Shown here in pieces: positions 1-64,000 of a DNA stretch of 64,000 nucleotides (position 1 is its first letter; each line of letters starts with the position of its first letter). The notes under the pieces are model-generated. The model worked only from the letters and a program-made list of their open reading frames with translations. It searched no databases and had not been told where the DNA came from. The DNA is taken from contig NZ_JAAN01000010.1 of the NCBI RefSeq assembly GCF_000559025.1, positions 62,001 through 126,000 of the forward strand, given 5' to 3'. The translations under genes and the position numbers were made by a program. The stretch comes from Luteimonas huabeiensis HB2. GTDB lineage: Bacteria > Pseudomonadota > Gammaproteobacteria > Xanthomonadales > Xanthomonadaceae.

Positions 1-479
1 CCGCGGGTGTAGTCGGGGCCGAGGTTGGGCGGCATGCGCATGCCGACCAGCAGCACCTTGGCGCCGACGAACTGCGAGGCGCCGATCATCCGCGCCAGGT
101 TGCGGCGCATCTCGCGCAGCGGCAGGCCGCGCAGGCCGTCGTTGGCGCCCAGCGCGATCACCACCACGCCGGGGCGGTTGCGCAGCACTTCCTCGACGAT
201 GCGCGCCGAGCCGCCGGCGGTGGTCTCGCCGCTGATGCTCGCGTTCACCACCCGCCATTCCGGATGCTCCGCGCGCAGGTCCTCGGCCAGCAGGCTCACC
301 CAGCCATCCGCGGCGGCCATGCCGTAGCCGGCCGAGAGCGAATCGCCCATCACCAGGATCGTCCGGGTGGGCGGCGGGACCTGCGCCGCGGGCTGCGCCC
401 AGGCCGCCAGCGACAGCAGCAGGCCGAGGCAGCCGGCGAGCCAGGCGAGGGCGGGGTGCGGACGGGGCGGGACGGGCAT
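1..479 (-). CDS. tesA: TesA-like SGNH/GDSL esterase (arylesterase / lysophospholipase L1), 3' part outside window
   Basis: Periplasmic acyl-ester hydrolase of the TesA/lysophospholipase L1 family. Only the first ~159 residues are in the window. Residues 1-29 look like a signal peptide (basic start, LAGCLGLLLSLAAWA, cleavage before QP). SGNH block I is ILVMGDSLSAGYG with the nucleophile Ser47, block II Gly is in SGETTAGG (~83), and block III is GAND (Asn113). The catalytic Asp/His block would lie beyond the left edge. The start at 479 is chosen because it gives an intact signal peptide. The gene is divergent from an ABC ATPase/permease pair, the same arrangement as tesA with ybbA-ybbP in enterobacteria, which supports the call. 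Confidence 0.85.
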   Translation of the reverse strand, partial: MPVPPRPHPALAWLAGCLGLLLSLAAWAQPAAQVPPPTRTILVMGDSLSAGYGMAAADGWVSLLAEDLRAEHPEWRVVNASISGETTAGGSARIVEEVLRNRPGVVVIALGANDGLRGLPLREMRRNLARMIGASQFVGAKVLLVGMRMPPNLGPDYTR

Positions 480-713
480 GCGGCGATCTCGGCGGCGGAG
501 GTCGGGACAGCTTAGAACGTGCCGCGCGCGGCCGGCGTGCGCGTCGCGCCGCGCGGGCGGCCGCGGTTCGGCGTCGCGGCCCGCAACCGCGCCTGGAGGC
601 GGGCCGCAGCATCCCGCGGCGGGTTCGCGCGGCGTCCGGCCGCCGCCCGTACACTGCGGGTCTCCCCCCGTCCCACGCCGGGCCGGCCCAGGCCGCCCGC
701 AACAGGTGCCCGC

Positions 714-1441
<728 letters not shown>

Positions 1442-1445
<4 letters not shown>

Positions 1446-3940
1446 GGACCGCCAAGCTCGCCTGGACCCAGTTCGTGCGCGACCTCGCCGCCGGCGAGGT
1501 GCGGATCATGCTGGCCGCGCTGGTGCTGGCGGTGCTGGCGGTGACCGCGGTCGGCTTCGTCACCGACCGCGCAGAGCGCGCGCTGGCGCAGCAGGCCAAC
1601 CGCCTGCTCGGCGGCGACGCGGTGCTGCGCTCGGACGCGCCGATCGGCGATGCGGTGCGCGAGGCCGCGCGCGCGGCCGGCCTGCAGACGACCGAGACCG
1701 TCGAGCTGGACAGCATGATCCGCGCCGGCGACGACCTGCGCCTGGGCGACCTCAGCGCGATCGCCGAGGGCTACCCGCTGCGCGGCGCGTTCCGCATCGC
1801 CGAGCGCAGCGGCGGCGCCGACCGCGAGGCCGAGGGGATCCCCGCGCCCGGCACCGTGTGGATGAGCCGCGCCGGTGCCGATACCCTGGACGCGGCGGTC
1901 GGCGACGAGATCGCGCTGGGCGAGGCGCGCTTCCGCCTGGCCGCGCTGGTGACCCAGGAGCCGGACGCCTCCATCGACTACTTCAACGTCGCGCCGAAGG
2001 TGTTCCTCAACCTCGCCGACCTGCCGGCCACCGGCCTGGTGCAGGAAGGCAGCCGCATCCGCTACCGGCTGGTGGTGGCCGGCGCGTCCGGCGCGGTGGA
2101 AGGCTTCGTCGCCGGCCTGCGCGACCAGCTCACCCGCGGCCAGCGCCTGGAGACCATCCAGGACGCGCGCCCGGAGGTCCGCTCCGGCCTCGACCGCGCC
2201 GGACGCTTCCTGGGCCTGGCGGCGCTGGTGTCGGTGGTGCTGGCCGCGGTGGCGGTGGCGATGGCCGCGCGCCGGCACAGCGAGCGGCATCTTTCCGGCG
2301 CGGCGGTGATGCGCTGCCTGGGCGCCAGCCAGCGCACGCTGGTCGGCATCCACGTCGGCGAGCTGGCGCTGCTGGGTGTGCTGGCCGGCGCGATCGGCGT
2401 GGCGCTGGCGTTCGCCCTGCAGTGGGCGGTCGGCGGCTGGCTGGCGCGCGAACTGGAACTGGAACTGCCGGGCGCCGGCTGGCTGCCGGCCGTGCAGGGC
2501 CTGGGCGTGGGCCTGGTGGTGTTGATGGCCTTCGGCGCGCCGCCGGTGCTGGCGCTGCGCCGGGTGCCGGCGCTGCGGGTGATCCGCCGCGACCTGGCGC
2601 CGGTGGAGCCGACCGCGCTGGCGGTGGCGCTGGCCGGCTTCGCCGGGCTGGGCGCGCTGCTGTGGTGGAAGGCCGGCGCGCCGGAGCTGGCCGCGGCCAT
2701 GCTCGGCGGCATCCTCGCCACCCTGGCGGTGCTGGCGCTGATCGCCTGGGCGCTGATCGCGGCCGTGCGCCGGCTGCGCGGGCGCCTGCGCGGCGGTCTG
2801 CGCTACGGGCTGGCCAACGTCAGCCGCCGCGCCGGCAGCAGCATCGCCCAGGTCTCGGCGCTGGGCCTGGGCCTGATGGCGCTGCTGCTGCTGACCTTCG
2901 TGCGCACCGACCTGCTCGACCGCTGGCAGCTGCAGTTGGCCGAGAACGCGCCCAACCGCTTCATCATCAACGTGCAGCCGCGGCAGCTGGAGCCGGTGCG
3001 CGCGTTCATGGCCGAGCGCGGGCTGGAAGCGCCGCAGCTGTTCCCGATGGTCCGCGCGCGCCTGGCCGCGCGCAACGGCGAGGCGGTCACCGCCGAGACC
3101 TACGCCGGCCAGGATCCGCAGACCCGCCGCCGCGCCGAGCGCGAGTTCAACCTGTCGATGGCCGACGCCCTGCGCGACGACAACCGCGTCGTCGCCGGGC
3201 GCTTCTGGAGCGGCCGCCCGGCCGCGCCGGAGTTCTCGGTGGAGGCAGGCTTCGCCGAGCAGCTGGGCTGGAAGCTCGGCGACCGCATCGCCTTCGACAT
3301 CGCCGGGCAGCGCCTGGAAGCGCCGATCACCAGCCTGCGCAGCGTGGACTGGGAGAGCTTCCGCCCGAACTTCTTCGTGCTGGCCTCGCCGGGCGCGCTC
3401 GACGGCTACCCGGCCAGCTACATCACCGCGGTCTCGGTGCCGCCGGAGGACGCGCGCTTCACCGCCGAGCTGGTGGGCGCGTTCCCCAACCTCTCGGTGA
3501 TCGACGTCGACGCGGTGCTGCAGCAGGTGCGCACCACCGCCGACCAGGTCTCGGTGGTGGTGCAGGCGGTGTTCTGGTTCTCGCTGGCCGCCGGCGTGCT
3601 GGTGCTGCTGGCCGCGGTCAGCGCCAGCCAGGACGAGCGCCTGCTGGAAGGCGGTGTGATGCGCGTGCTCGGCGGCAGCCGCCGGCAGCTGCGGCTGGCG
3701 CAGGCCTCGGAGTTCGCCGCGATCGGCCTGCTGGCCGGGCTGGTCGCCGCGATCGCCGCCTCGCTGCTGTCGGGCGTGGTCGCCACCCAGGTGTTCGACC
3801 TGCCGTGGCGGCCAAACTGGGCGATGGCGGCGGTCGGCGGCGCGCTCGGCATGGCGGTGACGCTGGTCGCCGGCCTGGTCGCCACGCGCCGGGTGGTGGA
3901 CGCGCCGCCGGCGCTGACCTTGCGGGAGCTGCAGGGATGA
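1442..3940 (+). CDS. ybbP: FtsX-like ABC permease, YbbP type
   Basis: Inner-membrane permease partner of the preceding ATPase, 832 aa, typical of the large YbbP/DUF214 permeases with about ten membrane spans. An N-terminal span (MLAALVLAVLAVTAVGFV) is followed by a large periplasmic region and a first FtsX domain (around 255-390, ALVSVVLAAVAVAMAARR ... MRCLGAS). A central membrane block follows, then a second periplasmic domain and a C-terminal FtsX domain (around 700-825, VFWFSLAAGVLVLLAAV ... MRVLGGSRRQL). The two FtsX copies carry the same VMRxLGxS coupling-helix motif. It overlaps the ATPase gene by 4 nt. Confidence 0.88.
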
Positions 3941-4183
3941 TGGTCCTGCCGCTGCGCCGATGCGGGATCGACGCACCGCCGGTGCGGTAGCGCTGTCGGC
4001 CGTGGCGACACGGTTCGCTGGGTGGAATCGCTGCTCGCGGCTGCGCGCTGCGTTACCGGGGCGGGATCGGGGCAGCCCGTCGATGCGCCCGGACGGCGTA
4101 GGTGGGCTGCGGTCTCGCAGGTACGCTCGGACGCGACGATCTTCGGCCTTTGGAGTCGGGACGGGGGCGCGTGGATTGGAGGA
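3941..4183. other. intergenic region, no recognised feature
   Basis: About 240 bases between the permease stop and the end of the small minus-strand gene. Both flanking genes end here (convergent). I see no strong hairpin with a U-tract and no credible reading frame; the open frames here are low-complexity Arg/Gly-rich shadows. Confidence 0.5.
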
Positions 4184-4444
4184 TCAGCGAGCGGCGTCGC
4201 GTTCCTCCGCCTCGAAGCGCCGCGCGTAGGCACGCTCCTCGCTGACCCGCGCGACCTCGTCGTCCGGAAGCTCGGGCGCGCCGTATACCGCGTAGGCGAT
4301 GCGGTTTTGCACCCGGCCGATGCGGCGCAGGCGGTAGCGGCCGGTGACCGTGCCGGTGTCGGGTGGGTAGTGGATCGGCGGGGTGTCGCCGTCCAGATCG
4401 AGTTCGCTGTTGTCGACCGGGCCGCCGACGAAAAGTGCGCGCAT
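4184..4444 (-). CDS. small conserved hypothetical protein
   Basis: 86 aa soluble protein with no catalytic motif that I recognise. It begins MRALFVGGPVDNSELDLDGD, has a Pro/Tyr-rich middle (HYPPDTG, GRYRLRRIGR, IAYAVYGAPEL) and ends in a charged helix (SEERAYARRFEAEERDA). This composition is protein-like and unlike the Arg/Ala shadow frames nearby. I believe similar short proteins occur in Xanthomonas relatives, but cannot verify it here. The ATG at 4444 is preferred over an upstream in-frame ATG at 4513, because the extra residues are unremarkable and would run towards the rsmC promoter region. Confidence 0.6.
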   Translation of the reverse strand: MRALFVGGPVDNSELDLDGDTPPIHYPPDTGTVTGRYRLRRIGRVQNRIAYAVYGAPELPDDEVARVSEERAYARRFEAEERDAAR

Positions 4445-4587
4445 GCGGGCGTCTCCGTGGGGGAACGGCGACAGGGTGGCTGTGCGCGCGTTCGCGGCCG
4501 ATGAAATCCGCATGCATGGCGCGTTGGCGCGGCGCGCTTCGCGACGCTTTCGTAGAATGCGCGATCCTCGATCCGCACCCCGTCGCC

Positions 4588-5613
4588 GTGTCCGATCCCG
4601 CTCTCGATGCCCTGATGCTGCCGTTCGCCGAAGGGCGCATCGCGCGCGTGGCGGGCGCGCTGTTCCTCGGCGCGCGCGCCGGCGCGGCGCTGCACGCGTC
4701 GCAATGGCCGGGGCTGGCCTGCGTGCAGGCGTTCCGGCCGCAGGCGCAGGCGCTGGAGCGCGCGGGCTTCGAGGTGCGCGCGGAGGCGGAGCCCGGGCGC
4801 GGCCGGCCGCTGGTGCTGGTGCTGCCGCCGCGTCAGCGGGAGGCGGCGCGCGCGCTGTACGCGCAGGCGCGCGCGCTGGCCGGTGCCGGCGCCACGGTGG
4901 TGGCGAGCGTGGCCAACGACGAGGGCGCGAAGTCCGGCAAGGCCGACTTCGTTCGCCTGTTCGGCCCGGCGGCGTCGCTGTCCAAGCACAAGTGCCGGGT
5001 GTTCTGGGCGCGCGCCGACGGTGCGGGCGACGATGCGCTGGCCGCGCAGTGGCGCGAGGCCGAAGCGCCGCGCGAAGTGGCGCCGGGCTGGTGGAGCCGG
5101 CCCGGCGTGTTCGCGTGGGACCGCATCGACCCCGCCAGCGCGCTGCTGATCGCGCACCTGCCCGCGACGCTCGCCGGCGAGGGCGCCGACCTCGGGGCCG
5201 GCAACGGCGTGCTCGCTGCGGCCGTGCTCGAACGCTGCGCCGGTGTGCGCGGCCTGGATCTGTACGAGGCGGACGCGCGCGCGCTGGCGCTGGCCGAGCG
5301 CAACCTCGCGCCGCACGCCGCGCGGGTGCGGCTGGGCTTCCGCTGGCACGATGTCGCCGCCGGGGTGCCGGGGCGCTACGACTTCGTGGTCGCCAACCCG
5401 CCGTTCCACGCCCAGGGCCGTGCGCCGCGGCCGGAGCTGGGGCAGGCCTTCGTCCGTGCCGCCGCCGTCGCGCTGCGCCCGGGCGGCGAGCTGTGGTTGG
5501 TCGCCAACCGCCAGCTGCCCTACGAGCAGGCCCTGGCCGACGGCTTCGCCGAGGTGCGCACCGTGGTCCAGCGCGACGGCTTCAAGGTCGTCGCGGCGAG
5601 GCGCGCGCGATGA
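4588..5613 (+). CDS. rsmC: 16S rRNA (guanine1207-N2)-methyltransferase RsmC-like
   Basis: Ribosome-modifying SAM methyltransferase, 341 aa from a GTG start, almost exactly the length of E. coli RsmC. The N-terminal half is the degenerate methyltransferase-like domain. The C-terminal half carries the Rossmann motif ADLGAGNGVLAAA (motif I, ~205-217), an acidic LYEADARAL and the catalytic VVANPPFHAQGR (NPPF, ~268-271), the hallmark of N2-guanine methyltransferases. GTG 4588 gives the start VSDPALDALMLPF. A TAGAAT -10-like hexamer at 4553-4558 lies just upstream, which argues against the in-frame starts further 5'. Its stop overlaps rsuA (ATGA), giving an rRNA-modification operon. Confidence 0.85.
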   Translation: MSDPALDALMLPFAEGRIARVAGALFLGARAGAALHASQWPGLACVQAFRPQAQALERAGFEVRAEAEPGRGRPLVLVLPPRQREAARALYAQARALAGAGATVVASVANDEGAKSGKADFVRLFGPAASLSKHKCRVFWARADGAGDDALAAQWREAEAPREVAPGWWSRPGVFAWDRIDPASALLIAHLPATLAGEGADLGAGNGVLAAAVLERCAGVRGLDLYEADARALALAERNLAPHAARVRLGFRWHDVAAGVPGRYDFVVANPPFHAQGRAPRPELGQAFVRAAAVALRPGGELWLVANRQLPYEQALADGFAEVRTVVQRDGFKVVAARRAR

Positions 5614-6320
5614 AGCTGGTGCGCCTGCTCGCCAACCTCGGCTACGGCAGCCGCAAGCAGGCGGTCGCGCTGTGCCGGCAGGGCCGGGTGACCGACGCCG
5701 CGGGCGAGGTGCTCTATGCCGACGACAAGGTCGATCCGGCCGAGGTGCGCGTGGACGGCGAGCCGCTGGATCCGCCGCAGGGCCTGGTGCTGATGCTGCA
5801 CAAGCCGGTCGGCCATACCTGCTCGACGAAGGATCCGGGCCGGGTGGTCTACGATCTGTTGCCGCCGCGCTTCCGCCTGCGCAACCCCGCGATCTCGCCG
5901 GTGGGCCGCCTCGACCGCGACACCTCGGGCCTGCTGCTGATGACCGACGACGGCGCGCTGCTGCATCGGATCGTGTCGCCGAAGTCGGCGATCCCCAAGG
6001 TCTACGAGGCCGGGCTGGCGCAGGACCTGCGCGGCGACGAGGCCGCGCTGTTCGCCAGCGGCACGTTGCTGCTGGAATCCGAGGACACGCCGCTGTTGCC
6101 GGCCGAGATGGAAACGCTCGGACCGCGCCGCGCGCGGCTGACCCTCCACGAGGGCCGCTACCACCAGGTGCGGCGAATGTTCGCCGCCACCGGCAACCGC
6201 GTGGTCTCGCTGCATCGCAGCCGGATCGGCGGGCTGGCCCTGGGCGATCTGCCGGAAGGGCGCTGGCGCGCGCTGGCGCCGGCGGAACTGGATTCGCTGT
6301 TCGGGGCCGCGTCGCGATGA
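5610..6320 (+). CDS. rsuA: 16S rRNA pseudouridine(516) synthase
   Basis: Pseudouridine synthase of the RsuA/RluB/E/F family, 236 aa. The N-terminal S4-like RNA-binding domain covers ~1-60 (MKLVRLLANLGYGSRKQAVALCRQG). The catalytic domain contains VGRLDRDTSGLLLMTDDG, whose Asp in RLDRDTSGL is the catalytic residue, and the family motif HEGRYHQVRRMFAATGN near the end. Length and the GYGSRKQA start match RsuA. It is coupled by 4-nt overlaps to rsmC upstream and the HAD gene downstream, and RsmC and RsuA both modify 16S rRNA. Confidence 0.9.
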   Translation: MKLVRLLANLGYGSRKQAVALCRQGRVTDAAGEVLYADDKVDPAEVRVDGEPLDPPQGLVLMLHKPVGHTCSTKDPGRVVYDLLPPRFRLRNPAISPVGRLDRDTSGLLLMTDDGALLHRIVSPKSAIPKVYEAGLAQDLRGDEAALFASGTLLLESEDTPLLPAEMETLGPRRARLTLHEGRYHQVRRMFAATGNRVVSLHRSRIGGLALGDLPEGRWRALAPAELDSLFGAASR

Positions 6321-7000
6321 GCGCGGTCGCTCCGTTGCCGCACGCGCCGGAGGCGGTGATCTTCGACATGGACGGGCTGATGCTCGACAGCGAGCGCGCC
6401 ATCCTCGACTGCCTGCGCCGCGCCGCCGCGGAGCAGGGCGTCGACATCGAGCCCGACTGGTGGCTGCGGACGATCGGCCACACCGACGACGTGTGCCGCG
6501 AGCTGCTCGGTGCGCGCATCGGCGCGGAGGCGGCCGCCGCGCTGCTGGAGCGCGGGCACGCGCTGTACGTCGCCGTGGCCGAGGCGGGCGTGCCGCACCG
6601 GCCCGGCATCGTCGAACTGCTGGAACTGCTGGCCGCGCACGAGGTGCCGCGCGCGGTGGCCACCTCCACCCGGCGGCCGCTGGCGCTGCGCAAGCTCGCC
6701 GCGGCCGACCTGCTGTGGCGGTTCGACGCGGTATGCACCAGCAGCGACGTTGCGCGGCCCAAGCCCGCGCCCGACGTCTACCTGTTGGCCGCGCAGCGCC
6801 TGGGCGTGGCGCCGTCGTGCTGCCTGGTGCTGGAGGATTCGCCCACCGGCGTGCGCGCGGCGCTGGCCGCCGGCATGACCCCGGTGCAGGTGCCGGACCT
6901 GCTCGCGCCCGACGACACGGTGCGCGCCCTGGGCCACCGCATCGTCGATTCGCTGGCCGATGCGCAGGCGCTGCTGGCGCCCTGGCTGCGCGCGCGCTGA
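6317..7000 (+). CDS. HAD-superfamily phosphatase, beta-phosphoglucomutase-like subgroup
   Basis: 227 aa cytosolic phosphohydrolase or phosphomutase. HAD motif I is FDMDGLMLDS (nucleophile and acid/base Asp around 18-20), motif II is the Ser/Thr in VATSTRR, motif III Lys is in ARPKPAPDVY and motif IV is VLEDSPTG. A helical cap domain sits between motifs I and II, as in PGMB, YqaB and CbbY proteins. Substrate cannot be read from the sequence. The start ATG overlaps the rsuA stop by 4 nt, so it is the last gene of the rsmC-rsuA operon. Confidence 0.85.
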   Translation: MSAVAPLPHAPEAVIFDMDGLMLDSERAILDCLRRAAAEQGVDIEPDWWLRTIGHTDDVCRELLGARIGAEAAAALLERGHALYVAVAEAGVPHRPGIVELLELLAAHEVPRAVATSTRRPLALRKLAAADLLWRFDAVCTSSDVARPKPAPDVYLLAAQRLGVAPSCCLVLEDSPTGVRAALAAGMTPVQVPDLLAPDDTVRALGHRIVDSLADAQALLAPWLRAR

Positions 7001-7001
7001 A

Positions 7002-7023
7002 GCCGTCCGCGGCTGCGGACGGC
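7002..7023. terminator. stem-loop between convergent genes
   Basis: Perfect 9-bp stem GCCGTCCGC/GCGGACGGC with a GGCT loop, placed between the stop of the HAD gene (7000) and the stop of the convergent SDR gene (7035). There is no U-tract in either direction, so it is a plausible bidirectional terminator or mRNA-end hairpin, not a canonical intrinsic terminator. Confidence 0.5.
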
Positions 7024-7034
7024 GCGGCCGCGCC

Positions 7035-7838
7035 TCAGGCGTACTGCATCTTCCGCGTCATGCCGCCGTCGACCACGAACTCCTGGCCGGTGACGAAGCC
7101 CGACAGCGCCGGCGCCAGCAGGTGGACGGCCAGCGATGCGATGTCCTGCGGCGTGCCGACGCGGCCGGCCGGATGCTGCGCGTGGTCGCTGCGCGACAGC
7201 CGCGGCCGGCGCCGGCGCGCCGGCGCGCGCCAGGCGTCGGTGGCGATCCAGCCGGGGCTGATGCAGTTGACGCGCACCGCGGGGCCGGCGCTCAGCGCCA
7301 GCGCGTGGGTGAAGGCGACCAGCCCGCCCTTGGCCGCGGCGTAGGCCTCGCTGTGCGGCTCGGACTGGTGTGCGCGGGTGGAGGCGATGTTGACCACGGC
7401 GCCGCCGCCTTCGCTCCGGGACAGCGCGGGCAGCGCGTGCTTGCTGCACAGGAAGGCGCCGTGCAGGCTCGACAGGCGGCGGTTCCACGCCGCCCAGTCG
7501 AGCGCCGGCAGCGGCGGCGCGTGCGGGTCGGCGATGCCGGCGTTGTTGACCAGTCCATCGATGCGGCCGAAGCGGGCCAGCGCGGCCTCGACGAAGGCGG
7601 CCACGCTGCGCTCGCGGGTCGCGTCCAGGCGCCGGAACAGCGCGTCGTCGGGCCGCTGCCATTCCGCCAGGCAGGCGCGGCCGGCGGTGGCGTCGAGGTC
7701 GCCGATGGCCACGCGGCCGCCGGCGCCGAGCACCGCCTGCGCGATGCCGCGGCCGATGCCCTGCGCGCCGCCGGTGATCAGCACCACGCGGCCGTCGAGC
7801 GGCCGCGCGGGCCAGGGGAGGATGTCGGGTACGAGCAT
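7035..7838 (-). CDS. short-chain dehydrogenase/reductase (SDR)
   Basis: NAD(P)-dependent oxidoreductase, 267 aa classical SDR. The cofactor-binding TGGAQGIG is at ~22-29, the structural LVNNAGIAD near 95 and VNIASTRAHQ carries the catalytic Ser. YAAAKGG is the YxxxK catalytic pair, SPGWIATDAW follows, and the C-terminus is GQEFVVDGGMTRKMQY. GDLD after beta-2 suggests a preference for NAD(H), an inference from SDR rules. It stands alone and convergent to the rsuA operon, so the substrate is unknown. Confidence 0.88.
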   Translation of the reverse strand: MLVPDILPWPARPLDGRVVLITGGAQGIGRGIAQAVLGAGGRVAIGDLDATAGRACLAEWQRPDDALFRRLDATRERSVAAFVEAALARFGRIDGLVNNAGIADPHAPPLPALDWAAWNRRLSSLHGAFLCSKHALPALSRSEGGGAVVNIASTRAHQSEPHSEAYAAAKGGLVAFTHALALSAGPAVRVNCISPGWIATDAWRAPARRRRPRLSRSDHAQHPAGRVGTPQDIASLAVHLLAPALSGFVTGQEFVVDGGMTRKMQYA

Positions 7839-7959
7839 GGCGGTTCGCGTGCGGGATCGGGCCGGTCAGTCTGCGGCCGCGACCGGCAAGGGCGCGTTAC
7901 GCGCAGAATGCGCGCGCATGGCGCTCGGGTGGATGGGGAAAGCGCGGGGCGGCGCGCGC

Positions 7960-8265
7960 CTACTCGGTGGCGTGCGGCTCGGCGGCGTGTTCCAGCATGT
8001 CCGTCAGCATGTCGCGGATGTGCGCGTCGGCGGTGGCGTAGAGCACCTGGCGCTGGCGGCGCTCGCCGCGCACCAGCCGCGCGCCGCGCAGCAGGCGCAG
8101 GTGGTGGCTCACCAGCGGTTGCGAGGCGCCGATCCGGCGCGCGATGTCGCCGACCGCGATCGGGCCGTCCAGGCAGGCGAGCAGCACGCGCAGCCGGGTC
8201 GGGTCGCCGAGCAGGCGATAGGTGGCGGCGATGGTCTCGACGCGGGCGTCGTCGGCGGACGTCAT
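7960..8265 (-). CDS. ArsR/SmtB-family metalloregulator, zinc alpha-5-type
   Basis: 101 aa winged-helix repressor. The recognition region is AVGDIARRIGASQPLVSHHLRLLRGARLV. The C-terminal helix carries D80-x-H82-x10-H93-x2-E96, which is exactly the spacing and identity of the alpha-5 zinc ligands of SmtB (Asp, His, His, Glu). There is no ELCVCDL-type cysteine site in alpha-3, so arsenic or cadmium/lead sensing of the ArsR/CadC kind is unlikely. The start ATG overlaps the stop of the upstream cation-efflux gene by 4 nt, so both come from the promoter at 9259-9287. It probably represses its own operon until zinc, or perhaps cobalt, binds. Confidence 0.88.
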   Translation of the reverse strand: MTSADDARVETIAATYRLLGDPTRLRVLLACLDGPIAVGDIARRIGASQPLVSHHLRLLRGARLVRGERRQRQVLYATADAHIRDMLTDMLEHAAEPHATE

Positions 8266-9230
8266 GCGCGGCCGCCGTGGTCGCCGTGCGCCGCCGGCTC
8301 CAGCGCGCAGGCCGGTGCGGGCGCGTGCATCACCTCGACCGTGGTGTGGCCGATGCCGAAGCGTTCGGCCAGCGCATGCTTCACCGCGGCCACCGTCGCG
8401 CCGGGGTCGGCGCCTTCGGCCACGCCCAGTTCCAGCGTCGCCAGCGTGCGCCCGGAGGTGATCGACCACACGTGCACGTGCGCCACGCCGGCCACGCCCG
8501 GCACCTGATCCAGCAGGTGGCGGCGCAGCGCGTCGAGGTCGAGGTCGGGCGGCGCGCCCTCCATCAGGATGTGGAAGGCGCTGCGCAGCAGGGACCAGGC
8601 GCTGCGCAGGATCAGCAGGCACACCAGCGCGGAGAGGATCGGGTCGATCGCCATCCAGCCGGTGAAGTGGATGACGATGGCCGCCGCGATCGCCGCCACC
8701 GAGCCGAGCAGGTCGCCCAGCACGTGCAGCATCGCGCCGCGGATGTTGACGTGGTCGCGGTCGCCGCGATGCAGGATCCAGAACACCGCCAGGTTGACCA
8801 GCAGGCCGACGGTGGCCACCGCCAGCATCGGCCCGGCCAGCACCTCGCCGGGCGCGCGCAGGCGCTGGAACGCTTCCCAGAAGATCCAGGCCACCAGCGC
8901 GAACAGGGTCAGCGCGTTGATCAGGCCGGCCAGCACTTCCAGGCGCATGTAGCCGAAGGTGCGGCGGGCGTCGGAGGCGCGGCGGCCGATGCGGAAGCCG
9001 GCCCAGGCCAGCGCCAGCGCGGCGGCGTCGGTGAGCATGTGGCCGGCGTCGGCGATCAGCGCCAGCGAGCCGGAGAGCAGGCCGCCGATGACCTCGACCA
9101 CCATGAAGCCGGCGGTTAGCACCAGCGCGGTCAGGACGACCTTTTCGTTGCGCGCCGACACCGCGGGCGCGTGGTCGTGGTGGTGGCCGGCGTGACGGTG
9201 GTCGTGATCGTGGTCGGCGTGCGCGGTCAT
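8262..9230 (-). CDS. czcD: cation diffusion facilitator, Zn/Co/Cd efflux (CzcD-like)
   Basis: Inner-membrane metal/proton antiporter, 322 aa. The N-terminus is His/Asp-rich (HADHDHDHRHAGHHHDH), a likely metal-collecting tail. Six membrane spans follow, with the transport-site motifs HMLTDAAALALAW in TM2 (HxxxD) and a matching segment in TM5, then a cytoplasmic C-terminal domain of ferredoxin-like fold (VAHVHVWSITSGRTLATLEL). It is the first gene of an operon with an SmtB-type repressor that overlaps it by 4 nt. The promoter-operator lies at 9259-9287. Zinc is the most likely substrate given the repressor's ligand set. Confidence 0.92.
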   Translation of the reverse strand: MTAHADHDHDHRHAGHHHDHAPAVSARNEKVVLTALVLTAGFMVVEVIGGLLSGSLALIADAGHMLTDAAALALAWAGFRIGRRASDARRTFGYMRLEVLAGLINALTLFALVAWIFWEAFQRLRAPGEVLAGPMLAVATVGLLVNLAVFWILHRGDRDHVNIRGAMLHVLGDLLGSVAAIAAAIVIHFTGWMAIDPILSALVCLLILRSAWSLLRSAFHILMEGAPPDLDLDALRRHLLDQVPGVAGVAHVHVWSITSGRTLATLELGVAEGADPGATVAAVKHALAERFGIGHTTVEVMHAPAPACALEPAAHGDHGGRA

Positions 9231-9258
9231 GGCGGCGGGCGCGGGGGCGATAGGCGTA

Positions 9259-9287
9259 ATCCTATCTACATATGTTTATGTATTCAA
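9259..9287 (-). promoter_or_regulatory. czcD promoter with embedded SmtB-type operator
   Basis: On the minus strand TTGAAT (9287-9282) and TAGGAT (9264-9259) are separated by exactly 17 bp. The spacer is AT-rich in a GC-rich genome and is centred on ACATATGT (9268-9275) within TAAACATATGTAGA. This resembles the SmtB/CzrA half-site arrangement TGAACA-TGTTCA. A repressor bound here would cover the -35/-10 spacer. Predicted transcription start is about 20 nt before the czcD ATG. Confidence 0.7.
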
Positions 9288-9327
9288 TTGGCGCGGGCCG
9301 ACGCGGCCGCGTCCCGGGGCCGCCGCG

Positions 9328-9927
9328 CTATGCGGGCGCGTCGTCCTCGAACAGCCGGCGCCAGCCGGCGTGGCCCAGGCGGTCGAGCGTGCGCAGGTTG
9401 CGCTCGACGATGATGTCGGGATCGGGGTAGGCGGCCACCGCGCGCGCCACGCTCTCCTCGCGCAGCAGGTGCAGCATCGGCAACGGTGAGCGGTTGGTGC
9501 AGTTGCCGATGTCGTCGTCGGCGCTGCCGGCGAAGCGGTAGTCGGGGTGGAAGCTCGCCACCTGCAGCACGCCGGACAGGTCCATGCGCTCGATCAGCGC
9601 ATCGGCCTCGTCGAGGAAGTCGTTGTAGTCGAGGAAGTCGCCCAGCACGTGCGGATGGATCAGCAGCGTCGTATCGACCGTCTCGGCCGGCGTGTCGCGC
9701 AGCAGGGCGAGTTCCTCCGCCAGCGCGTCGAGCAGGGCCGCCGGCGTGCGCGCTTCGGTCGTCGCGAAGCGCACCTGGCCCTTGACCGTCACCGCCTTGG
9801 CGAACGGGCACAGGTTGAGTCCGATCACCGCGCGCTCCAGCCAGCGGCGGGTGGCGGCGACCGGGTCCGAACCCCCGGCCGCCGCCGGACCGTGCGTCGC
9901 GACGCTCCGGTCAGTTGCGCGGCTCAT
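9328..9927 (-). CDS. DUF1415 family protein
   Basis: 199 aa cytosolic protein of unknown function that I recognise as DUF1415. It has [79 protein letters not shown] and a C-terminal IVERNLRTL. The conserved NLCPFA Cys and the HPDY and NCTNRSP motifs suggest a small-molecule or metal-binding pocket, but no reaction is established that I know of. The start MSRATDR at 9927 is chosen over the longer frame, which reads into the aquaporin gene. It overlaps the end of the half-aquaporin gene by 17 nt. Confidence 0.8.
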
Positions 9928-10264
9928 CTCCGAGCCCTCCGTAGAAGACGCCGCCGAGCAGCCCGCCGGCGAAGATCGCGCCGAGCACCTGGGCGACGAC
10001 GTACGGCAGCAGCTCGCGGCCGGAGAAGCGGCCGCCCGCCCACAGGCCGAGGCCGACGGCCGGGTCGAAGTGCGCGGCGGAGATGTGCCCGAGCGCATAC
10101 GCGCCGGTCAGCACGGTGAGGCCGAACGCCAGCGCCACGCCGACGAAACCGATCCCCAGCGGGTTTCCATCGCCGCCGAAGTTGGCGGCCAGTACCGCGC
10201 TGCCGCACCCGCCCAGCACCAGCCAGAACGTGCCCACGAACTCGGCAGAGCGTCGCTTGATCAT
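9911..10264 (-). CDS. aqpZ: half-length aquaporin Z (3'-truncated)
   Basis: 117 aa, against ~230 aa for AqpZ. The sequence follows the first half of AqpZ closely: [24 protein letters not shown], then [35 protein letters not shown] (TM2 and the first half-helix), then [30 protein letters not shown] (TM3). It then ends in GDEPRN where TM4-6 should follow. The second NPA half is absent, and the first NPA motif reads DPA. Translation ends inside the start region of the DUF1415 gene. Either it is a remnant of a deletion that joined aqpZ to DUF1415, or a half-pore that would have to dimerise. A remnant is more likely. Confidence 0.75.
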
Positions 10265-10384
10265 GTCGTTATCCCCAAAGGGCGGCACGCGCCGGCGTGC
10301 CGGATTCTAAGTGCATGTCCACCGGCCGGATACCGCGGACGCTATGCTTGCCGGCTGTCCACGGAGATCGCCCACCGGCCCAGC

Positions 10385-11305
10385 ATGTCGCGTTCGGAAC
10401 CCAGGCGCGCGCGCCTGCCGCCGTCCTCTGCGCGCGGCGCGGCGCTGTGGATGCTGCTGGCGGTCGCATTGTTCGCGGTCATGGACGGCGGTATGAAATG
10501 GCTGTCCTCCAGCTACCCGCCGCTGCAGGTGGCGGCGCTGCGCGGCGCCACGGCGCTGCCGCTGGTGTTCGCCTGGGTGGCGTGGAGCGGCGGCCTGCGC
10601 GGCCTGCTGCGCGTGCACTGGCGCCTGCACCTGCTGCGCGGCGCGCTCGGGGTGGCGATGATGTGGGGCTTCGTCTACGGGCTGTCGCGCATGCCGATGA
10701 CGACCGCCTACGCGATCGTCTTCGTCGCGCCGCTGATGATCGCCGCGATGGCGGTGCCGTTGCTGGGCGAGCGGGTGGGGCCGCGGCGCTGGACCGCGAT
10801 CGCGCTCGGCCTGGTCGGCGTGCTGGTGGTGCTGCGCCCGAGCGGCGACGGCGCGGCCACCCGGGCCGGCCTGGTGCTGGTGATGGCCGCGGCCTGCTAC
10901 TCGGCGGCCGCGATCGCGGTGCGCGTGCTGGCCCAGCGCGACAGCGTGCAGGCGATGGTGTTCTGGTTCCTGGCGATGATCGCGGTGGGCGCGGGCGCGC
11001 TGGCGTGGCCGGACTGGCAGCCGATCGCGCGCGCGGACCTGCTGCCGATCGCGATCGTCGGCGCCGCGGGCGCGCTCGGGCAGGTGGCGCTTACCCACGC
11101 CTTCCGCCTCGGAGAGGCCTCGCAGCTGGCGCCGCTGGAATACACCGGCCTGGTCTGGGTGGTGCTGCTGGATCTGGGCGTGTGGGGCGTGCTGCCGGAT
11201 GGCGCGACCTGGGCCGGGGTGGCGATCATCGTCGCCAGCGGGCTGTACCTGATGCGGCGCGAGCGCATCGTGGCGCAGGCGGGCACGGGCGAGGCGCAGC
11301 CGTAA
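10385..11305 (+). CDS. EamA/DMT-family transporter
   Basis: Inner-membrane metabolite exporter of the drug/metabolite transporter superfamily, 306 aa with ten predicted membrane helices in two EamA repeats. Repeat one covers about 15-150 (WMLLAVALFAVMDGGMKWLS ... RRWTAIALGLVGVLVVLRP) and repeat two about 165-295 (ATRAGLVLVMAAACYSAAAIAVRVL ... LEYTGLVWVVLLDLGVWG). The start ATG at 10385 puts TM1 immediately after a short basic N-terminus. It resembles RhaT/RarD-type riboflavin or amino-acid exporters, but the substrate cannot be assigned. Confidence 0.88.
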   Translation: MSRSEPRRARLPPSSARGAALWMLLAVALFAVMDGGMKWLSSSYPPLQVAALRGATALPLVFAWVAWSGGLRGLLRVHWRLHLLRGALGVAMMWGFVYGLSRMPMTTAYAIVFVAPLMIAAMAVPLLGERVGPRRWTAIALGLVGVLVVLRPSGDGAATRAGLVLVMAAACYSAAAIAVRVLAQRDSVQAMVFWFLAMIAVGAGALAWPDWQPIARADLLPIAIVGAAGALGQVALTHAFRLGEASQLAPLEYTGLVWVVLLDLGVWGVLPDGATWAGVAIIVASGLYLMRRERIVAQAGTGEAQP

Positions 11306-11348
11306 CGCGCCGCCCGGCTGCGCGGAGCAGATGCCCGCGAAAACGGAA

Positions 11349-11368
11349 ACGGGCCCCGAAGGGCCCGT
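11349..11368 (-). terminator. intrinsic terminator of the ompW gene
   Basis: 8-bp stem ACGGGCCC/GGGCCCGT with a 4-nt loop. On the minus strand it is followed by TTTCCGTTTTCG. It lies about 35 nt beyond the OmpW stop and also just past the end of the plus-strand EamA gene, so it may serve both. Confidence 0.75.
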
Positions 11369-11401
11369 CGCCTTGCGTCGCGTGGATCGATCCGGTGGGG
11401 A

Positions 11402-12025
11402 TCAGAAGCGGGCGCCGATGCCGACGCCGACGGTCCACGGGTCGAGCTTGATGTCCTCGGCCACGTTGGCGCCGGTGGTGCTCAGGCGAGCGTCCGAACG
11501 CGCGCGCATGTAGCGGGCGTCGAAGCGGGCGAACCAGGTCGGATCGATGTTGAGGTCGACGCCGACGGTGCCGATCGCGCCCTTCGGCGTGGTCAGGCCG
11601 ATGTGGTCGCCGCCGGGGTTCAGGTCCTCGCCGCTGATGTTGGACTGGTAGTAGCCCAGGCCCACGAACGGGCGGAACACGTTGTCCGCATCGCCGAAGT
11701 GGTACTGGCCGCTCAGCGCAATCGGCTGCTGCTCGATGGTGCCGACCTTGCCTTCCGGACCGCGCACGCGGCTGTCGACCTTGTCGGCCAGGCCCCAGAG
11801 CTCCACGCCCCAGTTGTCGGTGATGTGGTAGCTGGCGCTCAGCGCCGGCGCGGGGCCGCCGTCGATGTCGTAGCCGGTGGCGGGGTCGTGGTGCGGCTCG
11901 AGCAGGGTCACGCCGCCGACCACGGAAAAGCGCTTGCCGGAGGCGGTGCCGCCGTCCTGCGCCAGCGCCGGGGTCGCGGCCAGGGCGAGTGCGGAAGCCA
12001 GGGTGAGAGTACGAAGCACGGTCAT
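11402..12025 (-). CDS. ompW: OmpW-family outer-membrane porin
   Basis: Eight-stranded outer-membrane beta-barrel, 207 aa with a signal peptide cleaved after ALAQD-type sequence (ASALALAATPALAQDGG). Barrel features are the alternating strands, the GVTLLEPHHDP opening strand, SASYHITDNWGVELWGLADK, the conserved FRPFVGLGYYQSN (typical of OmpW), FARFDARYMRA and a final strand GVGIGARF ending in Phe, the BAM recognition residue. A GAGGAG ribosome-binding site precedes the ATG. It probably provides a hydrophobic channel for small molecules; regulation is not evident from the sequence. Confidence 0.9.
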   Translation of the reverse strand: MTVLRTLTLASALALAATPALAQDGGTASGKRFSVVGGVTLLEPHHDPATGYDIDGGPAPALSASYHITDNWGVELWGLADKVDSRVRGPEGKVGTIEQQPIALSGQYHFGDADNVFRPFVGLGYYQSNISGEDLNPGGDHIGLTTPKGAIGTVGVDLNIDPTWFARFDARYMRARSDARLSTTGANVAEDIKLDPWTVGVGIGARF

Positions 12026-12293
12026 GGGGGAATCTCCTCAGTCTTTGTTTGTTATCGCTGTCGTCAGCGCCCTCTTCGGGGCGCGCACACCGTAGCGCCG
12101 CGGAAGTGAACCGCGTTCTGCCCGCGCGTCGTTTTTCGCGCGCCCTCTTCACGTTCGCTTCAGCGGGTTCAGGAAGGTGGCGAGGGCGTCGGCTTCCCGG
12201 CGCGCGGGTGCCGGAGGTCACGACGCCCGATGGCACGGGCGCGCGCATCCGCGGCGCGGCAGCATGCCGCGGGAGCAACCGGGAGTCGTCGTC

Positions 12294-13049
12294 ATGCGCA
12301 GCGTGCTGGTCTTGTTCGTCCTGCTCGCCGGCAGCGCGGCGGCCTCCGCGCAGCGCCTCGACGCGTCGCCCTCGTGCGAGGTCGAAAGCGACTGGGAGTT
12401 CCACCTGCGCGAGCGCAGCCTGATCCTGTTGCGCGATGCCGGGGAAACGCCTTCCCGGCTGGTCCTGCGGCAAGGCCGGCTGTTCGCCGAAGACGCCTGG
12501 GTGCCGCTGAGCGCCGCGGATCGCCGCCGCCTGGCCGAGTACGAGCGCGAGGCGAGGGCGGCGGTGCCGCTGGTGCGCGACATCGCCGCCAGTGCGTCGG
12601 GGATCGCCCTGGGCGTGCTGGCCGAGCTGTCGATCGGCTTCGGCGCGGATCCGGCGCAGGCGCGGGCCGACGCCGAGGCGATGCGCGCGCGCATCGACCG
12701 ACGGTTGCAGGCCGCCCTGCGCCCCGAGCGCTTCGCGCCCGGCGAACTCGGCGAAGCGCTGGGGCAGAGCCTGCGCGAGGCCCTGCCCAGCGCGATCGGC
12801 GACATCGTGCGGGCGACCGCGACGGCGGTGCTGTCGGGCGACGCCGGGCGGCTGCGGCGCCTCGAACGCCTGGACGCGGAGATCGACGCACGGATCCGCC
12901 CGCGCGCTGAGGCGCTGGAGCGCGATGCGCAGGCGCTGTGCGTGCGCATGCGCCGGCTCGATGCGCTCGAGGATGCGCTGGATTACCGCACGCCCGATGG
13001 CGCCCGGCTGGACCTGCTGCGCGTGCGCGACGCCGAAGCCTCGAACTGA
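12294..13049 (+). CDS. exported DUF2884 (YggN-like) protein
   Basis: 251 aa periplasmic protein with a signal peptide ([20 protein letters not shown]). It is mainly helical and charged after an N-terminal beta segment ([66 protein letters not shown]). A paired Cys (CEVE near 29 and LCVRM near 218) could form a disulphide. The length and the pattern WVxLSxADRRRLxxYExxAR agree with DUF2884/YggN, whose function is unknown to me. The start at 12294 is chosen for the signal peptide. Confidence 0.75.
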
Positions 13050-13234
13050 CCCGGAGCGCGCCCCGGGGCATCGCCACGCGCGGGCGGCGAGCGACGATCC
13101 GCGGCGGTCGCGGGGGCAGGGCGAGCGCCGATCCCGCGCGCGGGCGCGCCGCGGCGGTTCCGCGGGGCGCGGCGATCCGCGCCCATTCGTATGCGTATGT
13201 CGGCCTGCCGCCGCGTGCCCGCGGCACGCCGCGG

Positions 13235-13263
13235 TTGGCGGAGGGTCCGCGTGCGGACACAAT
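13235..13263 (+). promoter_or_regulatory. putative promoter of the aceF-lpdA operon
   Basis: TTGGCG (13235-13240), 17-bp spacer, CACAAT (13258-13263), about 37 nt before the aceF ATG. Each hexamer matches the sigma-70 consensus at four of six positions. It is the best candidate in the 250-nt gap between DUF2884 and aceF, which otherwise holds only a short GCGTGCC/GGCACGC hairpin near 13213-13229. Confidence 0.45.
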
Positions 13264-13299
13264 AGGCGTTCCCCTACTCTCGTTCTGGCGGAGCGCCGC

Positions 13300-15048
13300 A
13301 TGGCCGACCTCAAAGAAGCACGCGTCCCCGATATCGGCGATTACGACGATGTGCCGGTGATCGAAGTGCTGGTGGCGGTCGGCGACCGCGTCGAGCAGGA
13401 CCAGGGCTTGGTCACGCTGGAATCGGACAAGGCGACGATGGAGGTGCCGGCGCCGTTCGCCGGCACGGTGCGCGAGCTGAAGGTCAAGGTGGGCGACGCG
13501 GTGTCGAAGGACAGCGTGGTCGCGCTGGTCGAGCCCGACGCCGGCGACGGCGCGGGCGACGATGCCGCCGCGAAGGCGCCCGCCGCGGCGAAGGCCGAGC
13601 CCGCCGCGAAGCAGGACGCGCCCGCGCCGCCGGCGCCGAAGGCCGCGCAGGCCGCTGCGCCTGCGCCCGCGGCCTCCGGCGGGGTGCAGGACGCCGTGGT
13701 GCCGGACATCGGCGGCTACGACGGCGTGCCGGTGATCGAGGTGCTGGTGGCCGTCGGCGACCGCGTCGAGCAGGACCAGGGCCTGGTCACGCTGGAATCG
13801 GACAAGGCGACGATGGAAGTGCCGGCGCCGTTCGCCGGCACGGTGAAGTCGCTGGAGGTGAAGGTCGGCGACAGCGTCTCGGCCGGCAGCGTGGTGGCCC
13901 GCATCGAGACCGAGGGCGCCGCGCCCGCCGCCGCCGAGGCGCGCCGGCCCGGCGCGCAGCCGCAGGCCCAGGCGCCGGCCCGCGTCGAGGACGATCCCGC
14001 CGTGGAGCCCGCCTCCCCGGGCGCGAAGCCCGATCGCATCGCCGAGGCCTCGATCGAGCAGCGTCCGGCCGGCCGCGGCGAGCCGCCGGTGCGCTTCGAC
14101 GCCGATGCCGTGCTGCCGGACAAGGTGCCCTACGCCAGCCCGGCGGTGCGCCTGTTCGCGCGCGAGCTGGGCGTGGACCTGTTCCAGGTGCGCGGCAGCG
14201 CGCGCGGCGGCCGCATCGTGCGCGAGGACGTGCAGCAGTACGTCAAGCGCGTGCTGTCCGGCGGCGCCGCGCCCGCCGGCGCCGCGGCCGCGCCCGCTGG
14301 CGGCGGCGGGCTGTCGCTGCTGCCCTGGCCCAAGGTCGATTTCTCCAAGTTCGGCGAGGTGGAGGAGAAGCCGCTGTCGCGGATCAAGAAGATCTCCGGC
14401 GCCAACCTGGCCCGCAACTGGGCGATGATCCCGCACGTCACCCAGCACGACGACGCCGACATCACCGAGCTGGAGGCGCTGCGCGTCGCGCTCAACAAGG
14501 AGCACGAGAAGGCCGGCATCAAGCTGACCATGCTCGCCTTCCTGATGAAGGCCAGCGTCTCGGCGCTGAAGAAGTTCCCAGAGTTCAACGCCTCGCTGGA
14601 TGCCGCCGGCGAGACCCTGACGCTGAAGAAGTACTACCACGTCGGCTTCGCCGCCGACACGCCCAACGGGCTGGTGGTGCCGGTGGTGCGCGACGTCGAC
14701 CGCAAGGGCGTGATCGAGATCGCGCAGGAGACCGCCGCGCTGGCGAAGAAGGCGCGCGACGGCAAGCTGGGCCCGGCGGAGATGCAGGGCGGCTGCTTCT
14801 CGATCAGCTCGCTCGGCGGCATCGGCGGCACCGGCTTCACCCCGATCGTCAACGCGCCCGAGGTGGCGATCCTGGGCGTGTCGAAGTCGGCGATCAAGCC
14901 GGTCTGGGACGGCAAGCAGTTCCAGCCGCGCCTGCTGCTGCCGCTGTCGCTGTCCTACGACCACCGCGTCATCGACGGCGCCGCCGCCGCGCGCTTCACC
15001 GCCTACCTCGCCCAGCTGCTGGGCGACATGCGCCGCGTGCTGCTGTGA
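13300..15048 (+). CDS. aceF: dihydrolipoamide acetyltransferase, pyruvate dehydrogenase E2
   Basis: E2 core of the pyruvate dehydrogenase complex, 582 aa. Two lipoyl domains lie at ~1-80 and ~130-207, each with the lipoylation site in [12 protein letters not shown]. They are separated by an Ala/Pro/Lys-rich flexible linker. The E1/E3-binding domain is at ~270-310 ([34 protein letters not shown]). The catalytic acyltransferase domain covers ~345-582, with His555 and Asp559 in SYDHRVIDG. No aceE (E1) is adjacent; it must be elsewhere on the chromosome. The E3 gene follows after a short ORF. The two lipoyl modules are nearly identical at the DNA level (see findings). Confidence 0.95.
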
Positions 15049-15069
15049 CCCCGCGCGCGGGCCGTGGCG

Positions 15070-15348
15070 ATGGCTGAGGACGCGGCCGCGCCGACGCGCG
15101 GCGCCGGCCAGCCCATCGGCGGCGAGCGGCGCCACGTTCCGTTCGCGCGCGACGTCGCCGCCGCCGCGTCGAACGCGGAGCGGGCGGCCTTCGCCGGCCT
15201 GCGCCCCGACGACCCGACCGCGGCCCGCGACGCGGGCGCGATGCAGAACCTCAACGACCGCCGCCACGACCTCGACGCGCTGCGCCGCGCGCGCCGCCTG
15301 GGCGTGCCGGCGGGTCCCCCGCGCACACAATCTTCGGAGAACGCGTAA
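15070..15348 (+). CDS. short ORF between E2 and E3 genes, translationally coupled to lpdA
   Basis: 92 aa (ATG at 15070; a GTG two codons upstream also fits). It has no recognised domain, is hydrophilic and rich in Arg/Ala/Asp, with a helical middle (LNDRRHDLDALRRARRLG). Its stop and the lpdA start overlap as TAATG, which favours translation. Against it, the last codons also form the lpdA ribosome-binding region (GGAGAACG) and possibly a promoter (CACAAT), so the open frame could be fortuitous in GC-rich DNA. Confidence 0.35.
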   Translation: MAEDAAAPTRGAGQPIGGERRHVPFARDVAAAASNAERAAFAGLRPDDPTAARDAGAMQNLNDRRHDLDALRRARRLGVPAGPPRTQSSENA

Positions 15349-17177
15349 TGGCCAAGACCCAGGAAGTGAACGTCCCCGACATCGGCGGCTATGCCGACGT
15401 GCCGGTGATCGAGGTGCTGGTGGCGGTCGGCGACCGCGTCGAGAAGGACCAGGGCCTGGTCACGCTGGAATCGGACAAGGCCACGATGGAGGTGCCGGCG
15501 CCCGCCGCGGGCACGGTGAAGGCGCTGCGGGTCAAGGTGGACGACAAGGTGTCCGAGGGCACCGTGGTCGCGGTGATCGAGACCGAGGATGCCGAGACCG
15601 ACGCCCCCGGCGCGTCCGGCGAGGGCGGCCGCGGCGAGGCATCGGCCGGCGACGGCCCGAAGCCGGCGGCGCCCGGTCCCTCGAAGCCGCCGGTGCCGAC
15701 CTCGCACCGCGCCCCGCCGGAGCCCGCGCCGCTGAAGCCGGCCCCGGCCTCCGGCCGCCAGGCCGACGTGGAATGCCGGATCGTGGTGCTCGGCTCCGGC
15801 CCCGGCGGCTACACCGCCGCGTTCCGCGCCGCCGACCTGGGCCTGGATACCGTGCTGATCGAGCGCTACGACACCTTGGGCGGCGTCTGCCTCAACGTCG
15901 GCTGCATCCCCTCCAAGGCGCTGCTGCACGCGGCCGACGTGATCGAGCAGGCGCAGCACGCCAGCGACTACGGCGTCGACTTCGGGCGGCCGAAGATCGC
16001 GCTCGACAAGCTGCGCGCCTACAAGGAGAAGGTGGTCGGCCAGCTCACCAAGGGCCTGTCCGGCATGGCCAAGCAGCGCAAGGTGCGGGTGGTGCAGGGC
16101 AGCGGCCGCTTCGTGTCGCCGAACGAGATCGAGGTGGCCGGCGCCGACGGCAAGCCCGTGCTGGTGCGCTTCGAGCAGTGCATCATCGCCGCCGGCTCGC
16201 AGGCGCTGAAGCTGCCGGGTTTCCCCTGGGACGACCCGCGGGTCATGGATTCGACCGACGCGCTGGAGCTGGCGGAGGTGCCGAAGTCGCTGCTGGTGGT
16301 CGGCGGCGGCATCATCGGCCTGGAAATGGCCACGGTCTACCGCGCGCTGGGCGCGCAGGTCACCGTGGTCGAACTCGCCGACCAGTTGATGCCGGGCGCG
16401 GACAAGGACCTGGTCAAGCCGCTGGCCGACCGGCTGAAGAAGCAGGGCGTGTCGGTGCACCTCAAGACCAAGGTGGTCGAGGCCAAGGCGGCCAAGCGCG
16501 GCATCGAGGTGGCCTTCGAGGGCGACAGCCTGCCCGAGGCCACGGTCTACGATCGCGTGCTGGTGGCGGTCGGGCGCAGCCCCAACGGCCGCAAGATCGA
16601 CGCCGACAAGGCGGGCGTGCGGGTCAACGAGCGCGGCTTCATCGACGTCGACCGGCAGATGCGCACCAACGTCGACCACATCTTCGCCATCGGCGACATC
16701 GTCGGCCAGCCGATGCTGGCCCACAAGGCGACCCACGAGGGCAAGCTGGCCGCCGAGGTCGCCGCCGGCGAAAAGAAGGAGTGGGTCGCGCGGGTGATCC
16801 CGTCGGTCGCCTACACCGACCCCGAGATCGCCTGGGTCGGCATCACCGAGACCGAGGCGAAGGCCAAGGGCCTCAAGGTCGGCGTCGGCAAGTTCCCGTG
16901 GGCGGCCAGCGGCCGCGCCATCGGCCTGGGCCGCACCGAGGGCTTCACCAAGCTGGTGTTCGACGAGGCGAGCCACCGCATCGTGGGCGCCGGCATCGTC
17001 GGCGTGCATGCGGGCGACCTGATCGCCGAGGCCGCGCTGGCGATCGAGATGGGCGCGGAGGTGGCCGACATCGGCCACACCATCCACCCGCACCCGACGC
17101 TGAGCGAGTCGGTCGGCATGGCGGCCGAGGTCTACGACGGCACCATCACCGATCTCTACCTGCCCAAGCGCAAGTAG
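15348..17177 (+). CDS. lpdA: lipoyl-domain-fused dihydrolipoamide dehydrogenase (E3)
   Basis: E3 flavoenzyme of the 2-oxoacid dehydrogenase complexes, 609 aa, about 130 residues longer than ordinary Lpd because of an N-terminal lipoyl domain (~1-80, [12 protein letters not shown]). An Ala/Pro/Glu linker follows. FAD-binding VLGSGPGGYTAAF is near 145, and the redox disulphide Cys181/Cys186 is in GVCLNVGCIPSK. NAD-binding VVGGGIIGLEMA follows, and the C-terminal dimer-interface catalytic His is in HTIHPHPTLSE. The fusion is typical of Xanthomonas and Neisseria-type PDH complexes. It is cotranscribed with aceF. Confidence 0.95.
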   Translation: MAKTQEVNVPDIGGYADVPVIEVLVAVGDRVEKDQGLVTLESDKATMEVPAPAAGTVKALRVKVDDKVSEGTVVAVIETEDAETDAPGASGEGGRGEASAGDGPKPAAPGPSKPPVPTSHRAPPEPAPLKPAPASGRQADVECRIVVLGSGPGGYTAAFRAADLGLDTVLIERYDTLGGVCLNVGCIPSKALLHAADVIEQAQHASDYGVDFGRPKIALDKLRAYKEKVVGQLTKGLSGMAKQRKVRVVQGSGRFVSPNEIEVAGADGKPVLVRFEQCIIAAGSQALKLPGFPWDDPRVMDSTDALELAEVPKSLLVVGGGIIGLEMATVYRALGAQVTVVELADQLMPGADKDLVKPLADRLKKQGVSVHLKTKVVEAKAAKRGIEVAFEGDSLPEATVYDRVLVAVGRSPNGRKIDADKAGVRVNERGFIDVDRQMRTNVDHIFAIGDIVGQPMLAHKATHEGKLAAEVAAGEKKEWVARVIPSVAYTDPEIAWVGITETEAKAKGLKVGVGKFPWAASGRAIGLGRTEGFTKLVFDEASHRIVGAGIVGVHAGDLIAEAALAIEMGAEVADIGHTIHPHPTLSESVGMAAEVYDGTITDLYLPKRK

Positions 17178-17382
17178 GCCGGCGCCGGGCGACGGCCCAG
17201 CGCGCGCGCAGGCCGCGGCGCGGATGAACGCGCGCGCGGCCCGTCGCGGCTGTGGCGGGAGTCGCAGTTCGCGCATCCCGCCCTCCGCGGCGGTTGCGCG
17301 CGTCGCCCCGCGCGCGGTAATCCGGAGGCCGGGCCATCCAGGGGGGATCGCCAGGGCGCCGCGGCGCGAGGGGAACGGGACG
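17178..17382. other. intergenic region, no recognised feature
   Basis: About 200 GC-rich bases between lpdA and the amidase gene, with no convincing intrinsic terminator. A GAGGGGAACGG purine stretch just before 17383 can serve as the ribosome-binding region of the amidase. Confidence 0.4.
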
Positions 17383-19272
17383 ATGAAGAGGATCATCCGG
17401 TGGGCGGCGCTGTGCGTGGCCGGCTGTGCGTTCTGGCAGGCGGCGCAGGCCGCCGGTACCGACAGCGCGGCGGCGGACCCCGCGCAACGCGAGGCGGCGG
17501 CGCTGCAGGCCGCGCAGGCCGGCGCGCTGGAGCGCGAGCGCGCGCGCTTCCCGGCGCTGTTCCGCCGCGCCTATGCCGCCTATCCGCGCATCCCGCGCGG
17601 CACCTTGGAGGCGCTGGCCTACGCGCAGAGCCGCTGGCAGTCGTTGCGGCCGGCGGCCGGCGGCGATGCCGGTCATCACCACGTGCCGCCGGCCTGGGGC
17701 GTGATGGGCCTGTACGCCGGCGAGGGCTTCGCCGACCAGGTGGGCGAGGCGGCGGCCCTGCTGGGCCTGCCGGCCGATCGCATCCGCACCGATCCCGCCG
17801 CCAACGTGCTGGCGGCCGCAGCGCTGCTGGACCGCGAACTGCGCGGCGTGGACGGCGGCGACGTGGCCGGGCTGGCGCAGGCGCTGGCGCGCTACGCCGG
17901 CTTCGGCGCGCCGCAGGGCAAGAGCGCGATCGACGACCACGCGCGCGCCAGCTTCGCCTTCGAGGTGCTGCTGGCGCTCGACCGCGGCGTGGACGACCAG
18001 GGCATCCGCGTGCCGGTGCGCCCGATCGAATGGGAACGCGCGTTCGACGCCGAGCGGCTGGTGCTGCTCAACGCGCCGTTCGTGCGCCTGGACGCGACCC
18101 GCGACCGCATCGAGACCGCCGATTACGCGCTCGATCCGGTGGCCGAGCGGCTGGTGCGGCGCGAGGCCGCCACCGCGCCCGATATGCGGCCGGCCAGCAC
18201 CGATTACGGCCCGGCGATCTGGAGCCCGGCGCACGCGTCCAACTACAGCGCCTCGCGCAGCGCCGCGGTCGGCGCGGTGACCCTGCACACCGCGCAGGGC
18301 AGCTACGCCGGCACCATCTCCTGGTTCAAGAACGCCGCGGCCGGCGTCAGCGCGCACTACGTGATCCGCAGCTCCGACGGCCAGGTCACGCAGATGGTGC
18401 GCGAGGCGCACACCGCCTGGCACGTGCGCAACCACAACAGCTACACCCTCGGCATCGAGCACGAGGGCTACGTCGACAACGCGAGCTGGTACACCAGCGC
18501 GATGTACGACGCCTCGGCCGCGCTGGTCCGGCACTGGTGCGCGCGCTACAGCGCCATCGCCTGCAGCAGCGCCTACCGGGGCGCGCCCAGCAGCGGCATC
18601 AACGTGCTGCCCGACAGCGTGCGGATCAAGGGCCACCAGCACTACAGCGGCCAGACCCATACCGATCCCGGCATCAACTGGAACTGGAGCCGCTACTACG
18701 ACCTGCTCAACCCGGGCGGCGGCGGGGGCGGCGGCGCCACCCGCGTGCTGGACGGATTCGAGAGCGGCGTCGGCCGCTTCAACACGCAGCCCGCGTACTC
18801 GGGCAGCACCACCGGCATCTCGACCGCCTCCAGCGCGACGCGCGACTGCACCACCCGCCGCAACGGCAACTGCTCGCTGCGCGTGTGGCTGCGCGACGAC
18901 GCCGCGTCCTCGGCGAACTGGGCGGTGCGCCTGCTGTCGGGCAGCGGCAACCCCGGCAGCAACGCCGCGCTGGCGCGCGCCAACGGCCGCATCGGCTTCT
19001 GGGCGTGGTCGGGCGGCAGCGGCATGAGCCTGGCGGTGGGCATCGACGACAGCGACGGCACCGAGCGCTCGATCGCGCGCAGCCTGCCGGCCAACCAGTG
19101 GACCTACCTCGAGTGGAGCCTGACCGACGCCGCGCAGTGGGACCCCTGGGTCGGCAACGCCAACGGCGCGATCACCGCCGCCAGCGTGACCCTCGACGCG
19201 ATCTGGCTGTACCGCGCGCAGACGAGCTTCGACGTCAACGTCTACATCGACGACGTGCAGATCCGCAATTGA
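17383..19272 (+). CDS. secreted N-acetylmuramoyl-L-alanine amidase with accessory domains
   Basis: Exported peptidoglycan hydrolase, 629 aa. A signal peptide (IIRWAALCVAGCAFWQAAQA) comes first. An N-terminal all-helical region (~45-165) reads like a lysozyme/SLT fold (PRGTLEALAYAQSRW ... WGVMGLY ... DPAANVLAAAALLDREL), but Gln stands where transglycosylases have the catalytic Glu. The Amidase_2 zinc domain (~285-445) has TLHTAQG, AHTAWHV, LGIEHEGYV and GHQHYSGQTHTDPGINWNW. A poly-Gly linker at ~446-453 leads to a C-terminal beta-rich domain (LDGFESGVGRF ... VNVYIDDVQIRN) that looks carbohydrate-binding. This architecture fits a bacteriolytic enzyme; self or prey target is unknown. Confidence 0.85.
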   Translation: MKRIIRWAALCVAGCAFWQAAQAAGTDSAAADPAQREAAALQAAQAGALERERARFPALFRRAYAAYPRIPRGTLEALAYAQSRWQSLRPAAGGDAGHHHVPPAWGVMGLYAGEGFADQVGEAAALLGLPADRIRTDPAANVLAAAALLDRELRGVDGGDVAGLAQALARYAGFGAPQGKSAIDDHARASFAFEVLLALDRGVDDQGIRVPVRPIEWERAFDAERLVLLNAPFVRLDATRDRIETADYALDPVAERLVRREAATAPDMRPASTDYGPAIWSPAHASNYSASRSAAVGAVTLHTAQGSYAGTISWFKNAAAGVSAHYVIRSSDGQVTQMVREAHTAWHVRNHNSYTLGIEHEGYVDNASWYTSAMYDASAALVRHWCARYSAIACSSAYRGAPSSGINVLPDSVRIKGHQHYSGQTHTDPGINWNWSRYYDLLNPGGGGGGGATRVLDGFESGVGRFNTQPAYSGSTTGISTASSATRDCTTRRNGNCSLRVWLRDDAASSANWAVRLLSGSGNPGSNAALARANGRIGFWAWSGGSGMSLAVGIDDSDGTERSIARSLPANQWTYLEWSLTDAAQWDPWVGNANGAITAASVTLDAIWLYRAQTSFDVNVYIDDVQIRN

Positions 19273-19448
19273 GCCGGGTGCCTACGCGCGGGCGTTCCGG
19301 CGTCGTTCGTGCGGCCGCTCGGGCCGGGCCGGCCGCGCGGGGCATCGATCGGCGGTGCGCCCGTGCGGCGCATCCCAGGCATCTTCGTCCCCGGCGTATC
19401 GCGGCGCGGCCGTGAGGCGCGCGGGCGTTCGTGGTAACGTCCCGCCGC

Positions 19449-19470
19449 GGCGACGATGGCCATCGTCGCC
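19449..19470. promoter_or_regulatory. perfect 22-bp palindrome upstream of the ankyrin gene
   Basis: GGCGACGATGG followed directly by its reverse complement, with no spacer, ending 28 nt before the next start codon. It could be an operator for a dimeric regulator or a 5'-leader hairpin. No trailing U-tract, so not a terminator. Confidence 0.4.
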
Positions 19471-19498
19471 CGTCGTTCACGAACAAGCGTAGAGGTCG

Positions 19499-22351
19499 AT
19501 GCCTGTCCAGGTGCCTGCGTTCCCGCCCAGAATCGCGGTCGCGGTGCTCGCTCTGGCAGTGTGCGGCGCCTGCCTGCCCGTATCGGCGCGGGCGGGCTGC
19601 GCGCCCTGCGCATACGAGGTCGAACCCGACCGGCGCGTGACGGCGTTGTTCGAGGCGGCCGCTCAGGCCGACGAAACGCGCTTCGCCCAGTGGCTCGACG
19701 GTGTGGCCGACGTCGATGCGCTGGCCGTCGAGACCCGCTCGCTGACCGCCGCGCTCCTGACACCCGACCCGCGGGCCCTCGAAGCCTTCGCCCGCGGCGA
19801 GCATGAGGCGGCGGTCGAAGAGCTGAAGGCGCGCCATCGCGCTTCCTTGCCGGCGCGCGCGCGCATGCTCGAGCGCGCGCTGGCTGCCGGGGCCAGCGTG
19901 TCCGACATCGCCGATGACTCGCGGATGCCGCCGCTGCACCTGGCCATGGTGTTCGGCGACGCGGGCATCGTGCAGCTGCTGCTCGACCACGGCGCCGACC
20001 CGGGCCAGCCGGACGGCGACGAAGGCAAGATGCCTGCGGAATTCGCGCTGGACCATGAGGACTTCCTGCGCCGCCGGGGCCTGCCGGAGCTGGTCGATCC
20101 GCCCGAGCGCACGCGCATGCTGCTGGCGCTGATGCGCGCCGGCGCGCCGCGCCCATGGTCCCGGCTGGATGCCGGCCAGGCCCTGTGGTCCCGGCTGGCG
20201 GAGCTGACCGTCGGTGCCGAGATCATGCAGGTCATGGCCGGCAGCGGCACGCTGCCCGCCGTCGATGCGGCGCATGTCAGCGCGCTGGCGCGTGCCGTGC
20301 GCGCGGGCAATCTCGACGGCGCGCGGTGGCTGCAGGCGCATGCCCAGCGCCGTACCGCGTCCGATCCCGACGGCAGCGGCAGGGCCAGCCTCGACACCTG
20401 GACCGACGCGGCGATATGGGCCGTCCACGAGCCCGATGCCGCACTGCGCGCGGCCCTTCTGGACGCGTTGCTGCGCGCGGATCTGGACTGGAGCTGGCGC
20501 GGCCCGCTGGAGAGGAGCGCCGGTCTCGACGACGCGCCGGCGCGTGCGCACTGGCAGGCCGTTCCGCGCGGCCAGACCTTGCTGGGCCATGCCCTCCATG
20601 CCGGCGATGCCGCGCTGGTCGAGCGCTTGATCGAACTGGGCGCGCCGGTGATCTCCGCGGCCGACGACATGGAGCAGCCGCTGAGCGTGGCGGTCAAGGC
20701 CCGGCGGCCGGACCTGGTCGCGCTGTTGCTGCGTCATGGCGCCGATCCGCTGGCGGGTGCCGAGCCGGCGCTGATGTGGGCCGTGCGGCCGCTTCCCGGC
20801 CGCCCGCAGGCCGACCCGTCGCAAGCGCAGCGTCTGCAGGAGGAGGATCATCGATCGCTGCGCTTGATGCTGCAGGCGCTCGGACCGGGCAGGATCCGGG
20901 CGTTCGACGCCGCGCCGCGTGCCCCGGATCGCCGCGCATCGGCGCATCCGCTGACGCAGGCGCTGAACGCCTCGCAGCTGGATCCCGTGGTGGTGGAAGC
21001 GCTCCTGGATGCCGGGTTCGACCCGGCCCGCGCCGAGGGTGTCTGGCTTACCGGAGCGTTCATGCAACTTCCCGTCCCGCTGGCCTTGCGGTTGATCGAG
21101 GGCGGGCTGCCGCTGGAGGCCGGCACGGACGGCCTCCCGCAAACGCCGGCGGTGATCGCCGCGCTTCGCGCGCCGGTGTCGGTGCCGCTGGTGGGCGCCC
21201 TGCTCGAGCGCGGCGCCGATCCCAACGCGCGCGACGAGGACGGACAATACGCATTGACGCTGGCCATTCGTCGCGGCGACATGGTGCAGGTGCGGCAGCT
21301 GGTCCAGGCCGGCGCCGACACCGCCGTGCTGGGGTACGAGGACACGTTTGCTGCGCTGGCCATGGACGACAGCCGGCGCGGGATGCGCGACTGGGTGCTG
21401 CGGCACGCCCCGTCCGACCTGTCGGGCTTCTGCCCCGCCGGGGACCACGCGGGCCGGCAGATGGCGCGGCTGCTCACCGTGGGAGATGGCGCCTGGCAGC
21501 GCATGCGCTCGATCGGACTGGCGCGCGACGACGCGCCCTGCCGCGCGCGCGGCACCACATGGCGGGCCTTGGCGCTGGAGGGCGTGACGCAACTGGGCTT
21601 TCCGCCGGCCGGCTGGATGGCCGAGACGCTCAGCGCCCGGATCGCCAGCCTGCCGACCTCCGATTCCGATCCGGCGATCGAGGCCTATCCGCTCCTGCCG
21701 CAGCTTTCCGCGCTGTTGGGAGGCGGGCCGGAGGCGGCACGGAGGCCGGCGCTACGGGGGCGCATCGACGCATCGCGCGCCGGGTTCTATCTGCTCTCCG
21801 GCCCGGGCATGACGGGCTCGCAGTTGCGGCTGCATCCGGACGGCCGTTTCGAATACGCGTTGCTCTACGGTCCCGCCGGCTTCTACGCCCAGGGCCAGTG
21901 GCGCGTGCACGGGGACCGGCTGCGGCTGCGCAGCGACGGGCCCTCGACGCAGGCCCGGCCGCCCGGGCGGCTGCGCGCCGAGGCGGCCGATCCGCAGGCG
22001 CCGTTGACCGTGTCCGTGCGCATCGACGGGGGCGAGGTGAACGACGTCCAGGTGGCGGTGTACGGCGATCCGGGCCAGATGGCCGCGGACGTCGGCGCGT
22101 ACACCGGGCCGCTGCAGTTCGACGGCCCCGTGCGGCACGTGGCCGTGCACTACCGCGATCGCGCGCAGGCGTTCATCGCGGTGTTCGAGCCCGACGTCGA
22201 AGCACAGTGGCATCGTCGGTTCGTGATCGAGCTGGACCCGGCCTGGATCGCGGCGCAGGCCGAAGCCGGACAGCCGTTGTCCATGGAACTCGTCGTCGAC
22301 GGCGATGCGCTGGTGCCGTCCGAGGGCGGTGGACGCTATCTGCGCGAGTGA
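19499..22351 (+). CDS. large exported ankyrin-repeat protein
   Basis: 950 aa with a signal peptide (AVAVLALAVCGACLPVSARAG); no proper lipobox, so probably periplasmic or secreted. Ankyrin-type repeats occur in clusters: PPLHLAMVFGDAGIVQLLLDHGADP (~140-165), TLLGHALHAGDAALVERLIELGAP and PLSVAVKARRPDLVALLLRHGADP (~360-420), and VGALLERGADPNARDEDGQYALTLAIRRGDMVQVRQLVQAGAD (~565-605). The C-terminal ~200 residues are beta-rich (GSQLRLHPDGRFEYALLYGPAGFYAQGQWRVHGDRLRLRSDG), resembling a small META/lipocalin-like barrel. Ankyrin scaffolds bind proteins; the partner is unknown. It stands alone downstream of a secreted amidase and has its own leader. Confidence 0.8.
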   Translation: MPVQVPAFPPRIAVAVLALAVCGACLPVSARAGCAPCAYEVEPDRRVTALFEAAAQADETRFAQWLDGVADVDALAVETRSLTAALLTPDPRALEAFARGEHEAAVEELKARHRASLPARARMLERALAAGASVSDIADDSRMPPLHLAMVFGDAGIVQLLLDHGADPGQPDGDEGKMPAEFALDHEDFLRRRGLPELVDPPERTRMLLALMRAGAPRPWSRLDAGQALWSRLAELTVGAEIMQVMAGSGTLPAVDAAHVSALARAVRAGNLDGARWLQAHAQRRTASDPDGSGRASLDTWTDAAIWAVHEPDAALRAALLDALLRADLDWSWRGPLERSAGLDDAPARAHWQAVPRGQTLLGHALHAGDAALVERLIELGAPVISAADDMEQPLSVAVKARRPDLVALLLRHGADPLAGAEPALMWAVRPLPGRPQADPSQAQRLQEEDHRSLRLMLQALGPGRIRAFDAAPRAPDRRASAHPLTQALNASQLDPVVVEALLDAGFDPARAEGVWLTGAFMQLPVPLALRLIEGGLPLEAGTDGLPQTPAVIAALRAPVSVPLVGALLERGADPNARDEDGQYALTLAIRRGDMVQVRQLVQAGADTAVLGYEDTFAALAMDDSRRGMRDWVLRHAPSDLSGFCPAGDHAGRQMARLLTVGDGAWQRMRSIGLARDDAPCRARGTTWRALALEGVTQLGFPPAGWMAETLSARIASLPTSDSDPAIEAYPLLPQLSALLGGGPEAARRPALRGRIDASRAGFYLLSGPGMTGSQLRLHPDGRFEYALLYGPAGFYAQGQWRVHGDRLRLRSDGPSTQARPPGRLRAEAADPQAPLTVSVRIDGGEVNDVQVAVYGDPGQMAADVGAYTGPLQFDGPVRHVAVHYRDRAQAFIAVFEPDVEAQWHRRFVIELDPAWIAAQAEAGQPLSMELVVDGDALVPSEGGGRYLRE

Positions 22352-22456
22352 GCGAAGCGCCCGCGTCCGCCAACGGCGCGGGCGACGACTCCTGCGACCG
22401 CGGCGGCGAGGCGGCCCGGGCGAGCCGTCGCAGGGCGCCGAGCGCCCCGCGACGAA

Positions 22457-22481
22457 GAAGCCCCGGCATGGCCGGGGCTTC
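22457..22481 (-). terminator. intrinsic terminator of the OmpW-like gene
   Basis: 11-bp stem GAAGCCCCGGC/GCCGGGGCTTC with a 3-nt loop, about 25 nt past the minus-strand stop at 22506. On the minus strand it continues TTCGTCG. It may also serve the plus-strand ankyrin gene ending at 22351. Confidence 0.75.
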
Positions 22482-22505
22482 GCAGTCGCGACGCGCGGCG
22501 GGGCG

Positions 22506-23399
22506 TCAGAAGCGGAACGTCAGGCCGGCCATCGGGCCGTGGACCTTGAGCTCGGCCTCGGCGCGGCCGCCGATCCGGATCGGGTCGAGCCCGATCTCGT
22601 CGGCCGGCACGGTGGCGGTGTAGTCGTCCTTGAGCTTCAGGCGGAACCAGTCGTAGCCGACGTGGATGCCCACGCGCTCGCTGACCAGGTATTCCACGAT
22701 CAGGCCCGCGCGCTCGAAGTGACCGTCCTCGTCGAGGAAGTCGCCCCAGCTGGTGTCGAGGTACTGCCCTTCCAGGCCGATGCGCCAGCGCTCGTGCGGG
22801 CGCCAGGTCAGCCGGGTGTGCAGGCCGGGCGAGAAGCCGTCGCGCTTCCAGCGCAGGCTCTCCGACTGCGCCGGTATCTCGTCGGTGGGCGTGGTGGAGG
22901 CGTTGGCCTCGACTTCGAGCTTGGCGTAGGTCACGCCCAGGCCCACGCCCCACTGGAACGCCTCGGTGCGCACGAAGCTGTACTCGTAGTTGAGGCTGGC
23001 CAGGTTGAAGGACGCCTCGCCGTTGGCGGTCAGCGCCGGGATCTCCACGCCGCCGATGTCGCCGCCGCCGTAGGCGAAGTCCTCGTCGTCGCTGTAATCG
23101 TAATAGTTGCCGACCAGCGCCTGGCGGTCGCTGATGCGGAAGCCGATGGCGCCGCGCGGCCGCACGACGTTGCCGAAGGTCGCGGTCTCGCCGCCGCCGA
23201 AGGTCGCGGTCTCGCTGCCGTCGGTGGCGCTGCCGCGGGCGGACAGGCCCAGCGACGCTTCCGGATAGAACGCCGACAGGCGCAGGGTGAAGCGGTCGTC
23301 GCGCTCGATGAGCTCCTGGGCCTGGGCGGGCAGGACGACGGCGCCGGCGGCGACCGCCAGCAGGGACAGGGCGAGGGTACGGGGGGCGGGAACGGTCAT
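22506..23399 (-). CDS. OmpW-like outer-membrane beta-barrel protein
   Basis: 297 aa outer-membrane protein with a signal peptide (LALSLLAVAAGAVVLPAQAQE). Features are alternating amphipathic strands (RFTLRLSAFYPEASLGLSARG, ASLNYEYSFVRTEAFQWGVGLGVTYAKLEVEA, RWRIGLEGQYLDTSWGDFLDE, VGIHVGYDWFRLKLKD) and a final strand ending GLTFRF with terminal Phe. It is longer than ompW at 11402 and may have ten or more strands. One loop contains a tandem octapeptide-like repeat (ETATFGGG/ETATFGNV). The ATG at 23399 is used; an in-frame ATG seven codons upstream is also possible. Flanked by two similar hairpins. Confidence 0.8.
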   Translation of the reverse strand: MTVPAPRTLALSLLAVAAGAVVLPAQAQELIERDDRFTLRLSAFYPEASLGLSARGSATDGSETATFGGGETATFGNVVRPRGAIGFRISDRQALVGNYYDYSDDEDFAYGGGDIGGVEIPALTANGEASFNLASLNYEYSFVRTEAFQWGVGLGVTYAKLEVEANASTTPTDEIPAQSESLRWKRDGFSPGLHTRLTWRPHERWRIGLEGQYLDTSWGDFLDEDGHFERAGLIVEYLVSERVGIHVGYDWFRLKLKDDYTATVPADEIGLDPIRIGGRAEAELKVHGPMAGLTFRF

Positions 23400-23599
23400 G
23401 GAGTCTCGTCTCGATGGCATCGTGAGGGGCGGGCGATCCCCGCGCGCTCGCGCGGGCGGGGCAGCGGCCGGTGCGCGCAGTGTCGGCGCTCGCCCGTCTC
23501 GCTTGCGTGAAGACGCAGGCGTATGGAGGCGTTCGCGCGCCGTGGCGCAGGGCCGGCCCGGTCCTCCCGGGCGCGCGCTGGCGGCCGCAGGACAAAGAA

Positions 23600-23623
23600 G
23601 AAGCCCCGGCGAACCGGGGCTTC
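23600..23623 (-). terminator. terminator-like hairpin with U-rich tail on the minus strand
   Basis: 10-bp stem GAAGCCCCGG/CCGGGGCTTC with a CGAA loop. On the minus strand it is followed by TTCTTTGTCC. It shares its stem sequence with the terminator at 22457-22481. It lies upstream of, and in the same orientation as, the OmpW-like gene, so it does not end any annotated transcript. Confidence 0.6.
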
Positions 23624-23773
23624 GGGTGGGGTCTGCGACAGGATCGACGAGGAAGGGTGGCAGACCGCGCAGAGGATCGGACCGGCCGGGCCGGGCGAAG
23701 TTCCGCGCGAACCGGCCTGAATGCGCGCCGCGGACGCCGGGCCCGGCGATCGCCGCGACGGGACCTCCGCCGG

Positions 23774-23803
23774 TTGTCCGCAAAACGACACCACTGCTAT
23801 ACT
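23774..23803 (+). promoter_or_regulatory. promoter of the atp operon
   Basis: TTGTCC (23774-23779) and TATACT (23798-23803) separated by 18 bp, about 60 nt before the atpI start. The -10 matches consensus at five of six positions and stands out in GC-rich DNA. Confidence 0.75.
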
Positions 23804-23864
23804 TTTGCGGCTCGGCGGGACGGTTTTCGCTGGCCGTCCCGGACCCACTGCTACAGGACCTCGT

Positions 23865-24233
23865 GTGTCGTTGACTTCCGTCGCTGCGGGTCGGCGACTG
23901 GCGCAGCGCGCAATCGTCTGGCAGGCGGTCGCGGTGGCGCTGGTGGCCGGGGCGTTCCTCGCCAAGGGGCCGTCGTGGGCCCTGGCCGCGCTGGCCGGCG
24001 GGGGGGCGGTGGCCGTGGGCGGCTGGCTGTCCGGCGCGATCGCGCTGGGCGGCGGGGCCAACCCGGCCGCGGGCGCGCTGGCGCGCCTGCTGCTGGGGGT
24101 GCTGGCCAAGTGGGCGGTGGTGCTGCTCGTGCTGGGGCTGGCGGTCGGTGCGGGCGGGTTGCCCCCGATCGCCGCGCTGGTGGGCGTCGTCGCCGCGCTG
24201 GCGACACAGATGCTGGCCATGGCCAGCCGTTGA
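23865..24233 (+). CDS. atpI: ATP synthase subunit I (AtpI-like)
   Basis: 122 aa hydrophobic protein with four predicted membrane helices (IVWQAVAVALVAGAFLA, WALAALAGGGAVAVGGWL, LARLLLGVLAKWAVVLLVLGLAV, PIAALVGVVAALATQMLAM). AtpI/UncI proteins help assemble the Fo c-ring. The GTG at 23865 (VSLTSVAAGRRLAQRAIVW) is chosen because it follows the promoter and leaves one basic N-terminal segment before TM1. First gene of the operon; 25 nt before atpB. Confidence 0.85.
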   Translation: MSLTSVAAGRRLAQRAIVWQAVAVALVAGAFLAKGPSWALAALAGGGAVAVGGWLSGAIALGGGANPAAGALARLLLGVLAKWAVVLLVLGLAVGAGGLPPIAALVGVVAALATQMLAMASR

Positions 24234-24258
24234 TCGACTCATAGGCAGGAAACGGAAC

Positions 24259-25429
<1,171 letters not shown>

Positions 25430-25537
25430 TAGGCGCCGGTGCGCGGAACGCGGGCGGCCTGAGCGCCGCCCGCGCTCCGGGATGACAGGCGGCATGCGCG
25501 GCATGCCCGGACCATCACGACAGGCAGTGGCACACCC

Positions 25538-26008
25538 ATGAACATCAATCTGACCCTGATCGCCCAGGCGCTGGCCTTCGCGGCCCTGATCTGGCTGATC
25601 GCGACCAAGGTCTGGCCGCCGTTGCTCAAGGCGATCGAGGAACGGCAGCAGAAGATCGCCGAAGGCCTGGCCGCCGCCGACAACAGCCAGCGCGCGCTGG
25701 CGCAGGCGCAGGAACAGGTCAACGAGGAACTCAAGGCCGCCCGTACCAAGGCCAACGAGATCATCGATCAGGCCCACCAGCGCGCCAACCAGATCGTCGA
25801 GCAGGCGCGCGCCGAGGCCCAGGCCGAGGCCGCGCGGCAGAAGGCGATCGTGGAGGCCGAGATCGAGGCGTCCGCCAACCGCGCCCGCGAGGACCTGCGC
25901 CGCCAGGTGTCGGTGCTGGCGGTGGCCGGCGCCGAGAAGCTGCTGCGCCGCGAGATCGACGCCAGCGCCCACAAGGCCCTGCTCGACGAGCTGGCCGCGG
26001 AGATCTGA
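25538..26008 (+). CDS. atpF: F0F1 ATP synthase subunit b
   Basis: 156 aa peripheral-stalk subunit: a single N-terminal membrane anchor ([24 protein letters not shown]) then one long charged coiled coil ([28 protein letters not shown] ... [23 protein letters not shown]). Normal length for bacterial b. 108 nt after atpE and 2 nt before atpH, so the stator genes b and delta are coupled. Confidence 0.96.
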
Positions 26009-26010
26009 CC

Positions 26011-26538
26011 GTGAGCCACGAGATCACGCTCGCTCGTCCCTACGCCCGCGCCGCGTTCGGCCTCGCCCGCGACGCGGACGCGTTCGCGGCTTGGTCGGAC
26101 GCGCTGGCGTTCTCCGCGCGCGTCGCGGCGGACCCGCAGGTGCGGCCGCTGCTCGGTCATCCCGCGCTCGGCGACGAGGACGCGGTCGCGCTGCTCGCCC
26201 CGGAGGGCGCGCAGGGCGAATTCCGCGACTTCCTCGCGCTGCTGGCCCGCAACGGCCGGCTGGCGCTGCTGCCGGAGATCGCCGGGCTGTACGAGGATCT
26301 GCGGGCCGAGGCCGAGCACGTCGTGCGCGCGAAGGTGACCGCGGCCTCGGCATTGCCCGAGACCGAGCTCGACGCGATCCGCGCCGCGCTCAAGCGCCGC
26401 TTCGGGCGCGAGGTGCACCTGGAGACCGCGGTCGACGAGGCGCTGATCGGCGGCGCGGTGATCAACGCCGGGGACGTCGTGATCGACGGCTCGCTGCGCG
26501 GCAAGCTCGCCCGGCTGCAGTCGGCGCTAGCGGGCTAA
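26011..26538 (+). CDS. atpH: F0F1 ATP synthase subunit delta
   Basis: 175 aa stator subunit linking b to the top of F1. The N-terminal helical domain begins EITLARPYARAAFGLARDADAFAAW. The C-terminal domain has VTAASALPETELDAIRAALKRRFGREVHLETAVDEALIGGAVINAGDVVIDGSLRGKLARLQ, the typical delta signature. GTG start two nt after atpF. Followed by a 144-nt gap with inverted repeats before atpA. Confidence 0.95.
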   Translation: MSHEITLARPYARAAFGLARDADAFAAWSDALAFSARVAADPQVRPLLGHPALGDEDAVALLAPEGAQGEFRDFLALLARNGRLALLPEIAGLYEDLRAEAEHVVRAKVTAASALPETELDAIRAALKRRFGREVHLETAVDEALIGGAVINAGDVVIDGSLRGKLARLQSALAG

Positions 26539-26556
26539 CGCGGGACAGGCGGCCGG

Positions 26557-26633
26557 GGACCCGGGATTCGCAGAGGCGTACGCAACCGCTTCGACGATTC
26601 CCGATCCCGAATCCCGATCCCGAAATCGAAAAA
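26557..26633. repeat. intergenic inverted repeat between atpH and atpA
   Basis: GGGACCCGGGATTCG on the left pairs with CGAATCCCGATCCC on the right (one to two mismatches). A further copy, CGATTCCCGATCCC, lies beside it and an A-run follows near 26627. It can fold into a long hairpin in the polycistronic mRNA. Same class as the repeat between atpG and atpD. Confidence 0.65.
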
Positions 26634-26682
26634 AACCCCGTGCGTCGCCCGCAGGCGGCGCACGACACAGGAACCCCAGACC

Positions 26683-28233
<1,551 letters not shown>

Positions 28234-28237
28234 GCGG

Positions 28238-28316
28238 AGACCAGGTCCGGAGACCTGGGGCGGTGCGGGTCGTCGCCCCTGGCCCCCGGCCCCTGATCCC
28301 TGACCCCTTTGAAGCG
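28238..28316. repeat. intergenic inverted repeat between atpA and atpG
   Basis: Left arm around CCAGGTCCGGAGACCTGGGGCG, itself containing a short palindrome (CCAGGTC/GACCTGG). Right arm CGCCCCTGG, then C-rich direct repeats of the CCCTGACCCC/CCCCTGGCCCC type. Same family as the repeats at 30722, 63017 and 63300. Confidence 0.6.
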
Positions 28317-28331
28317 AGCGGAGCGAGCTAG

Positions 28332-30720
<2,389 letters not shown>

Positions 30721-30721
30721 G

Positions 30722-30808
30722 CAGAGGCCAGAGGCCGGAGACCAGGGGCCAGCAAAGCAACAGCTTTTCCCTGACCCCTGACCCCTGGCCCCTGCCCCCC
30801 CCCAGGCC
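30722..30808. repeat. intergenic inverted repeat between atpD and atpC
   Basis: AGAGGCCAGAGGCCGGAGACCAGGGGCCAG on the left against CTGACCCCTGACCCCTGGCCCCTG on the right, separated by about 25 nt. Can fold as a long hairpin. Direct heptamer-like repeats (CCTGACC, GGCCAGA) are visible within each arm. Confidence 0.65.
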
Positions 30809-30835
30809 CCGTCGAACGAGCGAAGCGAGACAGAC

Positions 30836-31261
30836 ATGACCACCACCATCCGTTGCGACATCGTCAGCGCCGAGGCCGAGATCTTCCACGGCGAGGCCAC
30901 CCTGGTCGTGGCCACCGGCGAGGTGGGCGAGCTCGGTATCGCGCCGCGCCACGCGCCGCTGATCACCCGCCTGAAGCCGGGCAAGATCGTGGTCACCCAG
31001 CCCAACGGCGAGAAGCTGGACTTCGCCATCGGCGGCGGCATCCTCGAGGTGCAGCCGCAGGTGGTCACGATCCTGGCCGATACCGCCATCCGCGCCGACG
31101 AGATCGACGAAGCCGCGGTGCGCAAGGCCAAGGAAGAGGCCGAGCGCGTGCTCGCCGGGCGCGGCGAGGCGATGGACGTCGCCGAGGCGCAGCAGAAGCT
31201 GGCCGAGGTCACGGCGCAGCTGCAGGCGCTCGAGCGCCTGCGCAAGAACCTCAAGCACTAG
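30836..31261 (+). CDS. atpC: F0F1 ATP synthase subunit epsilon
   Basis: 141 aa rotor subunit and intrinsic regulator of ATP hydrolysis. The N-terminal beta-sandwich has [44 protein letters not shown], and the C-terminal helical hairpin is [22 protein letters not shown] ... [20 protein letters not shown]. Last gene of the operon; a canonical terminator follows at 31340. Confidence 0.96.
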
Positions 31262-31339
31262 GCGCGCGCGGGCGGCGGACGCCGCTCGCCTCGAACGTGT
31301 CCGCCCGGGCTCCTGGGCGGGCCGAATCCCGACCCGACG

Positions 31340-31363
31340 ACGCCGGCCTCGCGCCGGCGTTTT
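31340..31363 (+). terminator. intrinsic terminator of the atp operon
   Basis: 8-bp stem ACGCCGGC/GCCGGCGT, 5-nt loop, then TTTT, about 80 nt after the atpC stop. Confidence 0.85.
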
Positions 31364-31469
31364 CGCGCGCGCGCCCTGGACCGTGCAGGAGGGCTTCGCG
31401 CCCTGCGGGCAGCGCGATCGGCATCGCCGGGGCATATCGACATCCGACCCACCGCGCCGAAGCTGTGCC

Positions 31470-31615
31470 GCCGCCCGCAAGCGGGCGCATGTCGTTCCTT
31501 CTGGCCGCTCTGCGCGCTTGCGGCGTGCCCCCATCCGCCTTCGGCACCTTCCCCCGCTTGCGGGGGAAGGAAAAACAGGATGCTCCCCGCTTGCGGGGGG
31601 AAGGGGCTTTCGCGC
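31470..31615. repeat. REP-like palindromic repeat element, copy 1
   Basis: Contains CCCGCAAGCGGG, then the shared tail read in reverse (GCGTGCCCCCATCCGCCTTCGGCACC), then CTTCCCCCGCTTGCGGGGGAAGG and CCCCGCTTGCGGGG. The same modules recur at 33812, 60020 and 63128. Located between the 3' ends of convergent genes. Confidence 0.8.
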
Positions 31616-31630
31616 GCCCGTCAATCCGGC

Positions 31631-32014
31631 CTAGCGCCGATATACCCACTGGCGCGAGATCACGAAGCCGAGCGCGCCCAGCGCGATCTCCACCAGCGGC
31701 TTGGCCAGCCATGCCCAGTGGCGGCCCAGGTAGTCGTCGATGTGGCCGATGGCCCAGGTACTGAACAGCGTCATCAGGATCCACATCACGACGAAGCGCT
31801 GCAGCTGGGCTCGCCCGGGGCCGCGCGCGTCCTCGCCGAAGGTGAAACGCCCGTTCAGCCAGAAACCCAGCAGGGCGCCGCAGATCCGGCCGACAATGTT
31901 CGCCTGGCGCACCGGCAACCCGGCCTGGCTCAGCGCCACCATCACCGCCCAGTCCAGCAGCCACTGCAGGCCGCCGATGATCAGGTAGCTGCTGCCCTGT
32001 CGTTTCAGTCCCAT
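31631..32014 (-). CDS. gtrA: GtrA-family membrane protein
   Basis: 127 aa inner-membrane protein with four predicted helices ([85 protein letters not shown]). GtrA proteins are thought to flip undecaprenyl-linked sugars for O-antigen or cell-wall glycosylation, normally next to GtrB/GtrC-type transferases. None is intact here, only a degraded gene upstream. The [10 protein letters not shown] and [10 protein letters not shown] motifs are characteristic. ATG 32014 is preferred; 19 extra codons to 32071 would overlap the upstream gene. Confidence 0.85.
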
Positions 32015-32021
32015 TGCGTGT

Positions 32022-32355
32022 TCACTCCTGTCCGGACCGCCACAGCGCGATGCCGTCGACGCTGCGCACATGGACGGCGCCGGCCTGGCGCAGTCCCGCA
32101 GCCAGAGCGGACGAGGTTTCGGCCTCGGTCACCGGGATCCAGCGTGCCCCGGTCTGCGCGAAGAGCATGTGCCAGCGACGGCCTCGGCACCGCGGCCCTT
32201 CGGACAGCCGCAGCGCCGAAGCGCTCCCACGGCAACTGCGCCCACAACCCGTGGACGCTGATGCCGACCAGCGCCAGGATCGGGCCGGCGATCCAGAGTG
32301 GGCGCGTCCATGGGGAAGGCGCGGCCGCGACGGCGGTCGCCGGGGGGGAGGGCAT
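32022..32355 (-). pseudogene. remnant of a membrane protein gene, frameshifted and probably internally deleted
   Basis: From ATG 32355 (CAGGA upstream) the first frame encodes [19 protein letters not shown] followed by a convincing membrane helix ([29 protein letters not shown]). Around 32170-32230 the protein-like signal switches frame and continues as [32 protein letters not shown] and so on to a stop at 32022, 7 nt before gtrA. Neither frame alone is sensible throughout. It looks like the two ends of a larger polytopic protein, perhaps a glycosyltransferase given gtrA, joined by a deletion, or a smaller gene with one frameshift. A sequencing error is possible. Confidence 0.55.
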
Positions 32356-32415
32356 CGCAGGTCCTGCTTGCACGGGCGTCGATTATCATCAAACGTCCGC
32401 CAAGTTACGAACGCC

Positions 32416-33786
32416 ATGACCGCTCCCCTGCACGTCGTCATCCTCGCCGCCGGCGAGGGCAAGCGCATGAAGTCCTCGCGGCCGAAGGTGCTGCAGACCA
32501 TCGCCGGCCGGCCGATGCTCGCCCACGTGATCGCGACCGCACGGCGGCTCGCGCCCGAGGCGATCCACGTGGTCTACGGCCACCGCGGCGATCAGGTGCG
32601 CGAGGCCTTCGCCGCCGAGACCGACCTGGTCTGGGTGGAGCAGCGCGAGCGGCTGGGCACTGGACATGCGGTGCGGCAGGCCCTGGCCGGGGTGCCCGAC
32701 GGTACCGAGACGCTGGTGCTCTACGGCGACGTGCCGCTGATCACCGATGCCACCCTGCGTCGGTTGCTGGCCGAGGAGCACGAGGCCCGGCTGGCCGTGC
32801 TGGCGGCCGAGCTGGACGATCCCACCGGCTACGGCCGGATCGTGCGCGACCCCGCGGGCCGCGTGGCCGCCGTGGTCGAGCAGAAGGACGCCGACGAGGA
32901 GCAGCGACGCATCCGCCTGGTCAACACCGGGATCGTCGCCGCCGATTCCACCGCGCTCAAGGGCTGGCTGTCGCGCCTGACCCGCGACAACGCGCAGGGC
33001 GAGTACTACCTGACCGACATCTTCGCGCTGGCCGCGGCCGAGTACACCGCCGCGGAAATCGTGGAGATCGCCGATCCCATCGAGGCCGAGGGCGCCAACG
33101 ACCCCTGGCAACTGGCGCAGCTCGAGCGCGCCTGGCAGCAGCGCGCGGTGCGGGCGCTGTGCGCGCAAGGAGCGCGGTTCGCCGATCCGGCGCGGGTGGA
33201 CATCCGCGGCGAGGTGATCGTCGGGCCGGACGTGGAGTTCGACGTGGACGTGGTGCTGGAGGGGCGGGTCGCGCTGGGCGAGGGCGTGCGGATCGGGCCG
33301 TTCTGCCGGCTCAAGGACGTCGGCCTGGGCGACGGCACCGAGGTGCGCGCGCACTGCGACCTGGATGGCGTGCGCGCGGAGGGCGCGGTGACCATCGGCC
33401 CGTTCGCGCGCCTGCGCCCGGGCACGGTGCTGGCCGACGGCGCCCACATCGGCAATTTCGTCGAGACCAAGAACGCCGCCATTGGCGTGGGCAGCAAGGC
33501 CAACCACCTCACCTACCTGGGCGATGCCGAGGTCGGCGCCGGCGTCAACATCGGCGCCGGCACCATCACCTGCAACTACGACGGCGCCAACAAGTCGCGC
33601 ACGACGATCGGCGACAACGCCTTCATCGGCTCCAACGCCTCGCTGGTGGCGCCGGTGACCATCGGCGCCGGCGCCACCACCGGCGCCGGCTCGGTCATCA
33701 CCACCGACGTGCCCGCCGGCAAGCTGGCGGTGGCGCGGGCGCGGCAGACGGTCATCGACGGTTGGACGCGGCCGAAGAAGCGCTAG
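32416..33786 (+). CDS. glmU: bifunctional GlcNAc-1-P uridyltransferase / GlcN-1-P acetyltransferase
   Basis: Makes UDP-GlcNAc for peptidoglycan and LPS; 456 aa, the same length as E. coli GlmU. The N-terminal pyrophosphorylase domain has [33 protein letters not shown] (nucleotide loop) and LYGDVPLI. The C-terminal left-handed beta-helix has hexapeptide repeats and the acetyltransferase region [46 protein letters not shown]. The partner enzyme gene glmS is 17.5 kb downstream, whereas the two are adjacent in enterobacteria. Confidence 0.97.
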
Positions 33787-33811
33787 GAGCCTGGGCGCTA
33801 GGCTTCGGCGC

Positions 33812-33969
33812 GGTCCTTCTCCGGCAAGCGGGCGCATGCCGCTCCTTCTCCCGCAAGCGGGTGCGTATTGTTCCTTCTCCCGCAAGCGGGGCCACGTTGT
33901 TCCTTCTCCCGCAAGGCAGCGCCGGATGAGGGCGGCTTTTGCACGCCTGCGGCGTGCCCCTACCGCCTT
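33812..33969. repeat. REP-like element, copy 2, with 29-bp tandem array
   Basis: Four copies of TCCTTCTCCCGCAAGCGGG begin at 33814, 33843, 33872 and 33901, an exact 29-bp period. They are followed by the conserved tail GGCAGCGCCGGATGAGGGCGGC ... GCCTGCGGCGTGCCCCTACCGCC. It lies between the convergent 3' ends of glmU and the histidine kinase gene; the kinase stop abuts it. Confidence 0.85.
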
Positions 33970-35276
33970 TCACTCCGGCAAGGTCAGGCTCACCGCCAGC
34001 CCGCCGCCGTCGCGGTTCTGCAGCGCGATGCGGCCGCCGTGGGCTTCGCAGATCTCGCGCGCCAGCGCCAGGCCGAGGCCGGTGCCGTTGCGCTTGGTGG
34101 AATAGAACGGCAGCAGGGCATTGGCCAGGACCGCGTCGTTCATGCCGCTGCCACGGTCGAGGACGTCGAGCCGCCAGGCCTCGGGCAGCCGGCGCAGCCG
34201 CAGGCGGACTTCTTCGGCGGGCGATCCGGATTCGTGCGCGTTGCGCAGCAGGTTGATCAGGCATTGCTCCATCTGCGCCACGTCGATGCGCAGGCGGGCG
34301 TCGTACGCGTCGCCGTCGGCGACGAAGGGCACCTGCTCGCGCAGGCGCTCGGCGAAGCGCGGCCACGGCACGGTCTCCAGGCGCGGTGCGGGCAGCTTGG
34401 CGAAGCGCGCGTAGTCGCGGATGAAGCCCTCCAGGTGGCGCGCGCGCTCCTCGATGGTGGCCAGCGCGCCGGGCAGGCGCTCGAGCTGGCCGCGGCGCAG
34501 CAGTTCCGCGCCCGAGTGCGCCAGCGAGGCGATCGGCGCCAGCGAGTTGTTGAGCTCGTGGCTGATCACGCGGATCACCTTCTTCCAGGTCTGCACTTCC
34601 TGCCGGCGCAGTTCCGAGGTCAGCAGGCGCAGCAGGATCAGCTCGTGGCGGCGGCCGTTGAGCCGGAAGCGCCGGCGCGAGAGGTGGTAGATGTCCTCCT
34701 GCTCGTCCTCGCCGACGCCGAACATGCCGTCGCCGCCGTGCAGCAGCGCTTCGCCCAGCGCCGGCGGCGCGGCCGCGGCCAGGGCGTCGAAGCCGCGGCC
34801 TTCCAGGCGGGTGCCGTCGCCCAGCAGCTTGCGCGCGGCGAGGTTGCCGAGCACCACGCGCCGGCGCGGGTCGAGCAGCACCATCGCCACCGGCGTGTTC
34901 TGCACCATCGTGTCGAGCAGCAGCTCGCGCTGCACCAGCGCGCCGCGCTGTTCGCGCAGCACCGCGCCGAGCCGGTTGTGGCTGTCCACCAGCTCGCCGA
35001 GCTCGCCGCCGCCGTCCCAGTGGATGCCGAAGCTGTAGTCGCCGTCGCGGTAGGCGGCGACCGCGCCGGCCAGCGCGCGGAACAGCGCGCGTTGCGGCGC
35101 CAGGATGCGGTGCGCGCGCCAGACCAGCAGCGGCAGCAGCGCGCCGCAGGCCGCCAGCACCGCCGCCGGGGGCGGCAGCCAGCGCGCCAGCAGCGCCGCC
35201 AGCGCCGCCGCGGCCAGCGCGAACAGCGCCGCCAGGGCGGTCACCCGGGTCGGCATCGACAGCCGGCGCGCGCGCT

Positions 35277-35280
<4 letters not shown>
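33970..35280 (-). CDS. NtrY/AtoS-like sensor histidine kinase
   Basis: 436 aa membrane-bound sensor. Two N-terminal membrane helices (VTALAALFALAAAALAALLARW and AAVLAACGALLPLLVW) with almost no periplasmic loop come first. A HAMP-like region with DGDYSFGIHWDGGGELGELVDSHNRL follows, then a PAS-like segment (MVQNTPVAMVLLDPRRRVVLGN). Next are the H-box VISHELNNSLAPI, the N-box NLLRNAHES, the G-boxes DRGSGM and GTGLGLALAREICEAHGG. The tiny loop suggests sensing of the membrane or of a partner, not an external ligand. The ATG overlaps the regulator stop by 4 nt; the pair is the distal end of the exporter operon. Confidence 0.9.
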
Positions 35281-36617
<1,337 letters not shown>

Positions 36618-36685
36618 GGGGCGGTCCTGGGGCGTCACGCGGGAGAGCTTATCGGAACCGGTGCCGCCGGCCGGGCGCGCGCGGC

Positions 36686-37930
36686 TCATGGGCCGCGCGC
36701 GGCCACCGCCGGGGCGACGGCGGCCGCGCGACGGGCCGGTCCCCAGGCCGCGCACAGGCCGAGCAGCCACAGCGCCAGCGCGCCCAGCGGCAGGTAGGCC
36801 AGCGGCAGGCGCGCGAGCTCGTACTCGCGCATCAGCCACTGGTTGATGGCGTAGGCGGCGGCCAGCCCCGGCAGCAGCCCGGCGCCGACCACCACCGCGT
36901 TCTCGGCCAGGAAGTACCGCACGATGTCGCCGCGGCGCGCGCCGAGCGCGCGGCGGATGCCGATCGTGCGCCGGCGCTGCTCGACCCAGTAGGCCGACAG
37001 CCCGGCGATGCCGACAGCGGTCACCACCGACATCACCGCGATCACCGTGCCCAGCAGCCACAGCGCGGCCCGGCGCGGCCGGAACGCGGCCGCGCGCAGG
37101 GGCTCGTAGGCGTCCACGCTGGCTTCCAGCCCGGGCATGCGGCTGGTCTCGAATTCGCGCGACAGCGCCGCCAGCGCCGCTTCGCGCACCTGGTCGCGCT
37201 GCGCGGGGTCGGCGCGGACGGCGTAGGTCAGCAGCGGCACCGAGACGATCCGCGCCGGCAGCAGCATCGAGAACTCGGCCTGGCCGCCGTCGAGCGCGTC
37301 GAGCTGGTAGCGCAGCAAGTGGCGGACCACGCCCACCACCACCAGGTGGCCGGCGCCGTCCGCCTGCTCCAGCCGCCCGCCCAGCGCGTCGCCGTCGGGA
37401 AAGTAGTGCCGCGCCAGCGCCTCGGTCAGGATCGCCGGGGTGCCGGGCGGGAGGTCGATGCCGCCGCTGGACAGGTCGATGTCGAAGTGTTCTTCCGGCG
37501 CGAAGTCGCGGCCGCGCACCAGCTCTAGGCCGAGCGCCTCGCGCAGCCCCTCGCCGACGAAGCCGCTGGCGCTGGCGACCACGCCCGACGGGCTGCGGGT
37601 GCGCAGCACGAACGACATCGACTGCTTCATCGGCAGCCCCAGCGCCGGCGCGACCGCTTCCACCCCGGGCAGCGCGCGCAGCGCGTCGGCGCCGGCGCGG
37701 ATCTGCGCCGGCCGCCACATGCCCTCGCGCGAGACCAACTGATCGACCAGCAGCAGGCGCCCGCGCGCGATGCCGTCGTCGACCAGCAGCGGCGCGGCCT
37801 GGCGCTGCAGCTCGAACGCGGCGTTGAGCAGGATCGCGCAGGCGATGCAGATCTGCGCGGCGATGAGCGCCGGCATCAGCGGGTGCCGGCGCAGGGCGGA
37901 GAGGATGGGGCGCAGGGGCGGCAAGGACAT
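36686..37930 (-). CDS. MacB/FtsX-type permease, short type (pair 4, second member)
   Basis: 414 aa. An N-terminal membrane helix (LMPALIAAQICIACAILLNAAF) is followed by a ~240-residue periplasmic MacB_PCD domain and three C-terminal FtsX helices (LWLLGTVIAVMSVVTAVGIAGLSAYWVEQRRRTIGIRRALGARRGDIVRYF ...). It begins MSLPPLRPILSALRRH, like the other short-type members, but ends AAAVAPAVAARGP instead of PPAVATRSA, so it is the most diverged of the four. Last permease before the regulator gene; 3 nt from the preceding gene. Confidence 0.88.
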   Translation of the reverse strand: MSLPPLRPILSALRRHPLMPALIAAQICIACAILLNAAFELQRQAAPLLVDDGIARGRLLLVDQLVSREGMWRPAQIRAGADALRALPGVEAVAPALGLPMKQSMSFVLRTRSPSGVVASASGFVGEGLREALGLELVRGRDFAPEEHFDIDLSSGGIDLPPGTPAILTEALARHYFPDGDALGGRLEQADGAGHLVVVGVVRHLLRYQLDALDGGQAEFSMLLPARIVSVPLLTYAVRADPAQRDQVREAALAALSREFETSRMPGLEASVDAYEPLRAAAFRPRRAALWLLGTVIAVMSVVTAVGIAGLSAYWVEQRRRTIGIRRALGARRGDIVRYFLAENAVVVGAGLLPGLAAAYAINQWLMREYELARLPLAYLPLGALALWLLGLCAAWGPARRAAAVAPAVAARGP

Positions 37931-37933
37931 GGC

Positions 37934-39265
37934 TCAGAGACTCTTGACCTGGAGGACCGGCGCCAGGCGCGCGGCGCGCAGCGCGGGCAGCAGCCCGACC
38001 AGCAGGCCGACCGCCAGCGACAGCGCCATCAAGAGCGCCGACAGGCGCAGGTCCAGCCGCGCGAGATCGGTATAGCCGTGGTCCTGCAGGCGGATCACCC
38101 ACAGGCCGAACAGGGTCAGCGGCAGCGCCAGCAGGCCGCCGGCGACGCCGGCGGTGCCGGCCTCCACCAGGCACTGCACGACCACCGAGCGCCGCGGCGC
38201 GCCGAGCACGCGGCGCACGCCCAGCTCGCCGGCGCGGCGCAGGAAGCGCGCGGCGAGCAGGCCGGCGACGTTGACCATGCACAGCGCCAGCAGACCCAGC
38301 GCCAGCCACAGGTTCAGGCGCACGCTGTCGGGCACCACGCGGTTGGCCGCCAGCCATTCGCGCACGCCGTACAGCCGCGTCGCCGGCGCGCGCTCCCAGG
38401 CGCCGGCTTCGTGGCGGGCCTGGGCGAAGGCCGCCAGTGCGGCCGCGTACGCCTTGCGGTCTTCGGGCCCGCGCAGTTCCGCCCACAGCGCCAGCCAGCG
38501 GCAGGCGCCGAGATCCACGCGATCGAAGCCGAAGCCGCCGACGCCATGATCGTCGCACTGGCGGCTGCCGACCGGCGCCACGCCCGCGTCCAGCGCCGCG
38601 CGCACCGGCAGGAAGGCGATGTCCGCGCCGCGCCCGCGCCAGGCGTCGTCGGCCGGTTGCAGGAAGTGGAAGCGCGGCTGCGGCGCCCAGGCGCCGCCGA
38701 CGCCGATCACCCGGAACAGGCCCTCGCCGATCCGCAGGTCGCGACCGACGCCGTCGGCGGTGCCCAGCAGCGCCACGCTGGTCGCCTCGTCGACCACGAC
38801 CACGCGCGCGCCCTCGGCCGCCTCCTGCGGCGTCCAGAAGCGGCCGCTGCGCAGCGGCACGCCGAACATCGCCGGCATCGGCCCCTCCGCGAGCACCGCG
38901 TGGCCGTTGCGGCTGCGCGCCCCGTCGGGCGTGCGCAGCTGCAGCGGCGTGGTCATCAGCGCCGCCTGCCGCGCCTGCGGGAACGTCGCCATCATCGCGC
39001 GGGCATCGTCGAGCTTCCACAGGAACTGCGGCGCGTCGCGGTCGGGATCCGCGGACTCGGTACCGCGCTCGGCCTGGCGCGAGTCCGCCGTGGCCAGGTA
39101 CAGGTTCTCGCTGACGCCGGGCAGCGGATCGCCCGAGAGCATCGACAGCAGCGTGAGCATGCAGGTCACCGCGGCCAGGCCCAGCGCGAGCAGCAGCACC
39201 GCCAGCGCCATGGTGCGCGGGTGCCGGGTCAGGCCGCGCAGGCCGAGCGCGATCGCGTAGCGCAT
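37934..39265 (-). CDS. MacB/FtsX-type permease, long type (pair 4, first member)
   Basis: 443 aa. N-terminal helix RTMALAVLLLALGLAAVTCMLTLLSML is followed by SGDPLP, the periplasmic domain and a C-terminal FtsX domain (LWLALGLLALCMVNVAGLLAARFLRRAGELGVRRVLGAPRRSVVVQCL). The periplasmic domain has the Cys pair C-x17-C before RWLALWAEL, shared by all long-type members but with a different loop sequence. It ends LAPVLQVKSL. 7 nt after the preceding short-type gene. Confidence 0.88.
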   Translation of the reverse strand: MRYAIALGLRGLTRHPRTMALAVLLLALGLAAVTCMLTLLSMLSGDPLPGVSENLYLATADSRQAERGTESADPDRDAPQFLWKLDDARAMMATFPQARQAALMTTPLQLRTPDGARSRNGHAVLAEGPMPAMFGVPLRSGRFWTPQEAAEGARVVVVDEATSVALLGTADGVGRDLRIGEGLFRVIGVGGAWAPQPRFHFLQPADDAWRGRGADIAFLPVRAALDAGVAPVGSRQCDDHGVGGFGFDRVDLGACRWLALWAELRGPEDRKAYAAALAAFAQARHEAGAWERAPATRLYGVREWLAANRVVPDSVRLNLWLALGLLALCMVNVAGLLAARFLRRAGELGVRRVLGAPRRSVVVQCLVEAGTAGVAGGLLALPLTLFGLWVIRLQDHGYTDLARLDLRLSALLMALSLAVGLLVGLLPALRAARLAPVLQVKSL

Positions 39266-39272
39266 CGCCGGG

Positions 39273-40484
39273 TCAGGCCGAGCGCGTGGCGACCGCCGGC
39301 GGTACCGCCGCGGCGCGCCGGGCCGGCCAGTACACCGCGATCTGGCCCAGCAGCCACAGCGCGATCGCGCCCGCCGGCAGGTAGGACAGCGGCAGCCGCG
39401 GGATCTCGTAGCGCGCCATCAGCCACTGGTTGAGCCCGTAGGCCAGCAGCATGCCCAGCGCGATGCCGATGCCGGCGAGCAGGAAGTTCTCGGCCTGGAA
39501 ATAGCGCAGGATCTGCCCGCGGGTCGCGCCCAGCGCGCGGCGGATGCCGATCTGCTTGTTGCGCTGCTGGACCCAGAAGCTGGCCAGGCCGACGATGCCC
39601 AGCGCGGTCACCACCAGCAGCGCCGCGATCACGACCGTTAGCAGCCAGGCCATCGCCCGGTCCTGGGCGAAGAAGCGCTCGCGCAGATCGGTGAAGACGT
39701 CGGCATTGGCGACCACGCGGTTGGGATCGATCCGGTTCAGCGCCTCCAGCGAGGCCGCCAGCACCTCGGCGCGGCGGCCGGGCTCGGTGCGGATCAGGTA
39801 GTTCACGCCGGCCTGGTTGTAGCGCACCGGAAGCACCATCGCGTACTGGCCGAGCCCGAAGCTGTTGGGGCGGACCAGTTCCTCGACCACGCCGACCACG
39901 CGGATCGGCGCCTCGCCCCAGCTGTAGAACACCTTGCCCACCGCGTCCTCGCCCGGGAACAGGCGCTCGGCCATCCGGCGGTTGAGGATGGCCGCCGGCA
40001 CGCCCAGGCGCTCGTCGCGCTCCAGCGCCTCGGCGTCGACGAATTCGTCGGGAGCGAAACCGCGCCCGGCGACCAGGCGCAGGCCCAGCGTCTCCACCAG
40101 GTCCTCGCTGCCCGAGTACACCGCGGCGTTGAGGGTGCTGCTGTCCTGCTCGGGACTCAGGCGCACGCCGCTGTTGTTGCTGGAATTGCCGAACGGCAGC
40201 TGGTTGCCGGCGGCGGCGTGGGTCACCCCGGGCACCGCGCGCAGCGCGGCCAGATCCTCCTCGATCATGGCGCGTCCGCCGGTGCGCGTGCGCGCGCTGA
40301 TGGCCTGGATGCGCAGCAGTTCGTTCTCCGCCACGCCGCTGGGCATCTGCATGCGCTCCACGCGCTGGCCGATCAGGAAGATGGCGTTGCACACGATCGC
40401 GCAGGTCAGCGCGACCTCCAGCACGATCAGCGCCGCGGCGGTCTTGTGGCGGCGCAGGGAGGACAGGATGGGACGGAATTCCAT
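39273..40484 (-). CDS. MacB/FtsX-type permease, short type (pair 3, second member)
   Basis: 403 aa. It starts MEFRPILSSLRRHKTAAALIVLEVALTCAIVCNAIFL (anchor helix). The periplasmic MacB_PCD domain has VRYNQAGVNYLIRTEPGR. The FtsX domain is LLTVVIAALLVVTALGIVGLASFWVQQRNKQIGIRRALGATRGQILRYFQAEN, and it ends PPAVATRSA. The FtsX segment is nearly identical to those of the short-type members at 41857 and 44402, evidence of tandem duplication. 46 nt after the long-type partner. Confidence 0.9.
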   Translation of the reverse strand: MEFRPILSSLRRHKTAAALIVLEVALTCAIVCNAIFLIGQRVERMQMPSGVAENELLRIQAISARTRTGGRAMIEEDLAALRAVPGVTHAAAGNQLPFGNSSNNSGVRLSPEQDSSTLNAAVYSGSEDLVETLGLRLVAGRGFAPDEFVDAEALERDERLGVPAAILNRRMAERLFPGEDAVGKVFYSWGEAPIRVVGVVEELVRPNSFGLGQYAMVLPVRYNQAGVNYLIRTEPGRRAEVLAASLEALNRIDPNRVVANADVFTDLRERFFAQDRAMAWLLTVVIAALLVVTALGIVGLASFWVQQRNKQIGIRRALGATRGQILRYFQAENFLLAGIGIALGMLLAYGLNQWLMARYEIPRLPLSYLPAGAIALWLLGQIAVYWPARRAAAVPPAVATRSA

Positions 40485-40530
40485 GGGCTTCTCCGGGGCG
40501 GTCGGGCGGGCGCCGGGACGGCGCCCGGCC

Positions 40531-41838
40531 TCACTGCGACTTGAGCTGGATGGCGGGGGCGATGCGCATCGCCCGCCAGGCCGGCAGCACGCCGGCGATC
40601 AGGCTGGCCGCGATCGCGAAGGCGAAGGTGGTCGCGAGCATGGTGGGATCGAGGTGGGCCAGCTTGGCGTAGGCCGCCGGCTGCTGGCGCACCGCCCACA
40701 GGCCCAGCAGCGCCAGCAGCAGTCCGGCCAGGCCGCCGGCCAGGCCGATCGCGCCGGCCTCGACCAGGAACTGGGCGAAGATCGCCCGCCGCGGCGCGCC
40801 CAGCGCCCGGCGCACGCCGATCTCGGGCGCGCGCCGCAGGCACTTGGCCAGCAGCAGGCCGACGGTGTTGACCAGGCACACTGCCAGGAAGGCGAACGCC
40901 AGCCACACCTGCAGGCGCACGTCGCTCGGCACGACCTCCTTGAATGCCAGCCATTCCGTCACCGTGCGCGCGCGGACGTTGTCCGGCCGCTCGAAGCGCC
41001 CGGCCGCGCGCTGGCGCGCGGAGTAATCGATCAGGTAGGCGCGGTAGTCCGCGGCCTCGTCCGGCGAGGCCAGTTCCACCCAGTACTGGACCCAGGCGCA
41101 GGGCGCGTTCGGGGCGCGGGAATCGCCGCTGCTGCTGGCCCAGCAGTTGGTGTTGCCGGAGGTGTCCAGCTTCACGGTGTCGTCCATCGCGGTGGCGAAC
41201 GGCACGAACAGCGATTCCACCGCGCCGAAGCGCCCGGTGGTGAGGTCGTAGAACTTGGGCACCGGCCGCCACGGCGCCAGCACGCCGGCGATGCGGAACT
41301 CGGTCTCGCCCGCGCGCAGGCTGCGCCCGACGCTGTTCTCGCCGCCGAACAGGGTCTGGTTGAGCTCGTGGGAGATCACCGCCACCCGCGCGCGCGCCTC
41401 GTCGTCCGCGGCGGCCCAGCCTTGTCCGTGCGCGAACGGCACGTCGAACATCGCGAAGAAGTCGGCGGAGGTGTAGCGGCCGTCGACGAACGTGGCCGCG
41501 CGCGCCGCATCGGCCGGCTGTACGGGGACGTAGCCGCCGCTCATCATCGCCTGCCGCGCGCCGCGGGCCTCCCGCAGCAGGGACTCGGCATCGAAGCGGG
41601 TCAGCTGCTCCTCGGGTTCCTCGCCGGGCCGGTACTCGGCCATGTTCGGCGCGTCCAGCTGCACGTAGAGCAGGCGGTCGCTCTTGTGCGGGATCGGGTC
41701 GCCCGACAGCACGCGGAACACCGTCAGCGTGGTCATGCAGGCGCCGATGCCCAGCGCGATGGCCAGGACCGCCAGCGCGGTAAGCACCTTGTTGCGGCGG
41801 AAGCTGCGCAGGGCGAGGTTGGCGTAGTAGGCGAACAT
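40531..41838 (-). CDS. MacB/FtsX-type permease, long type (pair 3, first member)
   Basis: 435 aa. It starts MFAYYANLALRSFRRNKVLTALAVLAIALGIGACMTTLTVFRVLSGDPIP (anchor helix and family motif). The periplasmic domain has C-x14-C before AWVQYWVEL. The FtsX domain has VWLAFAFLAVCLVNTVGLLLAKCLRRAPEIGVRRALGAPRRAIFAQFLVEAG, and it ends IAPAIQLKSQ. 18 nt downstream of the previous pair. Confidence 0.9.
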   Translation of the reverse strand: MFAYYANLALRSFRRNKVLTALAVLAIALGIGACMTTLTVFRVLSGDPIPHKSDRLLYVQLDAPNMAEYRPGEEPEEQLTRFDAESLLREARGARQAMMSGGYVPVQPADAARAATFVDGRYTSADFFAMFDVPFAHGQGWAAADDEARARVAVISHELNQTLFGGENSVGRSLRAGETEFRIAGVLAPWRPVPKFYDLTTGRFGAVESLFVPFATAMDDTVKLDTSGNTNCWASSSGDSRAPNAPCAWVQYWVELASPDEAADYRAYLIDYSARQRAAGRFERPDNVRARTVTEWLAFKEVVPSDVRLQVWLAFAFLAVCLVNTVGLLLAKCLRRAPEIGVRRALGAPRRAIFAQFLVEAGAIGLAGGLAGLLLALLGLWAVRQQPAAYAKLAHLDPTMLATTFAFAIAASLIAGVLPAWRAMRIAPAIQLKSQ

Positions 41839-41856
41839 GGGCGGGTCTCCGGCGCC

Positions 41857-43071
41857 TCAGGCGCTGCGGGTGGCGACGGCGGGGGGAATGGCGGCCGCGC
41901 GCAGCGCGGGGCCGAGCACGGCGAGCTGGCCCAGCGCCCACAGCAGGCAGGCGCCGATGGGCAGGTAGCGCAACGGCAGGCGCTGGAGTTCGAAGACGTC
42001 CATCAGCAGCAGGTTGCCGCCGTAGGCCAGCAGCATGCCCAGCCCGATGCCGGCGCTGGCCAGGAGCAGGTTCTCGGTCTGGAAATAGCGCAGGATGTCG
42101 CCGCGGGTCGCGCCCAGCGCGCGGCGGATGCCGATCTGCTTGGTGCGCTGCTGCACCCAGAAGCTGGCCAGGCCGACGATGCCCAGCGCGGTGACCAGCA
42201 GCATGGCCGCGATCACCGTCAGCAGCAGCCCGGCCATGGCCCGATCGCCCTGGAAATGGCGTTGGCGCAGTTCGGCCAGCGTGCGGCTTTGCTGCTGGTC
42301 GACGACCGACTCCGGCACCGCGCGGGCCACCGCCTCGCGCGCGGCCTGCGCCACGCCCGGCAGGTCGCGCGGGTCGGCGCGCAGCACGTAGCTGCCCGAC
42401 TGCGCATCGCCGCCGACCGGCACGACGATCGACCAGTCCGCGCCGCGCAGGCCTTCCTCGCTGCGGCCCGGGTCGGTGACCGCGAAATGATCGAGCACGC
42501 CGGCCACGCGGAAGTGGCCCGCGCTCCAGATGTCCTTCCCCAACGGGTCTTCGCCGGGCCACAGGTGCTCGGCCAGCGATCGGGTGATCCAGACCTGGGC
42601 GTCGGCGGGGAGGAAGTTGTCGATCGGCTGGAAGTCCTCGGCGGCGAAGGCGCGGCCGCGCACCGGCCGCAGCCCGAGCGCTTCGATGGCGCCGGCATCG
42701 GCGGTGTAGAAATGCACCACGCCGCCCCAGTGGGTTCCGTCCGGATCCAGGTGGATGCCGGCATAGCCGGCGCGCGGGCCGAACGGCACGGTGTTGACGC
42801 TGCCGGCCGCCTGCACGCCGGGAATGGCGCGCAGCGCGCCGAGCACGCGCCCGTTGACGTCGGCATGGCCGCAGCCGTCGCAGCCGCTCAGGGCGACCGT
42901 GGCCAGGGCGGATTCGTCGACGCCGCTGTCGATGCGCATCAGCGCCAGGCGCCCGGCGACCAGGAAGAAGGCGTTGCACAGCACCGCGCAGGCCAGGGCG
43001 ATCTCGAGCACGATCAGGCTGACCGCGACGCGATGGCGGCCGAGCGCGGACAGGATGGGGCGGATTGCCAT
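41857..43071 (-). CDS. MacB/FtsX-type permease, short type (pair 2, second member)
   Basis: 404 aa. It starts MAIRPILSALGRHRVAVSLIVLEIALACAVLCNAFFL. The periplasmic domain is unusual among the short type in carrying a SGCDGCGHAD motif near 65-75, a possible metal or disulphide site. The FtsX domain is LLTVIAAMLLVTALGIVGLASFWVQQRTKQIGIRRALGATRGDILRYFQTEN, and it ends PPAVATRSA. 8 nt after its long-type partner. Confidence 0.9.
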   Translation of the reverse strand: MAIRPILSALGRHRVAVSLIVLEIALACAVLCNAFFLVAGRLALMRIDSGVDESALATVALSGCDGCGHADVNGRVLGALRAIPGVQAAGSVNTVPFGPRAGYAGIHLDPDGTHWGGVVHFYTADAGAIEALGLRPVRGRAFAAEDFQPIDNFLPADAQVWITRSLAEHLWPGEDPLGKDIWSAGHFRVAGVLDHFAVTDPGRSEEGLRGADWSIVVPVGGDAQSGSYVLRADPRDLPGVAQAAREAVARAVPESVVDQQQSRTLAELRQRHFQGDRAMAGLLLTVIAAMLLVTALGIVGLASFWVQQRTKQIGIRRALGATRGDILRYFQTENLLLASAGIGLGMLLAYGGNLLLMDVFELQRLPLRYLPIGACLLWALGQLAVLGPALRAAAIPPAVATRSA

Positions 43072-43079
43072 GGCGGCCC

Positions 43080-44405
43080 TCACAGCGTCTTGAGTTGCAT
43101 GGCCGGGACGATCCGGCTGGCACGGAAGGCCGGGAACACCCCGGCGGCGAGGCTGGCGCCGATGGCCAGCGCGAACGTCAGCGCGAACATCGACACGTCC
43201 AGGCGCACCAGGTCGGCGTATTCCACCGGCTGCCGGCGCACCGCCCACAGCCCCAGCAGGGTCAGCAGCCAGCCCAGGAGCCCCCCGGCCAGTCCGATCA
43301 GCCCGGCTTCGGTCAGGCATTGCTTGAAGATTTCCCCGCGCGGGGCGCCGAGGGCGCGGCGCACGCCGATCTCGCCGCTGCGGCGCAGGAACTTGGCCAG
43401 CAGCAGGCCGACGGTGTTGAACAGGCAGATGGCCAGGAACGCCAGCGCCAGCCAGGTCTGCAGGCGGGCGTCGCGCGGGACCACGCGGTTGTAGTCGAGC
43501 CAGTCCATCAGCGACAGCACGCGCGCGTTGTCGGGGAAGCGGATCCGCCCCAGGGCCTTCTGCTGCGCGGCATAGTCGGCGACGAAGCGGCGGTAGTCGG
43601 CGACCTTGGTGGCGCTGTCGAGCTGCACCCACAGCTGCAGCCACACGCAATCGCTGTTCTGCAGGCGCCCCGGCACCGGCGGCAGCGCGTTGCAGGTGAA
43701 CTGCTGGAAATGCCCGTCGTTGATTTCGAGCCCGGTCTGGAACGGCACGAACACGTCCTGGCTGCGCCCGTAGAAGCTGGCGGTATCGCCTTGCGAGAAG
43801 TTGCCGCCGGCCAGGGTGTAGAACAGCGGCGACGGCCGCCACGGCGCGAGCACGCCGACGATGCGCACCTGGCTGCCGCGCACCAGCAGGCTGCGCCCGA
43901 CGCTGTCGGCGCCGGCGAAGAGCTTTTCGTTGAGGTCGTGCGAGATCACCGCCACGCGCGAGCGCCTGTCGTCGTCTTCCGCGCTCCAGCCGCCGCCGTG
44001 GGCGAACGGCGCGCCGAACATCGGGAAGAAGTCCGCGTGGGTGGACAGCATCTGCGTCATCAGCGGCGGCTGCCGGGTGTCCGGCGACTGCAGCTTGATC
44101 CGGCTGTCGACGACGATGGCCTGGCGGTCGGCGCGCCGGGCCCGCCACAGATCCATGGCGGAGACGTAGTCGAGCATGTCGGGCGGGTCGCGCCGCAGGC
44201 GGTCGGTGGACAGCGCATCCACCTGCGGATAGAAGATCCGCTGGCTGCGGCCCGGCAGTGGATCGCCGGACAGCAGCCGCATCACCGTCAGCGTGGTCAT
44301 GCACGCGCCGATGCCCACCGCGATGGCGACGATCATCAGCGCGGTGAGCGCCTGGTTGCGCCGCAGGCTGCGCAGGGCGAGCTTGAGGTAGTAGCCGAGC
44401 ATCAT
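43080..44405 (-). CDS. MacB/FtsX-type permease, long type (pair 2, first member)
   Basis: 441 aa. It starts MMLGYYLKLALRSLRRNQALTALMIVAIAVGIGACMTTLTVMRLLSGDPLPG. The periplasmic domain has C-x14-C before VWLQLWVQL. The FtsX domain is LALAFLAICLFNTVGLLLAKFLRRSGEIGVRRALGAPRGEIFKQCLTEAG, and it ends IVPAMQLKTL. The start codon overlaps the stop of the preceding short-type gene (ATGA), tying pair 1 and pair 2 into one translational chain. Confidence 0.9.
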   Translation of the reverse strand: MMLGYYLKLALRSLRRNQALTALMIVAIAVGIGACMTTLTVMRLLSGDPLPGRSQRIFYPQVDALSTDRLRRDPPDMLDYVSAMDLWRARRADRQAIVVDSRIKLQSPDTRQPPLMTQMLSTHADFFPMFGAPFAHGGGWSAEDDDRRSRVAVISHDLNEKLFAGADSVGRSLLVRGSQVRIVGVLAPWRPSPLFYTLAGGNFSQGDTASFYGRSQDVFVPFQTGLEINDGHFQQFTCNALPPVPGRLQNSDCVWLQLWVQLDSATKVADYRRFVADYAAQQKALGRIRFPDNARVLSLMDWLDYNRVVPRDARLQTWLALAFLAICLFNTVGLLLAKFLRRSGEIGVRRALGAPRGEIFKQCLTEAGLIGLAGGLLGWLLTLLGLWAVRRQPVEYADLVRLDVSMFALTFALAIGASLAAGVFPAFRASRIVPAMQLKTL

Positions 44406-45637
44406 GCGCTCCGGGTCGCGACGGCGGGAGGGACGGCGGCCGCGCGCAGGGCGGGCCCGAGCACGGCGAGCTGGCCGAGCACGCAGACCGCGAGCGCGCC
44501 GGCGGCCGCGGTGGCCGGATCCAGCCGCTCCAGCTCGAAGCGCTGCATCAGCCATTGGTTGATCGCGAACGCCAGCGCCGTGCCCAGCGCCGTGCCGGCG
44601 CCGACGATGAGCAGGTTCTCGACCTGGAAGTAGCGCAGGATGTCGCCGCGGGTGGCGCCGAGCGCGCGGCGCACGCCGATCTGGCGCGTGCGCTGCTGGA
44701 CCCAGAAGCTGGCCAGGCCGCCGATGCCCAGCGCGGTCACCAGCAGCACGATCGCCATGATCGCGACCAGGATGGCGGCGGTGGCGCGTTCGCCGCGGAA
44801 GGCGCGCTCGCGCGACTGCGCGACCGTGGTCACCCGCTGCTGGACGTGCCCGGGGTTGTGCTCGCGCATCGCACGCGCCGCCTGCGGCAGCACCTCGCTC
44901 AGCCGGCCGGGCGCGCTGCGCACCACGTACAGTCCGCCGAGTCCTTCGTCGCCGACGCGCATCTGGGTGAGCAGGGATTCGTCGTCGCTGCCGCGGCCGG
45001 TGATCTCGGCCCGCAGCGAGTCGATCACGCCGACGATGCGGAAGCGGATCGAGGTGCCGTAGACGGTGCCGTACAGGTGGCGGCCGAGCGCCGTCCCGTC
45101 CGGGAACGCGCGTGCGGCCAGGGCGCGGGTGATCAGCGCCGGCGCCTGGACCGGGCCGCTGGCGGCCATCAGCTCGGCGATCGAGGGCAACTCGTCGTCG
45201 CGCAGGGCGCGCCCCTCGATGACCCGCACGTCGAGCGCCCGGTCCAGGCCCTGGCTGCCCAGGAACAGGTGCGCCCGCGCGACGGGCACCTGCGCGCCGC
45301 CGGGTTCGCGGAACAGCGGCAGCGGCCCGTCGGCCCAGAACGGCGCGGCGCCGAACGCGGCCGCCTCCACCCCGGGCACCGCGCCCAGCGCCGCCAGGCT
45401 GCCGCCGGTGGTGCCCGGATTCTCGGTGCCGATGACGCCGATGCTCTGGATCAGGCCGATGTCGGCCTCGGGCACGCCGCTGGGCGTACCGGCGCGCCGG
45501 ATCGTGCCCGAGACGACGTGCACGAGGTTGCACAGCACCGCCAGCGTCAGCGCGATCTCCAGCGCCAGCAGGCAGGCGGCGGCGCGGTGCGCGCGCAGCG
45601 CCGACAGGATCGGCCGGATGTCCGTCGCCGTCCTCAT
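44402..45637 (-). CDS. MacB/FtsX-type permease, short type (pair 1, second member)
   Basis: 411 aa. It starts MRTATDIRPILSALRAHRAAACLLALEIALTLAVLCNLVHV. The periplasmic domain differs most from its paralogues. The FtsX domain is ILVAIMAIVLLVTALGIGGLASFWVQQRTRQIGVRRALGATRGDILRYFQVEN, and it ends PPAVATRSA. Overlaps both neighbours by 4 nt. Confidence 0.9.
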   Translation of the reverse strand: MRTATDIRPILSALRAHRAAACLLALEIALTLAVLCNLVHVVSGTIRRAGTPSGVPEADIGLIQSIGVIGTENPGTTGGSLAALGAVPGVEAAAFGAAPFWADGPLPLFREPGGAQVPVARAHLFLGSQGLDRALDVRVIEGRALRDDELPSIAELMAASGPVQAPALITRALAARAFPDGTALGRHLYGTVYGTSIRFRIVGVIDSLRAEITGRGSDDESLLTQMRVGDEGLGGLYVVRSAPGRLSEVLPQAARAMREHNPGHVQQRVTTVAQSRERAFRGERATAAILVAIMAIVLLVTALGIGGLASFWVQQRTRQIGVRRALGATRGDILRYFQVENLLIVGAGTALGTALAFAINQWLMQRFELERLDPATAAAGALAVCVLGQLAVLGPALRAAAVPPAVATRSA

Positions 45638-46938
45638 AGCGACTTCACCTGCAGCGCGGGCGCCACCCGCGAGGCCCGCCACGCCGGCCACAGCCCGGCG
45701 CACAGGGTGGCGGCGATCGCCAGGCCCAGCGCCGCGGCCAGCATCGCCGGATCCAGCTTCGCCAGCGCCGCGTACTGGACCGGTTGCTGGCGCACCAGCC
45801 ACAGCCCGAGCCAGGCCAGCGGCAGCCCGAGCAGGCCGCCGGCCAGGCCGAGGGTGCCGGCCTCGGTCAGGCACTGGGCGAAGATCGCGCGCCGGCTCGC
45901 GCCGAGGCAGCGGCGGATGCCGATCTCGCTGGACTTGCGCAGGAACTTGGCCAGCATCAGGCCCAGCGTATTGAGCAGGCACACCAGCAGCACGCCGAAT
46001 GCGATCCAGGCCTGCATGCGCACGGTCTGCGGGATCACCCGCTTGTGGTCGAGCCAGTCCACCAGCCCGCGCAGGCGCACGTTGGGCGGCCGCTCGAAAC
46101 GGCCCGATTCCGCCTGCGCCCGGCTGTAGGCCGCCAGCGCCGCGCGATACCCCTCGACCTGGGCCGGCGTCGCCAGCTCGACCCAGAACTGCACCCAGGT
46201 GCAGTGCGGCGTCTTCGGATCGTGCAGGCCGGCGCCGGGGTCGTCGCCCCAGCAGCGCATCGGGCCGTAGCCGTAGTCCTGCGGCAGGTCCATCCAGGCC
46301 GAGAACGGCACGAACATGCCGACCGGCTCGGCGTCGAACGCGCCGGAATTGAGGTCGTAGAAGCGCGGCTGCGGGTTCCAGCGATCGACGACGCCGATCA
46401 CGCGGAAGCTGCGCGTGGCGATGGTCAGCTCGCGGCCGACGCTGTCGCCGCCGCCGAACAGGCGCTGGCTCAGATCGCGATCGAGCACCACGACCTGCGC
46501 GCGCGCCGCGTCCTCCTCCGCGGTCCAGCCGCGCCCGTGCAGGAACGGCACGTCGAACATGGGGAAGAAATCGGCGGTGGCCGCGCGCGTGGTCTGCATC
46601 GTCGGCGGCGCGCGCTCGTCGGCGCGCACCGGCAGCCAGTTGCTGCTGGTCATCGTGCGGCGGGGCGCGGGCAGCTCGAACAGGGCCGTCGCGTCGTGCC
46701 AGGTGAGGTCGTCGGGCGGTTCCGGATCGTCGCCGGCGCCGAGCGGCCGCGGATCGACCTGCGGGTGGTAGAGGACCGCGCTGCGCTGGGGCAGCGGATC
46801 GCCGGACAGGTTGCGCAGGACCACGAGCATGGTCATGGCCGTGCCGATGCCCAGCGCGACCGCCAGCACCATCAGCGCGCTCGACAGCGGCGTCCTGCGC
46901 AGGCTGCGCAGGGCCAGGGCGATGTCGTGGGCGAGCAT
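45634..46938 (-). CDS. MacB/FtsX-type permease, long type (pair 1, first member)
   Basis: 434 aa. It starts MLAHDIALALRSLRRTPLSSALMVLAVALGIGTAMTMLVVLRNLSGDPLP. The periplasmic MacB_PCD domain has C-x16-C before TWVQFWVEL. The FtsX domain is AWIAFGVLLVCLLNTLGLMLAKFLRKSSEIGIRRCLGASRRAIFAQCL, and it ends VAPALQVKSL. 27 nt downstream of the ATPase gene, hence the founding pair by position. Confidence 0.9.
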   Translation of the reverse strand: MLAHDIALALRSLRRTPLSSALMVLAVALGIGTAMTMLVVLRNLSGDPLPQRSAVLYHPQVDPRPLGAGDDPEPPDDLTWHDATALFELPAPRRTMTSSNWLPVRADERAPPTMQTTRAATADFFPMFDVPFLHGRGWTAEEDAARAQVVVLDRDLSQRLFGGGDSVGRELTIATRSFRVIGVVDRWNPQPRFYDLNSGAFDAEPVGMFVPFSAWMDLPQDYGYGPMRCWGDDPGAGLHDPKTPHCTWVQFWVELATPAQVEGYRAALAAYSRAQAESGRFERPPNVRLRGLVDWLDHKRVIPQTVRMQAWIAFGVLLVCLLNTLGLMLAKFLRKSSEIGIRRCLGASRRAIFAQCLTEAGTLGLAGGLLGLPLAWLGLWLVRQQPVQYAALAKLDPAMLAAALGLAIAATLCAGLWPAWRASRVAPALQVKSL

Positions 46939-46965
46939 CGGTCGGGTCCGTCGAGGCGGCGACGC

Positions 46966-47676
46966 TCAGGCGGCGCCGTGGGGGGCGGCCTGAGCCGTCG
47001 CCGGCTCGCGCACGATGTCGGTGACCATGCCGTCGACGATGTGCACGTTGCGCTGCGCGCGCGCGGCCAGCTCCGGGTCGTGGGTGACCATCACGATGGT
47101 CGCGCCCTGGCGGTGGATGTCCTCCAGCAATTCCATCACGCTGCGCGCCATCTGCGAGTCCAGGTTGCCGGTGGGCTCGTCGGCCAGCAGCAGGCGCGGG
47201 CTGCCGGCCAGCGCGCGGGCGATCGCCACGCGCTGCTGCTGGCCGCCCGAGAGTTCGGCCGGGTAGTGCTTCATGCGCGAGGCCAGCCCGACCATCGTCA
47301 GCGCCTCCTCGATCCGCCGCTTGCGCTCGGCCGCGGGCATGCCGCGGTAGCGCAGCGGCACGTCCACGTTGTCGAACAGGTCGAGATCGGGGATCAGGTT
47401 GAAGCCCTGGAAGATGAAGCCGATCTTCTCGTTGCGCAGCCGCGAGCGCTGGTTGTCGTCGAGTCCCTTCACGTCGACGCCGTCGAGGCGGTAGTCGCCG
47501 CCGGTGAAGGTTTCCAGCAGGCCGGCGATGTTGAGGAAGGTGGTCTTGCCGGAGCCGGAGGGCCCGGTGACGGCGACGAATTCCCCTTCGCGCACGTGCA
47601 GGTCGAGCGCGCGCAGGGCGTGGGTCTCGACGAGTTCGGTGCGGTAGACCTTGGCGAGGGCTTGCATGTGCAGCAT
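46966..47676 (-). CDS. MacB-like ABC transporter ATPase
   Basis: 236 aa stand-alone nucleotide-binding subunit of the LolD/MacB class. Walker A is GPSGSGKTTF (~39-48), Q-loop FIFQGFNLIPDL, signature LSGGQQQRVAIARAL, Walker B RLLLADEPTGNLD, switch VTHDPELAARA. It is the only ATPase in the cluster, so all eight permeases presumably compete for or share it. ATG at 47676 (MLHMQALAKVYRTELVETHALRAL) gives the family start. 87 nt after the adaptor gene. Confidence 0.93.
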   Translation of the reverse strand: MLHMQALAKVYRTELVETHALRALDLHVREGEFVAVTGPSGSGKTTFLNIAGLLETFTGGDYRLDGVDVKGLDDNQRSRLRNEKIGFIFQGFNLIPDLDLFDNVDVPLRYRGMPAAERKRRIEEALTMVGLASRMKHYPAELSGGQQQRVAIARALAGSPRLLLADEPTGNLDSQMARSVMELLEDIHRQGATIVMVTHDPELAARAQRNVHIVDGMVTDIVREPATAQAAPHGAA

Positions 47677-47763
47677 GGACGGACTCCGGGCGGACGGGAT
47701 GCGGAAGGGGCGGCGGTCAGCCGCGGATGCGGGAGGGTGCGGGCGCAACGACGCGGGGCATGC

Positions 47764-49053
47764 TCAGTCTCCGGAGATGCGCACGCGCTCGGCGTTGTCG
47801 AACAGGTCGCTGCCCGAGACCACCACGCGCTCGCCGGGCTGCAGGCCGGAGACGATCTCCACCGCCGACAGGCTGCTGGCGCCGGCCTCGATCGGGCGGC
47901 GCACGGCGGTATTGCCCTGCACCACGTAGGCGAAGCGGCCGCCGAGCTGGTCGAGGAACGGGCCGCGCTCGACCTGGACCACGTCGCGGCGGGTGTCGAG
48001 CACGATGCGCGCGGTCAGGCGCTGGTTCTGGCGCAGGCCCGGCGGCTGCCGCTCGCTGAAGCGCACCCGCGCGGCGACCTCGCCGCTGACCACTTCCGGC
48101 GACACCGCCGAGACCTCGGCCGGGAACACCTCGGCGCCGCTGCGGATCTCGGCCGGCATGCCGATCCCCAGGTCGCGGGCGAAGCTCTCCGGCACCTTGA
48201 TCTCGACCTCGAACACCGACAGGTCCACCACCCCCAGCACCGGCGCGTTGGCGGCCACGTTGCTGTGCTGGACCGCCTGCACCTGGCCGACCTGGCCGTC
48301 GAAGGGGGCGCGCAGGGTCAGCGCCTCGACCTGGCGCCGCGCCTCGGCGACCACCGCGCGCTGGCGGTCGGCCAGCAACTGCTTGTTGCGCGCGTCGAGC
48401 GCGGCGCCCTGGCCTTGCAGGGTGGCGTCCTCGCGCGCGGAGGCCAGGCCGATGTCGGTCTTCTTCAGGGTGTCCTCGGCCTTGGCCAGGTCCACCTGCG
48501 CGACCACGCCGGCGTCGAACGCGCGCTGGTAGCGCTGCAGGTCGCGTTCGGCGGCGGTGCGGTCGATCTCGGCCTGGTCCAGCAGCTTGCGCGCCTCGGC
48601 GCGGGCGATGCGCGCGTCCAGCGCGGCGCGGTCGGCCTCGGCCTGCAGGCTGGCCAGGGTGGATTCCTCCTGCACCAGCTTGCTGCGCAGTTCCGGGCTG
48701 TCGATCTCGGCCAGCACCTGGCCCTGCTTGACGATGTCGCCGGCCACCACCTTCAGCGTCACCGCGCCGCTGGCGATCGCGTACAGGGTGGGGTTGTTGG
48801 CGGCGATGACCCGGCCTTCGGCGCTGATGTCGCGGACCAGATCGCCGCGGCCGACCTCGGCGATGCGCAGGCGCGCTGCGTCGTAGGAACGCGCGCCGCC
48901 GGCCCACCCGGCCACCACCCAGCCGAGGCCGGCCAGCACCGCCAGCGCCACCGCTGCCGCGGGCAGCCAGCGGCGCAGGCGGCGGGCGCGGCCGGGCGCG
49001 ACGCGCACGGCGTCCTGGGCGGCGGTATCGCGGATCGGGGTCGGTCGGTTCAT
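47764..49053 (-). CDS. HlyD/MacA-like periplasmic adaptor
   Basis: 429 aa membrane-fusion protein. A basic cytoplasmic tail and one anchor helix (WLPAAAVALAVLAGLGWVVAGWAG, ~34-57) come first. The lipoyl half-motif is IASGAVTLKVVAGDIVKQGQVLAEIDSPEL, then a long alpha-hairpin (~115-230, EESTLASLQAEADRAALDARIARAEARKLLDQAEID ...). The second half-lipoyl is LTLRAPFDGQVGQVQAVQHSNVAANAPVLGVVDLS, followed by beta-barrel and membrane-proximal domains. The long hairpin implies docking with a TolC-type outer-membrane channel, which is not encoded here. It is the first gene of the operon and sits directly behind a sigma-54 promoter. Confidence 0.92.
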   Translation of the reverse strand: MNRPTPIRDTAAQDAVRVAPGRARRLRRWLPAAAVALAVLAGLGWVVAGWAGGARSYDAARLRIAEVGRGDLVRDISAEGRVIAANNPTLYAIASGAVTLKVVAGDIVKQGQVLAEIDSPELRSKLVQEESTLASLQAEADRAALDARIARAEARKLLDQAEIDRTAAERDLQRYQRAFDAGVVAQVDLAKAEDTLKKTDIGLASAREDATLQGQGAALDARNKQLLADRQRAVVAEARRQVEALTLRAPFDGQVGQVQAVQHSNVAANAPVLGVVDLSVFEVEIKVPESFARDLGIGMPAEIRSGAEVFPAEVSAVSPEVVSGEVAARVRFSERQPPGLRQNQRLTARIVLDTRRDVVQVERGPFLDQLGGRFAYVVQGNTAVRRPIEAGASSLSAVEIVSGLQPGERVVVSGSDLFDNAERVRISGD

Positions 49054-49090
49054 GCGGGCGGGCTGTCTTGCGAAGGCGTGCTTGACCTTA

Positions 49091-49107
49091 AGCAGGATGC
49101 GTGCCAA
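49091..49107 (-). promoter_or_regulatory. sigma-54 (RpoN) -24/-12 promoter of the exporter operon
   Basis: On the minus strand TTGGCACGCATCCTGCT: the -24 GG (49105-49104) and -12 GC (49093-49092) have the obligatory 10-nt spacing, and TGGCACG-N4-YTGCT matches the consensus except one base. The predicted start is about 25 nt before the adaptor ATG. A sigma-54 activator gene ends this same operon. Confidence 0.85.
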
Positions 49108-49153
49108 CGGCTATCCATTTGAATGAAAAGGAAATTCTTCGCGTTGCCGGGGT

Positions 49154-49215
49154 GTCCGCCGGGGCGGGCGGACGTCCGCGCCCGCGTCCGCGCGCTGCCG
49201 TCCCCGTGCGGGGAC
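49154..49215. promoter_or_regulatory. candidate upstream activator sites
   Basis: Two inverted repeats 50-110 bp upstream of the RpoN promoter, in enhancer range: GTCCGCC-N6-GGCGGAC (49154-49173) and GTCCCCG-N2-CGGGGAC (49200-49215). Both share a GTCC...GGAC frame. Either could bind the Fis-type HTH of the response regulator. Confidence 0.45.
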
Positions 49216-49229
49216 GCGCGGTTGTATGA

Positions 49230-49248
49230 GAAAATGCGAATCATTCTC
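49230..49248 (+). promoter_or_regulatory. Fur box upstream of tonB
   Basis: GAAAATGCGAATCATTCTC matches the 19-bp Fur consensus GATAATGATAATCATTATC at 15 positions. It overlaps an ATG at 49226, so translation of tonB must begin downstream. Predicts repression by iron-loaded Fur. Confidence 0.8.
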
Positions 49249-49432
49249 GATGTTTCGCGAGCCGCGTTCCGATGGCGTTCCCCAAGTTCCTGGCCGTGTC
49301 CGGCGTCCGCCCTGCCGCTGCCGGATGCGCGCGGGCGTCGCGCGCCGGCGCGCGCCGGCCTGGGACGCGTCCAGGACGTGCGCCGCGGGCGGCGGCGGGT
49401 GCCGCGCCCGGCTTCGCGCCGGGGGCCTGAGG

Positions 49433-50197
49433 GTGGCCGTGCGCAAGTCCGGTACCGGCCGCGGCGGCCGTCGCGGCGAGGGCGGGGCACGCGGCGTCGC
49501 GGCCGCGGCGACCGTCGCCGTGCACATGCTGGCGGCCTCGCTGCTGCTGGGCGGCCCGGCGGCGCAGCCGCCGCCTCCGCCCGAGCCGGCGGTGATCAGC
49601 GTGGTGTTCCTGCCCGACGCCGCCCCGGTGCTGCCGGTCGAGGAGCGGATCGCCCCCGAGGTCTCGCCCGAGGCCGCCGAGGCGCCGCGCCAGGCCGAGC
49701 CGGCGCCGCCGCTGGAACGCCGACCGCCGCCCGAGCCGCTGCCGCCGCAGCCCGAGCCGGAGCCGCCGCCGCCGGTGCCCGGCGACGCACCCGCGCTGCC
49801 CGCCGCCTCGCCGGCACCGCCGCGCGAGGCCGCGGACGCGCCCGGCCCGCCGTCGCAGGCGGCCGCGCCGCCGAGCCAGTCCGGGCCGCCGGCGCCGACC
49901 CTGGCCGGTCGCCCCGACCCGGCGTGGGAGGCGCGGGTGATGGCGCGCCTGGCCGAGTTCCGCCACTACCCCACCGCGTCGCGCGCGCGCGGCGAGGAAG
50001 GGATCGCCGTGGTGCGCGCGCGGCTCGACCGCAGCGGCCGCGTGCTGTCGGCAGAACTGGAGCGCTCGTCGGGCTCGCGGCGCCTGGATGCCGCCGCGGT
50101 GGAGACCTTCCACCGCGCCTCGCCGCTGCCGCCGGTGCCCGCGCACCTGCCCGACGAGGTGGTGCTGTCGATCCCGGTGGAGTTCTTCGTGCGCTGA
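49433..50197 (+). CDS. tonB: TonB energy transducer
   Basis: 254 aa from GTG 49433. A basic N-terminus (VRKSGTGRGGRRGEGGARG) precedes one anchor helix (VAAAATVAVHMLAASLLLG). A Pro/Glu-rich periplasm-spanning stretch (~43-155, EPEPPPPVP) follows. The TonB C-terminal domain has YPTASRARGEEGIAVVRARLDRSGRVLSAELERSSGSRRLDAAAVETFHRASPLPPVP. It couples the proton-motive force (via ExbBD, not here) to outer-membrane siderophore or haem receptors. The start is uncertain: GTG 49439 or another codon nearby could be used. The upstream Fur box indicates iron control. Confidence 0.85.
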   Translation: MAVRKSGTGRGGRRGEGGARGVAAAATVAVHMLAASLLLGGPAAQPPPPPEPAVISVVFLPDAAPVLPVEERIAPEVSPEAAEAPRQAEPAPPLERRPPPEPLPPQPEPEPPPPVPGDAPALPAASPAPPREAADAPGPPSQAAAPPSQSGPPAPTLAGRPDPAWEARVMARLAEFRHYPTASRARGEEGIAVVRARLDRSGRVLSAELERSSGSRRLDAAAVETFHRASPLPPVPAHLPDEVVLSIPVEFFVR

Positions 50198-50203
50198 TAG
50201 GCC

Positions 50204-50623
50204 CTACCGGGTCGCGCCGCCGCCGTGCAGCGCGTCGTGGCCCTCGATGCGGTAGCGCTGCCAGAAGCGATCGGCGATCTGCGCGGCGCGGGCGTCGGCC
50301 TCGGCCTTGAGCGCGGGGTTGCCCAGCTCGGCGGTGGTCTCGCCGAACAGTGCCAGCCAGCGCTCGAAGCGCGCCGCGGTCAGCCCCGGCAGCGCCATGT
50401 GTCGCGGCATCGGCGCGCCGCTGAAGCGGCGCGTGCCCAGCAGCATCGTCGACCAGAAATCGACCAGCTGCGCCAGGTGCGCGTCCCAGTCGTCGACGTG
50501 GCGCTCGAACATCGGGCCGAGGTCCGGGTCGCGGCGCACGCGCGCATAGAAGCGGTGCACCAGCGCGACGATCTCCTCCTCGCTGCAGCAGGGCTCGGGA
50601 ACGGACGGGGGCGTGGCGGACAT
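50204..50623 (-). CDS. group III truncated haemoglobin
   Basis: 139 aa haem protein of the 2-on-2 globin fold. IVALVHRFYARVRRDPDLGPMFERHV carries the B10 Tyr. DWDAHLAQLVDFWSTMLLGTRRFSGAPMPRHMAL gives the E and F helices with candidate haem-ligand His in PRHMALPGL, and FERWLALFGETT follows. The absence of the GG motifs of groups I/II fits group III. Likely role is oxygen or NO handling, by family. 34 nt downstream lies a CopD-like membrane protein gene in the same orientation, possibly cotranscribed. Convergent with tonB. Confidence 0.85.
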   Translation of the reverse strand: MSATPPSVPEPCCSEEEIVALVHRFYARVRRDPDLGPMFERHVDDWDAHLAQLVDFWSTMLLGTRRFSGAPMPRHMALPGLTAARFERWLALFGETTAELGNPALKAEADARAAQIADRFWQRYRIEGHDALHGGGATR

Positions 50624-50657
50624 GGGCGGACCTCGTGGCGTGGGGCGGGCGATGGGG

Positions 50658-51101
50658 TCACCAGCCCAGGTGGAACATCGCCTTGGCCAGCAGTACGATG
50701 CCGGCCATGTGGCAGAACAGGCTGAGATGGATGCGGCGGAACGTGCCGGCCACCAGCCGGCCCCGCCCGCGCAGCCGCATCGCGAACAGGAAATGGCCGA
50801 GCACGCTCAGCGCCAGCGCGATCTTGATCGTCAGCAGCAGCCCGAAGCTGCCGGCCAGCGGGTGCGCCAGCGCGTCGCGGTAGCGCCAGGCCATGCCGGC
50901 GCCGCTGGCATAGAGTACCGCCACCACCCAGGGCATCAGCTGCCGCGCGCGCCGGCCGATGCCGATCTCGACCGCGCGCATGGCACGCGCGGGGACGTGG
51001 CGGCGCACGCGCTCCAGCACCAGGACCTCGAAGAACACCGTGCCCACGAACACGAAGGCCGCGAATAGGTGGGCGATCAGCAGCAGCGCGTAGGCGCTCA
51101 T
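50658..51101 (-). CDS. CopD-like four-helix membrane protein
   Basis: 147 aa with four predicted membrane helices ([88 protein letters not shown]). The conserved membrane His residues ([20 protein letters not shown]) suggest haem or copper binding, as in CopD-family proteins. Directly upstream of the truncated haemoglobin in transcription order, which fits a haem/oxygen-linked pair. Exact function unknown. Confidence 0.7.
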
Positions 51102-51304
51102 GGCCGGTGCGTGCCGGCGGCGGCGCGGGGGAGCGGGGGCGCGGCGGGGCTCATGCGGCGATGATCGCCGCGCGCCGCCGCGGCACCCATGACCTGGATC
51201 AAGCCCCGCGCGCGGTGAACCGTGCCTGGGCCGCCGCCCGGCGGCCTGCCGGCGCGGCGGCGCGCGCCGTTAGAATGCGTCGTTTCCCCCCAGGAGCGGA
51301 TGGT

Positions 51305-53137
<1,833 letters not shown>

Positions 53138-53194
53138 GCGCGCGGTCACGCCCGTGTCGCAGACGGCGATACCGCGATCTGGGAAAATGCCGCG

Positions 53195-54682
53195 GTGAAG
53201 GACGACGCACGACATCGACGGCCGGCGGGGGCGGCGGAGGCCGCGCCGCCGTCGCTGTTCGCGGTCGTGCCGGCCGGGGTGTTCGGCCCGCTGGCCTCGG
53301 CCAACCGCGAGCACTACTGGCTGCTGCTGTACCGGCTGTTCGACGAGTTCTTCGGCCCGGACGCGCCGCTGCCGCCCAGCCACGGCCTGCCGCGCCGCGA
53401 GATCACCGCCGCGATCGAGCGCTACCTGCTGGCCGACGATCCCTGGGAGGACGAGGACGGCCAGGCGCCGGACGCCCCGCTGGGCGTGCGCGCGAACGCG
53501 ATCTACGAGCGTTTCCGCAACGCCGGCTGGCTGCGCCAGGAGCGCATCGGCGCGCGCGAGATGGTGTCGATGCCGCACGCGGTCTCGCAGCTGCTGTCGA
53601 CGCTGGTCGAGTTCGCCGAGCACGGGCCGACCTTCGTTTCGGCCAAGGTGCGCTCGATCGAGATGCAGCTGCGCCAGGTGGTGGACGGCGCCGCCGCCGG
53701 CGACGCCCTGGACGAGGCCGCCGACCAGGCGCGCCGGCTGCTGGTGTCGCTGGCCTCGATGAGCCTGCAGGTGCGCGACCTGATGCCGGAGCTCAGCCGC
53801 GCCGAGACCACCGCGCAGTTCGCGCGGCAATGGTTCGAGCGCTACGTCGGCCAGTTCTTCATCGGCGACTACGCCGAGCTGCACCGCGCCGACCACCCGC
53901 TGGCGCGGCGCAGCGAGATCCTGGCGATGGCCCAGCAGGTCGAGAGCGGCGACCGGCGCGAGGCGCTGCTGGCCTGGTACCGCGAGCATGCCTGCGGCGG
54001 CGACGCCGAGCGCGCCGGGCAGCGCTTCGCGCGCAGCCTGCGCCGGCTGCGCGAGCTCGACCGCATCGACGAATACCTGGGGCGGCTGGACGACGACATC
54101 CGCCAGGCCAACCGCCGCGCGCTGGCCTTCCTCGACTACCGCCTGCGCGCGCCCGACCGCCTCGACACCTTGCTGCGCCGCGCCTGCCGCGGCGTGCTGA
54201 GCGCGCCGGAGGCCGACCTGCGGCTGCCGGTGGCGCCGGGCGGGCTGATGGACGAGGCGCGGCTGCGGCCGCCGCGGCGCAAGCCGCCGCCGATCCCGCG
54301 CAGCGCCAACGCCGCGCAGGCGCCCACGCCGGAGCAGCTCGCGCGGCTGAGCCTGCTGCGGCGGATGAAGCGCGCGCGGCTGGTCACCGCCGAGGACATG
54401 GCCCGCTACGTCGGCCGCCACCTGCCCGGGGCCGGCCAGGTGGCCTCGGAGGCGCTGGCGATCGCTTCGATCGAGGACCTGCGCGCCTACCAGACCCTGC
54501 TGACCCTGGCGCTGCGCAGCCACCGCCGCGGCGGCCTGCGCCGCGAGGACCCGCTGGCGCGGCTCTTGCGCGGCTACCGCGTGGAGCTGCTCGACGCCGG
54601 CGCCCGCGACGACAACGGCTACCTGCGCGCGCCGCGCTTCGTCGTGCGCCGCCTCGCCGGAACGACCCGGAACCCCGCATGA
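53195..54682 (+). CDS. jetA: Wadjet defence system kleisin-like subunit JetA
   Basis: 495 aa from GTG. It begins after a short tail with SLFAVVPAGVFGPLASANREHYWLLLYRLFDEFFG. It continues with AIYERFRNAGWLRQE and MPHAVSQLLSTLVEFAEHGPTFVSAKVRSIEMQLRQV, a winged-helix plus helical arrangement. Long charged helices follow, with a Pro-rich break at ~370-390 and a C-terminal winged-helix-like RRMKRARLVTAEDMARYVGRHL. By eye the N-terminus resembles the JetA lineage of type II/III systems more than the DUF3375 JetA of type I; this needs an HMM test. JetA bridges the JetC heads like a MukF kleisin. ATGA overlap with jetB. Confidence 0.8.
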   Translation: MKDDARHRRPAGAAEAAPPSLFAVVPAGVFGPLASANREHYWLLLYRLFDEFFGPDAPLPPSHGLPRREITAAIERYLLADDPWEDEDGQAPDAPLGVRANAIYERFRNAGWLRQERIGAREMVSMPHAVSQLLSTLVEFAEHGPTFVSAKVRSIEMQLRQVVDGAAAGDALDEAADQARRLLVSLASMSLQVRDLMPELSRAETTAQFARQWFERYVGQFFIGDYAELHRADHPLARRSEILAMAQQVESGDRREALLAWYREHACGGDAERAGQRFARSLRRLRELDRIDEYLGRLDDDIRQANRRALAFLDYRLRAPDRLDTLLRRACRGVLSAPEADLRLPVAPGGLMDEARLRPPRRKPPPIPRSANAAQAPTPEQLARLSLLRRMKRARLVTAEDMARYVGRHLPGAGQVASEALAIASIEDLRAYQTLLTLALRSHRRGGLRREDPLARLLRGYRVELLDAGARDDNGYLRAPRFVVRRLAGTTRNPA

Positions 54683-55317
54683 AACGCAGCTGGAATCTCC
54701 TCAGCCAACAGTCCAACGGCCTCTACGCCGTGCAGGACTTCGAGCGCGCCGCCTACCGCCTGGTCACCGAGCAGGTGCTCTACGCCGGCGACCGCGGCAG
54801 CCGCCTGGCCTACCACCTGATCGAGGACCACTTCGACGATTTCGTCGCCGCGCTCGCGCCGCTGGGCCTGCGCCTGGAGCGCAACGCCCACTACCGCTAC
54901 GTGGCGGCGCTGCCGGTGCACGGCGAGGGCACGCCGGTCACGCTGGCCGAGACGCTGCTGCTGCTGGTGCTGCGGCAGCGCTACGACGAGGCGATGCGCC
55001 AGGGGCTGGTGGAGGACGAGGGCGTGGTGACGGTCGAGTTGCCCGAGCTGCAGGAGGCCTACCAAGCGCTGGCCGGGCGTGCGATGCCGGAGGTGGGCGC
55101 GCTGCGCGAGCTGGCGCGCACGCTGCGCCGCTGGGGCGTGTGCCGGCTGGTCGAGTCCGAGCCCGACGATCCGCAGCCGTTCCACCTGCAGGTGCGCCCG
55201 GCGATCGTGGACATCGTCGGCGAGCAGTGGCTGCAGCGCCTGGACCAGCACAACCGCGACGATGCGGACCCCGATGCCGAGACCGAGACCGCGGAGGACG
55301 ACCATGCAGCGGCTTGA
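54679..55317 (+). CDS. jetB: Wadjet defence system subunit JetB (DUF4194)
   Basis: 212 aa MukE/KITE-like winged-helix protein. It has NLLSQQSNGLYAVQDFERAAYRLVTEQVLYAGDRGSRLAYHLIEDH, RNAHYRYVAALP, TLAETLLLLVLRQRYDEAMRQGLVEDEGVVTVELPELQEAYQAL and ELARTLRRWGVCRLVE. This is the DUF4194 pattern of JetB. It ends in an acidic tail (DADPDAETETAEDD). Overlaps jetA by 4 nt and jetC by 14 nt, so the stoichiometric complex is translationally coupled. Confidence 0.87.
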   Translation: MKRSWNLLSQQSNGLYAVQDFERAAYRLVTEQVLYAGDRGSRLAYHLIEDHFDDFVAALAPLGLRLERNAHYRYVAALPVHGEGTPVTLAETLLLLVLRQRYDEAMRQGLVEDEGVVTVELPELQEAYQALAGRAMPEVGALRELARTLRRWGVCRLVESEPDDPQPFHLQVRPAIVDIVGEQWLQRLDQHNRDDADPDAETETAEDDHAAA

Positions 55318-58300
55318 GCGCGTGCACCTGGTGCAGTTCTTCCTGTTCGAGGCGCAGACGCTCGAGCTCGACCCCACCACCGCGATCATCGCCCCCAACG
55401 GCGCCGGCAAGAGCGCGCTGCTCGACGCGCTGCAGATCGTGCTGCTCGGCGGCGACCGCAGCCGCATCCGCTTCAACGCCCAGGCCGGCGGCAGCGCCCG
55501 CGCGCGCACCATCCGCGACTACTGCCTGGGCGTGTACCGCAGCGGCGAGGACGGCCGCAAGCGCCGCACCGCCACCACCTACATCAGCCTGGTGTTCCGC
55601 GACGAGGACAGCGGCGAGGCGCTGACCGCCGGCATCGCCCTGGGCGCCTCGGCCGACGAGCCCGAGCACCGCCAGCACGGCCTGTACCTGCTGCCGGGCG
55701 TGGCGCTCGAACTCGACGATCACCTCGAGCGCGTCGGCGGCAAGGAGCTGCCGCTGGCCTGGGCCTCGTTCCGCGAACTGGCCGCGCGCCGCTGCAAGGC
55801 GGCCGGGCAGGCGTCCGCCCTGCACACCGTGGCCGAGCGCTTCGTCAAGGATCTGCTGTTCCGGCTGCGCGCCTCGCCGTCGGCGGGCCCGGACGTCAAC
55901 GCCTACCGCAAGGCCTTCCTCAACGCGCTGAACCTGCAGCGGGTCGAGGACGTGGACCTGTTCGTGCGCACGCTGGTGGCCGAGGACCGGCCCACCGACA
56001 TCGCCCGCTTCCGTGCCCTGCTGGAGAGCTTCCGCCAGATCCGCGAACGCATCGAGCAGGTGCGGCAGCGGATCGAGGCGGCCGAAGGCGTGGAGCGGCA
56101 GTACGCGAAGATCTCCGCGCAGGCGGTGCGCGCGGCGTCCTACCGCGCGCTGGCGGCCGAATACGCGCGCGACCTGTACGGCGAACAGGTGGAGCGGGCC
56201 GAGGCCGGCGTGGACGCGGCGCAGGACGCGCTGGCCGCCACCCAGCGCGCGCTGGCCGAGGCGCGCGGCGAGCGCGACCTGGCCGGCGAGGCGCACCAGC
56301 GCGCGCAGGCGCAGCTGCAGGGCAGCCAGGGCTACGGCGAGCAGGCCCGCTTCGACGAACTGGCCGAGCGCGACCGCGAGCGGCTGGCGCAGTTGCGCGA
56401 CGAGCTGCTGCGCGAGGTCGGCTTCGTCCGCGACCGGCTCGGCGCGATCGCCGCGCTCGGCCTGGCGACGGTGGACGCCGACGCGCTGGCCGCCGCGCGC
56501 GCGGCCTGGTCGGGCTGGCACGAGGCGCTGTCGTCGCTGGCCGGCGACGCCGAGCTGCCGTGGGCGCCGGACCGGTTCTTCGCCGAGGCGCGGGCCGCGC
56601 TGCTGGCCGCCGCGCCGCTGATCGCCGCGGTCGATGCGCACGCCCGCGAGCGCCATGCCGCCCACGAGGTCGCGCGCGACCGCCTGGAGAGCGCGCGGCG
56701 CAACCAGAAGCGGCTGGCGGCGGGGCAGGCGGAGCTCAATCCCGACGCCGTGCGGCTGATGAACTACCTGCGCGAGGAAGGCATCGACGCGCGCCCGGTC
56801 TGCGACCTGGTACGGGTGCGCGACAAGGACTGGCAGTTCGCGATCGAGGGCTACCTGCGCGGCAACGTCGAGGCGCTGCTGATCCCGGAGGCCGACGAAG
56901 AGCGCGCGGTCAAGCTGTACCGCGGGCTGGGCGGCGCGCGCGCGGTGTACGGGGTCAAGCTGGCGCTGTCCAGCCATGCCCGCGGCGGGCGCGGCGCCGA
57001 GCGCCCGGCGGCCGGCAGCGTGGCCGCGCTGCTGGAAGGCGAGGTGCCCGAGGCGCTGGCGTTCCTGCGCCGCCAGCTCGGCGAGCTGCGCTGCGTGGAG
57101 ACCGAGGCCGAACTGGTCGCCAGCCGCCAGGGCCTGACCCGCGACGGCCTGCTCGCGCGCGGCGGCGGCATCGAGCGGCTGCGGCTGCCGGCGGCCGGCG
57201 ACCTGAAGATCGGCGCGACCGACAACCGCGCGCGGTCGCGGGTGCTGCGCGAGGACATCGAGCTGGCCGAGCGCGCGCTGCGCGCGATCGAGCCCGAACT
57301 GCGCCGCGCCGAGGAATGCCGGCGCGGGCTGGCGCGGCTGGCGGACGCCGACGGCGTGGCGCAGGCGCTGCATGCGCGGGTGCTGGAGCACCGGCAGACC
57401 GCGCAGCGCCATCGCGCCGCGCAGGACGGCCGCGCCGCCGCGCTGGATCCGGACCTGCTGCGCCTGACCGAGCAGGTGCGCGAACTCAAGCAGCGGGCCG
57501 AGGCCTGCGGCGCGCGCGTGGAAACCCTGATCGGCGACGAGCGCGAGGCCGCCAACGCGCTGGCCGCCGCGCGCACGCTGCTGCAGGGGCTGGCCGCCCA
57601 GGAGGAGATCGTCGCCCGCCGCGCGGTGGAGGCCTTCGCCGATCCCGACGTCGATCCCAACCTGGTCGAGCGCCACCGCGAGGAACTCGACGACAAGGTC
57701 GAAGCGCTGGAGGCGCGCGCGGCGGCCTGCGAGCGCCGCGCGCAGGACGGCGACGCGCAACTGGCGCGCCTGCTGCCCGAGGCCTGGAGCGCGCTGTCGC
57801 AGTACGCGCGCGACCACGGCCTGGGCCTGGACTTCGAGCCCAGCGCCTGGCGCCCCGCGCTGGCGCTGCTGCGGCGCGAGATCGGCCAGCTGCGCGACAC
57901 CGACCTGGTCCGCTACGAGGGCGAGGCCGCGGCCGCCTACGACACCGCCGTGGAGACCTTCCGCGCCGGCGTGGCCGCCGCGCTCAACGACAACTTCAAC
58001 CGCCTGCGCCAGCAGATCGCCACCCTCAACCGCACCCTGCGCAGCAGCCCGCCGTTCTCCAACGACGAGCGCTACCAGTTCCACTACGAGGTGCTGCCGG
58101 AGTTCCGCGAGCTGGAGCGCTTCATCCGCCGCGCCGCCGACGCCGGCGGCGAGGATGGCCTGTTCGGCAGTGCCGGCGAGGTGCCGGCGGCGTTCCGCGA
58201 GCTGATCGAGGACGGCGCCGCCGCGCGCATCGCGGCTTCGCCGCTGGACGACTACCGGCGCTTCTTCCGCTTCGAGGTGCAGATCCGCCAGGGCGAGCGG

Positions 58301-58735
58301 GTGATCGGCTCGCTCAGCGAGCGCATGCGCTCGGGCTCGGGCGGCGAGCATCGCGCGCCGCTGTACGTGATCGCCGGCGCCGCGCTGGCCGCGGCCTACG
58401 GCAAGAGCGAGGCGCATCCCGGCGGCCTGGGGCTGATCCTGCTCGACGAGTTCGGCGACAAGATCGACGCCCAGAACGCGCGCGCGACCGTCGATTACCT
58501 GCGCTCGCTCGGCCTGCAACTGGTGCTGGCCGCGCCCGACACCGCGCAGGGCACGCTCAGCGGCGTGCTCGACAGCTACATCGAGCTGTTCCGCGACGGC
58601 GACCTGCTGCAGGCCGAGCGCATCGAGGTCTCGCAGGCCGCGCGCGACCTGCTGCTGAGCGACCAGTTCGACCTGCATCCGGAACTGCTGCGCGAGGAGA
58701 CCGCGCGCATCGAGCGGGAGCGGGCGCCGACGTGA
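55304..58735 (+). CDS. jetC: Wadjet defence system SMC-like ATPase JetC
   Basis: 1143 aa SMC/MukB-like motor. Walker A APNGAGKSA is at 30-38 after the N-terminal QFFLFEAQTLELD strands. Long coiled coils cover ~250-430 and ~640-830, either side of a hinge-like globular region (~475-630, NYLREEGIDARPVCDLVRVRDKDWQFAIEGYLRGNVEALLI). The C-terminal head has the ABC signature RMRSGSGGEHRAP (~1008) and Walker B LILLDEFGDKID (~1044). It extrudes DNA loops and senses small circular DNA, by analogy to characterised JetABCD. Full length, no frame defects seen. Confidence 0.92.
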   Translation: MQRLERVHLVQFFLFEAQTLELDPTTAIIAPNGAGKSALLDALQIVLLGGDRSRIRFNAQAGGSARARTIRDYCLGVYRSGEDGRKRRTATTYISLVFRDEDSGEALTAGIALGASADEPEHRQHGLYLLPGVALELDDHLERVGGKELPLAWASFRELAARRCKAAGQASALHTVAERFVKDLLFRLRASPSAGPDVNAYRKAFLNALNLQRVEDVDLFVRTLVAEDRPTDIARFRALLESFRQIRERIEQVRQRIEAAEGVERQYAKISAQAVRAASYRALAAEYARDLYGEQVERAEAGVDAAQDALAATQRALAEARGERDLAGEAHQRAQAQLQGSQGYGEQARFDELAERDRERLAQLRDELLREVGFVRDRLGAIAALGLATVDADALAAARAAWSGWHEALSSLAGDAELPWAPDRFFAEARAALLAAAPLIAAVDAHARERHAAHEVARDRLESARRNQKRLAAGQAELNPDAVRLMNYLREEGIDARPVCDLVRVRDKDWQFAIEGYLRGNVEALLIPEADEERAVKLYRGLGGARAVYGVKLALSSHARGGRGAERPAAGSVAALLEGEVPEALAFLRRQLGELRCVETEAELVASRQGLTRDGLLARGGGIERLRLPAAGDLKIGATDNRARSRVLREDIELAERALRAIEPELRRAEECRRGLARLADADGVAQALHARVLEHRQTAQRHRAAQDGRAAALDPDLLRLTEQVRELKQRAEACGARVETLIGDEREAANALAAARTLLQGLAAQEEIVARRAVEAFADPDVDPNLVERHREELDDKVEALEARAAACERRAQDGDAQLARLLPEAWSALSQYARDHGLGLDFEPSAWRPALALLRREIGQLRDTDLVRYEGEAAAAYDTAVETFRAGVAAALNDNFNRLRQQIATLNRTLRSSPPFSNDERYQFHYEVLPEFRELERFIRRAADAGGEDGLFGSAGEVPAAFRELIEDGAAARIAASPLDDYRRFFRFEVQIRQGERVIGSLSERMRSGSGGEHRAPLYVIAGAALAAAYGKSEAHPGGLGLILLDEFGDKIDAQNARATVDYLRSLGLQLVLAAPDTAQGTLSGVLDSYIELFRDGDLLQAERIEVSQAARDLLLSDQFDLHPELLREETARIERERAPT

Positions 58736-59973
58736 GCGCGGCGCGCCGCGTGCTGGAGCGGCTGCTGCGCAAGGGCGAGCGCGCCCGCGCCGCCGGCCGC
58801 GAGGCGCCGGTGTCGCTGCCGATGACGACCGCCGCCAGCGCCGGCGAGTACCTCGCCCTGCGCACGCTGGAGGAGCAGGAGACCTTCCATGCCCAGATCG
58901 CGCTGGCCGAGCGCGACGGCGCCATCGCCGTGCGCCGCGACCGCCACCGCGGCGACGGCGCGCGCCTGCTGCGCATCGCCGTGCGCGACCTCGCCGCGCT
59001 CGCGCGGCACCTGGGCGTGGAGCCGGCCCATGCGCGCGCGGACGCCGCGGCGGCCGCGCTGTCGCCGTGGATCGGACGCTTCCCGGTGCTGGCGCAGGTA
59101 CTGGACGCCTGGCGGCAGGGCCGCAAGGTGCGCGGCCGCGGCCCCGAGGCGGCGCCCGAGCTGGCCGACGCCGCGCGCGCGGCCGCGGCGCTGGCGCCGG
59201 CGGCCGCCGAGCGCATCCTGCGCATGGAGAGCGCGCGCCTGTTCGGCGACAGCAAGCGCCTGGAGCGGCTGACGCCGTGGCTGGACCTGCTGCTGGCCGG
59301 CGAGCTGGCGCCGAGCGGGCTGCAGAAGGAGGCCGTCTGGGCGCAGCTCGGCCTGCGCCGCGTTCCGCTGCCGCTGCTGCTGTCGGGCTGCGGCACGGTG
59401 CGCCTGGACGACGGGTCGGAGCTGCCGCTGCCGCGCCCCTTCCTGGGCGTGCCGGTCGAGGCGGTGCGGTCGGTGCGGACGCCGGCGGCCGCCGTACTGA
59501 GCATCGAGAACCTCGCCAGCTTCCACCAGGCCGCGGCGGAACCGGACGCGCCGCGCCTGCTGCTGCTCTACACCGGCGGCATGCCTTCGCCGGCCTGGCG
59601 GGCGGTGTATGCGCGCATCCTGCGCGGGTTGGCGCCGGACGTCGCGGTGTACCACTGGGGCGACATCGATGCGGGCGGCTTCCGCATCGCCGCGCTGCTC
59701 GCGCGCACGGCGGGCGAAGCCGGCGCGGTCCTGCGCCCCTGGCGGATGTCGCCCGGCGACCTGCCCGCCGATGCGCTCGCCGCGACCGCGGCGCCGTCCG
59801 CGGCCACGCTGTCGTCCATGCTGCGCGCGGCGGAGGCCGCGGGCTGGAACGACGTGGCGCAGGCGCTGCGCCGCACGCCCCGGGTGCTGGAGCAGGAGCG
59901 GCTCGATCCCGGGCTGCCGGCGTTGCTCCGGGACCTGCCGGCGCCGGGTCGCGTCGCCGGCGCACGGCCGTGA
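58732..59973 (+). CDS. jetD: Wadjet defence system nuclease JetD (DUF3322 / DUF2220 Toprim)
   Basis: 413 aa. The N-terminal DUF3322-like arm (~1-190) contains RAAGREAPVSLPM, FHAQIALAERDGAIAVRRDRHRGDGARLLRI and ESARLFGDSKRLE. The C-terminal Toprim nuclease core has the catalytic Glu259 in LSIENLASF, YTGGMPSPAWRAVY, and Asp311/Asp313 in YHWGDIDAGGFRIA, so the metal-binding set is intact. JetD cuts plasmid DNA trapped by JetABC in characterised systems. GTG start overlaps the jetC stop (GTGA). A REP-like repeat block follows. Confidence 0.92.
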   Translation: MSAARRVLERLLRKGERARAAGREAPVSLPMTTAASAGEYLALRTLEEQETFHAQIALAERDGAIAVRRDRHRGDGARLLRIAVRDLAALARHLGVEPAHARADAAAAALSPWIGRFPVLAQVLDAWRQGRKVRGRGPEAAPELADAARAAAALAPAAAERILRMESARLFGDSKRLERLTPWLDLLLAGELAPSGLQKEAVWAQLGLRRVPLPLLLSGCGTVRLDDGSELPLPRPFLGVPVEAVRSVRTPAAAVLSIENLASFHQAAAEPDAPRLLLLYTGGMPSPAWRAVYARILRGLAPDVAVYHWGDIDAGGFRIAALLARTAGEAGAVLRPWRMSPGDLPADALAATAAPSAATLSSMLRAAEAAGWNDVAQALRRTPRVLEQERLDPGLPALLRDLPAPGRVAGARP

Positions 59974-60319
59974 CGGAACGCGACGGCGGCCATCGCACGC
60001 GCGCTCCGTTTTTCCATTCCCCCCGCAAGCGGGGGGCATTCTGTTTTTTCCTTCCCCCGCAAGCGGGGGAAGGTGCCGAAGGCGGATGGGGGCACGCCGC
60101 AGGCGCGCAAAGCCGCCCTCATCCGGCGCTGCGCGGGAGAAGGAACGACATGGCCCCGCTCGCGGGAGAAGGAACGATGTGGTCCCGATCGCGGGAGAAG
60201 GGACCCGCACCGGGACCGGGGTCGCATCGCCGGCGTCGCGCGCGCGGCTTTCGCGGCCCGCGCGGCCTGCGCGGTGTATCGTCGCGGCAGGCTTCCTCGC
60301 GAGACATCCGCGTCCTGGC
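59974..60319. other. intergenic region between jetD and the acyl-CoA synthetase gene
   Basis: About 345 bases dominated by a REP-like element (60020-60206). The last ~110 bases before 60320 hold no clear promoter that I can defend. Confidence 0.6.
60020..60206. repeat. REP-like element, copy 3, with 29-bp tandem array
   Basis: CCCCGCAAGCGGGG and CTTCCCCCGCAAGCGGGGGAAGG palindromes, then the conserved tail (GGTGCCGAAGGCGGATGGGGGC, GCCGCCCTCATCCGGCGCTG). GCGGGAGAAGG units follow at 60133, 60162 and 60191, an exact 29-bp period. Opposite orientation to copy 2. Confidence 0.85.
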
Positions 60320-63010
60320 ATGAGCACCTACGCCCTGGGGTCGGTCTTCCACCCGAAATCGGTCGCCGTGATCGGCGCCAGCCCGCGCGAGCGCTCGGTC
60401 GGGCGGATCGTGCTGCGCAACCTGCGCGCCGGCGGCTTCGCCGGCCGGCTGGCGGTGGTCAACCCGCGCTATCGGCAGATCGACGGCATGGTGACCGCGC
60501 CCAGCCTGAAGGCGCTGGACTGGACCCCGGAGCTGGCGGTGATCACCACGCCGGCCGCGATGGTGCCGCGGGTAGCGGCGGAGGCCGCGGCGGCCGGGGT
60601 GGCGGCCGCGATCGTGGTCACCGCCGGGCTGGGGCAGGGCGAGGGCTCGCTGTCGGTGGCGCTGGCCGCGGCGGCGCGCCCGGCCGGCCTGCGCGTGGTC
60701 GGGCCCAACTGCCTGGGGGTGATGTCGCCGCATGCGCGGCTCAACGCCAGCTTCGCCGCCCACGCCGCGCTGCCGGGGGATCTGGCCCTGGTCTCGCAGT
60801 CGGGCGCGATCGCCGTCGGCATGGTGGAGTGGGGCCTGGCGCGCTCGGTGGGCTTCTCCGCGGTGGTGTCGATGGGCGACGCGCTCGATGTCGATTTCGG
60901 CGACCTGCTCGACTACTTCGCGCTCGACCACCGCACCCGCGCGATCCTGCTCTACGTCGAATCGATCCGCGACGCGCGCAAGTTCATGTCCGCCGCGCGC
61001 GCGGCCGCGCGCGCCAAGCCGGTGGTGGTGGTGAAGTCGGGCCGGCACGCCGTGGGCGCGCGCGCCGCGGCCACCCATACCGGCGCGCTGGCCGGCGCCG
61101 ATGCGGTCTACGACGCCGCCTTCCGCCGCGCCGGGCTCTTGCGGGTGGGCTCGCTGGACGAGCTGTTCGCCGCCGCCGAGACCCTGCGCCACGTGCGCGG
61201 CGCGCCCGGCCGCCGGCTCGGCGTGCTGACCAACGGCGGCGGCGTCGGCGTGCTGGCGGTCGATGCGCTGGCCGATCTCGGCGGCACCGTCGCCGCGTTG
61301 TCGCCGGAGACCGTCGCGCGCCTGGACCGCGTGCTGCCGGGCACCTGGTCGCGCGCCAACCCGGTGGACATCGTCGGCGACGCCGACGGCGCGCGCTATG
61401 CCGAGGCGTTGCAGGCGCTGCTGGAAGACCCGGGCACCGACGCGGTGCTGACCATGAACGTGCCGACCGCGCTGTCCTCGGCCTCCGAGGCCGCGCGCGC
61501 GGTGGTCGGCGTGCTGGAGAAGCGGCGGCCGCCGGCCAGCGAGAAGCCGGTGTTCGCGGTCTGGCTGGGCAAGGAGCAGGAGGCCATCGCCACGCTCGAC
61601 GCCGCCGACGTGCCCACCTACGCCACCGAGTCGGAAGCCGTGCGCGGCTTCAGCTACCTGGTGCGGCATCGCGAGGCGCAGGACGCGCTGATGGAGACGC
61701 CGCCCAGCCTGCCGGAGGATTTCGCGCCCGACGTGGCCGCCGCGCAGGCGGTGATCGCCGAGGCCGTGGCGCAGGGCCAGGAATGGCTGGGCCCGCTGCA
61801 GGTCCCGCGGCTGTTCGCCGCCTACGGCATTCCGGTCACGCCGGTGGTGCATGCGCCCGATCCGGACGCCGCCGCCGAGGCCGCGCGCGGGCTGCTGGCC
61901 GACGGGCGCGCGGTGGTGGTGAAGGTGCTCTCGCCCGACATCCAGCACAAGTCCGACGTCGACGGCGTGCGCCTGAACCTGGTCAGCCAGGAATCCGTGC
62001 GCGAGGCCGCGGCCGACATCCTGAAGCGCGCGCGCGAACTGCGGCCGCAGGCGCGCCTCGACGGCGTCACCGTGCAACCGATGATCGTCAAGCCGAAGGC
62101 GCGCGAGCTGATCTGCGGCATCGCCGACGACGCCACCTTCGGCCCGGTGATCGTGTTCGGCCGCGGCGGCACCGCGGTCGAGGTCATCGACGACAAGGCG
62201 CTGGCGCTGCCGCCGCTGGACCTGCGGCTGGCCCACGAACTGATCGGGCGCACCCGCGTCTCGCGCATCCTGCGCGCCTATCGCGACGTGCCCGCGGCCG
62301 ACCTCGACGCGGTGGCGCTGGTGCTGGTCAAGCTGGCGCAGCTGGCCGCCGATCTGCCGCAGGTGCGCGAGCTCGACATCAACCCGCTGCTGGCCGACCG
62401 CGACGGCGTGGTGGCGGTGGACGCGCGCGTGCGCATCGCGCCCTCGGTGCCGCTGCACAAGGGCCCCGGCCACCCGCGCTTCGCGGTGCGGCCGTATCCC
62501 AAGGAATGGGAGCGCATGGTGACGCTGGCCGACGGCAAGCGCGCCTTCGTACGCCCGGTGCGGCCCGAGGACGAGGCGATGTTCCGCGCCTTCTTCGAAC
62601 GCGTCACCGCCGAGGACCTGCGCCTGCGCTTCTTCAGCGCGGTGCGCCACTTCACCCACGAGTTCATCGCACGGCTGACCCAGCTCGACTACGCGCGCGC
62701 GATCGCGCTGGTGATGATCGACCCGGACAGCGGCGAGATGCTGGGCGCGGTGCGCCTGCTCGCCGACGCCGACTACGACCGCGGCGAGTACGGCATCCTG
62801 GTGCGCTCCGACCTCAAGGGCCAGGGCATCGGCTGGCTGCTGATGCGGATCATGATCGAGTACGCGCACTGGCTGGAGCTGCGCGTGGTGGAAGGCCAGG
62901 TACTGCGCGAGAACCGCACCATGATCGGCATGTGCCGGCAGCTCGGCTTCCAGGTCGAGCCCGACCCGGACGACGCCACGCTGGTGCGGGTCACGCTGCC
63001 GGTGCAGTAG
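60320..63010 (+). CDS. acyl-CoA synthetase (NDP-forming) fused to GNAT acetyltransferase
   Basis: 896 aa, the length of PatZ/YfiQ-type protein acetyltransferases. The CoA-binding domain is ~1-130 (SVFHPKSVAVIGASPRERSVGRIVLRNL). Succinyl-CoA-synthetase-like domains follow, with VGPNCLGVMSP, LVSQSGAIAVGMVEW and THTGALAGADAVYDAAFRRAG. An ATP-grasp domain is at ~490-705 (VVVKVLSPDIQHKSDVDGV, FGRGGTAVEVIDDKALALPPLD, ELDINPLL). The C-terminal GNAT domain is ~735-896 (VRPVRPEDEAMFRAFFERVTAEDLRLRFF, YGILVRSDLKGQGIGWLLMRIMIEYA). The domain order matches lysine acetyltransferases that control acetyl-CoA synthetase. The His in THTGALAG, equivalent to the phospho-His of true synthetases, is retained. Confidence 0.88.
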   Translation: MSTYALGSVFHPKSVAVIGASPRERSVGRIVLRNLRAGGFAGRLAVVNPRYRQIDGMVTAPSLKALDWTPELAVITTPAAMVPRVAAEAAAAGVAAAIVVTAGLGQGEGSLSVALAAAARPAGLRVVGPNCLGVMSPHARLNASFAAHAALPGDLALVSQSGAIAVGMVEWGLARSVGFSAVVSMGDALDVDFGDLLDYFALDHRTRAILLYVESIRDARKFMSAARAAARAKPVVVVKSGRHAVGARAAATHTGALAGADAVYDAAFRRAGLLRVGSLDELFAAAETLRHVRGAPGRRLGVLTNGGGVGVLAVDALADLGGTVAALSPETVARLDRVLPGTWSRANPVDIVGDADGARYAEALQALLEDPGTDAVLTMNVPTALSSASEAARAVVGVLEKRRPPASEKPVFAVWLGKEQEAIATLDAADVPTYATESEAVRGFSYLVRHREAQDALMETPPSLPEDFAPDVAAAQAVIAEAVAQGQEWLGPLQVPRLFAAYGIPVTPVVHAPDPDAAAEAARGLLADGRAVVVKVLSPDIQHKSDVDGVRLNLVSQESVREAAADILKRARELRPQARLDGVTVQPMIVKPKARELICGIADDATFGPVIVFGRGGTAVEVIDDKALALPPLDLRLAHELIGRTRVSRILRAYRDVPAADLDAVALVLVKLAQLAADLPQVRELDINPLLADRDGVVAVDARVRIAPSVPLHKGPGHPRFAVRPYPKEWERMVTLADGKRAFVRPVRPEDEAMFRAFFERVTAEDLRLRFFSAVRHFTHEFIARLTQLDYARAIALVMIDPDSGEMLGAVRLLADADYDRGEYGILVRSDLKGQGIGWLLMRIMIEYAHWLELRVVEGQVLRENRTMIGMCRQLGFQVEPDPDDATLVRVTLPVQ

Positions 63011-63016
63011 GGCTGG

Positions 63017-63062
63017 GGGCCAGAGGCCAGAGGCCAGAGGCCAGGGGTCGGAGGCGAGGCCA
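63017..63062. repeat. GGCCAGA-rich direct repeat
   Basis: Tandem heptamers GGCCAGA/GGCCAGG just after the synthetase stop. Complementary to the CCCCTGGCC-type repeat at 63300-63350, so the two can pair across the intervening REP element. Same family as the atpD-atpC repeat. Confidence 0.6.
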
Positions 63063-63127
63063 GGGGGCTGGGCTGTCTCTACGTTCCTGGTGCGAAAAGC
63101 CGCTTTCCTCCGTCTGCGGGGACCGTG

Positions 63128-63256
63128 CTTGTTTTTCCTTCCCCCGCAAGCGGGGACATGCTTTCTTTCCCTTCCCCCGCAAGCGGGGCCGCGCTGTTTT
63201 TCCCTTCCCCCGCTTGCGGGGGAAGGTGCCGAAGGCGGATGGGGGCGCTTTTGGAC
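63128..63256. repeat. REP-like element, copy 4, with 33-bp tandem array
   Basis: CCTTCCCCCGCAAGCGGGG units begin at 63137, 63170 and 63203 (33-bp period), the last with the TT variant of the palindrome. They are followed by GGTGCCGAAGGCGGATGGGGGC, after which similarity fades. Located between convergent genes. Confidence 0.85.
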
Positions 63257-63279
63257 CTCCGCGGCGTACCCCACCCGCC

Positions 63280-63624
<345 letters not shown>

Positions 63625-63704
63625 TCAAGGGGCGCGGGGCGTCACCGATGAACGTCGCGCGGCCGTCGCGACGGGGGCGACGACCGCGGCGGATAATGCG
63701 GGCC

Positions 63705-64000
63705 GTGCGCAAGATCCTCCACATCGACATGGATGCCTTCTACGCCTCGGTTGAGCAGCGCGACGACCCGTCGCTGCGCGGGCGTCCGGTGGTGGTGGCC
63801 TGGCGCGGCCAGCGCTCGGTGGTCTGCGCGGCCTCCTACGAGGCGCGGTGCTTCGGCGTACGCTCGGCGATGCCGGCGCTGCGCGCCGAGCGGCTGTGCC
63901 CGGACGCGGTGTTCGTGCCGCCGGACTTCCCGCGCTACAAGGCGGTGTCGCGGCAGGTGCGCGCGATCTTCCACGACTACACCGACTTGGTGGAGCCGCT
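63705..64000 (+). CDS. dinB: DNA polymerase IV, N-terminal part
   Basis: Y-family translesion polymerase; only ~98 residues are in the window and the gene runs off the right edge. [20 protein letters not shown] carries the first catalytic Asp and the steric-gate region. [51 protein letters not shown] is the palm/fingers signature. GTG 63705 gives the family-typical start (M)RKILHIDMD; an in-frame ATG nine nt upstream (63696) is the alternative. No LexA box is visible in the short upstream sequence. Confidence 0.93.

Follow-up and report, generated by a model that had tools for sequence, protein, structure and literature searches.

The window analysed here, a stretch of 64,000 nucleotides from the genome of Luteimonas huabeiensis HB2, carries on its minus strand a run of genes for an exporter and a two-component system, and the question that it raises is which promoter drives this run and whether the regulator encoded in it acts back on that promoter. 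A sequence-only reading had proposed that an RpoN promoter at 49107-49091 heads the operon and that the regulator activates its own expression from it. Our analysis leads us to think that the site, TTGGCACGCATCCTGCT, is very probably the sigma-54 promoter of a twelve-gene MacAB-like exporter operon, which is probably autoregulated, in a positive sense, by its own regulator together with an intramembrane kinase.

The operon and its exporter

Twelve co-directional genes, headed by TTGGCACGCATCCTGCT, run on the minus strand from 49053 down to 33970 (Table 1). The operon was first read as ending in an RpoN activator; an NtrC-family activator is indeed encoded in it, but in the penultimate position, and the last gene is that of the kinase. 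Genes for two kinds of FtsX/MacB-type permease, A and B, follow each other in turn, eight in all, so that four permease pairs share one adaptor and one ATPase.

Table 1. Coordinates in the window of the operon genes and of the elements upstream of them.
Feature	Position	Strand	Remark
-24/-12 (sigma-54) promoter TTGGCACGCATCCTGCT	49091..49107	minus	sequence, consensus match, conservation
Expected transcription start	49080	minus	12 nt past the C of the -12 GC; inferred from the usual sigma-54 spacing
IHF-like element ATTCAAATGGATA	49112..49124	minus	7 of 9 fixed positions of the consensus
Candidate enhancer (UAS) half-sites	49153..49190		CGGACA 49158-49153, GTCCG 49173-49169, CGGAC 49178-49174, CGGAC 49190-49186
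Periplasmic adaptor (RND_mfp/HlyD type, MacA-like), first gene	47764..49053	minus	429 aa
ABC ATPase	46966..47676	minus	236 aa
Permease A, pair 1 (MacB_PCD + FtsX)	45634..46938	minus	
Permease B, pair 1	44402..45637	minus	
Permease A, pair 2	43080..44405	minus	
Permease B, pair 2	41857..43071	minus	
Permease A, pair 3	40531..41838	minus	
Permease B, pair 3	39273..40484	minus	
Permease A, pair 4	37934..39265	minus	
Permease B, pair 4	36686..37930	minus	
NtrC-family response regulator (receiver, AAA+ with GAYTGA, Fis-type HTH)	35277..36617	minus	
Sensor histidine kinase, two adjacent membrane helices	33970..35280	minus	hydropathy

The gene order adaptor-ATPase-(A-B)n-regulator-kinase was found in the window and in 79 of the 79 family loci fetched from adaptor to kinase, and what varies is the number of permease pairs: among 80 operons, the window included, 67 have one pair, six have two, one has three, two have four and four have five. 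Permeases P1 and P3 of the window share 67% and 79% identity with their top matches from other genera, but 38-55% with the remaining A permeases of the window operon, so the window copies are not recent duplicates. From their sequences, the permease pairs look like old cassettes that have been reassorted between operons.

Some further observations concern the permease region and its surroundings. Many permease copies (window 36686-46938; L111-L189) are closer to other genera than to their neighbours. About 7 kb without recognised operon genes lies between the permease pair and the regulator in L113 (G065), an extra partial permease B is present in L123, L124, L133 and L135, one gene is split over two frames in L177 and L184, and a contig end cuts the kinase in L181. 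On the plus strand, the flanks of the operon read by eye like glmU (32014-33786) and glmS (51107-53137). The divergent gene at 49226-50197 (plus strand) encodes a TonB protein and shares its upstream region with the operon; in this shared region, GAGAATGATTCGCATTTTCTC at 49228-49248 resembles a Fur box, and L001 has a close variant of it. In many relatives the divergent start reads by eye like glmS instead of TonB, and trmL lies directly upstream of the operon in G005, G035 and G057.

Adaptor, ABC ATPase and MacB_PCD/FtsX permeases are encoded together, as in MacAB-TolC and the MacB-family (type VII) ABC exporters. In contrast to MacAB, ATPase and permease are here separate genes, the A/B pairs come in one to five tandem copies under one promoter, and there is no outer-membrane channel gene among the twelve; matches to the fused ATPase-permease MacB (NF007826) stay below its cut-off. 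Among NCBIfam models, the ATPase scores highest with DarD, of the darobactin exporter, but its 261 bits fall short of the 375-bit cut-off of that model. The ADOP model (TIGR03434) is covered over its first half by permease A of pair 1 and over its second half by permease B, but these are two genes, with 174 and 141 bits against a cut-off of 622 bits, and not the single duplicated permease of about 800 aa.

The -24/-12 site and its conservation

On re-reading, the sequence, strand, coordinates and GG-N10-GC spacing reported for the site were all exact. The GG (49105-49104) and the GC (49093-49092) lie ten bases apart on the minus strand in a TGGCAC-N5-TTGCW context, and TTGGCACGCATCCTGCT agrees with the sigma-54 consensus, YTGGCACGRNNNTTGCW, at 12 of its 14 fixed positions. 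The distance between the site and the predicted leader of the adaptor, given before as about 25 nt, had to be corrected, with 37 nt measured to the likely ATG at 49053; from the expected start (Table 1) to this ATG, a leader of 27 nt is expected.

The spacing, which had been stressed, is no evidence by itself. The window has 2180 matches to GG-N10-GC where shuffled sequence has 2143 ± 44, and the motif TGGCAC-N6-TGCW shows no enrichment in the genome of the organism (18 matches, 33 for the reversed control), in such a way that spacing was rejected as evidence; the stricter TGGCACG-N5-TGCW has one match in the window against about 0.1 expected under a first-order Markov model. Since the spacing alone is at chance level, the case for a promoter is made by conservation.

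For this, two sets of relatives that partly overlap in species were used, 80 named loci with a related adaptor and 82 whole-genome loci (L111-L192); L197, in which no adaptor was found, was omitted from the whole-genome scan. The named relatives include Xanthomonas and Stenotrophomonas, and the closest named adaptor, from Luteimonas sp. Y-2-2-4F, is 95% identical. A -24/-12-like site was detected upstream of the adaptor in 80/80 named and 81/82 whole-genome loci, that is, in 161 of 162. The best sites of the named loci score 10 in 2 cases, 11 in 12, 12 in 35, 13 in 27 and 14 in 4, and those of the whole-genome loci 10 in 3, 11 in 9, 12 in 33, 13 in 32 and 14 in 5, so that a score of at least 12 is reached in 66/80 and 70/82 loci, respectively (136 together). 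As a control, ten random windows were taken from each of 88 loci (the 82 loci and six paralogue loci). Only 5 of 880 windows on the same strand and 2 of 880 on the opposite strand reach 12, whereas 215 of the 880 same-strand windows reach 10, so a score of 10 by itself is weak. One of the three tens among the 82 loci, L175, has a best site that is not promoter-like and lies 280 nt off.

After dropping duplicates and L175, which has no site, 144 distinct upstream regions remained, the window included. The scan imposed GG and GC only, yet all of these regions also have the T before the GG and the CA that follows; the next C is kept in 136, the next G in 129 and the T before the GC in 143. Most flanking columns carry less than 0.7 bit, and the exceptions fall within the IHF-like word described below. 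In other families of the order, the nine operons with the adaptor inside the fetched stretch all have a site scoring at least 11, and eight of them at least three UAS cores, the ninth having just 16 nt of upstream sequence fetched. These data strongly support a sigma-54 promoter at the head of the operon, and the proposal made from the sequence of the window is thus borne out by conservation upstream of the adaptor in relatives. A simple scan of positions 33700-49500, of a kind that is weak in GC-rich DNA, called no sigma-70-like promoter and no terminator, including inside the operon.

Some relatives also carry a paralogous system (L193-L199) with adaptor, ATPase, permease, a regulator about 47% identical and a kinase; five of the six scored have a site of at least 12, with half-sites at a different spacing.

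Upstream array, regulator and a relative without rpoN

The commonest words shared upstream of the promoter are half-sites of the CGGACA type and their complements (TGTCCG). Exact half-sites number 385 in 81 regions, made up of the window and the 80 named loci. In 100 dinucleotide shuffles their number averages 18.4 and never exceeds 29. Of the 385, 377 are located 41-140 bp upstream of the -24 GG. Within 170 bp, at least two CGGAC/GTCCG cores are present in 144/144 distinct regions and at least four in 133. The window array lies around 50-85 bp upstream of the -24 GG and has four cores in 95 bp, where mononucleotide shuffles have a mean of 0.45 and reach four in 0.1% of cases; its half-sites are less perfect and less regular than those of most relatives. 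As half-site spacing differs among genera, we describe them as an array and leave the exact operator unfixed. To judge from this sequence pattern, the CGGACA/TGTCCG words are likely the enhancers of the operon's regulator.

Enhancer and promoter were also searched for jointly. The pattern CGGACA-N35..60-TTGGCAC-N6-TGC occurs once in the genome of the organism, at the operon promoter. It was found in 62 of 87 family genomes with the operon or the regulator and in 0 of 12 without them. A Fisher test on these counts says little, since the promoter of the operon itself accounts for most matches, and was given no weight as evidence. In other families, 28 of 61 genomes have the pattern; a regulator orthologue is encoded in 41 of the 61 and missing from 20. 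Many of these matches lie away from the regulator and some are in genomes that lack it, and this comparison was not counted as a test either.

Between the array and the promoter the mean GC content falls to 36%, and a putative IHF-like element, ATTCAAATGGATA, is found in the window, to be compared with the IHF consensus WATCAANNNNTTR. On the sense strand, 8 or 9 of the 9 fixed positions are matched in 99/144 regions, 96 of them with the word starting 16-17 nt before the promoter, against 14/144 on the antisense strand and 1.6% of shuffles. This word is nearer to the -24 element than in textbook promoters.

The regulator has receiver, Sigma54_activat and Fis-type HTH domains over the Pfam cut-offs and belongs to the NtrC family, without being NtrC proper (TIGR01818, 342 bits against a cut-off of 558.6). 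Its sigma-54 contact loop reads GAYTGA, and a tyrosine is tolerated at the F position of GAFTGA (PMC7057263). Among 80 aligned regulators GAYTGA is kept in 77, the exceptions being GAFAGV, GAYTSA and one gap row; GAYTSA is the reading in G045 (L174), yet rpoN and a -24/-12 site are present there. The kinase of the window has two membrane helices with few residues between them by hydropathy, which agrees with the periplasmic loop of almost no length described before; the same crude scan is noisy on relatives and gave one to six segments.

The genome of the organism has two rpoN genes and four strong sigma-54 activator domains, that of the operon's regulator included. In the likeliest rival reading, sigma-54 polymerase at this promoter would depend on a different activator, for which the other three are candidates, and the operon's regulator would act elsewhere. 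Similar half-sites adjoin the paralogous regulator in some relatives, and a genome without the regulator, G027, keeps such a site before trmL. Within the family, however, regulator and exporter travel together: among 99 genomes, a regulator orthologue (at least 58% identity, present in 86) and the adaptor are both found in 85 and neither in 12, while the two discordant genomes, with one each alone, are 76% and 87% complete, so that 85 of the 87 genomes with either have both, in the constant gene order already described. This linkage is not universal in the order. Outside the family, of the 20 stretches fetched upstream of regulator orthologues, four are free of exporter genes in both orientations (L314, L316, L323 and L332, from G410, G418, G455 and G427; one shortened by a contig end), nine have the adaptor and seven have permease arrays that continue past the edge. 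Around each of the organism's three remaining activators, in turn, 14 kb of sequence contains no adaptor, ATPase or permease of the operon's kind. Taken with the relative described next, in which the regulator adjoining an operon without a sigma-54 promoter has a degenerate sigma-54 loop, these data make another activator improbable and support, from sequence comparison, the operon's regulator as the activator of the TTGGCACGCATCCTGCT promoter.

The sigma-54 DNA-binding domain is encoded in 395 of 396 family genomes that are at least 95% complete, and G034 alone is without it. G034 retains the whole operon (L175) and a perfect palindrome, GTGTCCGCGGACAC, followed by an IHF-like AAATCAGTTAGTTAG, and, alone among the 82 loci, has no -24/-12 site. 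Its operon regulator, which is its only strong AAA+ activator-type protein, has the loop GAFAGV and the Walker A sequence GPSGAGKD (GPNGAGKE in the window), with Walker B unchanged and an HTH like those of the others. In GAFTGA, changes of the F and T mostly abolish activity (PMC3162934). The joint absence of sigma factor, promoter element and intact loop, with the operator kept, is what is expected if the regulator acts via sigma-54 at this operon. G034 is a single case, and a loss of rpoN in the assembly might conceivably be the cause of its absence; it makes sigma-54 dependence directly testable. A clean sigma-70 replacement was also considered for G034, where TTGACA precedes the ATG, but a scan with 16-18 spacing called no promoter.

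Since G034 keeps regulator and operator without sigma-54, another role for the regulator is conceivable, and it might repress or merely modulate the promoter instead of closing a positive loop; we regard this as very unlikely, given the GAYTGA loop kept in nearly all aligned regulators and the need of the sigma-54 polymerase complex for an activator ATPase in order to open (PMC7057263). A fortuitous match at TTGGCACGCATCCTGCT, with the true transcription start at another place, is hardly credible, for all the frequency of the loose motif in GC-rich DNA and among the random windows at a score of 10, and was rejected by the conservation of the site against the matched controls and by the lack of any alternative sigma-70-like promoter in the simple scan.

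Under positive autoregulation from a sigma-54 promoter, the circuit would work as follows, where we infer regulator binding, phosphorylation, the direction of control, the signal and the cargo. The kinase would fire on a signal, probably a membrane-active peptide or damage to the envelope, that the permeases may help to read, and the regulator would be phosphorylated. It would then bind the CGGACA/TGTCCG array and assemble into a hexamer, presumably assisted by a DNA bend at the IHF-like element, and its GAYTGA loop would, with ATP, open the sigma-54 polymerase at 49107-49091, in such a way that the levels of exporter, kinase and regulator would rise together. The promoter step of this mechanism is well supported. 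Membrane stress, suggested earlier, may be the signal, in keeping with the topology of the kinase and the kind of exporter. As for the autoactivation proposed at the outset, the half-site array, the regulator-exporter linkage and G034 all agree with it by comparison, and this support is good but indirect. Because promoter and likely regulator sites are conserved together, the exporter probably amplifies its own production once its sensor is activated.

Sites before trmL and related modules

Outside the operon, 19 of the 20 fetched matches of the enhancer-plus-promoter pattern lie before trmL, the exception being L222. In 15 of the 20, an open reading frame downstream of the site codes for a small protein with TLxxVxVRPSAEQ repeats and an N-terminus that looks signal-like by eye; with L208, a sixteenth of a looser variant, these are L204-L218 and L223. 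Four of these repeat proteins were tested against the NCBIfam cut-off of the XAC0231 family, with two above and two below it. Many leaders of these sites also share a conserved block, TACTACCTTACTACC, which contains the inverted repeat GGTGT...ACACC, and in L219-L221, L292 and L301, from other genera, different tiny open reading frames with signal-like N-termini follow a similar site before trmL.

When 89 trmL regions were scanned, 25 had a site of at least 11 with at least three cores, in a conservative scan that missed or did not cover G029, G042 and G063, which have a pattern match; the trmL upstream regions of the organism itself and of G034 have no such site. A variant site with four cores also stands before trmL in G027, which has neither the operon nor the regulator; the regulator may thus not be the sole user of the array. 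With 25 of 89 sites and one of them in an operon-less genome, trmL provides no clean test of the regulator. We therefore leave the trmL site outside the proof and take it as a first lead on the purpose of the exporter.

Bce modules use an OmpR-type regulator and sigma-A, whereas the operon has an NtrC-type regulator, sigma-54 and a Gram-negative adaptor-type exporter. The likeness to the peptide-sensing BceRS-BceAB modules of Firmicutes (compare PMC5786555, PMC8913810) is in a kinase with almost no extracellular loop beside an FtsX-type exporter, which is its likely output; by hydropathy, the window kinase is of this intramembrane-sensing kind and stands beside such an exporter.

Sigma-54 control of FtsX-type permeases is already predicted, in a 2025 paper whose computed regulons show sigma-54 enrichment of COG0577 permeases in gamma-Proteobacteria, COG0577/COG1136 being ABC antimicrobial-peptide transporters, and which terms this the first evidence for that family (PMC12316311). 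That enrichment is at the level of the class, whereas operon, enhancer, cognate regulator and kinase are not described in the part consulted; its main text has none of the words 'lysobacter', 'exporter' and 'macb'. A 2021 review on sigma-54 in plant pathogens gives FleQ, PilR and PrpR as activators of Xanthomonas oryzae and three NtrC-family proteins as unstudied (PMC8657755). In the main texts of Xanthomonas rpoN papers and of a 2011 sigma-54 survey, searched by term, exporter-class terms were absent or uninformative. The literature search, with supplements and most subscription journals outside it, returned no paper on the regulation of the operon, on the complete module or on G034.

A wider reading can be put forward, tentatively and with more doubt than confidence. 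The module would be a sigma-54 counterpart of Bce, in which an expandable array of permease-pair cassettes, with a shared adaptor and ATPase, answers to an intramembrane kinase and its NtrC-type activator through a dedicated enhancer code; the same code would drive the small secreted XAC0231-type proteins before trmL in part of the family, and an RpoN-less lineage would have rewired the module off sigma-54. If so, the small secreted proteins could be cargo of the exporter, protectants or sensors, and the G034 lineage would be a natural record of an enhancer-dependent operon escaping its sigma factor. For the family, the analysis provides a likely cognate promoter, enhancer sequence and circuit for a regulator that is present in 86 of the 99 genomes sampled.
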